From: Ehretia macrophylla | Taxonomy: Eukaryota; Streptophyta; Magnoliopsida; Boraginales; Ehretiaceae | Assembly (NCBI GenBank): GCA_037974665.1 | Contig: CM075771.1 | Location: forward strand, 40,284,425 to 40,348,424 | Length of the DNA: 64,000 nt | Direction of reading: 5' to 3' | Shown: positions 1 to 64,000 of the stretch, piece by piece | Layout: each line of letters starts with the position of its first letter | How positions within the stretch are numbered: the first letter of the stretch is position 1 | Made by a program: the position numbers and the translations under genes | The notes under the pieces: generated by a model | Told to the model about the DNA's origin: nothing | What the model saw: the letters and a program-made list of their open reading frames with translations, nothing else | Databases searched by the model: none

Positions 1-125
1 GAGGATGCAACGTTGTTGAAGCGGATGGGTTATTGTTAAGCCCATTGGGCCTTTTGAATGGGCCATCTCTCTAGGCTGGGACTGTGAACCGTTAACACAT
101 AAAGGAATTGTGCTCTCAACATGAC

Positions 126-244
126 GGGTGTGATCATACCCGCACTAATGCACCGAATCCCATCAGAACTCCGAAGTTAAGCATGCTTGGGCGAGAGTAG
201 TACTAGGATGGGTGACCCCTTGAGAAGTCCTTGTGTTGCACCCC
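126..244 (+). rRNA. 5S rRNA: 5S rRNA gene
   Basis: Structural RNA of the large ribosomal subunit, made by RNA polymerase III. Changes from the window consensus: C6T, A16C, G31A, G58A (A box), C95T, G98A, C107T. Shares C6T, G31A, C95T and G98A with the gene at 17422. The next gene is 664 bp on because of the 13-14 bp GGGCC spacer deletion. Confidence 0.96.
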
Positions 245-789
245 CCTTTTCAATTTTTTTTCCTCCTGTTAGGGTTGCCAAGATACTTTATCCACCACAT
301 TTCTATTATCGAATCCCACGGCACCTTGGGCAAGACAACTTCGCTTCACGTGGAGGTTAGGCCCGCAAACCGAGGGCGTAGGGCTTGTGACCAACTCTCC
401 GTCCCTCCGGTGCCCATAACTTTTGATCCGTAAGGAGTTACGCGGCACACAGCGTACTGTTGGAGTGCTCTTCGAGAGCTCTACGATAGGGGCAGCTAGC
501 TTGCTCGTTGTGCCCTTTTTGGTGCCCAAAATCGAAAGTTTTAATCAGTTTCGGGCCACTTTTCAAATTAAGCTCTAGTTTTTGGTCCTGGATCATACGT
601 CGTGAGCTGTTGAAAGGACGACAACCTTACTCGCGGGACATTAGAGGACCCTAGAACGCATCGATATCTCGTCTTCCGAGGATGCTGGGTAGTTGAAGCG
701 GATGGGTTGTCGTTAAGCCCATTGGGAAATTTCTCTAGGCTGGGACAGTGAACAGTTAAAACATAAAGCAATTGTGCCCTCAACATGAC

Positions 790-908
790 GGGTGCAATCA
801 TACCAGCACTAATGCACCGGATCCCATCATAACTTCAAAGTTAAGCGTGCTTGGGCGAGAGTAGTACTAGGATGGGTGACCCCCTAGGATGTCCACGTGT
901 TGCACCCC
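790..908 (+). rRNA. 5S rRNA: 5S rRNA gene
   Basis: Changes: G7A, G41T, C46T, G48A, G97A, A101T, T106A. The last three are also in the truncated gene at 14083, its duplicate. Confidence 0.96.
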
Positions 909-1466
909 TATTTTAAATTTTTTTTCCTCCGGTTAGGGTTGCCAACACACTTTATCCACCGCATTTCTATTATTGAATCCAACGGCACCTTAGGCAAGAC
1001 AACTTCGCTTCACGTGGAGGCGGGGCCAGCCAACCGAGGGCGTGGAGCTTGTGACCAGGTCTCCGTCACTCCGGTGCCCATAACTTTTTATTCGTAAGGA
1101 GTTACACGGCGCAAAGCATACCGTTGGAAAGCACTCCGAGAGCTCTATGACTGGAGCAGCTAGCTTGCTCGTTGTGCCCTTTTCGGAGCGCAAAATTGAA
1201 AGTTTTCATCAGTTTCGGGCCATATTTCTAATTTAACTACGCTTTTCCGTCCAGGATCGTACGTCGTGAGCTGTTAAAAGGACGAGAACCTTACTCGCTG
1301 GACATTAGAGGACCCTACAACGCGTCGATATCTAATCTTCCTTGGATACTGGGTTGTCGAAGCGGATGGGTTCTCGTTAAGCCCATTGGGCCTTCTGAAT
1401 GGGCTATCTCTCTATGCTGGAACTGTGAACCGTTAACACATAAAGGAATTGTGCCCTCAACATGAC

Positions 1467-1585
1467 GGGTGCGATCATACCAGCACTAATGCACCGATTC
1501 CCATCAGAACTACGAAGTTAAGCGTGCTTGGGCGAGAGTAACACTAGGATGGGTGACCCCCTGGGAAGTCCACGTGTTGCACCCA
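1467..1585 (+). rRNA. 5S rRNA: 5S rRNA gene
   Basis: Changes: G31A, A32T, C46A, G75A, T76C, T106A. Duplicate of 14714. Its spacer ends in the scrambled junction at 1812-1872. Confidence 0.96.
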
Positions 1586-1811
1586 CTTTTTCAATTTTTT
1601 TTCCTCCGGTTAGGGTTGCCAATATACTTTATCCACCACATTTATATTATCGAATCCCACGGCACCTTGGGCAAGACAACTTCGCTTCACGCGTAGGCTG
1701 GGCCAGCAAACCGAGGGCGTAGGGCTTATGACCAGGTCTCCTTCTCTCCGGTGCCCATAACTTTTGATCCGTAAAGAGTTACGCACCGCACAACATACCG
1801 TTGGAAAGCTC

Positions 1812-1872
1812 GAATCGAACGTTTAGCTATGTTTTTCCATCTCGAATCTTTGTGGCCTCAACATGATGGGTG
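1812..1872. other. Scrambled deletion junction with filler segments
   Basis: After GGAAAGCTC the unit breaks into short pieces recognisable elsewhere in a normal unit but out of order: a GAATCGAAC piece; GTTTAGCTATGTTTTTCC with the following CATCTCGAAT; CTTTGTGGCC; and TCAACATGATGGGTG, which is the 5S upstream flank and first five bases of a gene. It then jumps to GGTTGCCAAG downstream of the gene. In the intact copy (15050-15180) CTTTGTGGCC precedes the AGCTATG piece, so the order is inverted here. About 2.4 kb present in copy 2 is missing. Confidence 0.85.
1868..1872 (+). pseudogene. Deleted 5S rRNA gene remnant
   Basis: Only the first five bases GGGTG, preceded by the normal upstream flank with T at -1, remain before the sequence jumps to spacer downstream of the gene. 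The counterpart in the duplicated block is the intact gene at 17422. Confidence 0.8.
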
Positions 1873-2389
1873 GGTTGCCAAGATACTTTATCCACCACAT
1901 TTCTATTATCGAATCCCACGGCACCTTGGGCAAGGCAACTTCGCTTCACGTGGAGGTTGGGCCCGCAAACCGAGGGCGTAAGGATTGTGACCAGCTCTCC
2001 GTCCCTCCGATGCCCATAACTTTCGATCCGCAAGGAGTTACGAGGCACACATCATACCGTTGGACTGCTCTTCGAGAGCTCTACGACAGGGGCAGCTAGC
2101 TTGATCGTTGTGCCCTTTTTGGTGCCCAAAATCGAAAGTTTTCATCAGTTTCGGGCCACTTTTCTAATTAAGCTCTGGTTTTCATTCCCGGATCATACGT
2201 CGTGAGCTGTTGAAAGGACGACAACCTCACTCGCGGGACATTAGAGGACCCTACAATGCATCGATATCTCGTCTTGCGAGGATGCTGTGTAGTTGAAGCG
2301 GATGGGTTGTCGTTAAGCCCATTGGGACATCTCTCTATGCTGGGACTGTGAACAGTTAACACATAAAGCAATTGGGCCCTTAACATGAC

Positions 2390-2508
2390 GGGTGCGATCA
2401 TACCAGCACTAATGCACCGGATCCCATCATAACTCCGAAGTTAAGCGTGCTTGGGCGAGAGTAGTGCTAGGATGGGTGACCCCTTGGGAAGTCCACGTGT
2501 TGCACCCC
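2390..2508 (+). rRNA. 5S rRNA: 5S rRNA gene
   Basis: Changes: G41T, A77G, C95T, T106A. Partner of 18086. Upstream flank reads TAACATGAC instead of CAACATGAC. Confidence 0.97.
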
Positions 2509-3067
2509 CATTTTAAATTTTTTTTCCTTCGGTTAAGGTTGCCAAGATACTTTATCCACTACATTTCTATTATCGAATCCCACGGCACCTTAGCCAAGAC
2601 AACTTCGCTTCACGTGGAGGCTGGGCCAGCCAACCGAGGGCGTGGAGCTTGTGACCAGGTCTCCGTCACTCCGGTGCCCATAACTTTTTTTCCGTAAGGA
2701 GTTACACGGCGCACAGCATACCGTTGGAAAGTACTTCGAGAGCTCTATGACAGGGGCAGCTAGCTTGCTTGTTGTGCTATTTTTTGGAGCCCAAAATCGA
2801 AAGTTTTTATCAGTTTCGGGCCACTTTTCTAATTTAACTATGCTTTTCTGTCCCGGATCGTACGTCGTGAGCTGTTAAAAGGACGAGAACCTTACTCGCA
2901 GGACATTAGAGGACCCTACAACGCGTCGATATCTCATCTTCCTTGGATACTGGGTTGTCGAAGCGGATGGGTTCTCGTTAAGCCCATTGGGCCTTCTGAA
3001 TGGGCTATCTCTTTATGCTAGAACTGTGAACCGTTAACACATAAAGGAATTGTGCCCTCAACATGAC

Positions 3068-3186
3068 GGGTGCGATCATACCAGCACTAATGCACCGAAT
3101 CCTATCAGAACTCCAAAGTTAAGCGTGCTTGGGCGAGAATAATACTAGGATAGGTGACCCCCTGGGAAGTCCACGTGTTGCACCCC
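3068..3186 (+). rRNA. 5S rRNA: 5S rRNA gene
   Basis: Changes: G31A, C36T, G48A, G72A (intermediate element), G75A, G85A (C box), T106A. Its unit is 638 bp, missing 40 bp of spacer near 3611. Partner of 18764. Confidence 0.95.
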
Positions 3187-3705
3187 ACTTTTCAATTTTT
3201 TTTTCCTCCGGTTAGGGTTGCCAATATACTTTATCCACCACATTTCTATTATCGAATCCCACGGCACCTTGGGCAAGACAATTTCGCTTCACGTGCAGGC
3301 TGGGCCAGCAAACCGAGGGCGTAGGACTTGTGACCAGGTCTCTTTCGCTCCGGTGCCCATAACTTTTAATCCGTAAAGAGTTACGCAGCGCACAGCATAC
3401 CGTTGCAAATCTCTCCGAGAGGTCTACGACGGGGGCAGCCAGCTTGCTCGCTGTGCCCTTTTTTGGAGCCCAAACTCGAATGTTTTCATCCGTTTTGGAC
3501 CACTTTTCTTTTATAGCTCTATTTTTCAGACCCGGATCGTATGTCGTGAGCTGTTAAAAGGACGACGACCTTTCTCGCGGGTCATTAGAGGACCCTACAA
3601 TGCGTCGATATCTCGTTTAGCCCACTGGGCCTTCTAAATGGGCCATCTCTCTAGGCTGCGACTGTGAACCATTAACACATAAAGGAATTGTGCCCTCAAC
3701 ATGAC

Positions 3706-3824
3706 AGGTGCGATCATACCAGCACTAATGTACCGGATCCCATCAGAACTCCTCAGTTAAGCGTGCTTGGGCGAGAGTAGAACTAGGATGGGTGACCCCC
3801 TGAGAAGTCCTCGTGTTGCACCCC
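3706..3824 (+). rRNA. 5S rRNA: 5S rRNA gene
   Basis: Changes: G1A, C26T, G48T, A49C, T76A, G98A. First base A weakens the end of helix I. Partner of 20038. Confidence 0.95.
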
Positions 3825-4381
3825 CCTTTTCAATTTTTTTTCCTCCGGTTAGTGTTGCCAAGATACTTTATCTACCACATTTCTATTATCGAATCCCACG
3901 GGACCTTGGGCAAAACAACTTCGCTTCACGTGGAAGCTGGGCCGCAAACCGAGGGCGTAGGGCTTGTGACCAGCTCTCCGTCCCTTCGGCGCCCATAACT
4001 TTTGATCCGTAAGGAGTTACGCGGCGCACAGCATACCGTTGAAAAGCCCTCTTAGAGCTCTACGACGATGGCAACTAGCTTGCTCGCTATGCCCTTTTTG
4101 CATCCCAAAATTGAACGTTTTCATTAGTTTTGGGCCACTTTTCTAAATTAACTCTATTTTTCAATCCCGGATCGTACGTCGTTAGCTAGTAAAAGGACGA
4201 CAACCTTACTCGCGGGACATTAGAGGACCCTACAATGCATCGATATCTCGTCTTGCGAGGATGCTAGGTTGTTGAAGCGGATGGGTTTTCGTTAAGCCCA
4301 TTGGGCCTTCTTAATAGGCCATCTCTCTAGGCTGGGACTGTGAACCGTTAACACATAAAGTAATTGTGCCCTCAACATGAC

Positions 4382-4500
4382 AGGTGCGATCATACCAGCA
4401 CTAATGCACCGGATCGCATCAGAACTCCGAAGTTAAGCGTGCTTTGGCGAGAGTAGTACTAGGATGGGTGACCCCCTAGGAAGTCCACGTGTTGCACCCC
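4382..4500 (+). rRNA. 5S rRNA: 5S rRNA gene
   Basis: Changes: G1A, C35G, G64T (A box), G97A, T106A. Partner of 20714 and 22068. Confidence 0.95.
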
Positions 4501-5059
4501 CATTTTAAATTTTTTTTCTTCCGGTTAGGGTTGCCAAGATACTTTATCCACCACATTTCTATTACCGAATCCCACGGCACCTTGGGTAAGACAACTTTGC
4601 TTCACGTGGAGGCTGGGGCAGCAAACCGAGGGGGTAGGGCATGTGACCAGGTCTCATTCGCTCTGGTACCAATAACTTTTTATCCGTAAGGAGTTACGCA
4701 GCGCACAGCATACCATTGGAAAGCTCTTCGAGAGCTCTACGACGGGGGCAGGAAGCTTGCTCGCTTTGCCTTTTTTGGATCCCAAAATTGAACATTTTCA
4801 TCGGTTTTAAGCCACTTTTTTTGGTTTAGCTCTGTTTTTCCATCCCGGATCGTACGTCGTGAGCTGTTCAAAGGATGAAAACCTTACTCGCGGGAAGTTA
4901 GAGGGCCCTACAATGCGTCGATATCGCATCTTGCGAGGATGCTGCGTTGTTGAAGCGGATGGGTTATTGTTAAGCCCATTGGGCCTTCTGAATGGGCCAT
5001 CTCTCTAGGCTGGGACTGTGAACCGTTAACACATAAGGGAATTGTACCCTCAACATGAC

Positions 5060-5178
5060 GGGTGCGATCATACCAGCACTAATGCACCAGATCCCATCAG
5101 AACTCCGAAGTTAAGCGTGTTTGGGCGAGAGTAGTACTAGGATGGGTGAACCCCTGAGAAGTCCGCATGTTGTACCCG
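5060..5178 (+). rRNA. 5S rRNA: 5S rRNA gene
   Basis: Changes: G30A, C61T (A box), C91A (C box), G98A, T106G, G108A, C114T. C114T turns a helix I G-C pair into G-U. Partner of 21392 and 22746. Confidence 0.95.
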
Positions 5179-5735
5179 CCTTTTCAATTTTTTTGCTCCA
5201 GTTATGGTTGCTTGGATACTTTATCCACCACATTTCTTTTATCGAATCCCACGGCACCTTGGGCAAGACAACTTCGCTTCACGTGGAGGCTCGGCCTGCA
5301 AAGCGAGGGCATAGGGCTTGTGACCAGCTCTCCATCCCTCCAGTCCCCATAACTTTTGATCTGTAAGGAGTTACGCGGCGCACAGCATACCGTTGGAAAG
5401 CCCTCCGAGAGCTCTACGACGATGGCAGCTAGCTTGCTCGCTGTGCCCTTTTTGGAGCCCAAAATCGAACGTTTTCAACAGTTTCGGGCCACTTTTCTAA
5501 TTTAAATATGTTTTTCCGTCTTGGATCGTATGTCGTGAGCTGTTAAAAGGACGACAACCTTACTCACGAGACATTAGAGGACCCTACAACGCGTCGATAT
5601 CTCATCTTGAGAGGATGCTGGGTTGTTAAAGCGGATGGGTTGTCGTTAAGCCCATTGGGATTTCTGAATAGGCCATCTCCCTAGGCTGGGACTGTGAACC
5701 GTTAACACATAAAGGAATTGTGCCCTCAACATGAC

Positions 5736-5854
5736 GGGTGTAATCATACCAGCACTAATGCACCAGATCCCATCAGAACTCCAAAGTTAAGCATGCTTGG
5801 GCTAGAGTAGTACTAGGATAGGTGAACCCTTGAGAAGTCCTCGTGTTGTACCCC
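5736..5854 (+). rRNA. 5S rRNA: 5S rRNA gene, many changes
   Basis: Eleven changes: C6T, G7A, G30A, G48A, G58A, G68T, G85A, C91A, C95T, G98A, C114T. All three control boxes are touched, so function is doubtful. Partner of 23422. Confidence 0.93.
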
Positions 5855-6412
5855 CATTTTAAATTTTTTTTCCTCCGGTTAGGGTTGCCAAGATAATTTA
5901 TCCACCACATTTCTATTATCGAATCCCACGGCACCTTGGGCAAGACAACTTCACTTCATGTGGAGGCCGGGCCAGCAAACCGAGGGCGTAAGGCTTGTGA
6001 CCTGGTCTCCGTCGCTCCAGTGCCCATAACTTTTTATCCTTAAGGAGTTATGCGGCGAACAGCATACCGGTGGAAAGATCTTCGAGAGCTCTACGGCAGG
6101 GGTAGCTAGCTTGCTCACTTTGCCCTTTTTGGACCCCAAAATCGAATATTTTCATCAGTTTCGAGCCACTTTTCTAATTTAGCTTTGTTTTTCCGTCTCG
6201 GATTGTAAGTCGTGAACTGTTAAAATGACGAAAACCTTACTCGCGAGACATTAGAGGGCCCTACAACGCATCGATATCACGTTTTGTGAGGATGCTACGT
6301 TGTTGAAGCGGATGGTTTATTGTTAAGCCCATTGGGCCTTCTGAATGGGCCATCTCTCAAGGCAGGTACTGTGAACCGTTAACACATAAAGTAATTGTTC
6401 CCTCAACATGAC

Positions 6413-6531
6413 GGGTGTGATCATACAAGCACTAATGCACCGGATCCCATCAGAACTCCGAAGTTAAGCGTGCTTGGGCGAGAGTAGTACTAGGATGGGT
6501 GACCCCTTGAGAAGTCCTCGTGTTGCACACC
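6413..6531 (+). rRNA. 5S rRNA: 5S rRNA gene
   Basis: Changes: C6T, C15A, C95T, G98A, C117A. Control boxes otherwise intact. Partner of 24098. Next gene 663 bp on. Confidence 0.96.
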
Positions 6532-7075
6532 CATTTAAAATTTTTTTTCCTCCGGTTAGGGTTGCCAAGATACTTTATCCAACACATTTCTATTATCGAA
6601 TCCCACGGCACCATGGGCATGACAACTTCGCTTCACGTGGAGGCTAGACCCGCAAACCGAGGGCGTAAGGCATGTGACTAGCTCTCCATCCCTCTGGTGC
6701 CCATAACTTTTGATCCGCAAGGAGTTACGCGGCGCACAGCATACCGTTGGAGTGCTCTTCGAGAGCACTACGACAGGGGCAGCTAGCTTGCTCGTTGTGC
6801 CCTTTTTGGAGCCCAAAATTGAAAGTTTTCATCAGTTTCGGGCCACTTTTCTAATTTAGCTCTGGTTTCGGTCCCGGATCATACGTCGTGAGCTGTTGAA
6901 AGGCCGACAACCTTACTCGCGGGACATTAGAGGCCCCTACAATGCAACGATATCTCGTCTTGCGAGGATACTAGGTTGTTGAAGTGGATGGGTTGTCGTT
7001 AAGCCCATTAGGCCATCTCTCTAGGCTGGGACAGTGAACAATTAACACATAAAGGAATTGTGCCCTCAACATGAC

Positions 7076-7194
7076 GAGTGCGATCATACTAGCACTATTG
7101 CACCGGATCCCTTCAGAACTCCGAAGTTAAGCGTGCTTGGGGGAGAGTAGTACTAGGATGGGTGACCCCCTGGGAAATCCACGTGTTGCACCCC
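7076..7194 (+). rRNA. 5S rRNA: 5S rRNA gene
   Basis: Changes: G2A, C15T, A23T, A37T, C67G (intermediate element), G102A, T106A. Partner of 24761. Its spacer is fused near 7527 to that of another unit, leaving only 501 bp to the next gene. Confidence 0.95.
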
Positions 7195-7576
7195 ATTTTA
7201 AATTTTTTTTCCTCCGGTTAGGGTTGCCAAGATACTTTATCTATCGCATTTCTATTATCGAATCCCACAGCACCTTGGGCAAGACAACTTCGCTTCACGT
7301 GGAGGCTGGGCCAGCAAACCAAGGGCGTAGAACTTGTGACCAGGTCTCCGTCACTCCGGTGCCCACAACTTTTTATCCGTAACGAGTTACGCGGTGCACA
7401 GCATACCGTTGGAAGGCACTTCGAGAGCTCTATGACAGGGGCAGCTAGCTTGTTCGTTGTGCCCTTTTTGGACCCCAAAATTGAAAGTTTTCATCAGTTT
7501 CGGGCCACTTTTCTAATTTAACCATACTGGGACTGTGAACCGATAACACATAAAGGAATTGTGCCCTCAACATGAC

Positions 7577-7695
7577 GGGTGCGATCATACCAACACTAAT
7601 GTTTTGTATCCCATCAGAACTAAGAAGTTATGTGTGCTTGGACTAGAGTAGTACGAGGATAGGTGACCCCCTGGGAAGTCCTCGTGTTGCACCCC
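7577..7695 (+). rRNA. 5S rRNA: Divergent 5S rRNA gene with internal T4, likely non-functional
   Basis: Changes include G17A, C26T, A27T, C28T, C29T, G31T, C46A, C47A, A55T, C57T, G66A, G68T, T79G and G85A. Nucleotides 26-29 now read TTTT, a Pol III stop signal within the first quarter of the gene. A-box, intermediate-element and C-box positions are also altered. Partner of 26110, which has only TTT here. Confidence 0.9.
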
Positions 7696-8253
7696 CTTTT
7701 TCAATTTTTTTTCCTCCGATTAGGGTTGCCAAGATACTTTATCCACTATATTTCTATTATCAAATCCCACGGTACCTTGGGCAAGACAACTTCGCTTCAA
7801 GTAGAGGCTGGGCAGCAAAACGAGGTCGTAGGTCTTGTGACCAGGTCTCCGTTGCTCCGGTGCCCATAACTTTTGATCCGTAAGGAGTTACGCAGCACAC
7901 AGCATACCATTGCAAATCTCTCCGAGAGCTCTACGACGGGGGTAGCCAACTTGCTCGCTGTGCCCTTTTTTGGAGCCCAAAATTGAATGTTTTCATCAGT
8001 TTTGGGCCATTTTTCTTCTTTAGCTCTGTTTTTCGGACCCGAATTGCACGACGTGTGCTGTTAAAAGGACGACAACCTTACTCGTGGGTCATTAGAGGAC
8101 CCTACAATGCGTCAATATCTCGTCTTTCGAGGATGCTAAGTTGTTGAAGCAGATCGGTTGTCGTTCAGCCCATTGGGCATTCTGAATGGGCCATCTCTCT
8201 AGGCTGCGACTGTGAAACGTTAACACATAAAGGAATTGTGCCCTCAACATGAC

Positions 8254-8372
8254 GGGTGCGATCATACCAGCACTAATGTACCGAATCCCATCAGAACTCC
8301 GAAGTTAAGCGTGCTTGGGCGAGAGTAGTACTAGGATGGGTGACCCCCTGAGAAGTCCTCGTGTTGCACCCC
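8254..8372 (+). rRNA. 5S rRNA: 5S rRNA gene
   Basis: Changes: C26T, G31A, G98A. Identical over the gene to its duplicate at 26787. Control boxes look normal apart from none of the changed positions. Confidence 0.97.
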
Positions 8373-8930
8373 CCTTTTAAATTTTTTTTCCTCCGGTTAG
8401 TGTCGCCAAGATATTTTATCCACCACATTTCTATTATCGAATCCCACGGCACCTTGGGCAATACAACTTCGCTTCACGTGGAAGCTGGGCCGCAAACCGA
8501 GGGGATAGGGTTTGTGACCAGCTCTCTGTCCCTCTGGTGCCCATAACTTTTGATCCGTAAGTAGTTACGCGGCGCACAGCATACCATTGGAAAGCCCTTC
8601 GAGAGCTCTACGACGATGGCAGCTAGCTTGGTCGCTATGCCCTTTTTGAAGCCCAAAATCGAACGTTTTCATCAGTTTTGGGCCACTTTACAAAAATTAA
8701 CTCTGTTTTTCCATCCCGGATCGTACTTCGTGAGCTGTTAAAAGGACGACAACCTTACTCTCGGGACATTAGAGGACCTTACAATGCGTTGATATCTCAC
8801 CTTGCGAGGATGCTGGGTTGTTGAAGCAGATGGGCTGTCGTTAAGCCCATTGGGCCTTCTTAATAGGCCATCTCTCTAGGTTGGGACTGTGAACCGTTAA
8901 CACATAAAGGAATTGTCCCCTCAACATGAC

Positions 8931-9049
8931 GGGTGCGATCATACCAGCACTAATGCACCAGATCCCATCAGAACTCCGAAGTTAAGCGTGCTTGTGTGAG
9001 AGTAGTACTAGGATGGGTGACCCCCTGAGAAGTCCTCGTGTTGCACCCC
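8931..9049 (+). rRNA. 5S rRNA: 5S rRNA gene
   Basis: Changes: G30A, G65T, C67T, G98A. Identical to 27463. Next gene 663 bp on. Confidence 0.96.
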
Positions 9050-9593
9050 CATTTTCAATTTCTTTTCCTCTGGTTAGGGTTGCCAAGATACTTTATCCAC
9101 CACATTTCTATTATCGAATTCCACGGCACCTTGGGCAAGACAACTTCACTTCACATGGAGGCCGGGCCAGCAAACCGAGGGCGTAAGGCTTGTGACCAGG
9201 TCTCTGTTGCTCCGGTGCCCATAAATTTTTATCCGTAAGGAGTTACGCGGCGCACAGCATACCATTGGAAAGCTCTTCGAGAGCTCTATGACAACGGTAG
9301 CTAGCTTGCTCGCTTTGCCATTTTTGGACCCCAAAATCGAATGTTTTCATCAGTTTCAAGCCACTTTTCTAATTTAGCTTGGTTTTTCCGTCTCGGATCG
9401 TACGTCGTGCGCTGTTAAAAGGACGACAACCTTACTCGCGGGACATTAGAGGACCCTACAACGCATCGATATCTCGTCTTGCGAGGATGCTGGGTAGTTG
9501 AAGAGAATGGGTTGTCGTTAAGCCCACTGGGCTATCTCTCTAGGCTGGGACTGTGAACCGTTAACACATAAAGGAATGTGCCCTCAACATGAC

Positions 9594-9712
9594 GGGTGCG
9601 ATCATACCAGCACTAATGCACCGGATCCCATCAGAACTCCGAAGTTAAGCGTGCTTGGGCGAGAGTAGTACTAGGATGGGTGACCCCCTGGGAAGTCCAC
9701 GTGTTGCACCCC
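9594..9712 (+). rRNA. 5S rRNA: 5S rRNA gene, closest to consensus
   Basis: Only T106A separates it from the consensus, the fewest changes of any gene in the window. The promoter spacing is one base short (AAGGAATGTG), which shifts the TATA-like motif to about -27. Confidence 0.98.
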
Positions 9713-9934
9713 TATTTTAAATTTTTTTTCCTCCGGTTAGGGTTGCCAAGATACTTTATCCACCACATTTCTATTATCGAGTCCCACGGCACCTTGGGCA
9801 AGATAACTTCGCTTCACGTGGAGGCTGGGCCAGCAAACCAAAGGCGTAGAGCTTGTGACCAGGTCTCCGTTGCTCCGGTGCCCATAACTTTTTTATCCGT
9901 AACGAGTTACACGGCGCATAGCATACCATTGGTA

Positions 9935-9949
9935 AGCTCTTCGAGAGCT
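9935..9949. repeat. Conserved spacer hairpin AGCTCT-TCG-AGAGCT
   Basis: A perfect 6-bp inverted repeat with a 3-nt loop. The same palindrome, with loop TCG or CCG, recurs at this place in most units, for example within 5398-5414 and 13982-14001. Its role is unknown; it may simply be inherited by homogenisation. Confidence 0.7.
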
Positions 9950-10185
9950 CTACGACAGGGGCAACAAGCTTACCCGTTGTACCCTTTTTGGAGCCCAAAA
10001 TCGAAAGTTTTCATCAGTTTTGGGCCACTTTTCTTTTTTAGCTATGTTTTTCGGTCCCGGATCGTACGTCGTGAGCTGTTAAAAGGATGACAACCTTACT
10101 CGCGGGATATTATAGGGCCCTACAATGCGTCGATATCTCGTCTTGTAAGGATACTGGGTTGGTGAAGCGGATAGGTTCTCATTAA

Positions 10186-10209
10186 GCCCATTGGGCCTTC
10201 TGAATGGGC
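10186..10209. repeat. Spacer inverted repeat GCCCATT/AATGGGC and deletion hotspot
   Basis: A 7-bp perfect inverted repeat with a 10-nt loop that recurs in most units. It overlaps a direct repeat GGGCC spaced 13 bp apart. Units of about 663 bp (for example those starting at 126, 6413, 8931, 17422, 24098 and 27463) lack 13-14 bp exactly here, consistent with slippage between the two GGGCC copies. Confidence 0.75.
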
Positions 10210-10271
10210 TATCTCTCTAGGCTGGAACTATGAACCGTTAAAACATAAAGGAATTGTGCCCTCAACATGAC

Positions 10272-10390
10272 GGGTGAGATCATACCAGCACTAATGCACC
10301 GGATCCCATCAAAACTCCGAAGTTAAGCGTGCTTGGGTGAGAGTAGTACTAGGATGGGTGACCCCCTGGGAACTCTTCCTGTTGTACCCC
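10272..10390 (+). rRNA. 5S rRNA: 5S rRNA gene
   Basis: Changes: C6A, G41A, C67T, G102C, C105T, G108C, C114T. Altered 3' arm shared with its duplicate at 28804. Confidence 0.95.
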
Positions 10391-10948
10391 CTTTTCAAAT
10401 TTTTTTCCTTCGGTTAGGTTTGCCAAAATACTTTATCCACCACATTTCTGTTATCGAATCCCACGGCACCTTGGGCAAGACAACTTCGCTTCACGTGGAG
10501 GCTGGGCCAGCAAACCGAGGGCATAGGGCTTGTGACCAGGTCCTCTTCGCTCCGGTGCCCAGAACTTTTGATCCGTAAGGAGTTACGCGGAGCACAGCAA
10601 ACCATTGGAAAGGACTCCGAGAGATCTACAACGGGGGCAGCCAGCTTAATCACTGTGCCCTTTTTTGGAGCCCAAAATTGAACGTTTTCATCAGTTTCGG
10701 GCCACTTTTCTATTTTGGCTCTGTTTTTCATTCTCGGATCGTACGTCGTGAGCTGTTAAAAGGACGACAACCTTTCTCGCGGGATATTACAGGGCCCTAC
10801 AATGCGTTGATATCACGTCTTTCGAGGATGCTGCGTTGTTGAAGCGGATGGGTTGTTGTAATGCCCATTGGGCCTTCTGAATGGGCCATCTCTCTAGGCT
10901 GGGACTGTAAACCGATAACACATAAAGGAATTGTGCCCTCAACATGAC

Positions 10949-11067
10949 GGGTGCGATCATACCAGCACTAATGCATTGGATCCCATAAGAACTCCGAAGT
11001 TAAGCGTGCTTGGGCGAGAGTAGTACTAGGATGGGTGACCCGCTAGGAAGTCCTTGTGTTGTACCCC
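10949..11067 (+). rRNA. 5S rRNA: 5S rRNA gene
   Basis: Changes: C28T, C29T, C39A, C94G, G97A, C107T, C114T. Identical to 29482. Confidence 0.95.
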
Positions 11068-11627
11068 CTTTTTCAATTTTTTTTTCCTATAGTTAGGGTT
11101 GCCAAGATACTTTATCCACTACATTTCTATTATCGAATCCCACGGTACCTTGGGCAAGACAACTTCGCTTCACGTAGAGGCTGGGCCAGCAAACCGAGGG
11201 TGTAGGGCTTGTGACCAGGTCTCCGTCGCTCCGGTGCCCATAACTTCTGATCCGTAAGGAGTTACGCGGCGTACAGCATACCGTTGCAAAGCTCTCCGAG
11301 AGTTCTACGACTGGGGCAGCAAGCATGCTTGTTGTGCCCTTTTTTGGAGCCCAAAATCGAATGTTTTCATCAGTTTTGGGCCACTTTTCTTTTTTAGCTC
11401 TATTTTTCGATCCCGGATCGTGCGTCGTGAACTGGTAAAAGGACGACAACCTTACTCGCAGGACATTAGAGGGCCCTACAATGCGTCGATATCTCGTCTT
11501 GCGAGAATGCTACGTTGTTGAAGCAGATGGGTTGTCGTTAAGCCCATTGGGCCTTCTGAATGGGCCATCTCTCTAGGCTGCGACTGTGAACCGTTAACAC
11601 ATAAAGGAATTCTGCCCTCAACATGAC

Positions 11628-11746
11628 GGGTGCGATCATACCAGCACTAATGTACCGGATCCCATCAAAACTCTGAAGTTAAGCGTGCTTGGGCGAGAGT
11701 AGTACTAGGATGGGTGACCCCTTGAGAAGTCCTCGTGTTGCAACCC
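11628..11746 (+). rRNA. 5S rRNA: 5S rRNA gene
   Basis: Changes: C26T, G41A, C47T, C95T, G98A, C116A. By position its partner is 30161, but that gene carries a different set of changes, which suggests gene conversion in one copy. Confidence 0.95.
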
Positions 11747-12302
11747 TATTTTCAAGTTTTTTCCTCCAGTTAGGGTTGCCAAGATACTTTATCCACCACA
11801 TTTCTATTATCGAATCCCACGGCACCTTGGGCAAGACAAATTCGCTTCACGTGGAGGCTGGGCTGCAAACCGAGGGCGTAGGGCTTGTGACCAGCTCTCC
11901 GTCCCTCGGGTGCCCTTAACTTTTGATCCGTAAGGAGTTACGCGGCGCACAGCATATCCTTGGAAAGCCCTCCGAGAGTTCTACGACGATGGCAACTAGC
12001 TTGCTCGCTATGCCCTTTTTGGAGCCCAAAATCGAACATTTTCATTAGTTTCGGGCCACTTTTCTAATTTAACTCTGTTTTTCCGTCCTGGATCATACGT
12101 CATGAGCTGTTAAAAGGACGACAACCTTACTCGCGGGAAATTAGAAGACCCTACAACGCGTCAATATCTCGTCTTGCGAGGATGCTAGGTTGTTGAAGCG
12201 GATGGGTTGTCGTTAAGCCCATTGGGCCTTCTGAATGGGCCATCTCTCTAGGCTGGGACTGTGAACCGTTAACACATAAAGGAATTGTGCCCTCAACATG
12301 AC

Positions 12303-12421
12303 GGGTACGATCATACCAGTACCAATGCACCGGATCCCATCAGAACTCCGAAGTTAAGCGTGCTTGTGCGAAAGTAGTACTAGGATGGGTGACCCCCTGA
12401 GAAGTCCTCGTGTTGCACCCC
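12303..12421 (+). rRNA. 5S rRNA: 5S rRNA gene
   Basis: Changes: G5A, C18T, T21C, G65T, G70A, G98A. Partner of 30836. Confidence 0.95.
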
Positions 12422-12969
12422 TCTTTTCAATTTTTTTCCTCCGGTTAGGGTTGCCAAGATACTTTATCCACCATATTTCTATTATCAAATCCCACGGCAC
12501 CTTGGACAAGACAACTTTGTTTCACGTGGAGGCTGGGCCAGCAAACCGAGGGCGTAAGGCTTGTGACCAGGTCTCTGTCGCTCCGGTGCCCATAACTTTT
12601 TATCCGTAAGGAGTTACGCGGCGCACAACATACCGTTGGAAAGATCTTCGAGATATCTACGACAGGGGTAGCTTGCTATGCCCTTTTTGGAGCCCAAAAT
12701 TGAATGTTTTCATCAGTTTTGAGCCACTTTTCTAATTTAGCTCTGTTTTCCATCCCGGATCGTACGTTGTGAGCTGTTAAAAGGACGACAACCTTACTCG
12801 CAGAACATTAGAGGGCCCTACAATGCGTCGATATCACGTTTTGCGAGGATGCTGCGTTGTTGAAGCGGATGGGTTATTGTTAAGCCCATTGGACCTTCTG
12901 AATGGGCCATCTCTCTTTGCTGGGACTGTGAACCGTTAACACATAAAGGAATTGTGCCCTCAACATGAT

Positions 12970-13087
12970 GGGTGCGATCATACCAGCACTAATGCACCGG
13001 ATCCCATCAGAACTCTGAAGTAAAGCGTGCTTGGGCGAGAGTAGTACTAGAATGGGTGACCCGTGAGAAGTCCTCGTGTTGCACCCC
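12970..13087 (+). rRNA. 5S rRNA: 5S rRNA gene with 1-nt deletion
   Basis: Changes: C47T, T53A (A box), G82A (C box), plus loss of one base in the C-run at 91-95, where a C is also changed to G. T at -1. Partner of 31504, which shares the deletion. Reduced function is likely. Confidence 0.94.
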
Positions 13088-13645
13088 TCTTTTCAATTTT
13101 TTTTCCTCTGGTTAGGGTTGCCAAGATACTTTATCCACCACATTTCTATTATCGAATCCCACAGCACCTTGGGCAAGAAAACTTCGCTTCACGTGGAGGC
13201 TGGGCCAGAAAATCGAGGGCGTAGGGCTTGTGACCAGGTCTCTGTCACTCCGGTGCCCATAACTTTTTATCCGTAATGAGTTACGCGGCGCACAGCATAC
13301 CGTTGGAAAGCTCTTCGAGAGCTCTATGATGGGGGCAACTAGCTTGTTCGCTGTGCCCGTTTTGAAGCCCAAAATCAAACGTTTTCATCAGTTTTGGGCC
13401 AATTTTCTGATTTAGCTCTGTTTTACTGGCCCGGATTGTACGTCGTGAGCTGTTAAAAGGACGACAACCATACTCACTGGACATTAGAGGACCCTAAAAT
13501 GCGTCGATATCACGTCTTGCGAGGATGCTGTGTTGTTGAAGCGGATGTGTTGTCGTTAAGCCCATTGGGCCTTTTGAATGGGCCATATCTCTAGGCTAGG
13601 ACTGTGAACCGTTAACACATAAACGAATTGTGCCCTCAACATGAC

Positions 13646-13764
13646 GGGTGCGATCATACCAGCACTAATGCACCGGATCCCATCAGAACTCCGAAGTTAA
13701 GTGTGCTTGGGCGAGAGTAGTACTAGTATGGGTGACCCCCTGGGAAGTCCTCGTGTTGCACCCC
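13646..13764 (+). rRNA. 5S rRNA: 5S rRNA gene
   Basis: Changes: C57T (A box), G82T (C box). Partner of 32180. Its spacer is cut at 14082 by the duplication junction. Confidence 0.96.
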
Positions 13765-14082
13765 CTTTTTCAATTTTTTTTCCTCCGGTTAGGGTTGCAA
13801 TGATACTTTATCCACTACATTTCTATTATCGAATCCCACGGCACCTTAGGGAAGACAACTTCGCTTCACGTGGAGGCTGGGCCAGCAAAACGAGGGCGTA
13901 GGGCTTGTGAGCAGGTCTCCTTCGCTCCGGTACCCATAACTTTTGATCCGTAAGAAGTTACGCGGCGCACAGCATACCGTTGGAAAGCTCTCCGAGAGCT
14001 CTACGATGGGGGCAACCAGCTTGCCCACTGTGCCATTTTTTGGGGCCCAAAAGCGAACATTTTCATCAGTTTCGGGCCACTT

Positions 14083-14155
14083 CGAAGTTAAGCGTGCTTG
14101 GGCGAGAGTAGTACTAGGATGGGTGACCCCCTAGGATGTCCACGTGTTGCACCCC
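14083..14155 (+). pseudogene. 5'-truncated 5S rRNA gene at duplication junction
   Basis: Starts at nt 47 (CGAAGTTAAGC) directly after spacer GGGCCACTT, so nt 1-46, the upstream promoter and part of the spacer are missing. It retains the internal control region and 3' end, with G97A, A101T and T106A as in 790. It could not make a full 5S rRNA. Confidence 0.95.
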
Positions 14156-14713
14156 CATTTCAAATTTTTTTTCCTCCGGTTAGGGTTGCCAAGATACTTT
14201 ATCCACCGCATTTCTATTATTGAATCCAACGGCACCTTAGGCAAGACAACTTCGCTTCACGTGGAGGCGGGGCCAGCCAACCGAGGGCGTGGAGCTTGTG
14301 ACCAGGTCTTCGTCACTCCGGTGCCCATAACTTTTTATTTGTAAGGAGTTACACGGCGCAAAGCATACCGTTGGAAAGCACTCCGAGAGCTCTATGACTG
14401 GGGCAGCTAGCTTGCTCGTTGTGCCCTTTTCGGAGCGCAAAATTGAAAGTTTTCATCAGTTTCGGGCCACATTTCTAATTTAACTACGCTTTTCCATCCA
14501 GGATCGTACGTCGTGAGCTGTTAAAAGGACGAGAACCTTACTCGCTGGACATTAGAGGACCCTACAATGCGTCGATATCTCATCTTCCTTGGATACTGGG
14601 TTGTCGAAGCGGATGGGTTCTCGTTAAGCCCATTGGGCCTTCTGAATGGGCTATCTCTCTATGCTGGAACTGTGAACCGTTAACACATAAAGGAATTGTG
14701 CCCTCAACATGAC

Positions 14714-14832
14714 GGGTGCGATCATACCAGCACAAATGCACCGATTCCCATCAGAACTCCGAAGTTAAACGTGCTTGGGCGAGAGTAACACTAGGATGGG
14801 TGACCCCCTGGGAAGTCCACGTGTTGCACCCA
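14714..14832 (+). rRNA. 5S rRNA: 5S rRNA gene
   Basis: Changes: T21A, G31A, A32T, G56A, G75A, T76C, T106A. Partner of 1467. Confidence 0.95.
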
Positions 14833-15391
14833 CTTTTTCAATTTTTTTTCCTCCGGTTAGGGTTGCCAATATACTTTATCCACCATATTTATATTATCGA
14901 ATCGCACGGCACCTTGGGCAAGACAACTTCGCTTCACGTGTAGGCTGGGCCAGCAAACCGAGGGCGTAGGGCTTATGACCAGGTCTCCTTCGCTCCGGTG
15001 CCCATAACTTTTGATCCGTAAAGAGTTACGCACCGCACAACATACCGTTGGAAAGCTCTCCGAGAGCTCTACGATGGGGGCAGCCAGCTTAATCTTTGTG
15101 GCCTTTTTTGGTGCCCAAAATCGAACATTTTCATCAGTTTCGAGCCACTTTTCTTTTTTAGCTATGTTTTTCCATCTCGAATCGTACGTCGTGAGCTGTT
15201 AAAAGGATGACAACCTTACTCGCAAGACATTAGAGGGCCCTATAATGCGTCGATATCACGTCTTTCGAGGATGTTGCGTTGTTGAAGCGGATGGGTTGTT
15301 GTAATGCCCATTGGGCCTTCTGAATGGGCCATTTCTCTAGGCTGGGACTGTGAACCGATAACACATAAAGGAATTGTGCCCTCAACATGGC

Positions 15392-15509
15392 GGGTGCGAT
15401 CATAACAGCACTAATGCATTGGATCCCATAAGAACTCCGAAGTTAAGTGTGCTTGGGCGAGAGTAGTACTAGGATGGGTGACCCCTGGGAAGTCCTCGTG
15501 TTGCACCCC
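15392..15509 (+). rRNA. 5S rRNA: 5S rRNA gene with 1-nt deletion
   Basis: Changes: C14A, C28T, C29T, C39A, C57T, and one C missing from the run at 91-95. Related to 10949 and 29482 by C28T, C29T and C39A. No counterpart survives in copy 1. Confidence 0.94.
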
Positions 15510-16069
15510 CTTTTTCAATTTTTTTTTCCTCCGGTTAGGGTTGCCAAGATACTTTATCCACTACATTTCTATTATCGAATCCCACGGTACCTTGGGCAAG
15601 ACAACTTCGGTTCAGGTGGAGGCTGGGCCAGCAAACCGAGGGCGTTGGTCTTGTGACCAGGTCTCCGTCGCTCCGGTGCCCATAACTTTTGATCCATAAG
15701 GAGTTACGCAACGCACAGCATACGGTTGCAAATCTCTCCGAGAGCTCTATGACGGGGGCAGCCAGCTTGCTAGCTGTACCCTTTTTTGGAGCCTAAAATC
15801 GAATGTTTTCATCATTTTTGGACCACTTTTCTTTTTTAGCTCGATTTTTTAGACCCGGATCATACGTCGTGAGCTGTTAAAAGGATGACGACCTTACTCA
15901 CGGGTCATTAGAGGACCCTACAATGCGTCGATATCTCGTCTTGCGAGAAAGCTACGTTGTTTAAGCAGATGGTTTGTCGTTTAGCCCATTGGGCCATCTA
16001 AATGGGCCATCTCTCTAGGCTGCGACTGTGAACCATTAACACATAAAGGAATTGTGTCCTCAACATGAC

Positions 16070-16188
16070 AGGTGCGATCATACCAGCACTAATGTACCGG
16101 ATCCCATCAGAACTCCGAAGTTAAACGTGCTTGGACGAGAGTAGTACTAGGATGGGTGACCCCTTGAGAAGTCCTCGTGTTGCACCCC
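16070..16188 (+). rRNA. 5S rRNA: 5S rRNA gene
   Basis: Changes: G1A, C26T, G56A, G66A, C95T, G98A. Absent from copy 1. Confidence 0.95.
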
Positions 16189-16744
16189 CGTTTTCAATTT
16201 TTTTTCTCCGGTTAGTGTTGCCAAGATACTTTATCCACCACATTTGTATTATCGAATTCCATGGCACCTTGTGCAAGACAACTTCGCTTCACGCGGAAGC
16301 TGGGCCGCAAACCGAGGGCGTAGGGCTTGTGACCAGCTCTCCGTCCCTCCGGTGCCCATAACTTTTGATCCGTAAGGAGTTACGCGGCGCACAGCATACC
16401 GTTGGAAAGCCCTCCGAGAGCGTTACGACGATGGCAGCAAGCTTGCTCTCTATGCCCTTTTTGGAGCCCAAAATTGAACGTTTTCATAAGTTTTGGGCCA
16501 CTTTTCTAAATTTGCTCTGTTTTTCCGTCCCGGATCGTACGTCGTGAGCTGTTAAAAGGACGCCAACCTTACTCGCGGGACATTAGAGGACCCTACAACG
16601 CGTCGATATCTCGTCTTGCGAGAATGCTAGGTTGTTGAAGCGGATGGGTTATCGTTAAGCCCATTAGGCCTTCTTAATGGGCCATCTCTCTAGGCTGGGA
16701 CTGTGAAACGTTAACACATAAAGGAATTGTGCCCTCAACATGAC

Positions 16745-16863
16745 GGGTGCGATCATACCAGTACTAATGCACCAAATCCCATCAGAACTCTGAAGTTAAG
16801 CGTGCTTGGGCCAGAGTAGTACTAGGATGGGTGACCGCCTGAGAAGTCCTCGTGTTGCACCCC
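16745..16863 (+). rRNA. 5S rRNA: 5S rRNA gene
   Basis: Changes: C18T, G30A, G31A, C47T, G68C, C93G, G98A. Absent from copy 1. Confidence 0.95.
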
Positions 16864-17421
16864 CATTTTAAATTTTTTTTCCTCCGGTTAGGGTTGCCAA
16901 GATACTTTATCCACCACATTTCTATTATTGAATCTCACGGCATCTTGGGCAAGACAACTTCACTTCACGTGGAGGCCGTGCCAGCAAACCGAGGGCGTAA
17001 GGCTTGTGACCAGGTCTCCGTCGCTCCGGTGCCCATAACTTTTTATCCGTAAGGAGTTACGCGGCGTACAGCATACCGTTGGAAAGCTGTTCGATAGCTT
17101 TACGACAAGGGTAGCTAGCTTGCTCGCTTTGCCCTTTTTGGACCCCAAAATCGAATGTTTTCATCAATTTCAAGCCACTTTTCTAATATAGCTATGTTTT
17201 TCCGTCTCGGATTGTACGTCGTGAGCTATTGAAAGGACAGCAACCTTACTCGCGGGAAATTAGAGGGCCATACAACGCGTCGATATCACGTTTTGCGAGA
17301 ATGCTACGTTGTTGAAGCGGATGGGTTATTGTTAAGCCCATTGGGCCTTCTGAATGGGCCATCTATCTAGGCTGGGACTGTGAACCGTTAACACATAAAG
17401 GAATTGTGCCCTCAACATGAC

Positions 17422-17540
17422 GGGTGTGATCATACCAGCACTAATGCACCGAATCCCATCAAAACTCCGAAGTTATGCGTGCTTGGGCGAGAGTAGTAGT
17501 AGGATGGGTGACCCCTTGAGAAGTCCTCGTGTTGCACCCC
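17422..17540 (+). rRNA. 5S rRNA: 5S rRNA gene
   Basis: Changes: C6T, G31A, G41A, A55T (A box), C78G, C95T, G98A. Intact counterpart of the deleted gene at 1868. Next gene 664 bp on. Confidence 0.95.
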
Positions 17541-18085
17541 CCTTCTCAATTTTTTTTCCTCCAGTTAGGGTTGCCAAGATACTTTATCCACCACATTTCT
17601 ATTATCGAATCCCACGGCTCCTTGGGCAAGGCAACTTCGCTTCACGTGGAGGTTGGGCCCGCAAACCCAGGGCGTAGGGATTGTGACCAGCTCTCCGTCC
17701 CTCCGATGCCCATAACTTTTGATCCGCAAGGAGTTACGGGGCGCACATCATACCGTTGGACTGCTCTTTGAGAGCTCTACGACAGGGGCAGCTAGCTTGA
17801 TCGTTGTGCCCTTTTTGGTGCCCAAAATCGAAAGTTTTCAACAGTTTCGGGCCACTTTTCTAATTAAGCTCTGGTTTTCATTCCCGGATCATACGTCGTG
17901 AGCTGTTGAAAGGACGACAACCTCACTCGCGGGACATTAGAGGACCCTACAACGCATCGATATCTCGTCTTGCGAGGATGCTGGGTAGTTGAAGCGGATG
18001 GGTTGTCGTTAAGCCCATTGGGACATCTCTATACGCTGGGACTGTGAACAGTTAACACATAAAGCAATTGTGCCCTTAACATGAC

Positions 18086-18204
18086 GGGTGCGATCATACC
18101 AGCACTAATGCACCGGATCCCATCATAACTCCGAAGTTAAGCGTGCTTGGGCGAGAGTAGTGCTGGGATGGGTGACCCCTTGGGAAGTCTACGTGTTGCA
18201 CCCC
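18086..18204 (+). rRNA. 5S rRNA: 5S rRNA gene
   Basis: Changes: G41T, A77G, A80G (C box), C95T, C105T, T106A. Confidence 0.96.
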
Positions 18205-18763
18205 CATTTTAAATTTTTTTTCCTTCGGTTAAGGTTGCCAAGATACTTTATCCACTACATTTCTATTATCGAATCCCACGGCACCTTAGCCAAGACAACT
18301 TCGCTTCACGTGGAGGCTGGGCCAGCCAACCGAGGGCGTGGAGCTTGTGACCAGGTCTCCGTCACTCCGGTGCCCATAACTTTTTATCCGTAAGGAGTTA
18401 CACGGCGCACAGCATACCGTTGAAAAGTACTTCGAGAGCTCTATGACAGGGGCAGCTAGCTTGCTTGTTGTGCTCTTTTTTGGAGCCCAAAATCGAAAGT
18501 TTTTATCAGTTTCGGGCCACTTTTCTAATTTAACTATGCTTTTTCGTCCCGGATCGTACGTCGTGAGCTGTTAAAAGGACGACAACCTTACTCGCAGGAC
18601 ATTAGAGGACCGTACAACGTGTCGATATCTCATCTTCCTTGGATACTGGGTTGTCGAAGCGGATGGGTTCTCGTTAAGCCCATTGGGCCTTCTGAATGGG
18701 CTATCCCTTTATGCTAGAACTGTGAACCGTTAACACATAAAGGAATTGTGCCCTCAACATGAC

Positions 18764-18882
18764 GGGTGCGATCATACCAGCACTAATGCACCGAATCCCA
18801 TCAGAACTCCAAAGTTAAGCGTGCTTGGGCGAGAATAATACTAGGATAGGTGACCCCCTCGGAAGTCCACGTGTTGCACCCC
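18764..18882 (+). rRNA. 5S rRNA: 5S rRNA gene
   Basis: Changes: G31A, G48A, G72A, G75A, G85A, G97C, T106A. Unit is 637 bp, with the 40-bp spacer deletion. Confidence 0.95.
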
Positions 18883-19400
18883 ACTTTTCAATTTTTTTTC
18901 CTCCGGTTAGGGTTGCCAATATACTTTATCCACCACATTTCTATTATCGAATCCTACGGCACCTTGGGCAAGACAATTTCGCTTCACGTGCAGGCTGGGC
19001 CAGCAAACCGAGGGCGTAGGGCTTGTGACCAGGTCTCTTTCGCTCCGGTGCCCATAACTTTTAATCCGTAAAGAGTTACGCAGCGCACTGCATACCGTTG
19101 CAAATCTCTCCGAGAGGTCTACGACGGGGGCAGCCAGCTTGCTCGCTGTGCCCTTTTTTGGAGCCCAAACTCGAATGTTTTCATCCGTTTTGGACCACTT
19201 TTCTTTTATAGCTCTATTTTTCAGACCCGGATCGTATGTCGTGAGCTGTTAAAAGGACGACGACCTTTCTCGCGGGGCATTAGAGGACCCTACAATGCGT
19301 CGATATCTCGTTTAGCCCACTGGGCCTTCTAAATGGGCCATCTCTCTAGGCTGCGACTGTGAACCATTAACACATAAAGGAATTGTGCCCTCAACATCAC

Positions 19401-19519
19401 AGGTGCGATCATACCAGCACTAATGTACTGGATCCTATCAGAACTCCGAAGTTAAGCGTGCTTGGGCGAGAGTAGAACTAGGATGGGTGACCCCCTGAGA
19501 AGTCCTCGTGTTGTACCCC
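19401..19519 (+). rRNA. 5S rRNA: 5S rRNA gene in a hybrid unit
   Basis: Changes: G1A, C26T, C29T, C36T, T76A, G98A, C114T. The gene is of the 20038 type, but its downstream spacer is of the 18764 type (GCCAATATAC, GGTCTCTTTCGC). This hybrid unit, absent from copy 1, looks like a product of unequal crossing-over. Unit is 637 bp. Confidence 0.95.
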
Positions 19520-20037
19520 CCTATTCAATTTTTTTTCCTCCGGTTAGGGTTGCCAATATACTTTATCCACCACATTTCTATTATCGAATCCCACGGCACC
19601 TTGGGCAAGACAATTTCGCTTCACGTGCAGGCTGGGCCAGCAAACCGAGGGCGTAGGGCTTGTGACCAGGTCTCTTTCGCTCCGGTGCCCATAACTTTTA
19701 ATCCGTAAAGAGTTACGCAGCGCACAGCATACCGTTGCAAATCTCTCCGAGAGGTCTACGACGGGGGCAGGCAGCTTGCTCGCTGTGCCATTTTTTGGAG
19801 CCCAAACTCGAATGTTTTCATCCGTTTTGGACCACTTTTCTTTTATAGCTCTATTTTTCAGACCTGGATCGTATGTCGTGAGCTGTTAAAAGGACGACGA
19901 CCTTTCTCGCGGGTCATAAGAGGACCCTACAATGCATCGATATCTCGTTTAGCCCACTGGGCCTTCTAAATGGGCCATCTCTCTAGGCTGCGACTGTGAA
20001 CCATTAACACATAAAGGAATTGTGCCCTCAACATGAC

Positions 20038-20156
20038 AGGTGCGATGATACCAGCACTAATGTACCGGATCCCATCAGAACTCCGAAGTTAAGCGTGCTT
20101 GGGCGAGAGTAGAACTAGGATGGGTGACCCCCTGAGAAGTCCTCGTGTTGCACCCC
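20038..20156 (+). rRNA. 5S rRNA: 5S rRNA gene
   Basis: Changes: G1A, C10G, C26T, T76A, G98A. Confidence 0.96.
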
Positions 20157-20713
20157 CCTTTTCAATTTTTTTTCCTCTGGTTAGTGTTGCCAAGATACTT
20201 TATCTACCACATTTCTATTATCGAATCCCACGGGACCTTGGGCAAGACAACTTCGCTTCACGTGGCAGCTGGGCCGCAAACCGAGGGCGTAGGGCTTGTG
20301 ACCAGCTCTCCGTCACATCGGCGCCCATAACTTTTGATCCGTAAGGAGTTACGCGGTGCACAGCATACCGTTGGAAAGCCCTCTTAGAGCTCTACGACGA
20401 TGGCAACTAGCTTGCTCGCTATGCCCTTTTTGCATCCCAAAATTGAATGTTTTCATCAGTTTTGGGCCACTTTTCTAAATTAACTCTATTTTTCAATCCC
20501 GGATCGTACGTCGTTAGCTATTAAAAGGACGACAACCTTACTCGCGGGACATTAGAGGACCCTACAATGCATCGATATCTCGTCTTGCGAGGATGCTAGG
20601 TTGTTGAAACGGATGGGTTGTCATTAAGCCCAATGGGCCTTCTTAATAGGCCATCTCTCTAGGCTGGGACTGTGAACCGTTAACACATAAAGTAATTGTG
20701 CCCTCAACATGAC

Positions 20714-20832
20714 AGGTGCGATCATACCAGCACTAATGCACCGGATCGCATCAGAACTCCGAAGTTAAGCGTGCTTTGGCGAGAGTAGTACTAGGATGGG
20801 TGACCCCCTAGGAAGTCCATGTGTTGCACCCC
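20714..20832 (+). rRNA. 5S rRNA: 5S rRNA gene
   Basis: Changes: G1A, C35G, G64T, G97A, T106A, C107T. First member of the 1354-bp duplication. Confidence 0.95.
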
Positions 20833-21391
20833 CATTTTAAATTTTTTTTCTTCCGGTTAGGGTTGCCAAGATACTTTATCCACCACATTTCTATTACCGA
20901 ATCCCACGGCACCTTGGGCAAGACAACTTCGCTTCACGTGGAGGCTGGGGCAGCAAACCGGGGGGGTAGGGCATGTGACCAGGTCTCCTTCGCTCGGGTG
21001 CCAATAACTTTTTATCCGTAAGGAGTTACGCGGCGCACAGCATACCGTTGGAAAGCTCTTCGAGAGCTCTACGACGGGGGCAGGAAGCTTGCTCGCTTTG
21101 CCTTTTTTGGATCCCAAAATCGAACATTTTCATCGGTTTTGAGCCACTTTTTTTGGTTTAGCTCTGTTTTTCTGTCCCGGATCGTATGTCGTGAGCTGTT
21201 AAAAGGATGAAAACCTTACTCGCGGGAAGTTAGAGGGCCCTACAATGCGTCGATATCGCATCTTGCGAGGATGCTGCGTTGTTGAAGCGGATGGGTTATT
21301 GTTAAGCCCATTGGGCCTTCTGAATGGGCCATCTCTCTAGGCTGGGACTGTGAACCGTTAACACATAAGAGAATTCTACCCTCAACATGAC

Positions 21392-21510
21392 GGGTGCGAT
21401 CATACCAGCACTAATGCACCGGATCCCATCAGAACTCCGAAGTTAAGCGTGTTTGGGCGAGAGTAGTACTAGGATGGGTGAACCCCTGAGAAGTTCGCAT
21501 GTTGTACCCG
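21392..21510 (+). rRNA. 5S rRNA: 5S rRNA gene
   Basis: Changes: C61T, C91A, G98A, C104T, T106G, G108A, C114T. Identical to 22746. Upstream motif altered to CATAAGAG. Confidence 0.95.
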
Positions 21511-22067
21511 CCTTTTCAATTTTTTTGCTCCAGTTATGGTTGCTTGGATACTTTATCCACCACATTTCTTTTATCGAATCCCACGGCACCTTGGGCAAGA
21601 CAACTTCGCTTCACGTGGAGGCTCGGCCTGCAAAGCGAGGGCATAGGGCTTGTGACCAGCTCTCCGTCCCTCCGGCCCCCATAACTTTTGATCTGTAAGA
21701 AGTTACGCGGCGCACAGCATACCGTTGGAAAGCCCTCTTAGAGCTCTACGACGGTGGCAACTAGCTTGCTCGCTATGCCCTTTTTGCATCCCAAAATTGA
21801 ACGTTTTCATCAGTTTTGGGCCACTTTTCTAAATTAACTCTATTTTTCAAACCCGGATCGTACGTCGTTAGCTATTAAAAGGACGACAACCTTACTCGCG
21901 GGACATTAGAGGACCCTACAATGCATCGATATCTCGTCTTGCGAGGATGCTAGGTTGTTGAAGCGGATGGGTTGTCATTAAGCCCAATGGGCCTTCTTAA
22001 TAGGCCATCTCTCTAGGCTGGGACTGTGAACCGTTAACACATAAAGTAATTGTGCCCTCAACATGAC

Positions 22068-22186
22068 AGGTGCGATCATACCAGCACTAATGCACCGGAT
22101 CGCATCAGAACTCCGAAGTTAAGCGTGCTTTGGTGAGAGTAGTACTAGGATGGGTGACCCCCTAGGAAGTCCATGTGTTGCACCCC
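22068..22186 (+). rRNA. 5S rRNA: 5S rRNA gene
   Basis: Changes: G1A, C35G, G64T, C67T, G97A, T106A, C107T; one more (C67T) than its duplicate at 20714. Confidence 0.95.
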
Positions 22187-22745
22187 CATTTTAAATTTTT
22201 TTTCTTCCGGTTAGGGTTACCAAGATACTTTATCCACCACATTTCTATTACCGAATCCCACGGCAACTTGGGCAAGACAACTTCGCTTCACGTGGAGGCT
22301 GGGGCAGCAAACCGGGGGGGTAGGGCATGTGACCAGGTCTCCTTCGCTCTGGTGCCAATAACTTTTTATCCGTAAGGAATTACGCGGCGCACAGCACACC
22401 GTTGGAAAGCTCTTCGAGAGCTCTACGACGGGGGCAGGAAGCTTGCTCGCTTTGCCTTTTTTGGATCCCAAAATTGAACATTTTCATCGATTTTGAGCCA
22501 CTTTTTTTGGTTTAGCTCTATTTTTCCGTCCCGGATCGTACGTCGTGAGCTGTTAAAAGGATGAAAACCTTACTCGCGGGACGTTAGAGGGCCCTACAAT
22601 GCGTCGATATCGCATCTTGCGAGGATGCTGCGTTGTTGAAGCGGATGGGTTATTGTTAAGCCCATTGGGCCTTCTGAATGGGCCATCTCTCTAGGCTGGG
22701 ACTGTGAACCGTTAACACATAAGGGAATTCTACCCTCAACATGAC

Positions 22746-22864
22746 GGGTGCGATCATACCAGCACTAATGCACCGGATCCCATCAGAACTCCGAAGTTAA
22801 GCGTGTTTGGGCGAGAGTAGTACTAGGATGGGTGAACCCCTGAGAAGTTCGCATGTTGTACCCG
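22746..22864 (+). rRNA. 5S rRNA: 5S rRNA gene
   Basis: Same changes as 21392: C61T, C91A, G98A, C104T, T106G, G108A, C114T. Upstream motif CATAAGGG. Confidence 0.95.
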
Positions 22865-23421
22865 CCTTTTCAATTGTTTTGCTCCAGTTATGGTTGCTTG
22901 GATACTTTATCCACCACATTTCTTTTATCGAATCCCACGGCACCTTGGGCAAGACAACTTCGCTTCACGTGGAGGCTCGGCCTGCAAAGCGAGGGCATAG
23001 GGCTTGTGACCAGCTCTCCGTCCCTCCGGCCCCCATAACTTTTGATCTGCAAGGAGTTACGTGGCGCACAGCATACCGTTGGAAAGCCCTCCGAGAGCTC
23101 TACGACGATGGCAGCTAGCTTGCTCGCTGTGCCTTTTTTGGAGCCCAAAATCGAACGTTTTCAACAGTTTCGGGCCACTTTTCTAATTTAAATATGTTTT
23201 TCCGTCTTGGATCGTACGTCGTGAGCTGTTAAAAGGACGACAACCTTACTCATGAGACATTAGAGGACCCTACAATGCGTCGATATCTCATCTTGAGAGG
23301 ATGCTGGGTTGTTAAAGCGGATGGGTTGTCGTTAAGCCCATTGGGCTTTCTGAATGGGCCATCTCCCTAGGCTGGGACTGTGAACCGTTAACACATAAAG
23401 GAATTGTGACCTCAACATGAC

Positions 23422-23540
23422 GGGTGCAATCATACCAGCACTAATGCACCAGATCCCATCAGAACTCCAAAGTTAAGCATGCTTGGGCGAGAGTAGTACT
23501 AGGATAGGTGAACCCTTGAGAAGTCCTCGTGTTGTACCCC
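23422..23540 (+). rRNA. 5S rRNA: 5S rRNA gene, many changes
   Basis: Changes: G7A, G30A, G48A, G58A, G85A, C91A, C95T, G98A, C114T. Four of nine are CpG to CpA. A and C boxes affected. Confidence 0.94.
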
Positions 23541-24097
23541 CATTTTAAATTTTTTTTCCTCCGGTTAGGGTTGCCAAGATAATTTATCCACCACATTTCT
23601 ATTATCGAATCCCACGGCACCTTGGGCAAGACAACTTCACTTCATGTGGAGGCCGGGCCAGCAAACCGAGGGCGTAAGGCTTGTGACCTGGTCTCCGTCG
23701 CTCCAGTGCCCATAACTTTTTATCCTTAAGGAGTTACGCGGCGAACAGCATACCGTTGGAAAGATCTTCGAGAGCTCTACGATAGGGGTAGCTAGCTTGC
23801 TCACTTTGCCCTTTTTGGACCCCAAAATCGAATGTTTTTATCAGTTTCGAGCCACTTTTCTGATTTAGATTTGTTTTCCGTCTCGGATTGTAAGTCGTGA
23901 ACTGTTAAAAGGACGAAAACCTTACTCGCGGGACATTAGAGGGCCCTACAATGCGTCGATATCACATTTTGTGAGGATGCTACGTTGTTGAAGCGGATGG
24001 TTTATTGTTAAGCCCATTGGGCCTTCTGAATGGGCCATCTCTCAAGGCAGGGACTGTGAACCGTTAACACATAAAGTAATTGTGCCCTCAACATGAC

Positions 24098-24216
24098 GGG
24101 TGTGATCATACCAGCACTAATGCACCGGATCCCATCAGAACTCCGAAGTTAAGTGTGCTTGGCCGAGAGTAGTACTAGGATGGGTGACCCCTTGAGAAGT
24201 CCTCGTGTTGCACCCC
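24098..24216 (+). rRNA. 5S rRNA: 5S rRNA gene
   Basis: Changes: C6T, C57T, G66C, C95T, G98A. Next gene 663 bp on. Confidence 0.96.
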
Positions 24217-24760
24217 CATTTAAAATTTTTTTTCCTCCGGTTAGGGTTGCCAAGATACTTTATCCAACACATTTCTATTATCGAATCCCACGGTACCATG
24301 GGCAAGACAACTTCGCTTCACGTGGAGGCTAGACCCGCAAACCGAGGGCGTAAGGCATGTGACTAGCTCTCCATCCCTCTGGTGCCCATAACTTTTGATC
24401 CGCAAGGAGTTACGCGGCGCACAGCATACCGTTGGAGTGCTCTTCGAGAGCTCTACGACAGCGGCAGCTAGCTTGCTCGTTGTGCCCTTTTCGGAGCCCA
24501 AAATTGAAAGTTTTCATCAGTTTCGGGCCACTTTTCTAATTTAGCTCTGGTTTCGGTCCCGGATCATACGTCGTGAGCTGTTGAAAGGCCGACAACCTTA
24601 TTCGTGGGACATTAGAGGCCCCTACAATGCAACGATATCTCGACTTGCGAGGATACTGGGTTGTTGAAGTGGATGGGTTGTCGTTAAGCCCATTAGGCCA
24701 TCTCTCTAGGCTGGGACAGTGAACAGTTAACACATAAAGGAATTGTGCCCTCAACATGAC

Positions 24761-24879
24761 GGGTGCGATCATACTAGCACTAATGCGCCGGATCCCTTCA
24801 GAACTCCGAAGTTAAGCGTGCTTGGGGGAGAGTAGTACTAGGATGGGTGACCCCCTGGGAAATCCACGTGTTGCACCCC
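24761..24879 (+). rRNA. 5S rRNA: 5S rRNA gene
   Basis: Changes: C15T, A27G, A37T, C67G, G102A, T106A. Shares C15T, A37T, C67G and G102A with 7076. Confidence 0.95.
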
Positions 24880-25436
24880 ATTTTAAATTTTTTTTCCTCC
24901 GGTTAGGGTTGCCAAGATACTTTATCTATCGTATTTCTATTATCGAATCCCACGGCACCTTGGGCAAGACAACTTCGCTTCACGTGGAGGCTGGGCCAGC
25001 AAACCAAGGGCGTAGAACTTGTGACCAGGTCTCCGTCACTCCCGTGCCCACAACTTTTTATCCGTAACGAGTTACGCGGTGCACAGCATACCGTTGGAAG
25101 GCACTTCGAGAGCTCTACGACAGGGGCAGCTAGCTTGCTCGTTGTGCCCTTTTTGGACCCCAAAATTGAAAGTTTTCATCAGTTTCGGGCCACTTTTATA
25201 ATTTAACTATACTTTTCCGTCCCGAATCGTACGTCGTGAGTTGTTAAAAGGACGAGAACCTTACTCGTAGGACATTAAAGGATCCTACAACGCGTCGATA
25301 TCTTGTCTTTCTTGGATACTGGGCTATTGAAGCGGATGGGTTCTCGTTAAGCCTATTGGGCCTTCTGAATGGGCTATCTCTCTAGGCTGGAACTGTGAAC
25401 CGTTAACACATAAGGGAATTGTGCCCTCAACATGAC

Positions 25437-25555
25437 GGGTGCGATCATGCCAGCACTAATGCACCGTATCCCATCAGAACTCCGAAGTTAAGCGTGCTTG
25501 GGCGAGAGTAATACTAGGATGGGTAATCCCCTGGGAAGTCCACGTGTTGCACCCC
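25437..25555 (+). rRNA. 5S rRNA: 5S rRNA gene, C box altered
   Basis: Changes: A13G, G31T, G75A, G89A, C91T, T106A. The C box core GGGTGAC reads GGGTAAT. This gene is missing from copy 1 through the deletion at 7527. Confidence 0.95.
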
Positions 25556-26109
25556 CCTTTTCAATTTTTTTTCCTCCGGTTAGGGTTGCCAAGATACTTT
25601 ATCCACCACATTTCTATTATCGAATCCCATGGTACCATGGGCAAGACAACTTCGCTTCAAGTGCAGGCTGGGCTAGCAAATCGAGGGCGTAGGGCTTGTG
25701 ACTGGGTCTCCTTCGCTCCGTTGCCCATAACTTTTGATTCGTAAAGAGTGATGCGGCGCATAGCATACCGTTGGAAAGCTCTCCCAGAGCGCTACGACTG
25801 GGGTGGCCAGCTTAATCAATGTGCCCTTTTTTGGAGCCCAAAATCGAACATTTTCATCAGTTTCAGGCCACTTTTCTTTTTTAGCTCTGTGTTTTCAACC
25901 CAGATCGTACGTCGTGAGCTGTTAAAAGGACGACAACATTACTCGCGGGACATTAGAGGGCCCTACAATGATATCACGTCTTTCGAGGATGCTACGTTGT
26001 TGAAGCGGATGGGTTCTTGTAATGCCCATTGGGCCTTCTAAATGGGCCATTTCTCTAGGCTGGGACTGTGAACCGATAACACAAAAAGGAATTGTGCCCT
26101 CAACATGAC

Positions 26110-26228
26110 GGGTGTGATCATACCAACACTAATGCTTTGTATCCCATCAGAACTCCGAAGTTATGTGTGCTTGGACTAGAGTAGTACGAGGATAGGTGAC
26201 CCCCTGGGAAGTCCTCGTGTTGCACCCC
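26110..26228 (+). rRNA. 5S rRNA: Divergent 5S rRNA gene
   Basis: Changes: C6T, G17A, A27T, C28T, C29T, G31T, A55T, C57T, G66A, G68T, T79G, G85A. Partner of 7577 but with CTTT rather than TTTT at nt 26-29. The shared changes predate the large duplication. Confidence 0.92.
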
Positions 26229-26786
26229 CTTTTTCAATTTTTTTTCCTCCGGTTAGGGTTGCCAAGATACTTTATCCACTATGTTTCTATTATCGAATCC
26301 CACGGTACCTTGGGCAAGACAACTTCGCTTCAAGTGGAGGCTGGGCAGCAAACCGAGGGCGCAGGTCTTGTGACCAGGTCTCCGTTGCTTCGGTGCCCAT
26401 AACTTTTGATCCGTAAGGAGTTACGCAGCGCACAGCATACCATTGCAAATCTCTCCGAGAGCTCTACGACGGGGGTAGCCAACTTGCTCGCTGTGCCCTT
26501 TTTTGGAGCCCAAAATTGAATGTTTTCATCAGTTTTGGGCGACATTTCTTTTTTAGCTCTATTTTTCAGACCCGGATTGTACGTCATGAGCTGTTAAAAG
26601 GACGACAACCTTACTCGTGGGTCATTAGAGGACCCTACAATGCGTCAATATCTCGTCTTTCGAGGATGCTACGTTGTTGAAGCGGATCGGTTGTCGTTCA
26701 GCCCATTGGGCCTTCTGAATGGGCCATCTCTCTAGGCTGCGACTGTGAAACGTTAACACATAAAGGAATTGTGCCCTCAACATGAC

Positions 26787-26905
26787 GGGTGCGATCATAC
26801 CAGCACTAATGTACCGAATCCCATCAGAACTCCGAAGTTAAGCGTGCTTGGGCGAGAGTAGTACTAGGATGGGTGACCCCCTGAGAAGTCCTCGTGTTGC
26901 ACCCC
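26787..26905 (+). rRNA. 5S rRNA: 5S rRNA gene
   Basis: Changes: C26T, G31A, G98A; identical to 8254. Confidence 0.97.
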
Positions 26906-27462
26906 CCTTTTAAATTTTTTTTCCTCCGGTTAGTGTTGCCAAGATACTTTATCCACCACATTTCTATTATCGAATCCCACGGCACCTTGGGCAAGACAAC
27001 TTCGCTTCACGTGGAAGCTGGGCCGCAAACCGAGGGCATAGGGTTTGTGACCAGCTCTCTGTCCCTCTGGTGCCCATAACTTTTGATCCGTAAGGAGTTA
27101 CGCGGCGCACAGCACACCATTGGAAAGCCCTCCGAGAGCTCTACGACGATGGCAGCTAGCTTGCTCGCTATGCCCTTTTTGAAGCCCAAAATTGAACGTT
27201 TTCATCAGTTTTGGGCCACTTTACTAAATTAACTCTGTTTTTCCGTCCCGGATCGTACTTCGTGAGCTGTTAAAAGGACGACAACCTTACTCTCGGGACA
27301 TTAGAGGACCTTACAATGCGTTGATATCTCACCTTGCGAGGATGCTGGGTTGTTGAAGTAGATGGGTTGTCGTTAAGCCCATTGGGCCTTCTTAATAGGC
27401 CATCTCTCTAGGCTGGGACTGTGAACCGTTAACACATAAAGGAATTGTCCCCTCAACATGAC

Positions 27463-27581
27463 GGGTGCGATCATACCAGCACTAATGCACCAGATCCCAT
27501 CAGAACTCCGAAGTTAAGCGTGCTTGTGTGAGAGTAGTACTAGGATGGGTGACCCCCTGAGAAGTCCTCGTGTTGCACCCC
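27463..27581 (+). rRNA. 5S rRNA: 5S rRNA gene
   Basis: Changes: G30A, G65T, C67T, G98A; identical to 8931. Next gene 663 bp on. Confidence 0.96.
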
Positions 27582-28125
27582 CATTTTCAATTTTTTTTCC
27601 TCTGGTTAGGGTTGCCAAGATACTTTATCCACCACATTTCTATTATCGAATTCCACGGCACCTTGGGCAAGACAACTTCACTTCACATGGAGGCCGGGCC
27701 AGCAAACCGAGGGCGTAAGGCTTGTGACCAGGTCTCCGTTGCTCCGGTGCCCATAAATTTTTATCCGTAAGGAGTTACGCGGCGCACAGCATACCATTGG
27801 AAAGCTCTTCGAGAGCTCTACGATAGCGGTAGCTAGCTTGCTCGCTTTGCCATTTTTGGACCCCAAAATCGAATGTTTTCATCAGTTTCAAGCCACTTTT
27901 CTAATTTAGCTTGGTTTTTCCGTCTCGGATCGTACGTCGTGCGCTGTTAAAAGGACGACAACCTTAGTCGCGGGACATTAGAGGACCCTACAACGCATCG
28001 ATATCTCGTCTTGCGAGGATGCTGGGTAGTTGAAGAGGATGGGTTGCCGTTAAGCCCACTGGGCCATCTCTCTAGGCTGGGACTGTGAACCGTTAACATA
28101 TAAAGGAATGTGCCCTCAACATGAC

Positions 28126-28244
28126 GGGTGCGATCATACCAGCACTAATGCACCGGATCCCATCAGAACTCCGAAGTTAAGCGTGCTTGGGCAAGAGTAG
28201 TACTAGGATGGGTGACGCCCTGGGAAGTCCACGTGTTGTACCCC
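28126..28244 (+). rRNA. 5S rRNA: 5S rRNA gene
   Basis: Changes: G68A, C92G, T106A, C114T. Partner of the near-consensus 9594, having gained three changes. Confidence 0.96.
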
Positions 28245-28803
28245 TATTTTAAATTTTTTTTCCACCAGTTAGGGTTGCCAAGATACTTTATCCACCACAT
28301 TTCTATTATCGAGTCCCACGGCACCTTGGGCAAGATAACTTCGCTTCACGTGGAGGCTGGGCCAGCAAACCGAGGGCGTAGAGCTTGTGACCAGGTCTCC
28401 GTTGCTCCGGTGCCCATAACTTTTTTATCCGTAACGAGTTACATGGAGCATAGCATACCGTTGGTAAGCTCTTCGAGAGCTCTACGACAGGGGCAACAAG
28501 CTTACCCGTTGTACCCTTTTTGGAGCCCAAAATCGAAAGTTTTCATCAGTTTTGGGCCACTTTTCTTTTTTAGCTATGTTTTTCGGTCCCGGATCGTACG
28601 TCGTGAGCTGTTAAAAGGATGACAACCTTACTCGCGGGATATTATAGGGCCCTACAATGCGTCGATATCTCGTCTTGTGGGGATACTGGGTTGTTGAAGC
28701 GGATGGGTTCTCATTAAGCCCATTGGGCCTTCTGAATGGGCTATCTCTCTAGGATGGAACTGTGAACCGTTAAAACATAAAGGAATTGTGCCCTCAACAT
28801 GAC

Positions 28804-28922
28804 GGGTGAGATCATACCAGCACTAATGCACCGGATCCCATCAAAACTCCGAAGTTAAGCGTGCTTGGGTGAGAGTAGTACTAGGATGGGTGACCCCCTA
28901 GGAACTCTTCCTGTTGCACCCC
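28804..28922 (+). rRNA. 5S rRNA: 5S rRNA gene
   Basis: Changes: C6A, G41A, C67T, G97A, G102C, C105T, G108C. Confidence 0.95.
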
Positions 28923-29481
28923 CCTTTTCAAATTTTTTTCCTTCGGTTAGGGTTGCCAAAATACTTTATCCACCACATTTCTGTTATCGAATCCCACGGC
29001 ACCTTGGGCAAGACAACTTCGCTTCACGTGGAGGCTGGGCCAGCAAACCGAGGGCATAGGGCTTGTGACCAGGTCTTCTTCGCTCCGGTGCCTATAACTT
29101 TTGATCCGTAAGGAGTTACACGGAGCACAGCAAACCGTTGGAAAGGACTCCGAGAGATCTACAACGGGGGCAGCCAGCTTAATCACTGTGCCCTTTTTTG
29201 GAGCCCAAAATTGAACGTTTTCATATGTTTCGGGCCACTTTTCTATTTTTTCTCTGTTTTTCATTCTTGGATCGTACGTTGTGAGCTGTTAAAAGGACGA
29301 CAACCTTTCTCACGGAACATTACAGGGCCCTACAATGCGTTGATATCACGTCTTTCGAGGATGCTGCGTCATTGAAGCGGATGGGTTGTTGTAATGCCCA
29401 TTGGGCCTTCTGAATGGGCCATCTCTCTAGGCTGGGACTGTAAACCGATAACACATAAAGGAATTGTGCCCTCAACATGAC

Positions 29482-29600
29482 GGGTGCGATCATACCAGCA
29501 CTAATGCATTGGATCCCATAAGAACTCCGAAGTTAAGCGTGCTTGGGCGAGAGTAGTACTAGGATGGGTGACCCGCTAGGAAGTCCTTGTGTTGTACCCC
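29482..29600 (+). rRNA. 5S rRNA: 5S rRNA gene
   Basis: Changes: C28T, C29T, C39A, C94G, G97A, C107T, C114T; identical to 10949. Confidence 0.95.
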
Positions 29601-30160
29601 CTTTTTCAATTTTTTTTTCCTATGGTTAGGGTTGCCAAGATACTTTATCCACTACATTTCTATTATCGAATCCCACGGTACCTTGGGCAAGACAACTTCG
29701 CTTCACGTAGAGGCTGGGCCAGCAAACCGAGGGGGTAGGGCTTGTGACCAGGTCTCCGTCGCTCCGGTGCCCATAACTTCTGATCCGTAAGGAGTTACGC
29801 GGCGTACAGCATACCGTTGCAAAGCTCTCCGAGAGTTCTACGACTGGGGCAGCAAGCATGCTTGTTGTGCCCTTTTTTGGAGCCCAAAATCGAATGTTTT
29901 CATCAGTTTTGGGCCACTTTTCTTTTTTAGCTCTATTTTTCGATCCCGGATCGTGCGTCGTGAACTGGTAAAAGGACGAGAACCTTACTCGCAGGACATT
30001 AGAGGGCCCTACAATGCGTCGATATCTCGTCTTGCGAGAATGCTACGTTGTTGAAGCAGATGGGTTGTCGTTAAGCCCATTGGGCCTTCTGAATGGGCCA
30101 TCTCTCTAGGCTGCGACTGTGAACCGTTAACACATAAAGGAATTGTGCCCTCAACATGAC

Positions 30161-30279
30161 GGGTACGATCATACCAGCACCAATGCACCGGATCCCATCA
30201 GAACTCCGAAGTTAAGCGTGCTTGTGCGAAAGTAGTACTAGGCTGGGTGGCCCCCTGATAAGTCCTCGTGTTGCACCTC
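30161..30279 (+). rRNA. 5S rRNA: 5S rRNA gene, C box altered
   Basis: Changes: G5A, T21C, G65T, G70A, A83C, A90G, G98A, G99T, C118T. A83C and A90G hit the C box. Resembles 30836 more than its positional partner 11628, so its gene part was probably converted by the neighbouring unit. Confidence 0.94.
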
Positions 30280-30835
30280 CCTTTTCAATTTTTTTCCTCC
30301 AGTTAGGGTTGCCAAGATACTTTATCCACCACATTTCTATTATCGAATCCCACGGCACCTTGGGCAAGACAACTTCGCTTCACGTGGAGGCTGGGCCAGC
30401 AAACCGAGGACGTAGGGCTTGTGACCAGCTCTCCGTCCCTCGGGTGCCCTTAACTTTTGATCCGTAAGGAGTTACGCGGCACACAGCATACCGTTGGAAA
30501 GCCCTCCGAGAGTTCTACGACGATGGCAACTAGCTTGCTCGCTTTGCCCTTTTTGGAGCCCAAAATTGAACATTTTCATTAGTTTCGGGCCACTTTTCTA
30601 ATTTAACTCTGTTTTTCCGTCCTGGATCGTACGTCGTGAGCTGTTAAAAGGACGACAACCTTACTCGCCGGAAATTAGAGGACCCTACAACATGTCGATA
30701 TCTCGTCTTGCCAGGATGCTGGGTTGTTGAAGCGGATGGGTTGTCGTTAAGACCATTGGGCCTTCTGAATGGGACATCTCTCTAGGCTGGGACTGTGAAC
30801 TGTTAACACAAAAAGGATTGTGCCATCAACATGAC

Positions 30836-30954
30836 GGGTACGATCATACCAGCACCAATGCACCGGATCCCATCAGAACTCCGAAGTTAAGCGTGCTTGT
30901 GCGAAAGTAGTACTAGGATGGGTGACCCCCTGAGAAGTCCTCGTGTTGCACCCC
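30836..30954 (+). rRNA. 5S rRNA: 5S rRNA gene
   Basis: Changes: G5A, T21C, G65T, G70A, G98A. Upstream TATA-like motif altered to CAAAAAG, with one base missing downstream of it. Confidence 0.95.
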
Positions 30955-31503
30955 TCTTTTCAATTTTTTTTCCTCCGGTTAGGGTTGCCAAGATACTTTA
31001 TCCACCACATTTCTATTATCAAATCCCACGGCACCTTGGACAAGACAACTTTGTTTCACGTGGAGGCTGGGCCAGCAAACCGAGGGCGTAGGGCTTGTGA
31101 CCAGGTCTCTGTCGCTCCGGTGCCCATAACTTTTTATCCGTAAGGAGTTACGCGGCGCACAACATACCGTTGGAAAGATCTTCGAGATATCTACGACAAG
31201 GGCAGCTTGCTATGCCCTTTTTGGAGCCCAAAATTGAATGTTTTCATCAGTTTTGAGCCACTTTTCTAATTTAGCTCTGTTTTCCATCCCGGATCGTACG
31301 TTGTGAGCTGTTAAAAGGACGACAACCTTACTCGCAGAACATTAGAGGGCCCTACAATGCGTCGATATCACGTTTTGCGAGGATGCTGCGTTGTTGAAGC
31401 GGATGGGTTATTGTTAAGCCCATTGGACCTTCTGAATGGGTCATCTCTCTTTGCTGGGACTGTGAACCGTTAACACATAAAGGAATTGTGCCCTCAACAT
31501 GAT

Positions 31504-31621
31504 GGGTGCGATCATACCAGCACTAATGCACCGGATCCCATCAGAACTCTGAAGTAAAGCGTGCTTGGGCGAGAGTAGTACTAGAATGGGTCACCCGTGA
31601 GAAGTCCTCGTGTTGCACCCC
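31504..31621 (+). rRNA. 5S rRNA: 5S rRNA gene with 1-nt deletion
   Basis: Changes: C47T, T53A, G82A, G89C and one base lost in the C-run at 91-95. G89C is private to this copy. T at -1. Confidence 0.94.
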
Positions 31622-32179
31622 TCTTTTCAATTTTTTTTCCTCTGGTTAGGGTTGCCAAGATACTTTATCCACCACATTTCTATTATCGAATCCCACAGCA
31701 CCTTGGGCAAGAAAACTTCGCTTCACGTGGAGGCTGGGCCAGAAAATCGAGGGCGTAGGGCTTGTGACCAGGTCTCTGTCGCTCCGGTGCCCATAACTTT
31801 TTATCCGTAATGAGTTACGCGGCGCACAGCATACCGTTGGAAAGCTCTTCGAGAGATCTATGATGGGGGCATCTAGCTTGTTCGTTTTGCCCGTTTTGAA
31901 GCCCAAAATCAAACGTTTTCATCAGTTTTGGGCCAGTTTTCTGATTTAGCTCTGTTTTACTGTCCCGGATTGTACGTCGTGAGCTGTTAACAGGACGACA
32001 ACCATACTCGCTGGACATTAGAGGACCCTACAATGCGTCGATATCACGTCTTGCGAAGATGCTGCGTTGTTGAAGCAGATGTGTTGTCGTTAAGCCCATT
32101 GGGCCTTTTGAATGGGCCATATCTCTAGGCTAGGACTGTGAACGGTTAACACATAAACGAATTGGGCCCTCAACATGAC

Positions 32180-32298
32180 GAGTGCGATCATACCAGCACT
32201 AATGCACCGGATCCCATAAGAACTCCGAAGTTAAGTGTGCTTGGGCGAGAGTAGTACTAGTATGGGTGACCCCTTGGGAAGTGCTCGTGTTGCACCCC
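32180..32298 (+). rRNA. 5S rRNA: 5S rRNA gene
   Basis: Changes: G2A, C39A, C57T, G82T, C95T, C104G. Last gene inside copy 2 of the large duplication. Confidence 0.95.
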
Positions 32299-32857
32299 CT
32301 TTTTCAATTTTTTTTCCTCCGGTTAGGGTTGCAATGATACTTTATCCACTACATTTCTATTATCGAATCCCACGGCACCTTAGGGAAGACAACTTCGCTT
32401 CACGTGGAGGCTGGGCCAGCAAAACGAGGGCGTAGGGCTTGTGAGCAGGTCTCCTTCGCTCCGGTACCCATAACTTTTGATCCGTAAGAAGTTACGCGGC
32501 GCACAGCATACCGTTGGAAAGCTCTCCGAGAGCTCTACGATGGAGGCAGCTAGCTTGCCCACTGTGCCATTTTTTGGGGCCCAAAAGCGAACATTTTCAT
32601 CAGTTTCGGGCCACTTTTCTTTTTTAGCTCTGTTTTTTTATCCCGGATCGTACGTCGTGAGCTGTTAAAAGGATGACAACCTTAGTCGTGGGACATTAGA
32701 GGGCCTTACAACACGTTGATATCTCGCCTTGCGAGAATGATGCGTTGTTGAAGCGGATGGGTTGTCGTTAAGCCCATTGGGCCTTCTGAATGGGCAATCT
32801 TTCTAGTCTAAGACTGTGAGCTGTTAACACTTAAATGAATTGTGCCCTCAACATGAC

Positions 32858-32976
32858 GGGTGCGATCATACCAGCACTAATGCACTGGATCCCATTAGAA
32901 CTCCGAAGTTAAGCGTGCTTGGGCGAGAGTAGTACTAGGATGGGTGACCCCCTGAGAAGTGCTCGTGTTGTACCCC
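32858..32976 (+). rRNA. 5S rRNA: 5S rRNA gene
   Basis: Changes: C29T, C39T, G98A, C104G, C114T. First gene beyond the large duplication. Upstream motif CTTAAATG replaces CATAAAGG. Confidence 0.96.
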
Positions 32977-33503
32977 CATTTTCAATTTTTTTTCCTCTGG
33001 TGATGGTTGCTAAGATACTTTATCCTCCATATCTCTATTATCGAATCCTACGGCACCTTGGTAAGATAACTTCACTTCACGTTGAGGCTGGGCCCATAAA
33101 CCGAGGGCGTAGGGCTTGTGACCAACTCTTCGTCCCTCCAGTGACCATAAGTTTTGATCCGTAACGAGTTACGTGGCGCACAGCATACCGTTGGAAAGCT
33201 CTACAAGAGCTCTACGATGGTGGCAGCTAGCTTGCTCGTTGTGCCATTTTTGGAGCCCAAAATTGAACGTTTTCATCAGTTTTGGGCCACTTTTCTATTT
33301 TAGCTCTGTTTTTTCGTCCCGAATCGTACGTCGTGAGCTGTGAAAAGGACGACAACCTTACTCGCGGGACATTAGAGGACCCTACAACGCGTGGATATCT
33401 CGTCTTGCAAGGATACTGGGTTGTTGAAGCGGATGGCTTGTCGTTAAGCCCAATGGGCCTTCTGAGTGGGCTATCTCTCTAGGCTGGGAGTGTGAACCGT
33501 TAT

Positions 33504-33533
33504 CACATAAAGGAATTGTGCCCTCAACATGAC
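33504..33533 (+). promoter_or_regulatory. Representative upstream 5S promoter element
   Basis: Upstream of the gene at 33534 the sequence holds a TATA-like CATAAAG at -28 to -22, a GC dinucleotide at about -14/-13, and C at -1. This matches the layout known for plant 5S promoters (TATA-like near -28, GC near -12, C at -1). The same block (ACATAAAGGAATTGTGCC then CTCAACATGAC) precedes nearly every gene, with occasional changes such as -1 C to T at 12970, 31504, 38934, 40964, 42319, 57026 and 63120. Confidence 0.8.
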
Positions 33534-33652
33534 GGGTGCGATCATACCAGCACTAATGCACCGGATCCCATCAGAACTCCGAAGTTAAGCGTGCTTGGGC
33601 GAGAGTAGTACTAGGATAGGTGACCCCTTGGGAAGTCCTCGTGTTGCACCCC
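33534..33652 (+). rRNA. 5S rRNA: 5S rRNA gene, near consensus
   Basis: Only G85A (C box) and C95T. Standard promoter and terminator. Confidence 0.98.
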
Positions 33653-33654
33653 TA

Positions 33655-33669
33655 TTTTAAATTTTTTTT
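33655..33669 (+). terminator. Representative Pol III terminator (T4 then T8)
   Basis: Immediately 3' of the gene at 33534 there is a TTTT run followed three bases later by a run of eight T. RNA polymerase III stops at four or more T on the non-template strand. A similar pair of T-runs follows essentially every gene, giving a primary and a back-up stop. Confidence 0.85.
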
Positions 33670-34209
33670 CCTCCGGTTAGGGTTGCCAAGATACTTTATC
33701 CACCACATTTCTATTATCGAATCCCACAGCAACTTGCGCAAGACAACTTCGCTTCACGAGGAGGCTGGGCCAGCGAACTGAGGGCGTAGGGCTTTTGACC
33801 AGTCTCCGTCGCTCCGGTGCCCATAACTTTTTATCCGTAAGGAGTTACGCAGCGCACAGGATACCGTTGGAAAGTTCTTCAAAAGCTCTACGACGAAGGC
33901 AGCTAGCTTGCTTCCTGTGCCCTTTTTGTAGCCCAAAATCGAATGTTTTCATCAGTTTTGGGCCACTTTTCTAATTTAGCTTTGTTTTTTCGCCCCGGAT
34001 CGTATGTCGTGGGCTGTTAAAAGGATGACAACCTTACTCGTGGGACATTAGAGAGGCCTACAATGCGTCGATATCACGTCTTGCGAGGTTGCTGCGTTGT
34101 TGAAGAAGATGGGTTGTTGTTAAGCCTATTGGGCCTTCTGAATGGGCCATCTCTCTAGGCTGGGACTGTGAACCGTTAACACATAAAGGAATTGGGCCAT
34201 CAACATTAC

Positions 34210-34328
34210 GGGCGCTATCATACCAGCACTAATGCACCGGATCCCATCAGAACTCCGAAGTTAAGCGTGCTTGGGCGAGAGTAGTACTAGGATGGGTGAC
34301 GCCCTGGGAAGTCCTCATATTGCACTCC
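34210..34328 (+). rRNA. 5S rRNA: 5S rRNA gene
   Basis: Changes: T4C, G7T, C92G, G108A, G110A, C117T. Both arms of helix I are affected. Confidence 0.95.
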
Positions 34329-34886
34329 CTTTTTCAATTTTTTTTCCTCCGGTTAGGGTTCCCAAGATACTTTATCTACCACATTTCTATTATCGAATCC
34401 CACGGCACCTTGGGCAAGATAACTTCACTTCACGTGGAGGCTGGGCCTCCAATCCGAGGGCGTAGGGCTTGTGACCAGGTCTCCTTCGCTCTGATGCCCA
34501 TAACTTTTGATCCGTAAGGAGTTACGCGGCGCACAACATACCGTTGGAAAGCTCTTCGAGAGCTCTATGATGGGGGTAGCCAGCTTGCTCGATGTGCCCT
34601 TTTTTGGAGCCCAAAATCGAACGTTTTCATCCATTTCGGACCACTTTTCATTTTTGGCTTTGCTTTTCATCCCGTATCGTACGTCGTGAGCTGTTAAAAG
34701 GGTGACAACCTTACTCGCGGGACATTAGAGGGCCCTACAATGCGTCGATATCTCGTCTTGCGAGGATGCTGGGTTGTTGAAGTGGATTGGTTGTCGTTAA
34801 GCCCATTGGGCCTTCTGAATGGGCCATCTTTCTAGGCTAGGACTGTGAACCGTTAACACATAAAGGAATTGTGCCCTCAACATGAC

Positions 34887-35004
34887 TGGTGCGATCATGC
34901 CAGCACTAATGCACCAGATCCCATCAAAACTCCGAAGTTAAGCATGCTTGGGCGAGAGTAGTACTAGGATAGGTGACCCCCTGAGAAGTCCTTTGTAGCA
35001 CCCC
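34887..35004 (+). rRNA. 5S rRNA: 5S rRNA gene with 1-nt deletion
   Basis: Changes: G1T, A13G, G30A, G41A, G58A, G85A, G98A, T112A, and one base lost around nt 106-108. First member of the three-unit duplication. Confidence 0.94.
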
Positions 35005-35563
35005 CGTTTTCAATTTTTTTTCCTCCGGTTAGGGTTGCCAAGATACTTTATCCACCACATTTCTATTATCGAATCCCACGGCACCTTGGGCAAGATAACT
35101 TCGCTTCACGTGGAGGCTGGACCTGCAAACCGAGGGCGTAGGGCTTGTGACCAGGTCTCCGTCGCTCCGGTGCCCATAACTTTTGATCCGTAAGGAGTTA
35201 CGTGGCGCACAACATACCGTTGAAAAGCACTTCGAGAGCTCTACGACGGGGGTAGCTAGCTCGCTCGCTGTTCCTTTTTTGGAGACCAAAATCAAACGTT
35301 TTCATCACTTTCAGGCCACTTTTCTAATTTTGCTCTATTTTTTTTGTCCCGTATCGTACGTCGTGAGCTATTAAAAGGACGACAACCTTACCCGCTGGAC
35401 ATTAGAGGGCCCTACAATGCGTCGATATCTCGTCTTGCGAGGTTGGTGGGTTGTTGAAGCGGATGGGATGTCGTTAAGCCCATTGGGCCTTCTGAATGGG
35501 CCATCTCTCTAGGCTGGGACTGTGAACCGTTAACACAAAATGGAATTGTGCCCTCAACATGAC

Positions 35564-35682
35564 GGGTACGATCATATCAGCACTAATGCACCGGATCCCA
35601 TCAGAACTCCAAAGTTAAGCATGCTTAGGCGAAAGTAGTACTAGGATGGGTGACCCCATAAGAAGTCCTCGTGTTGCACCCC
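35564..35682 (+). rRNA. 5S rRNA: 5S rRNA gene
   Basis: Changes: G5A, C14T, G48A, G58A, G64A, G70A, C95A, G97A, G98A. Upstream motif CAAAATG lacks the TATA-like core. Mostly G to A. Confidence 0.94.
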
Positions 35683-36240
35683 CCTTTTCAATTTTTTTTC
35701 CTCCGGTTAGGGTTGCCAAGATACTTTATCCACCACATTTATATTATCAAATCCCATGGCATCTTGGGCAAGAAAACGTCGCTTCAAGTGGAGGCTCGGC
35801 CTGCAAACCGAGGGCGTAGGGCTTGTGACCAGGTCTCCGTCGCTACGGTGCCCAAAACTTTTGATCCGTAAGTAGTTACGCGGCGCACAACATACTGTTG
35901 GAAAGCACTTCGAGAGCTCTACGACGGGGGCAGCTAGCTCGCTCGCTGTGCCTTTTTTGGAGACCAAAATCAAAGGTTTTCATCAGTTTCAGGCCACTTT
36001 TCTAATTTTGCTATGTTTTTTCTTCCCGTATCGTACGTCGTGAGCTGTTAAAAGGACGACAGCCTTACTCGCGGGACATTAGAGGGCCCTACAATGCGTC
36101 GATATCTCGTCTTGCGAGGATGCTGGGTTGTTGAAGTGGATGGGTTGTCGTTAAGCCCATTGGGCCTTCTGAATGGGCGATCTCTCTAGGCTGGGACTGT
36201 GAACCGTTAACACATAAAGGAATTGGGCCATCAACATGAC

Positions 36241-36359
36241 GGGTGCGATCATACCAGCACTAATGCACCTGATCCCATCAGAACTTTGAAGTTAAGCGTG
36301 TTTGGGCGAGAGTAGTACTATGATGGGTGACCCCCTAGGAAGTCCTCGTGTTGCACTCG
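36241..36359 (+). rRNA. 5S rRNA: 5S rRNA gene
   Basis: Changes: G30T, C46T, C47T, C61T, G81T, G97A, C117T. Next gene 660 bp on because 17 bp of spacer are missing. Confidence 0.95.
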
Positions 36360-36900
36360 CCTTTTAAATTTTTTTTTCCTCTAGTTAGGGTTGCAAGGAT
36401 ACTTTATCCACCACATTTCTATTATCGAATCCCACGGCACCTCGGGCAAGACAACTTCGCTTCACGTGGAGGCTGGGCCAGCAAACCGAGGGCGTAGGGC
36501 TTATCACCAGGTCTCCTTCGTTTCGGTGCCCATAACTTTTGATCCGTAAGGAGTTACGCAGCGTGAAGCATACCGTTGGAAAGCTCTCCGAGAGCTCACC
36601 GAAGGGTGTGGCCAGCTTGCTCGTTGTGCCCTTTTTTGGAGCCCAAAATCGAACATTTTTCTCAGTTTCGGGTCACTTTCCTTTTTTCTCTCTGTTTTTC
36701 CATCCCGGATTGTACGTCGTGTGCTGTTAAAAGGACGACAACCTTAATCTACAATGCGTCGATATCTCGTCTTGCGAGGATGCTGGGTTGTTGAAGCGGA
36801 TGGGTTGTCGTTAAGCCCATTGGGCCTTCTGAATGGGCCATCTTTCTAGGCTAGGACTGTGAACCGTTAACACATAAAGGAATTGTGCCCTCAACATGAC

Positions 36901-37019
36901 TGGTGCGATCATACCAGCACTAATGCACCAGATCCCATCAAAACTCCGAAGTTAAGCATGCTTGGGCGAGAGTAGTACTAGGATAGGTGACCCCTTGAGA
37001 AGTCCTTGTGTTGCACCCC
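36901..37019 (+). rRNA. 5S rRNA: 5S rRNA gene
   Basis: Changes: G1T, G30A, G41A, G58A, G85A, C95T, G98A, C107T. Duplicate of 34887 without its deletion. Confidence 0.95.
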
Positions 37020-37577
37020 CGTTTTCAATTTTTTTTCCTCCGGTTAGGGTTGCCAAGATACTTTATCCACCACATTTCTATTATCGAATCCCACGGCACC
37101 TTGGGCAAGATAACTTCGCTTCACGTGGAGGCTGGGCCCGCAAACCGAGGGCGTAGGGCTTGTGACCAGGTCTCCGTCACTCCGGTGCCCATAACTTTTG
37201 ATCCGTAAGGAGTTACGTGGCGCACAACATACCGTTGAAAAGCACTTCGAGAGCTCTACGACGGGGGTAGCTAGCTCGCTCGCTGTGCCTTTTTTGGAGA
37301 CCAAAATCAAACGTTTTCATCACTTTCAGGCCACTTTTCTAATTTTGCTCTATTTTTTTGTCCCGTATCGTACGTCGTGAGCTGTTTAAAGGACGACAAC
37401 CTTACCCGCTAGACATTAGAGGGCCCTACAATGCGTTGATATCTCATCTTGCGAGGATGGTGGGTTGTTTAAGCGGATGGGATGTCGTTAAGCCCATTGG
37501 GCCTTCTAAATAGGCCATCTCTCTAGGCTGGGACTGTGAACCGTTAACACAAAATGGAATTGTGCCCTCAACATGAC

Positions 37578-37696
37578 GGGTACGATCATACCAGCACTAA
37601 TGCACCGGATCCCATTAGAACTTCGAAGTTAAGCATGCTTGGGCGAGAGTAGTACTAGGATGGGTGACCCCCTAAGAAGTCCTCGTGTTGCACCCC
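37578..37696 (+). rRNA. 5S rRNA: 5S rRNA gene
   Basis: Changes: G5A, C39T, C46T, G58A, G97A, G98A. Shares the CAAAATG upstream motif with 35564. Confidence 0.95.
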
Positions 37697-38254
37697 CCTT
37701 TTCAATTTTTTTTCCTCCGGTTAGGGTTGCCAGGATACTTTATCCACCACATTTATATTATCAAATCCCATGGCCTCTTGGCCAAGAAAACTTCGCTTCA
37801 AGTGGAGGCTGGGCCTGCAAACCGAGGGCGAAGGGCTTGTGACCAGGTCTTCGTCGCTCCGATGCCCAAAACTTTTGATTAGTAAGTAGTTACGCGGCGC
37901 ACAACATACTGTTGGAAAGCACTTCGAGAGCTCTACGACTGGGGCAGCTAGCTCGCTCGCTGTGCCTTTTTTGGAGACCAAAATCAAAGGTTTTCATCAG
38001 TTTCAGGCAACTTTTCTAATTTTGCTCTATTTTTTCTTCCCGTATCGTACGTCGTGAGCTGTTAAAAGGACGACAGCCTTACTCGCGGGACATTAGAGGG
38101 CCCTACAATGCGTCGATATCTCGTCTTGCGAGGATGCTGGGTTGTTGAAGTGGATGGGTTGTCGTTAAGCCCATTGGGCCTTCTGAATGGGCGATCTCTC
38201 TAGGCTGGGACTGTGAACCGTTAACACATAAAGGAATTGGGCCATCAACATGAC

Positions 38255-38373
38255 GGGTGCGATCATACCAGCGCTAATGCACCTGATCCCATCAGAACTT
38301 CGAAGTTAAGCGTGCTTGGGCGAGAGTAGTACTATGATGGGTGACCCCCTAGGAAGTTCTCGTGTTGTACTCG
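38255..38373 (+). rRNA. 5S rRNA: 5S rRNA gene
   Basis: Changes: A19G, G30T, C46T, G81T, G97A, C104T, C114T, C117T. Duplicate of 36241. Confidence 0.95.
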
Positions 38374-38933
38374 CCTTTTAAATTTTTTTTTCCTCCGGTT
38401 AGGGTTGCAAGGATACTTTATCCACCACATTTCTATTATCGAATCCCACGGCACCTTGGGCAAGATAACTTCGCTTCACGTGGAGGCTGGGCCAGCAAAC
38501 TGAGGGCGTAGGGCTTATCACCAGGTCTCCTTCGTTCAGGTGCCCATAAATTTTGATCCGTAAGGAGTTACACGGCGTGCAGCAGACCGTTGGAAAGCTC
38601 TCCGAGAGCTCACCGAAGGGTGTGGCCAGCTTGCTCGTTGTGCCCTTTTTTTGAGCCCAAAATCGAACATTTTTCTCAGTTTCAGGTCACTTTTCTTTTT
38701 TATCTCTATTTTTCCATCCCGGATCGTACGTTGTGTGTTGTTAAAAGGACGACAACCTTACTCGCCGGACATTAGAGGGCCCTACAACGTGCCGATATCT
38801 CGTCTTGCGAGGATGCTGGGTTGTTGAAGCGGATGGGTTGTCGTTAAGCCCATTGGGCCTGCTGAATGGGTCATCTCTCTAGGCTGGGACTTTGAACCGT
38901 TAACACATAAAGGAATTGTGCCCTCAACATGAT

Positions 38934-39052
38934 GGGTACGATCATACCAGCACTAATGCACCGGATCCCATCAGAACTCTGAATTTAAGTATGCTTGGGC
39001 TAGAGTAGTACTAGGATGGTTGACCCCCTACGAAGTCCTCGTGTTGCACCAC
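38934..39052 (+). rRNA. 5S rRNA: 5S rRNA gene, many changes
   Basis: Changes: G5A, C47T, G51T, C57T, G58A, G68T, G87T, G97A, G98C, C118A. A box, intermediate element and C box all altered; probably inactive. T at -1. Confidence 0.93.
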
Positions 39053-39610
39053 CCTTTTCAATTTTTTTTTCCTCCGGTTAGGGTTGCCAAGATACTTTAT
39101 CCACCAGATTTCTATTATTGAATCCCACTGCACCTTGGGTAAGACAACTTCGCTTCACGTGGAGGCTGGGCCCGCAAACCGAGGGTGTAGTTCTAGTGAC
39201 CAGGTCTCCGTCGCTCCGATGTCCATAACTTTTTATCTGTAAGGAGTTATGCAGCGCACAGCATACCGTTGGAAAGCACTTCGAGAGCTCTACGATGGGG
39301 GTAGCTAGCTTGCTCGCTATGCCCTTTTTGGAGCCAAAAATTGAAAGTTTTCATCAGTTTTGGGCCACTTTTATAATTTAGCTCTATTTTTCTGTCCTGG
39401 ATCGTACGTCGTGAGCTGTTAAAAGGACGACAACCTTACTCACGGAAAATTAGAGGGCCCTACAATGTGTTGATATCTCGTCTTGCGAGGATGCTGGGTT
39501 GTGGAAGTAGATGGGTTGTCGTTAAGCCCATTGGGCCTTCTGAATGGGCCATCCTCTAGGCTGGGACTGTGAACCGTTAACACATAAAGGAATTGTGCCC
39601 TCAACATGAC

Positions 39611-39729
39611 GGGTGCGATCATACCAGCACTAATGCACCGGATCCCATCAGAACTCCGAAATTAAGCGTGCTTGGGCGAGAGTAGTTCTACGATGGGTGA
39701 CCCCCTTGGAAGTCCTCGTGTTGCACCCC
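39611..39729 (+). rRNA. 5S rRNA: 5S rRNA gene
   Basis: Changes: G51A (A box), A77T, G81C (C box), G97T. Confidence 0.96.
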
Positions 39730-40286
39730 CATTTTCAATTTTTTTTCCTCCGGTTAGGGTTGCCAAGATACTTTATCCACCACATTTCTATTATCGAATC
39801 CCACGGCCCCTTGGGCAAGACAACTTCGCTTCACGTAGTGGCTGGGCCAGCAAACCGAGGGCGTAGGGCTTGTGACCAGGTCTCCTTCGCTTCGGTGCCC
39901 ATAACTTTTGATCTGTAAGGAGTTACGCGGCGCACAGCACACAGTTGGAAAGCTCTCCGAGAGCTCTACGACAGGGCAGCCAGCTTGCTTGCTCTACCAT
40001 TTTTGGAGCCCAAAATCGAACGTTTTTATCAGTTTCGGGCCACTTTTCTTTTTTAGCTCTCTTTTTCCGTCCTAGATCGTACGTCGTGAGCTGTTAAAAG
40101 GACAACAACCTTACTTGCGGGACATTAGAGGGCCCTACAATGCATCGATATCACTTCTTGTGCGGATGCTAGGTTGTTGAAGGGGATGGGTTGTTGTTAA
40201 GCCCATTGGGCCTTCCGAATGGGCCATCTCTCTAGACTAGGACTGTGAACCGTTAACACATAAAGGAATTGTGCCCTCAACATGAC

Positions 40287-40405
40287 GGGAGTGATCATAC
40301 CAGCACTAATGCACCGGATCCCATCAGAACTCCGAAGTTAAGAGTGCTTGGGTGAAAGTAGTACTAGGATGGGTGACCCCCTGGGAAGTCATTGTGTTGC
40401 ACCCC
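40287..40405 (+). rRNA. 5S rRNA: 5S rRNA gene
   Basis: Changes: T4A, C6T, C57A, C67T, G70A, C105A, C107T. T4A opens a helix I pair. Confidence 0.95.
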
Positions 40406-40963
40406 CCTTCTAAATTTTTTTTCCTACGGTTAGGGTTGCCAAGATACTTTATCCACCACATTTCTATTATTGAATCCCACGGCACCTTGGGCAAGACAAC
40501 TTCGCTTCACGAGGAGACTGGGCCAGCAAACCGAGGGCGTAGGGCTTCTGACCAGGTCTCCGTCGCTCTGGTGCCCATAACTTTTGATCCGTAAGGAGTT
40601 ACGCAGCGCACAGCATACCGTTGAAAAGCTCTTCGAAAGCTCTACGACGGGAGCAACTAGCTTGCTTGCTATGCCCTTTTTGGAGTCCAGAATCAAACGT
40701 TTTCATCAGTTTCGGTCCACTTTTCTAATTTAGCTCTATTTTTCTATCCCGGATCATACGTCGTGAGCTGTTAAAAGGATGACAACCTTACTCGCTGGAC
40801 ATTAGAGGGCCCTATAACACGTCGATATCATGTCTTGCGAGAATGCTACGTTGTTGAAGTGGATGGGTTGTTGTTAAGCCCTTTGGGCCATCTGAATGGG
40901 CCATCTCTCTAGGTTGGGACTATGAACCGTTAACACATAAAGGAATTGTGTCCTTAACATGAT

Positions 40964-41082
40964 GGGTGCGATCATACCAGCACTAATGCACTGGATCCCA
41001 TCAGAACTCCGAAGTTAAGCGTGCTTGAGCGAGAGTAGTACTCGGATGGGTGACCCCCTGGGAAGTTTTCGTGTTGCACCCC
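40964..41082 (+). rRNA. 5S rRNA: 5S rRNA gene with TTTT near its 3' end
   Basis: Changes: C29T, G65A, A80C, C104T, C105T. Nucleotides 103-106 now read TTTT, a potential Pol III stop about 12 nt before the normal end. Its duplicate at 42319 lacks this. T at -1. Confidence 0.94.
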
Positions 41083-41641
41083 CCTTTTCAATTTTTTTTC
41101 CTCCGGTTAGGATTTCCAAGATACTTTATCCACCACATTTCTTTTATCAAATCCCATGGCACCTTGGGCAAGACAACTTCGCTTCACGTGGAGGCTGGGC
41201 CAGCAAACCGAGGGCGTAGGGCTTGTGACCAGGTCTCCTTCGCTCCGGTGCCCATAACTTTTGATCCGTAAGGAGTTACGCGGCTCACAGCATACCATTG
41301 GAAAGATCTCCGAGAGCTCTACTATAAGGGCAGCCAGCTTGCTCGTTGTGCCCTTTTTTGGAGCCCAAAATCGAACGTTTTCATCAGTTTCGGGCCACTT
41401 TTCTTTCTTAGCTCTCTTTTTCCGTCCTAGATCGTACGTCGTGAGCTGTTAAAAGGACAACAACCTTACTTGCGGGACATTAGAGGGCCCTACAATGCAT
41501 TGATATCTCTTCTTGCGCGGATGCTGGGTTGTTGAAGCGGATGGGTTGTTGTTAAGCCCATTGGGCCTTCCTAATGGGCCATCTCTCTAGACTAGGACTG
41601 TGAACCGTTAACACATAAAGGAATTGTGCCGTCAACATGAC

Positions 41642-41760
41642 GGGAGTGATCATACCAGCACTAATGCACCGGATCCCATCAGAACTCCGAAGTTAAGAGT
41701 GCTTGGGTGAGAGTAGTACTAGGATGGGTGACCCCCTGGGAAGTCGTTGTGTTGCACCCC
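41642..41760 (+). rRNA. 5S rRNA: 5S rRNA gene
   Basis: Changes: T4A, C6T, C57A, C67T, C105G, C107T. Duplicate of 40287. Confidence 0.95.
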
Positions 41761-42318
41761 CCTTTTAAATCTTTTTTCCTACGGTTAGGGTTGCCAAGAT
41801 ACTTTATCCACCACATTTCTATTATCGAATCCCACGGCACCTTGGGCAAGACAACTTCGCTTCACGAGGAGACTGGGCCAGCAAACCGAGGGGGTAGGGC
41901 TTGTGACCAGGTCTCCGTCGCTTCGGTGCCCATAACTTTTTATCCGTAAGGAGTTACGCAGCGCACAGCATACCGTTGGAAAGCTCTTCGAAAGCTCTAC
42001 GACGGGGGCAACTAGCTTGCTTGCTATGCCCTTTTTGGAGTCCAGAATCGAACGTTTTCATTAGTTTCGGTCCACTTTTCTAATTTAGCTCTATTTTTCT
42101 ATCCCGGATCGTACGTCGTGAGCTGTTAAAAGGATGATAACCTTACTCGCTGGACATTAGAAGGCCCTACAACAAGTCAATATCATGTCTTGCGAGGATG
42201 CTACGTTGTTGAAGCGGATGGGTTGTTGTTAAGCCCTTTGGGCCATCTGAATGGGCCATCTCTCTAGGCTGGGACTGTGAACCGTTAACACATAAAGGAA
42301 TTGTGTCCTCAACATGAT

Positions 42319-42437
42319 GGGTGCGATCATACCAGCACTAATGCACTGGATCCCATCAGAACTCCGAAGTTAAGCGTGCTTGGGCGAGAGTAGTACTCGG
42401 ATGGGTGACCCCCTGGGAAGTCCTCATGTTGCACTGC
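42319..42437 (+). rRNA. 5S rRNA: 5S rRNA gene
   Basis: Changes: C29T, A80C, G108A, C117T, C118G. T at -1. Last intact gene before the retrotransposon. Confidence 0.95.
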
Positions 42438-42995
42438 CCTTTTCAATTTTTTTTCCTCCGGTTAGGATTTCCAAGAAACTTTATCTACCACATTTCTTTT
42501 ATTGAATCCCACGGCACCTTGGGCAAGGCAACTTCGCTTCACGTGGAGGCTGGGCCAGCAAACTGAGGGCGTAGGGCTTGTGACCAGGTCTCCTTCGCTC
42601 CGGTGCCCATAACTTTTGATCCGTAAGGAGTTACGCGGCGCACAGCATACCGTTGGAAAGATCTCCGAGAGCTCTACTATGGGGGCAGCCAGCTTGCTCG
42701 TTGTGCCCTTTTTTGGAGCCCAAAATCGAACGTTTTCATCAGTTTCGGGCCACTTTTCTTTTTAGCTCTTTTTTTCTGTCCCGGATCGTACGTCATGAGC
42801 TGTTAAAAGGACGACAACCTTACTCGCGGGACAATAGAGGGCCTTACAACGCGTCGATATCTCATCCTGCGAGGATGCTGGGTTGTTGAAGCGGATGGGT
42901 TGTCGTTAGGCCCATTGGGCTTTCTGAATGGGCCATCTCTCTAGGCTGGGTCTGTGAACCGTTAACACATAAAGGAATTGTGCCCTCAACATGAC

Positions 42996-43086
42996 GGGTG
43001 CGATCATACCAGCACTAATGCACCGGATCCCATCAGAACTCTAAAGTTAAGCGTGCTTGGGCGAGAGTAGTACTAGGATGGGTGAC
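42996..43086 (+). pseudogene. 5S rRNA gene split by retrotransposon, 5' part
   Basis: Nucleotides 1-91 with C47T and G48A, cut immediately after the C box core GGGTGAC. Promoter flank intact, so Pol III initiation may still be possible and would read into the LTR. The gene is broken as a source of 5S rRNA. Confidence 0.96.
43082..43086. repeat. Target-site duplication GTGAC, left copy
   Basis: These are the last five bases of the 5S gene fragment before the element, equal to gene nt 87-91. The matching copy is at 54278-54282. Five-base duplications are usual for LTR retrotransposon integrases. Confidence 0.93.
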
Positions 43087-43094
43087 TATGAGGC

Positions 43095-43570
43095 CCGACC
43101 CCGATTAACGTGTCGTACCTCGATTTGTGTGCCTTAGACCTAGAACTATATGGCTGACCTTGGATTACGTATCCTGTCTTGATTTTCGTGCATGTCTCAT
43201 CGTACTTCCCTTGACCTAGAATTGTGTGCCCTAATCCTCGATATACGTACGATACCTAGATAAATGCGCCATGACCTAGTTTTATGTGCGAGACCTCAAT
43301 TTGCGTGTGTGTCTTCGTTTCGTGTGCATTAACCTTGAACTGCATGCTTTAACCTAGGTTTAAGAGTCGTACCTCGATTTACGTGCATTGCATTGACTTA
43401 CGTGTCTTGTATTGGTTTACGTACATTTACCTAGGGTTGCGTGCATTTGCATTAGAATCTGTGCATTTATCTTGAAGTACGTTCATTAGTCTTGAAGTTC
43501 GTGTCTTACCTCGTAGTTCGTGTCTACCTCGTAATTCGTGCTTTAGACCTAGGAATCCGTGCCACCACGT
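43095..43570. repeat. Quasi-periodic motif field at the head of the 5' LTR
   Basis: A degenerate motif of roughly 19-22 bp built around 'ccttgaattacgtgc/ttagacctagaa' recurs many times, for example CTTGAAGTACGTTCATTAGT followed by CTTGAAGTTCGTGTCTTACC. An exact 19-bp extra copy near 43506-43524 is absent from the 3' LTR, showing the field still changes by unit gain or loss. Confidence 0.65.
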
Positions 43571-44280
43571 TAATCAAGAAAGAATCCTATACAATCCACT
43601 AACCAATATTATATTCCTAATTCAAATCTCTACAAAACCCACTAACTATAAAATATTCTATTCTACCCAACATTCTCTTACACATGTCATAACTTTTGCT
43701 TATCCTAGACACTTTAAACTAAACCTATGCACTTCTCTCTCTCTCCTCACATGCCTAAACACTATTTTAATGCAACCAATTCAGATTTTTAGCATACTAC
43801 ACGTTTTTTTGACACTACATGCACAATTCAAAGTCAAACAAGACCATACATGCATATAAGTGTTCATTTTATATACTAAAGCACTCCTAAACCCTAGACC
43901 ACCTTTTTGCTAACTCCCAAGCACTCCTCTTGCACTCCTAATCCACCTAAGCACCCTTAGATTATAGTATATTCAAGACAAGGCAGAATTCTGCCCACAA
44001 CAACAAACACCACACGATTAAACCTAGTCAAACCCCTAGACAAGCTCTTACACACACTCTAACCCCAATGCTCCTTTTTCCTAAGCCCTAAACTACCCCA
44101 TGATTATTCCCCTACACCTCACACACTCCCAAGAAGCATATTTTTCAGATTTGAAGTCCCAAGAACCGTTGCAAACAAGGCCAATTCAGCCAAGGCCATA
44201 CAATCAAAACTAGACAACAATAAATCACTAGTTTCATTCTCTTTTGTTGTCTTCTCTCTCATAGCCTTAGCTCTCAAAAT

Positions 44281-44292
44281 CTCTCTCTCTCT
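44281..44292. repeat. (CT)6 microsatellite, 5' LTR
   Basis: Short CT run; the 3' LTR has eight units at the same place. Confidence 0.85.
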
Positions 44293-45850
44293 CCACGATT
44301 TCTCACTGCCTCTTGCACTTAAGAGGCTGACCAAACCATTTAGCCAAGGTAGGAGGCCTCCAAGACCCGAGCAAGCAAGCTACTACACGGCACAAACTCA
44401 TCTAGGGCTATCCACGGCTTAGGTAAGGTTTCCTTGTTTCCTTTTATGTTCCTTTCTATTTCTCTTGGATATAAGCTCATACATGTCTTCCATAGTCATT
44501 ATCAAAGTCAAAGATTAAGGTAGAGGCAAGGAAAGGCACGCTCAAAGCAAGAACCAAGCACTTAGGGCACACCGAGCCATTTTCACAAGCATTTGTGCAT
44601 CTTCTTGTTGAATTGCAAAGGTGAGGGTTAAAACCATTTGAAAACTCTTTAAAAACTCACATGCATGCTCATAAATGTTTTTATTTGCTTCTGTAATTGA
44701 GATATATGGTCGTTCATAAGCTTAAACAACCATGCATGGCAAGATCTTGGCTTGAAAATGATGCTAGGTGAAGTCGAAATGGATGACAGCTCTCTGACCA
44801 GTCTGTTCGAGGTAAGTTAGCTAAGCAAATGATATTGAAATTCTTGAAAATTGGTGGGTGACTAGTTTGGACAGTTTTGAACATTTTTCCCAGAAATAGG
44901 CCGAAGCTAATTTTGACTCTATGGTCCTCAAAATGGCAAATCATTAAAATGTGACCAAATCTGGAAATCTGGAAAAATGAATCAGGTTTTGGCAGATGCA
45001 CTGACCTTGTGGAACGAACCATATTTTACCTAGTAAATGTTGTCCAAAATGCATGAAAATTGGTGTGCTGCTAGATTTTTTAGTTCTTGACAACTTTGTC
45101 AGAAATGGACCAAGGCTAAAACGGAACCTAAGGACCTCAAAAATGATAATTTCGGAAAAGTATGCAAATCTGGACAGTTTTGAGCTATTCCACTGTTTGG
45201 GAAATATTTAATGATCCCGAACTCCAATTGATGCACGGTTTGTTTCTGATTTTAGTTAACTTATTAAGCTTTAATTTGACATCTTATTCACTGGATTTGG
45301 AGATTGTTTGGTTATCCTATTGATTGTGAGAAAACAGCCTATTGCAGTAAAGGTTTCACTCAGCTATATGCTTGGAAAATTGATATAACCTCTCTTGTGG
45401 TACTAATTGCTTGGAATTGTGGTGTTGGAATGTTGTGTGGACTGTTTTGGGTACTTGAGGATGTTTGAATTGAATGATGCATGACTTGAGAATGATTTTG
45501 AGTTGACTTAGGGTTTAATCACGCGGTTAAGCATGAAACGGAAACCCTAATGACTAGGTAGTCTTGCTAAGTGTTGATCATTTGGATATTGTGTGGAAAT
45601 TATATGCTTAGTGGGCTGCCCGTTAATGTCTTATAACTTCAAATGTGATTTTGACCATTGCATGTTGATAAATAAGCTTTTCTTGCACCCGAACCCATGA
45701 TTGATGTCATTGCATGTTGAATAATCTTATCACTTGATTACGTGAACTTTGAAATGGGTTATATGGCTTGACTTGCATGTGTTACATGACTGCCCGTTTA
45801 ATGTTCATATGACTCTATGTGTTCTACAAGTAAAATTTTATGTCAACCAT

Positions 45851-46035
45851 GCCTCATTCGTTTACTTGGCAATATGTGATCTTGAAATTGTCCGGAGGCA
45901 ACCTACTTTGTTGTCCTCCTACTGTGATATATTACCTGTTTTATCGTGCCCTGCCTGTTTACTTGGTCAATGTGCAATCTTATGACTGTCCGGAGGCAAC
46001 CTACTTTGTTGTCCTCCTACTGTGATATATTACCT
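45851..46035. repeat. 97-bp tandem duplication in the 5' LTR
   Basis: TTTACTTGG starts at 45861 and again at 45958. Each copy continues through GTCCGGAGGCAACCTACTTT and TCCTCCTACTGTGATATATT. The GTCCGGAGG/TCCTCCTAC pair within each copy could fold locally. Confidence 0.9.
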
Positions 46036-47228
46036 ATCATAAATGTGCATTGCATACAAGGTTGCAACCTTTCCTGTCGGCATGGTAGTGATCATGCATG
46101 CCGGGCGGCATCGGGCTTGCTGGTGTTACCGTGACCACCATGGTCCCATTCCCTCTCTCGCTTGGGGGCTAGACTTCCTCGGAGAGTTGGGTCGTAGGCT
46201 TTCGGGGTACATCCGGAGTACACCCACCTGGTGTGTTTTGGGGAATGATTTGAAGTCGGCCACAACTTCTGATTCTGAAACTGATCTGAGAGCAAAAGCT
46301 CGACGTATCCTTTTTATTATGTGTATAAGTACTCCCGCTTGGATCCTAGAGAACCTCGGAGAGGAAAGATCGGTATTCTTGTATTTCTGTACTTGTATTT
46401 CTGTTGTATTCATGTTTGAGAAAGGGATTTTCATAAGTTTAATCGAAAAATGAGTTTCAAAACGTATTTCTCGTTCCCCCTTGCTGAGTTCATAAGGACT
46501 CACCCTCTTTTTTTATCACAGGTGAAGAAGAACAGGTACAGGTACCTGAGGATAACGTGCCTATCGATGATTCCTTGGAGTGATTTTTTGTCCCTACGTG
46601 CTTTTATGCTTTGCCTGAAAGTGGTTGCTATATGGATGTTGTATTTGATTGCAAACTACTCATTTCATTGATGTAAATGACCCCGTTGTAATTTGGGTCT
46701 AATTCTAGGATTGTACTATCTATAACCGGACGAACTTTTATTTGGTTGTTTGCTTTCGTTTTCTTAATTAGTAGTTATCATAGGCATTCAAACCACTAGA
46801 TGAACAATCAACTAAGTTAATTCTATCTAATTTCACTTAGGTGCTCATTTCCAAACTAAAGGATAATAGGTACTCGCCTGATAGGAAATTGACAAATAAA
46901 CGGGACATAGTTATCATGTTAGGCTTATTAACCAAATGAGACTTTCAAGATAAACTAGTAGGCAAATTGGTTGGTGACAAATAGGAGTCCTTAATGGAAT
47001 TGGATTGATGATTGGAATAATTGAGGCGTTTAGAGAATTAGGTCAAACCAAATAGCCCAATTACAGCCGTTATGCTGCCGATTTACCGAAAAATTTTGGA
47101 GTCTAGGATAAAACGTTAAGTGCTAAACCTTCTTGAACGATTAAGTACTTGAAAGGACTTGAATGTTTAGATCACACCCTAGTCTAACCTTTATAGACCG
47201 GGTTGGGGCGTGACACCTTATATTAGAA

Positions 47229-47240
47229 TGGTATCAGAGC
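47229..47240 (+). promoter_or_regulatory. Primer binding site (initiator tRNA-Met type)
   Basis: TGGTATCAGAGC is the complement of the 3' end of plant initiator tRNA-Met and is the most common primer site in plant LTR retrotransposons. It lies 13 nt after the LTR end, more than the few bases usual in many families. Confidence 0.9.
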
Positions 47241-50150
47241 TTAGTTTAGTAACTAGGCGTTAGTCGGGTTCAACTCTCGGACCATGGGTAGAAGCCCTAA
47301 GGTAATTATGATGTCTTGTTTATATGTGCTAATGTGTGCTAATGTGCTTTTATTGCTTTGAGAATTGAATACTATGTGCCTTTGTGGACTATATGTATTA
47401 TGTGTCATGCACACCGACACGTTAGTGCCCTCAATAATGCATGCATGCTTTTATACTCCTTCCTTGATACATGTGCATGTTATATAACCATGAATGACTG
47501 TTTATACACATAGATAGTTAGGATTAGGACTTTCAAGGAAGTGAATTCATGCAGGAAGAACGAAAAGTCTCGGTTAGAGATTTCTGGCATCTTCACAGGT
47601 ACTCGATGGATAGTATGTATTATTGGATATGCATATGTATAAAATACGTAGCACGGGTATAATTGTTGAGGTAAAGTTATCTCCTTATTTTTGGAATACC
47701 TATACCTGTGATTAAGTTGTCAATTTTGTAGCTATGAAGTTATTGATTTCGTTAAACCGTTCTTCTAATTGTGGTTCAAGAATAAATGTTAAGGACATAC
47801 AATTTTCCTTAGATATAAAAATATACTATTAAATATGTAGAGTAGTATATATTCTCATGTGCTGATAGTGGAAGTTGACTTGGAGGTTTCTTTGAATCCA
47901 TTTCTCACATCTTAAAATTGGCTTGATAGGCTATCTAAGAAGTTGGCAATATATTCGTACGATTGAATCCTTACTTGATTGGAATTAAGCATTGATGAAT
48001 TTGATATGGTGTATACTAGCAAGTTTCAAGTTCACTAAACGTTGAGACCATAACCTAGAAATTAAAAGATGAATTCGTGGAAGTTGACGATAGTTACTTT
48101 TAGGGGTTAGATTATTGAGACATGGATAGTGTATTTGAGTGACTTAGCGATGGATAACCTCAAGACATGTAGGCAACTCTGGAGACCGAATTTAACAAGG
48201 TTGATGATTCTTTGATATAACAAGATATAAGGATGCTAGAATTGAGGAATTCACGTAACTAGAACTCGTGTTTGGAAAACTGCACCTAAAATGTTAGGAC
48301 GGATAGAAGTGTAAAGTATTGAATTATGTATTAGATGACTAATGTTGCTAAGGTCCTAGGTTGGATGTCAGTGATATTTAGAATCATGGTATTAATTTGG
48401 TGCCTCTCGGATTTAGTTGTGATTATGCAAGTAAGTCATTCTATGCACTCGTTGTTTGGATACTCTAGAGGATGCTGGAAAGCATATATCCTTAAGTAAG
48501 ACCGATGGACCTATTATATAAACCATGGAAATGAGATTAAAGCATCTGGTTGCAAAGTGGAGTCGTTAGGATATGATTAGTAATCCTAAATAGCTAATAG
48601 TGAGTAAGCATGATGATTCATGGCAAACCCTGGGACCTAAGGTCGACGAGTCTCGATGCTCTTAGCCTAGCTGAACATGTAAATGGGAAGAGTAAGATTT
48701 CATAAAGTTAAGATAGAGATGAATCAGAGTCATGATGACCCAAAAGACTATTGTTAGACAACTGTATTATGTGCACCGTTTCATATCTAGAAACTAGCTG
48801 TTGGTAGACTTCGAATCGTGGTCGTTAAATGGAGGGCGGATCTTGTAGTGATAGTTATATGAGTCGTTGACTACTTTTGAAGTTCTATTAGATTATATTG
48901 TGGTTATAATCCTTATGTTGACATGACCTCGAAGTTATTTTGTGTAACGAGCTACTTGGATTAGTATGGTAAGTGTCTTATGAGCTAGATCATTTCGGTA
49001 CCCATTAATAGTCCTAGGATTATTGTTGTTGTATGACCGGTAACCTAGTAGAGAATTGATCTCGCTTACATGGCTATGAACCTAGCTTAGTAACATTAAT
49101 GTCGAAGATATATTGGTGGGCATTAAGTGTTCGAAGGAATGATTAGGTCGCTAAGTGAGTAGGACCATTGTCTTCTTAAGTATGATGTAACCTTGGATCG
49201 AGGTGAGTGGAATTTATTTGAGGTTGAAACTATTCACCTTAGGAGTTTTGGATGAGATTAAAAGAAAATTCTGAAGCGTCGTGACTTGAAGATAGGGATT
49301 TGAATAAGGAAATAGATTGTGGATCATAAGCTGATGAAATTTACTTGTAAGAGTTGAACTAGTGTAACATGATTAGTTTGCCCATGCAATTTCGATGGCA
49401 ATTTGTTGGTGATACTTGATAAACCTTAGAATTCGAGTTTAATGAATCTCAACGGTCTTTCTCCTTGATTACGAGCGTGAAGGTTAACGAAGCTGGGAAA
49501 GGATGTTAGTGAATAGGAGCCTATGATCGGGAGACTAGTCATTAGAAGATTTGCTAATCTAATGTACTTGCGAGATAAAAAGGGCTATAATACCATCGAT
49601 AGATGATGATTTGAGATGGATCAGTTTGTTTGGAGAGTTTTTCCTGAAAATAGAGTCGTATTGTGGAAACGACCCATAACACGTGTATGTCCTAGGTGTT
49701 AACAATTTTGAAGCTAGTTGATAGAATATGTAAATCTGATATAGATCTATCATCTTGAAATTAGTGTATGTCACCCTAGGATCATGGAATTATTGTGATA
49801 TTCCTTTTGAGGTATGAATGCGAGATTGATACAACATGAGCCATGATTTTGGAGTTACAATTATATTGTTAGAATACCGATGCATCTTTGATGACTATGT
49901 TTGGAGATTCTAACCTTAGTTAATAAACTCGACCTTAAGATCAATTGGAGAAAAGAGAGTTGTTCAAAGGAACAAACAGTAAATATAGGGGTCATACCAA
50001 ATTAAATGATTGGAGAAACATAGAAAGTGAATTGGTGGTGGAAAGAGATCGCCAAACACGGGATGAACCGGAGTAGGAAGAATGACAAGGGTCAAAATCC
50101 GTCTAAATGACCTGAATAGGCAAGAATGAATTTCGGGACGAAATTCTTTT

Positions 50151-50163
50151 AAGGAGGGGAGGA
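50151..50163 (+). promoter_or_regulatory. Polypurine tract
   Basis: AAGGAGGGGAGGA, thirteen purines immediately before the 3' LTR. This is the expected plus-strand primer for reverse transcription. Confidence 0.9.
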
Positions 50164-50171
50164 TGTGAGGC

Positions 50172-50610
50172 CCGACCCTGAATAACGTGCCGTACCTCGA
50201 TTTGTGTGCCTTAGACCTAGAATTGTATGGCTGACCTTGGATTACGTATCCTGTCTTGATTTTCGTGCATGTCTCGTCGTACTTGCCTTGACCTAGAATT
50301 GTGTGCCCTAATCCTCGATATACGTACGATACCTAGATAAACGCGCCATGACCTAGTTTTATGTGCGAGACCTCAATTTGCGTGTGTGTCTTCGTTTCGT
50401 GTGCATTAACCTTGAACTACGTGCTTTAACCTAGGTTTAAGAGTCGTACCTCGATTTACGTGCATTGCATTGAATTACGTGTCTTGTATTGGTTTACGTA
50501 CATTTACCTAGGGTTTTGTGCATTTGCATTAGAATCTGTACATTTATCTTGAAGTACGTTCATTAGTCTTGAAGTTCGTGTCTACCTCGTAATTCGTGCT
50601 TTAGACCTAG
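50172..50610. repeat. Quasi-periodic motif field at the head of the 3' LTR
   Basis: Partner of 43095-43570, collinear except for one 19-bp unit missing between GTGTC and TACCTCG near 50580. Confidence 0.65.
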
Positions 50611-51338
50611 GAATCCATGCCACCACGTTAATCAAGAAAGAATCCTGTACAATCCACTAACCAATATTATATTCCTAATTCAAATCTCTACAAAACCCAC
50701 TAACTATAAAATATTCTATTCTACCCAACATTCTCTTACACATGTCATAACTTTTGCTTATCCTAGACACTTTAAACTAAACCTATGCACTTCTCTCTCT
50801 CTCCTCACATGCCTAAACACTATTTTAATGCAACCAATTCAGATTTTTAGCATAATACACGTTTTTTTGACACTACATGCACAATTCAAAGTCAAACAAG
50901 ACCATACATGCATATAAGTGTTCATTTTATATACTAAAGCATTCCTAAACCCTAGACCACCTTTTTGCTAACTCCCAAGCACTCCTCTTGCACTCCTAAT
51001 CCACCTAAGCACCCTTAGATTATAGTATATTCAAGACAAGGCAGAATTCTGCCCACAACAACAAACACCACACGATTAAACCTAGTCAAACCCCTAGACA
51101 AGCTCTTACACACACTCTAACCCCAATGCTCCTTTTTCCTAAGCCCTAAACTACCCCATGATTATTCCCCTACACCTCACACACTCCCAAGAAGCATATT
51201 TTTCAGATTTGAAGTCCCAAGAACCGTTGCAAACAAGGCCAATTCAGCCAAGGCCATACAATCAAAACTAGACAACAATAAATCACTAGTTTCATTCTCT
51301 TTTGTTGTCCTCTCTCTCTTAGCCTTAGCTCTCAAAAT

Positions 51339-51354
51339 CTCTCTCTCTCTCTCT
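51339..51354. repeat. (CT)8 microsatellite, 3' LTR
   Basis: Two CT units longer than its 5' LTR partner, a length change since insertion or at reverse transcription. Confidence 0.85.
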
Positions 51355-52912
51355 CCACGATTTCTCACTGCCTCTTGCACTTAAGAGGCTGACCAAACCA
51401 TTTAGCCAAGGTAGGAGGCCTCCAAGACCTGAGCAAGCAAGCTACTACACGGCACAAACTCATCTAGGGCTATCCACGGCTTAGGTAAGGTTTCCTTGCT
51501 TCCTTTTATGTTCCTTTATATTTCTCTTGGATATAAGCTCATACATGTCTTCCATAGTCATTATCAAAGCCAAAGAATAAGGTAGAGGCAAGGAAAGGCA
51601 CGCTCAAAGCAAGAACCAAGCACTTAGGGCACACCGAGCCATTTTCACAAGCATTTGTGCATCTTCTTGTTGAATTGCAAAGGTGAGGGTTAAAACCTTT
51701 TGAAAACTCTTTAAAAACTCACATGCATGCTCATAAATGTGTGTATTTGCTTCTGTACTTGAGATATATGGTCGTTCATAAGCTTAAACAACCATGCATG
51801 ACAAGATCTTGGCTTGAAAATGATGCTAGGTGAAGTCGAAATGGATGACAGCTCTCTGACCAGTCTGTTCGAGGTAAGTTAGCTAAGAAAAGTATGTTTA
51901 AAATGCTTGAAAATTGGTGGTTGACTAGTTTGGACAGTTTTGAACATTTTCCCAGAAATAGGCCGAAGCTAATTTTGACTCTAAGGTCCTCAAAATGGCA
52001 AATCATTAAAATGAGACCAAATCTGGAAATCTGGAAAAATGAATCAGGTTTTGGCAGATGCACTGACCTTGTGGAACGAACCATATTTTACCTAGTAAAT
52101 GTTGTCCAAAATGCATGAAAATTGGTGTGCTGCTAGATTTTTTATTTCTTGATAACTTTGTTAGAAATGGACCAAGGCTAAAACGGACCCTAAGGACCTC
52201 AAAAATGACAATTTCTGAAAAGTATGCAAATCTGGTCAGTTTTGAGCTATTCCACTGTTTTGGAAATATTTAATGATCCCGAACTCCAATTGATGCAAGG
52301 TTTGTTTCTGATTTTAGTTAACTTATTAAGCTTCAATTTGATATCTTATTCACTGGATTTGGAGATTGTTTGGTTATCCTATTGATTGTGAGAAAACAGC
52401 CTATTGCAGTAAAGGTTTCACTTAGCTATATGCTTGGAAAATTGATATAACCTCTCTTGTGGTACTAATTGCTTGGAATTGTGGTGTTGGAATGTTGTAT
52501 GGACTGTTTTGGGTACTTGAGGATGTTTGAATTGAATTATGCATGACTTGAGAATGATTTTGAGTTGACTTAGGGTTTAATCACGCGGTTAAGCATGAAA
52601 CGGAAACCCTAATGACTAGGTAGTCTTGCTAAGTGTTGATCATTTGGATATTGTGTGGAAATTATATGCTTAGTGGGCTGCCCGTTAATGTCTTATAACT
52701 TCCAATGTGATTTTGACCATTGCATGTTGACAAATAAGCTTTTCTTGCACCCGGACCCATGATTGATGAAATTGCATGTTGAATAATCTTATCACTTGAT
52801 TACGTGAACTTTGAAATGGGTTATATGGCTTGACCTGCATGTGTTATATGGCTGCCCGTTTAATGTTCATATGACTCTATTTGTTCTACAAGTAAAATTT
52901 CATGTCAAGCAT

Positions 52913-53097
52913 GCCTCGTTCGTTTACTTGGCAATATGTGATCTTGAAATTGTCCGGAGGCAACCTACTTTGTTGTCCTCCTACTGTGATATATTACCTG
53001 TTTTATCGTGCCCTGCCTGTTTACTTGGTCAATGTGCAATCTTATGACTGTCCGGAGGCAACCTACTTTGTTGTCTTCCTATTGTGATATATTACCT
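52913..53097. repeat. 97-bp tandem duplication in the 3' LTR
   Basis: Same duplication as in the 5' LTR (TTTACTTGG at 52923 and 53020), so it existed before this insertion and is a family trait. Confidence 0.9.
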
Positions 53098-54277
53098 GTC
53101 ATAAATGTGCATTGCATACAAGGTTGCAACCTTTCCTGTCGGTATGGTAGCGATCACGCATGCCGCGCGGCATCGGGCTTGCCGGTGTTACCGTGACCAC
53201 CATGGTCCCATTCCCTCTCTCGCTTGGGGGCTAGACTTCCTCGGAGAGTTGGGTCGTAGGCTTTCGGGGTACATCCGGAGTATACCGACCTGGTGTGTTT
53301 TGGGGAATGATTTGAAGTCGGCCGCAACTTCTGATTCTGAAACTGATCTGAGAGCAAAAGCTCGCCGTATCCTTTTTATTATGTGTATAAGTACTCCCGC
53401 TTGGATCCTAGAGAACCTCGGAGAGGAAAGATTGGTATTCTTGTATTTCTGTACTTGTATTTCTGTTGTATTCATGTTTGAGAAAGGGATTTTCATAAGT
53501 TTAATCGGAAAATGAGTTTCAAAACGTATTTCTCGTTCCCCCTCAATGAGTTCATAAGGACTCACCCTCTTTTTTTATCACAGGTGAAGAAGAACAGGTA
53601 CAGGTACCCGAGGATAACGTGCCAATCGATGATTCCTATGAGTGATTTTTTGTCCCTACGTGCTTTTGTGCTTTTCCTGAAAGTGGTTGCTATATGGATG
53701 TTGTATTTGATTGCAAACTACTCATTTCATTGATGTAAATGACCCCGTTGTAATTTGGGTCTAATTCTGGGATTGTACTATCTATAACCAGACGAACTTT
53801 TATTTGGTTGTTTGCTTTCGTTTTCCTAATTAGTAGTTATCATAGGCATTCAAACCACTAGATGAACAATCAACTAAGTTAATTCTATCTAATTTGACTT
53901 AGGTGCTCATTTGCAAACTAAAGGATAATAGGTACTCGCCTGATAGGAAATTGACAAATAAACGGGACATAGTTATCATGTTAGGCTTATTAACCAAACG
54001 AGACTTTCAAGATAAACTAGTAGGCAAATTGGTTGGTGACAAATAGGAGTCCTTAATGGAATTGGATTGATGATTGGAATAATTGAGGCGTTTAGAGAAT
54101 TAGGCCAAACCAAAGAGCCCAATTACTGCCGTTATACTGCCGATTTTCCGTAAAATTTTGGAGTCTAGGATAAAACGTTAAGTGCTAAACCTTCTTGAAC
54201 GATTAAGTACTTGAAAGGACTTGAATGTTTAGATCACACCCTAGTCTAACCTTTATAGACCGGGTTGGGGCGTGACA

Positions 54278-54282
54278 GTGAC
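54278..54282. repeat. Target-site duplication GTGAC, right copy
   Basis: Follows the terminal CA of the 3' LTR and resumes the interrupted 5S gene at nt 87. Confidence 0.93.
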
Positions 54283-54310
54283 CCCCTGGGAAGTCCTCAT
54301 GTTGCACCCC
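54278..54310 (+). pseudogene. 5S rRNA gene split by retrotransposon, 3' part
   Basis: Resumes at nt 87 through the duplicated GTGAC and runs to the normal GTTGCACCC end with G108A, followed by the usual T-tracts. Confidence 0.95.
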
Positions 54311-54868
54311 ATTTTTCAATTTTTTTTCCTCCGGTTAGGGTTGCCAAGATACTTTATCTACAACATTTCTATTATCGAATCCCACTGCACCTTGGGCAAG
54401 ACAACTTCGCTTCACGTGGAGGCTGGGCCCGCAAAACGAGGTCGTAGGGCTTGTGTCGAGGTCTCCGTCACTTCGGTGCCCATAACTTTTGATCCGTAAG
54501 GAGTTACACGGCACACAGCATACCATTGGAAAGCTCTTCGAGAGCTCTACAACAGGGGCAGCAAGCTCGCTCACTGTGCCCTTTTTGGAGCCCAAAATCG
54601 AACATTTTCATCAATTTTAGGCCACTTTTCTAGTTTTGCTCTGTTTTTCCATCCCGTATCGTACGTCGTGAGCTATTAAAAAGACGACAACCTTACTCGC
54701 GGGACATTAGAGGGCCCTACAGTGCGTTGATATCTCTTTTTACGAGGATGCTGGGTTGTTGAAGCGGATGGGTTGTCGTTAAGCCCATTGGGCCTTCTGA
54801 ATGGGCCATCTTTCTAGGCTGGGACTATGAACCGTTAATACATAAAGGAATTGGGCCCTCAACATGAC

Positions 54869-54987
54869 GGGTTCGATCATACCAGCATTAATGCACCGGA
54901 TCCCATCAGAACTCCCAAGTCAAGCTTGCTTGGGCGAGAGTAGTACTAGGATGGGTGACCCCATGGGAAGTCCTCGTGTTGCACCCC
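54869..54987 (+). rRNA. 5S rRNA: 5S rRNA gene
   Basis: Changes: G5T, C20T, G48C, T53C, G58T, C95A. T53C and G58T lie in the A box. Confidence 0.95.
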
Positions 54988-55545
54988 CCTTTTCAATTTT
55001 TTTCCTCCGGTTAGGGTTGGCAAGATACTTTATCCACCACATTTCTATTATCGAATCCCACGGCACCGTGGGCAAGACAACTTCGCTTCACATGGAGGCT
55101 GGGCTAGCAAACCGAGGGCATAGGGCTTGTGACCAGGTCTCCTTTGCTCCGGTGCCCATAACTTTTGATCCGTAAGGAGTTACGCGGCGCACAGCATACC
55201 GTTGGAAAGCTCTCCAACAGCTCTACAATAGGGGTGGTCAGCTTGCTCATTGTGCCCTTTTTTGGAGCCCAAAATCGAACGTTTTCATCAGTTTCAGGCC
55301 ACTTTTCTTTTTTAGCTCTCTTTTTCCGTCCCGAATTGTACGTCGTGAGCTGTTAATAGGACGACAACCTTACTCGCTGGACATTAGAGGGCCTTACAAC
55401 GCGTCGATATCTCGTCTTGCGAAAATGCTGGGTTGTTGAAGCGGATGGGTTGTCGTTAAGCCCATTGGGCCTTCTGAATGGGCCATCTCTCTAAGCTGGG
55501 ACTGTGAACAGTTAACACATAAAGGAATTGTGCCCTCAACATGAC

Positions 55546-55664
55546 GGGTGCGATCATACCACCACTAATGCACCGGATCCCATCAGAACTCTGAAGTTAA
55601 GCGTACTTGGGCGAGAGTAGTACTAGGATGGGTGACCCCCTGGGAAGTCCTCGTGTTGCACCCC
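55546..55664 (+). rRNA. 5S rRNA: 5S rRNA gene
   Basis: Changes: G17C, C47T, G60A. Confidence 0.97.
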
Positions 55665-56223
55665 CTTTTTCAATTTTTTTTCCTCCGGTTAGGGTTGCCA
55701 AGATACATTATCTACCACATTTCTATTATCGAATCCCACTGCACCTTGGGCAAGACAACTTCGCTTCACGTGGAGGCTGGGCCCGCAAACCGAGGTCGTA
55801 GGGCTTGTGTCCAGGTCTCTGTCGCTCCGGTGCCCATAACTTTTTATCCGTAAGGAGTTACACGGCGTACACCATACCGTTGGAAAGTTCATCGAGAGCT
55901 CTATGGTGGGGGCAGCCAGCTTGTACGCTGTGCCCTTTTTGGAGCCCAAAATCAAACGATTTCATCAGTTTCGAGCCACTTTTTCTAGTTTAGCTCTCTT
56001 TTTTCGTCCCAGATCGTACGTCGTGAGCTGTTAAAAGGACGACAACCTTACTCGCGGGACATTAGAGGGACCTACAATGCGTCGATATCTCGTCTTGCGA
56101 GGATGCAGGGTTGTTGAAGCAGATGGGTTGTCGTTAAGCCCATTGGGCCTTCTTAATAGACTATCTCTCTAGGTTGGGACTGTGAACCGTTAACATATAA
56201 AGAAATTGTGCCCTCAACATGAC

Positions 56224-56342
56224 GGGTGCGATCATACCAGCACTAATGCACCGGAACCCATCAGAACTCCAAAGTTAAGCGTGCTTGGGCGAATGTAGTA
56301 CTAGGATGGGTGACCCCCAGGGAAGTCCTCGTGTTGCACCAC
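56224..56342 (+). rRNA. 5S rRNA: 5S rRNA gene
   Basis: Changes: T33A, G48A, G70A, A71T, T96A, C118A. Its spacer holds the 124-bp duplication, so the next gene is 802 bp on. Confidence 0.95.
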
Positions 56343-56480
56343 CATTTTCAATTTTTTTTCCTCCGGTTAGGGTTGCCAAGATACTTTTTCCACCATATTT
56401 CTATTATCGAATCCCACGGCACCTTAGGCAAGACAACTTCGCTTCACGTAGAGGCTGGGCCAGCAAACCGAGAGCGTAGG

Positions 56481-56729
56481 GCTTGTCACTAGGACTCCTT
56501 CGCTTCGGTGCCCATATCTTTTGATTCGTAAGGAGTTATGCGGCGCACATCATACATTTGGAAAGCTCTCCGAGAACTCTACGACGGGAGCAGCCAGCTT
56601 GCTCGCTTGTGACCAGGTCTCCGTCGCTCCGGTACCCATAGTTTTTGGTCCGTAAGGAGTTACGCGGTGCACAACATATCGTTGGAAAGCTTTCCGAGAG
56701 CTCTACGATAGGGGCAGCCAGCTTGCTCG
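56481..56729 (+). repeat. 124-bp tandem duplication inside a 5S spacer
   Basis: The spacer stretch beginning GCTTGT occurs at 56481 and again at 56605. Both copies run through the CCATA, GTAAGGAGTTA and GAGAGCTC/GAGAACTC landmarks to the AGCCAGCTTGCTCGC stretch. The duplication alone accounts for the 802-bp spacing of genes 56224 and 57026 (678 + 124). The copies differ at many positions, so this is not a recent slip or it came from a different donor unit. Confidence 0.9.
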
Positions 56730-57025
56730 CTGTGCCCTCTTTTGGAGCCCAAAATCGAACGTTTTCATTAGTTTCGGGCAACTTTTCTTTTTTAGCTCTG
56801 TTTTTCCTTCCCGGATCGTACGTCGTGAGCTGTTAAAAGGATGACAACCTTACTCGCGGGACATTAGAGGGCCCTACAACGCGTCGATATCTTGTCTTGC
56901 GAGGATGCTGGGTTGTCGAAGCAGATGGGTTATAGTTAAGCCCATTGGGCCTTCTGAATGGACTATCTCTCTAGGCTGGGACTGTGAACCGTTAACACAT
57001 AAAGGAATTGTGCCCTCAACATGAT

Positions 57026-57144
57026 GGGTGTGATCATACCAGCTCTAATGCACCGGATCCCATCAAAACTCCGAAGTTAAGCGTGCTTGGACGAGAGTAG
57101 TACTAGGATGGGTGACCCCCTGGGAAGTCCTCGTGTTGCACCCC
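57026..57144 (+). rRNA. 5S rRNA: 5S rRNA gene
   Basis: Changes: C6T, A19T, G41A, G66A. T at -1. Confidence 0.96.
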
Positions 57145-58380
57145 CATTTTCAATTTTTTTTCCTCCGGTTAGGGTTGCCAAGATACTTTATCCACCACAT
57201 TTCTATTATCGAATCCCATGGCACCTTGGGCAAGACAACTTCGCTTCACGTAGAGGCTGGGCCAGCAAACCGAGGGCGTAGGGCTTGTTACTAGGTCTTT
57301 TTCACTTCGGTGCCCAAAACTTTTGATCCGTAAGAAGTTATGCGGCGCACAGCATACCGTTGGAAAGCTCTCCGAGAGCTCTACGACGGGGGCAGCCAGC
57401 ATGCTAGCTTTGCCCTTTTTTAGAGCCCAAACTTGAACGTTTTCATCAGTTTCGGGCCACTTTTCTAATTTAGCTCTCTTTTTCTGTCCCAGATTGTACG
57501 TCGTGAGCTGTTAAAAGGGAAACAACCATACGCGCAGGACATTAGAGGACCCTACAACGCGTCAATATCTCGTCTTGCGAGGATGCTGGGTTGTTGAAGC
57601 GGATGGGTTGTCGTTAGGCCAATTGGGCCTTCTTAATGGGCCATCTCTCTATGCTGGGACTGTGAACCTTTAACACATAATGGAATTGTGCCCTCAACAT
57701 GACGGGTGCGATCATACCAGCACTAATGCACCAGATCCCATCAAAACTCCGAAGTTAAGCGTGTTTGCATGAGAGTAGTACTAGGATGGGTGACCCCGTG
57801 GGAAGTCCTCGTGTTGCACCCCCTTTTTCAATTTTTTTTTCCTGGTTAGGGTTGCCAAAATACTTTATCCACCAAATTTCTATTATCAAATCCCAAGGCA
57901 CCTTGGGCAAGACAACTTCGCTTCACGTAGAGGCTGGGCCAGCAAACCGAGGGCGTAGGGCTTGTCACTAGGTCTTTTTCGCTTCGGTGCCCAAAACTTT
58001 TGATCCGTAAGAAGTTATGCGGCGCACAGCATACCGTTGGAAAGCTCTCCGAGAGCTCTACGACGGGGGCAGCCAGCATGCTCGCTTTGCCCTTTTTTGG
58101 AGCCAAAACTCGAACGTTTTCATTAGTTTCGGGCCACTTTTCTAATTTAGCTCTCTTTTTCTGTCCCAGATTGTACGTCGTGAGCTGTTAAAAGGGAAAC
58201 AACCATACGCGCAGGACATTAGAGGACCCTACAACGCGTCAATATCTCGTCTTGCGAGGATGCTGGGTTGTTGAAGCGGATGGGTTGTCGTTAGGCCAAT
58301 TGGGCCTTCTTAATGGGCCATCTCTCTATGCTGGGACTGTGAACCTTTAACACATAATGGAATTGTGCCCTCAACATGAC
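57144..58380 (+). repeat. Duplicated 5S spacer, near-identical neighbouring units
   Basis: The spacers after genes 57026 and 57704 share rare features: GGGAAACAACCATACGC near 57518 and 58194, GAACCTTTAACACATAATGG just upstream of the next gene, and the same altered 'cttgt-act-aggtcttttt' stretch. This marks a recent one-unit duplication with a period of about 678 bp. Confidence 0.85.
57704..57822 (+). rRNA. 5S rRNA: 5S rRNA gene
   Basis: Changes: G30A, G41A, C61T, G65C, G66A, C67T, C95G. The cluster at 61-67 damages the A-box end and intermediate element. Confidence 0.94.
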
Positions 58381-58499
58381 GGGTGCGATCATACCAGCAC
58401 TAATGCACCGGATCCCATCAGAACTCCGAAGTTAAACGTGCTTAGGTGAGAGTAGTACTAGGATGGGTGACCCCCTGGGAAGTCCTTCTGTTGCACTCC
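58381..58499 (+). rRNA. 5S rRNA: 5S rRNA gene
   Basis: Changes: G56A, G64A, C67T, C107T, G108C, C117T. Confidence 0.95.
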
Positions 58500-59055
58500 C
58501 CTTTTAAATTTTTTTTCCTACGGTTAGGGTTGCCAAGATACTTTATCCACCACATTTCTATTATCGAATCCCACAGCACCTTGGGCAAGACAACTTCACT
58601 TCACGTGGAGGCTGGGCCCGCAAATCAAGGGCGTAGGGCTTGTGACCAGATCTCCGTCGCTCCATTGCCCATAACTTTTGATCCGTAAGGAGTTACGTGG
58701 CGTACAGCATACTGTTGGAAAGCTCTTTGAGAACTCTACGACGGGGGTAGCTAGCTCGCTCGCTGTGCCCTTTTTGGAGCCCAAAATATAACGTTTTCAT
58801 CAGTTTCGGGCCACTTTTTGATTTTGCTCTATTTTTCCACCCGTATCGTACGTCGTGAGCTGTTAAAAGGACGACAACCTTACTCCTGGGACATTAGAGG
58901 GCCCTACAACGCGTCAATATCTCGTCTTGCGAGGATGTTGGGTTGTTGAAGCGGATGGGTTGTCGTTAAGCCCATTGGGCCTTCTGAATGGGCTATCTCT
59001 CTAGGCTGGGACTGTGGACCGTTAACACATAAAAGAATTGGGCCATCAACATGAC

Positions 59056-59174
59056 GGGTGCAATCATACTAGCACTAATACACCGGATCCCATCAGAACT
59101 CCGAAGTTAAACGCGCTTGGGCGACAGTAGTACTAGGATCGGTGACCCCCTGGGAAGTCCTCGTGTTGCATCCC
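59056..59174 (+). rRNA. 5S rRNA: 5S rRNA gene
   Basis: Changes: G7A, C15T, G25A, G56A, T59C, G70C, G85C, C116T. Confidence 0.95.
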
Positions 59175-59735
59175 CCCTTTCCAATTTTTTTTGCTCCAGT
59201 TAAGGTTGCCAAGATACTTTATCCACCACATTTCTATTATCGAATCCCACAGCACATTGGGCAAGACAACTTCGCTTCAGGAGGAGGCTGGGCCAACAAA
59301 CCGAGGGCGTAGGGCTTGTGACCGAGTCTCCTTCACTCCGGTGCCTATAACTTTTGATCCGTAAGGAGTTATGCGGCACACAGCATGCCGTTGGAAAGCT
59401 CTCCGAGAGCTCTACGACAGGGGCAGCCAGCTTCCTTGCTGTGCCCTTTTTTGCAGCCCAAAATCGAATGGTTTCATCAGTTTCTGGCCACTTTTCTTTT
59501 TTAGCTCTGTTTTTTCTGTCCCGGATCGTACGTCGTGAGCAGTTAAAAGCACGACAACCTTACTCGCGGGACATTAGAGGGCCTTACAACGCGTCAATAT
59601 CTCATCCTGCGAGGATGCTGGGTTGTTGAAGCGGATGGGTTGTCGTTAAGCCCATTGGGCCTTCTGAATGGGCCATCTCTCTAGGCTGGGACTGTGAACC
59701 GTTAACCCATAAAGGAATTGTGCCCTCAACATGAC

Positions 59736-59854
59736 GGGTGCGATCATACTAGCACTAATGCACCGGATCCCCTCAGAACTCCGAAGTTAAGCGTGCTTGG
59801 GCGAGAGTAGTACTAGGATTGGTGACCCCCTGGGAAGTCCTCGTGTTGCACACC
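59736..59854 (+). rRNA. 5S rRNA: 5S rRNA gene
   Basis: Changes: C15T, A37C, G85T, C117A. Upstream motif CCATAAAGG preserved in its TAAA core. Confidence 0.96.
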
Positions 59855-60411
59855 CCTTTTCAATTTTTTTCCTCCGGTTATGGTTTCCAAGATACTTTAT
59901 CCACCACATTTCTATTATCGAATCCCACTGCACCTTTGGCAAGACAACTTCGCTTCACGTAGAGGTTGGGCCCGCAAACCGAGGGCGTAGGGCTTGTGAC
60001 CAGGTCTCCGTTGCTCGAGTGCCCATAACTTTTTATCCGTAAGGAGTTACGCGGTGCATAGCATACCGTTGGAAAGCTCTTCGAGAGCACTACGACAGGG
60101 GCAGCTAGCTTGCTCGCTGTGCCCTTTTTGGAGCCCAAAATTGAACTTTATCATCAGTTTCGGTCCACTTTTATGATTTAGCCCTATTTTTCCGTTCGGG
60201 ATCGTACATCGTGAGCTATTAAAAGGATGACAACCTTACTCACGGGACATTAGAGGGCCCTACAACACATCGATATCTCGTCTTGCAAGGATGCTGGGTT
60301 GTTGAGGCGGATGGGTTGTCGTTAAACCCATTGGGCCTTCTGAATGGGCTATCTCTCTAAGCTGGGACTATGAACCGTTAACACATAAAGGAATTGGGCC
60401 ACCAACATGAC

Positions 60412-60530
60412 GGGTGCGATCATACTAGCACTAATGCTCCAAATCCCATCAGAACTCCGAAGTTAAGCGTGCTTGGGCGAGAGTAGTACTAAGATAGGTG
60501 ACCCCCTTGGAAGTCCTCGTGTTGCAACCC
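60412..60530 (+). rRNA. 5S rRNA: 5S rRNA gene
   Basis: Changes: C15T, A27T, G30A, G31A, G81A, G85A, G97T, C116A. C box weakened. Confidence 0.95.
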
Positions 60531-61089
60531 CCTTTTCAAATTTTTTTTCCTCCGGTTAGGGTTGCCAAGATACTTTATCCACCACATGTCTATTATCGAA
60601 TCCCACTGCACCTTGGGCAAGATAACTTTGCTTCACGTGGAGGCTGGGCCCGCAAACCGAGGGCGTAGGGCTTGTGACCAGGTCTCCGTCGCTCAGGTGC
60701 CCATAACTTTTGATCCATAAGGAGTTACACGGTGCATAGCATACAGTTTGAAAGCTCTTCGAAAGCTCTACAATGGGGGCAGCTAGCTTGCTCGTTGTGC
60801 CCCTCTTGGAGCCCAAAATCGAACGTTTTCATCAGTTTCGGGCCACTTTTCTACATTTTCTATGTTTTTTCGTCTCGTATCGTACGTCGTGAGCTGTTAA
60901 AAGGACGACAACCTTACTCGCGGGACATCAGAGGGCCCTACAACGAGTCGATATCTCGTCTTGCGAGGATGCTGGGTTGTTGAAGCGGATGGGTTGTCGT
61001 TAAGCCAATTGGACCTTCTGAATGGGCCATCTCTCCAGGCTGGGACTGTGAACCGTTAACACATAAAGGAATTGTGCCCTCAACATAAC

Positions 61090-61208
61090 GGGTGCGATCA
61101 TACCAGTACTAATGCACCGGATCCCATCAGAACTCCGAAGTTAAGCATGCTTGGGTGAGAGTAGTACTGGGATGGGTGAACCCCTAGGAAGTCCTTGTGT
61201 TGCACCCC
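61090..61208 (+). rRNA. 5S rRNA: 5S rRNA gene
   Basis: Changes: C18T, G58A, C67T, A80G, C91A, G97A, C107T. Pairs with 63797 in the four-unit repeat. Confidence 0.95.
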
Positions 61209-61764
61209 TATTTTCAATTTTTTTCCTCCGATTAGGGTTGCTAAGATACTTTATCGAACTCATTTAAATTATCGAATCCCACGGCACCTTGGTCAAGACA
61301 ACTTCGCTTCATGTGGAGGCTGGGCCCGCAAACCGAGGGCGTAGGGCTTGTGACCAGGTCTCTATCGCTCCGGTTCCCCTAACTTTTGATCAGTAAGGAG
61401 TTACGCAGCGGACAGCATACCGTTGGAAAGCTCTTCGAGAGCACTACAATGGGGGCAGCGAGCTTACTCGCTGTGCCCTTTTTGGAGACCAAAATCGAAC
61501 ATTTTTCTTCAGTTTTATCACTTTTCTAATTTTGCTATGTTTTTCAATCCCGTATCGTACGTCGTAAGCTGTTAAAAAGACAACAACCTTACTCGGGGGA
61601 AATTAGAGGGCCCTACAACACGCCGATATCTCGTCTTGCGAGGATGCTAGGTTGTTGAAGCAAATGGGTTGTCGTTAAACCCATTGGGCCTTCTGAATGG
61701 GCTATCTCTCTAGGCTGGGACTGTGAACCGTTAACACATAAAGGAATTGGGCCACCAACTCGAC

Positions 61765-61883
61765 GGGTTCGATCACACCAGCACTAATGCACCGGATCCC
61801 ATAAGAACTTCGAAGTTAACCATGCTTGCGCGAGAATAGTACTAGGATGGGTGACCCCCTGGGAAGTCCTCGTGTTGCACCCC
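61765..61883 (+). rRNA. 5S rRNA: 5S rRNA gene
   Basis: Changes: G5T, T12C, C39A, C46T, G56C, G58A, G65C, G72A. Upstream flank also altered (CAACTCGAC). Confidence 0.94.
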
Positions 61884-62442
61884 CCTTTTCAATTTTTTTT
61901 GCTCCAGTTAGGGTTGCCAAGATACTTTATCCGCCACTTTTTTTTTATCGAATCCCACGGCACCTTGGGCAAGACAACTTCGCTTCACATGGAGGCTAGG
62001 CCAGCAAACCGAGGGCGTAGGGCTTGTGACCATGTCTCTTTCGCTCCGGTGCCCATAACTTTTGATCGGTAAGGAGTTACGCGATGCACAGCATACCGTT
62101 GGTAAGCTCTCTGAGAGCTCTACAACATGGGTAGCTAGCTTGCTCAATGTGTCCTTTTTTGGAGCCCTAAATCGAACGTTTTGATCAGTTTTGGGTCACT
62201 GTTCTTTTTTAGCTCTGTTTTTCCTTCCCGGATTGTACGTCGTGAGCTGTTAAAAGGACGACAACCTTGCTCGCGGGGCATTAGAGGGCCCCACAATGCG
62301 TCGATATCTCGTCTGGCGAGGATGCTGGGTTATTGAAGCGGATGGGTTGTCGTTAAGCCCATTTGGCCTTCTGAATAGACCATCTCTCTGGGCTAGGACT
62401 GTGAACAATTAACACATAAAGGAATTGTGCCCTCAACATGGC

Positions 62443-62561
62443 GGGTACGATCATACCAGCACTAATGCACCGGATCCCATAAGAACTCCGAAGTTAAGCG
62501 TGCTTGGGCGAGAGTAGTACAAGAATGGGTGACCACCTGGGAAGTCCTCGTGTAGCACCCC
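62443..62561 (+). rRNA. 5S rRNA: 5S rRNA gene
   Basis: Changes: G5A, C39A, T79A, G82A, C93A, T112A. Confidence 0.95.
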
Positions 62562-63119
62562 TCTTTTCAATTTTTTTTCCTCCGGTTAGGTTTGCCAAGA
62601 TACTTTATCCACCATATTTCTATTATCGAATCCCACTGCACCTTGGGCATGACAACTTCACTTCACGTGGAGGCTGGGCCAGCAAACCGAGGGCATAGGG
62701 CTTGTGACCAGGTCTCCTTCGCTCTGGTGCCCATAACTTTGATCAATAAGGAGTTACGCGGCGCACAACATACCGTTGGAAAGCTCTACGAGAGCCCTAC
62801 GACGTGGGCAGCTAGCTTGCTCACTGTGTCCTTTTTTGGAGCCCTAAATCGAACGTTTTCATCAGTTTTGGGTCACTGTTCTTTTTTAGTTCTGTTTTTT
62901 CGTCCCGGATCGTACGTCGTGAGCTGTGAAAAGGACGACAACCTTGCTTGTGGGGCATTAGAGGGCCCTAAAACGCATCGATATCTCGTCTTGCGTGGAT
63001 GCTGGGTTATTGAAGCAGATGGGTTGTCGTTAAGCCCATTGGGCCTTCTGAATGGACCATCTCTCTGGGCTGGGACTGTGAACCATTAACACATAAAGAA
63101 ATTGTGCCCTCAACATGAT

Positions 63120-63238
63120 GGGTGCGATCATACCAGCACTAATGCACTGGATCCCATAAGAACTCCGAAGTTAAGCGTGCTTGGGCGAGAGTAGTACTAG
63201 GATGGGTGACGCCCTGGGAAGAACTCATGTAGAACCAC
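63120..63238 (+). rRNA. 5S rRNA: 5S rRNA gene with degraded 3' end
   Basis: Changes: C29T, C39A, C92G, T103A, C104A, G108A, T112A, C114A, C118A. The 3' strand of helix I reads TAGAACCA, so helix I pairing is largely lost. T at -1. Probably non-functional. Confidence 0.93.
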
Positions 63239-63796
63239 GCTTTTCAATTTTTTTTCCTCCGGTTAGGTTTGCCAAGATACTTTATCCACCATATTTCTAT
63301 TATCGAATCCCACTGTACATTGGGCAAGACAACTTCGCTTCACGTGGAGGCTGGACCCACAAACCAAGGGCGTAGGGCTTGTGACCAGGTCTCCGTCGCT
63401 CAGGTGCCCATAACTTTTGATCCGTAAGGAGTTACACGGTGCATAGCATACAGTTGGAAAGGACTTTGAGAGCTCTACGACGGGGGCAGTTAGCTTGCTC
63501 GCTTTGCCCCTTTTGGAGCCCAAAATCGAACGTTTTCATCAGTTTCAGGCCACTTTTCTAGTTTTGCTATGTTTTTTTGTCCCGTATCGTACGTCGTGAG
63601 CTGTTAAAAGGACGACAACCTTACTCGCGGGACATCAGAGGGCCCTACAACGAGTCGATATCTCGTCTTGCGAGGATGCTGGGTTGTTGAAGCGGATGGG
63701 TTGTCGTTAAGCCAATTGGGCCTTCTGAGTGGGCCATCTCTCTAGGCTGGGACTGTGAACCATTAACACATAAAGGAATTGTGCCCTCAACATGAC

Positions 63797-63915
63797 GGGT
63801 GCGATCATACCAGCACTAATGCACCGGATCCCATCAGAACTCCGAAGTTAAGCATGCTTGGGCGATAGTAGTACTGGGATGGGTGAACCCCTAGGAAGTC
63901 CTTGTGTTGCACCCC
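63797..63915 (+). rRNA. 5S rRNA: 5S rRNA gene
   Basis: Changes: G58A, G70T, A80G, C91A, G97A, C107T. Last gene; its spacer runs off the window. Confidence 0.95.
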
Positions 63916-64000
63916 CATTTTTAATTTTTTTTTCCTCCGGTTAGCGTTGCTAAGATACTTTATCGAACTCATTTCTATCATCGAATCCCACGACACCTTG

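Follow-up and report, generated by a model that had tools for sequence, protein, structure and literature searches.

Large retrotransposon derivatives (LARDs) are non-autonomous elements with long LTRs and a non-coding interior. Among elements with related ends, type A Del att sites carry GGG at positions −8 to −10 of the U5 end, and TGTAACACCC is the commonest Del/Tekay U3 start in sorghum and maize, according to PMC4029996. On wheat 5BS, an LTR retrotransposon, Fatima, is described within the 5S coding sequence (PMC5688495); the 5S region there is highly diverged and is contrasted with another array that is better conserved. In the Prosopanche panguanensis genome, 5S rDNA makes up over 15% of the sequence, and Prosopanche 5S is reported to have 42–45.5% GC and large divergence (PMC12222929). 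In pikes (Esox), 5S rDNA is amplified with, according to the authors, no significant erosion of the genes (PMC5437419).

The window analysed here, a stretch of 64,000 bp from Ehretia macrophylla, contains a 5S-derived tandem array, one gene of which is split by an 11,191-bp LTR retrotransposon (43087–54277, + strand). The features are:

126–63915, + strand: 5S-derived tandem array hosting the element, with 78 Rfam 5S matches
42996–43086, + strand: 5′ part (nt 1–91) of the split 5S rRNA gene; only nt 47 and 48 differ from the array consensus
43082–43086, + strand: left GTGAC of the 5-bp target duplication
43087–47215, + strand: 5′ LTR, 4,129 bp, from TATGAGGCCC, where the TG terminus is mutated, to GGGGCGTGACA
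47216–50163, + strand: internal region of 2,948 bp, in which the longest stop-to-stop frame on the + strand has 56 aa
47229–47240, + strand: primer-binding-site-like TGGTATCAGAGC, judged by eye
50130–50163, + strand: ATTTCGGGACGAAATT...AAGGAGGGGAGGA, the polypurine tract (50151–50163) and, just upstream of it, a motif that we take to be Del/Tekay-like
50164–54277, + strand: 3′ LTR, 4,114 bp; begins TGTGAGGCCC and ends GGGGCGTGACA
54278–54282, + strand: right GTGAC of the 5-bp target duplication
54278–54868, + strand: 3′ part of the split 5S gene plus spacer, completing the 677-bp unit

The 5S gene that starts at 42996 breaks after nt 91 (43086), is followed by TATGAGGCCCG..., and resumes at 54278 with GTGACCCCCTGGG; removing the element and one GTGAC restores the 677-bp unit. 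A preliminary description of this DNA had placed an LTR retrotransposon of 11,191 bp inside the 5S gene after nt 91, with GTGAC on both sides, and this is correct to the base, its span of 43082–54282 being the element plus both target copies. Its reading of a single clean insertion, in which 5 bp were duplicated exactly and nothing was lost, also holds, as the two flanks with one GTGAC come to 677 bp; what its reader could not see is that the array is one block of a 5S-derived satellite present on many chromosomes, and that the element's family has many insertions in it. Further LTR matches in the rest of the window do not exceed 17–24 bp, at E values of 1.2 or worse.

The element is a complete LTR retrotransposon, with two direct LTRs, TG..CA-type ends and a target duplication, and has a primer binding site behind the 5′ LTR (presumably a match to the 3′ end of initiator Met tRNA) and a polypurine tract ahead of the 3′ LTR, both identified by eye. 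The 5′ LTR starts with TATG, its terminus mutated to TA, and the 3′ LTR with TGTG, so that one terminus carries a substitution. The two LTRs diverge by 0.025 (K2P), from which any dating is built on assumed rates, and their mismatches span 1 to 11 per 250 columns. Distortion of the age by gene conversion between the LTRs was considered and rejected, K2P being 0.0255 for columns 1–700 and 0.0249 for the remainder.

A Pfam scan of 28 open-frame pieces (from the interior, all 16 frames of the + strand and 4 of the 33 of the − strand, together with eight LTR frames) gave a single chance-level match (E 0.057) and no retroelement domain, and coding remnants were accordingly rejected (0 in 28 pieces), within the reach of a frame-based scan that very short or shifted remnants could escape. 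With long LTRs, an interior without detected gag or pol, and a multiplied family of one structure (the interiors of other copies being known from matches to a 1-kb query), the element is best called non-autonomous and LARD-like, and its ends and motifs resemble those of Del/Tekay elements. The reverse transcriptase, integrase and chromodomain of that clade are absent from the domains detected in the element, and neither a reverse transcriptase or integrase of its family nor a coding partner was found in the sequence examined, so the Del/Tekay assignment stands on ends and motifs. One frame of a random window containing LTR-like sequence (L060) resembles what we take to be ribosomal DNA read as protein.

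All 78 Rfam 5S matches in the window are on the + strand, and 58 of the 77 steps between units are 675–679 bp. The units have a mean pairwise identity of 88.2%, conservation of the 5S gene is scarcely above that of the spacer, and changes at CpG sites are almost three times as frequent as at other sites both in the gene (12.9% versus 4.5%) and in the spacer (15.5% versus 5.9%). The C box is exact in 21 of 73 units and all three control boxes have the consensus in only nine; by gene, intact control boxes are present in 9 of 76 in the window, 1 of 16 in random windows and 2 of 28 in the flanks of sister copies. The window array does not show the gene conservation, with control boxes intact, that marks a functional 5S locus; it is one block of a worn 5S-derived satellite spread over many chromosomes. 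The JC distance between its units, derived from their mean pairwise identity, is 0.128, compared with 0.025 for the LTRs, so that the units had probably diverged long before the element arrived, if rates are alike.

The satellite is abundant. A random sample of 60 places from 11 of 20 contigs of the 1.58-Gb genome, comprising 20 windows of 10 kb and 40 points of 200 bases, contains 5S-derived sequence at 14 of its 60 places, and 5S-unit-derived sequence accounts for 28.5 kb of the 200 kb in the 10-kb windows (14.3%; 5,088 of these 200,000 bases are N). We put such satellite at between about one-seventh and one-quarter of the genome as sampled. Not all of it consists of gene-bearing units, since two of the four 10-kb windows with 5S-derived sequence lack a full 5S gene, and there is a 339-bp satellite (L032) built from nt 165–479 of the unit.

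Related copies of the element are numerous. The LTR-start query gave 40 scored matches of 95–100% identity, the window's own included, out of 7,086 first-look candidates, and the 1-kb internal query 40 of 96–100% out of 3,344. As a separate observation, BLAST identity over the opening ~700 bp of the window's 5′ LTR is higher with some sister copies than with the 3′ LTR of the same element. Twenty sister copies were chosen by similarity to the window element, two of which (L019 and L023) were dropped as having no readable end, although the piece from the opposite end of L019 (L020) is 5S-like. Within the sequence retrieved, both ends are placed as an ~11.2-kb element predicts in 12 of the 20, and 10 of these 12 have an exact 5-bp target duplication. 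Leaving out the window's insertion and counting shared junctions once, 9 of 12 distinct sister insertions lie inside 5S-derived sequence, an excess (P = 4e-6, 2e-4 or 0.007 for a satellite share of 14, 23 or 36%) that could be inflated by the choice of copies for their similarity to a satellite-resident element. The nine sites are at nt 172, ~176, 213, 240, 325, 384, 527, 560 and 591 of the unit, in both orientations and all outside the gene, and two of them sit in a ~340-bp spacer-like repeat without a gene. Some junctions recur across chromosomes, as if satellite and element had multiplied together in blocks: TTGCA is found four times, GCCCT twice and GTTAA twice. Near-identical occupied units thus lie on different chromosomes, the left flanks of the TTGCA insertion being 97–99% alike across four contigs; those of the GTTAA pair (L033 and L041) are only 91% alike, and this pair, counted once, could be two insertions.

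The reading that we favor, with a probability of about 0.8, is that a non-autonomous Ty3/gypsy-type, probably Del/Tekay-related LARD-like element integrated once at GTGAC into already diverged 5S satellite, in which its family is over-represented. The proteins would have been supplied by a relative, presumably a chromovirus, with the copy made in trans, and a single integration, at a cut staggered by 5 bp across GTGAC, would have placed it in a unit of 5S-derived satellite that had already diverged. Satellite and element may then have spread together by block duplication. That the family sits in the satellite more often than the satellite's share predicts could reflect either integrase targeting or better survival there, in what would be heterochromatin. 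A broader proposal, to which we would give slightly less than even odds, is that the 5S satellite has come to rank among the largest components of the genome (about 14–25%) and is the main landing ground of a chromovirus-like non-autonomous family, and that both co-multiply in modules exceeding 120 kb that pass between chromosomes, forming a paired satellite–retrotransposon system.

Several other explanations bear on parts of this account. Assembly is difficult for long tandem arrays, and both joins are known here from the assembly alone, but an artefact fusing the element to the array is scarcely credible given an exact 5-bp duplication, a complete element, a restored 677-bp unit and the many junctions of this kind found elsewhere. 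Over the whole assembly, the left junction pattern has five matches with up to two mismatches and the right pattern 14 with up to three, against none for either reversed-pattern control. These junctions could also be read as Ty3-like site-specific targeting of the 5S C box via Pol III factors, with nt 91 preferred. The right pattern recurs at its 14 places, left and right GTGAC junctions enclose 3,558 bp at C4:81.93 Mb, and the five left junctions are exactly at nt 91 in one orientation; the 460 bp upstream of these are 77–90% alike, the level of unrelated units, so that some are probably separate insertions. Such targeting nonetheless seems very improbable, since gap-pattern scans of two short 5S gene stretches, each of 31 positions (with duplicates, 116 junctions on the left and 41 on the right, one right match, C17, being placed by its length), show no concentration at nt 91 or at nt 87, and the suggestive C-box hotspot was rejected. 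Among the 100 left matches listed of the 116, nt 103 has 74, nt 91 one and eleven other positions 1–6 each (one more exact nt 91 match, C11, lies outside those 100), while nt 72 has 12 of the 41 right matches and nt 87 two, the mean being 1.3 per position. The nine mapped satellite sites, at nt 172–591, are also beyond the gene and in both orientations, and neither they nor the two scans cluster at one position of a Pol III gene. Both nt 103 and nt 72 are over-represented, and the nt 103 excess, at least, may well stem from block copying. It is also quite unlikely that the promoter of the split gene still works, with Pol III transcripts entering the LTR and feeding silencing or expression of the element. 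The preliminary description had called this promoter active-looking, and the A box, the intermediate element and the C-box core GGATGGGTGAC are intact, with 2 of 91 nt departing from consensus. However, the C box, which we take to be nt 80–97, is cut after nt 91, and the array is decayed. TTTT runs stop Pol III, and the LTR has such runs at 43183 and 43280, some 97 and 194 bp from its start. Transcription by Pol III is therefore unlikely to extend far into the element, and the suggestion that the locus is a source of read-through transcripts is weak.

A further alternative, which bears on the over-representation, is that there is no preference at all, the element inserting at random in a genome where this satellite is common, and block duplication having multiplied a few insertions among the copies most like the window's. 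The satellite is already 14–23% of the random sample, and the repeated TTGCA, GCCCT and GTTAA junctions and the nt 103 class all point to block multiplication; moreover, only three of the six random windows with an LTR match of at least 300 bp also contain 5S units. Against this, 9 of 12 insertions remain in the satellite even with shared junctions collapsed, with P of 2e-4 and 0.007 at shares of 23% and 36%, and each of the two scans has insertions at 13 different positions (in the left, among the matches listed). We consider the absence of any preference somewhat unlikely, and retain a single insertion into diverged satellite by a family over-represented there.

Taken singly, the insertion is ordinary biology, well preserved, and its value is as a pointer. 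Insertions of this kind are datable labels within an otherwise featureless satellite, and could trace the copying of 5S blocks between chromosomes and the end of array homogenisation, as well as show whether elements with long LTRs target this kind of satellite or simply persist in it. The genome may also be a second case with 5S as a leading repeat, at chromosome-scale sequence.

The locus resembles several known systems in part. As with Fatima in wheat, an LTR retrotransposon lies within a 5S gene of a diverged 5S region; wheat 5BS has one such in-gene case, with other elements in the spacer and a region broken by many elements (PMC5688495), whereas the array here is otherwise little interrupted and is a block of a many-chromosome satellite. 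As in type A Del/Tekay elements, the U5 end has GGG at −8 to −10 (PMC4029996). The U3 start TGTGAGGCCC agrees only in part with TGTAACACCC, sharing positions 1–3, 5 and 8–10, while position 6 is G rather than C; unlike Del/Tekay elements, no gag or pol was found in this one. Like LARDs, it has LTRs of over 4 kb, a ~3-kb interior without detected genes and a multiplied structure, and its sister copies are mostly in 5S-derived satellite. The massive multiplication of 5S sequence across many chromosomes recalls Esox, although the genes here are decayed, in contrast to those of pikes (PMC5437419). As in Prosopanche panguanensis, 5S sequence is among the leading repeats of a plant genome, with a GC content of 57% in the gene consensus here compared with the 42–45.5% reported for Prosopanche 5S (PMC12222929).

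The array of the window contains 78 Rfam 5S matches, all on the + strand and head to tail, with a unit step of 675–679 bp in 58 of 77 steps and 677 bp as the most frequent unit length (20 of 77). One gene is split by an LTR retrotransposon, delimited together with its LTRs by self-comparison of the window:

42996, + strand: start of the split 5S gene, interrupted after nt 91 by the inserted element
43087–54277: the element, 11,191 bp, inside the 5S gene
43087–47215: 5′ LTR, 4,129 bp
50164–54277: 3′ LTR, 4,114 bp

GTGAC flanks the element on the left and right, and joining the flanks with a single GTGAC gives a 677-bp unit; every number in the preliminary description of this insertion (split position, flanking GTGAC, element length and restored unit) is borne out. 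Irregular steps of 923 bp (1467–2390), 501 bp (7076–7577), 1068 bp (13646–14714) and 802 bp (56224–57026) are small insertions, deletions or partial unit duplications, and an incomplete 5S gene lies at 14079–14152.

Both LTRs have GGGGCGTGACA as their terminus; the 3′ LTR begins TGTGAGGCCC, and the 5′ LTR begins TA where the 3′ LTR has TG. TGGTATCAGAGC comes after the 5′ LTR, and AAGGAGGGGAGGA comes before the 3′ LTR. The longest + strand frame of the 2,948-bp interior is 56 aa, and a Pfam scan of 28 open-frame pieces (all 16 + strand interior frames, four of 33 on the − strand and eight from the LTRs) gave a single match, at E 0.057. The element is best described as non-autonomous, LARD-like and related to Del/Tekay elements, with a Tekay-like 3′ motif. 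Its U5 end conforms to the type A Del att sites, and its U3 start partly (PMC4029996). Each LTR carries two repeats of ~80 bp, 88–90% alike and ~97 bp apart (45860–46035, 52922–53099). The start of the 5′ LTR (43087–43786) is 96–97% identical to several family members elsewhere (sister copies) versus 95% to its own 3′ LTR, and its LTR mismatch rate is the same as in the remainder of the LTR.

The array falls short of a healthy 5S locus. For 73 units of normal length, counting the restored split unit but omitting those with unusual spacing, average pairwise identity is 88.2% and adjacent units are scarcely closer (88.5%). Exact A, IE and C control boxes are present in 38, 48 and 21 units respectively, and all three in nine; deviation from the consensus is 12.9% (gene) and 15.5% (spacer) at CpG sites, against 4.5% and 5.9% at non-CpG sites. 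A nine-unit block (from 7577 to 12970 or 13087) recurs 18,532–18,534 bp downstream (26110–31621) at 94–99% identity, a large block duplication within the array; other unit pairs are spaced at 15.7–17.7 kb. The split gene had been proposed to retain an active-looking promoter that might be a source of Pol III read-through from the LTR side. It does lie near the consensus (2 of 91 nt deviate), but its C box is interrupted by the element and TTTT runs occur 97 and 194 bp into the LTR, which makes long Pol III read-through unlikely.

The LTR pair differs at 101 of 4,109 sites (K2P 0.025), giving an age of about 1.0–1.9 million years at assumed rates of 1.3e-8 and, alternatively, 6.5e-9. The former was used in a study of wheat (PMC5688495). 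Divergence of the 5S units (JC 0.128) is five times that of the LTRs, and the array had therefore probably diverged before the element arrived.

The element family has inserted in 5S genes repeatedly. Left junctions at nt 91 occur at five places in the assembly (up to two mismatches; control 0), and the 460 bp upstream of them are just 77–90% identical among themselves, which suggests that they are most likely separate insertions at the same nucleotide; recombination within the 91-nt gene part could have contributed to some. The window's own 460-bp stretch averages 89.6% identity to 68 other window units (maximum 93.5%). Right junctions with GTGAC occur at 14 places (up to three mismatches). 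Left and right junctions are 3,558 bp apart at C4:81.93 Mb, a stretch a little shorter than either LTR in the window and perhaps a solo LTR, and 25 kb apart at C8:37.92–37.95 Mb. Exact left junctions over nt 91–121 number 116 (control 0), and the 100 listed occupy 13 positions, with 74 at nt 103 and one at nt 91; the pattern misses the window's own junction (TATG), and a match on C11 is outside those 100. A right-junction scan gave 41 matches at 13 positions assigned by length (control 0), 12 at nt 72 and two at nt 87. With 1 of 100 listed left junctions at nt 91 and 2 of 41 right ones at nt 87, these scans give no sign that nt 91 is a preferred site.

The window (C8:40284425–40348424) belongs to an assembly of 1.58 Gb in 20 contigs. 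From an internal-region search we took 20 sister copies (ranks 2–21 among 40 scored matches), 18 with at least one readable end and two unreadable; 14 lie in 5S-derived sequence and four outside. One of the latter (L043) is nested in the interior of another family copy, as its flanks match the element interior, with the duplication TAGGC. Collapsing shared junctions leaves 12 events, of which nine fall within 5S-derived sequence; these nine occupy nine positions, in both orientations, and two of them (L031, L045) are in ~340-bp repeats. The 12 two-ended copies comprise ten with exact 5-bp target duplications, one with 4 of 5 bases matching and one with none.

In a random sample of 20 windows of 10 kb (200 kb) and 40 separate 200-base points, 5S-unit-like sequence makes up 14.3% of the 200 kb (4 of 20 windows; 95% interval for windows 6–44%) and 11 of the 40 points match the 5S unit, or 14 of 60 when the opening 200 bases of each 10-kb window are counted as a point as well (95% interval 13–36%). 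At satellite shares of 14, 23 and 36%, nine satellite events in 12 have P of 4e-6, 2e-4 and 0.007, a test weakened because sister copies were selected by similarity. Six random windows have an LTR match of at least 300 bp, and only three of these also contain 5S units. The 5S-positive places are generally closer to the ends of chromosomes (median relative distance 0.15 for 15 positive versus 0.33 for 45 negative places, P 0.03). A 339-bp tandem repeat (L032, 1–1401) corresponds to 5S-unit nt 165–479 with the gene absent, with similar spacing in L006, L045 and L046; this satellite may be either an offshoot of the 5S spacer or its ancestor. Open frames at L060 8526–9865, with a Del/Tekay-like LTR within a few kb, resemble ribosomal DNA translated as protein.

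An insertion with the duplication TTGCA has left flanks on contigs 6, 8, 10 and 12 that are 97–99% identical across 636–703 bp, and right flanks (three of the four contigs) at 94–97%; window units average 88%. Among the 100 listed of 116 left junctions, those at nt 103 show adjacent spacings of 14.97 kb and 106.6–107.3 kb on contigs 5 (twice), 8 and 9, and comparable pairs of 9.5–16 kb with 107–139 kb on contigs 3, 8 and 9. The simplest reading, to judge from these spacings, is that occupied satellite was copied between chromosomes as modules of more than 120 kb.

We give a probability of roughly 45% to a paired system, in which a 5S-derived satellite is accompanied by a retrotransposon family living inside it. 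A diverged wheat array with an LTR retrotransposon in one of its 5S genes has been published (PMC5688495), and the insertion per se is thus a further example of a known phenomenon. The plant literature on 5S-derived satellites, represented mostly by titles and abstract openings and so leaving absence unproven, yielded no other case as large as that of Prosopanche panguanensis, in which 5S rDNA reportedly exceeds 15% of the genome, a share unprecedented to its authors' knowledge (PMC12222929).
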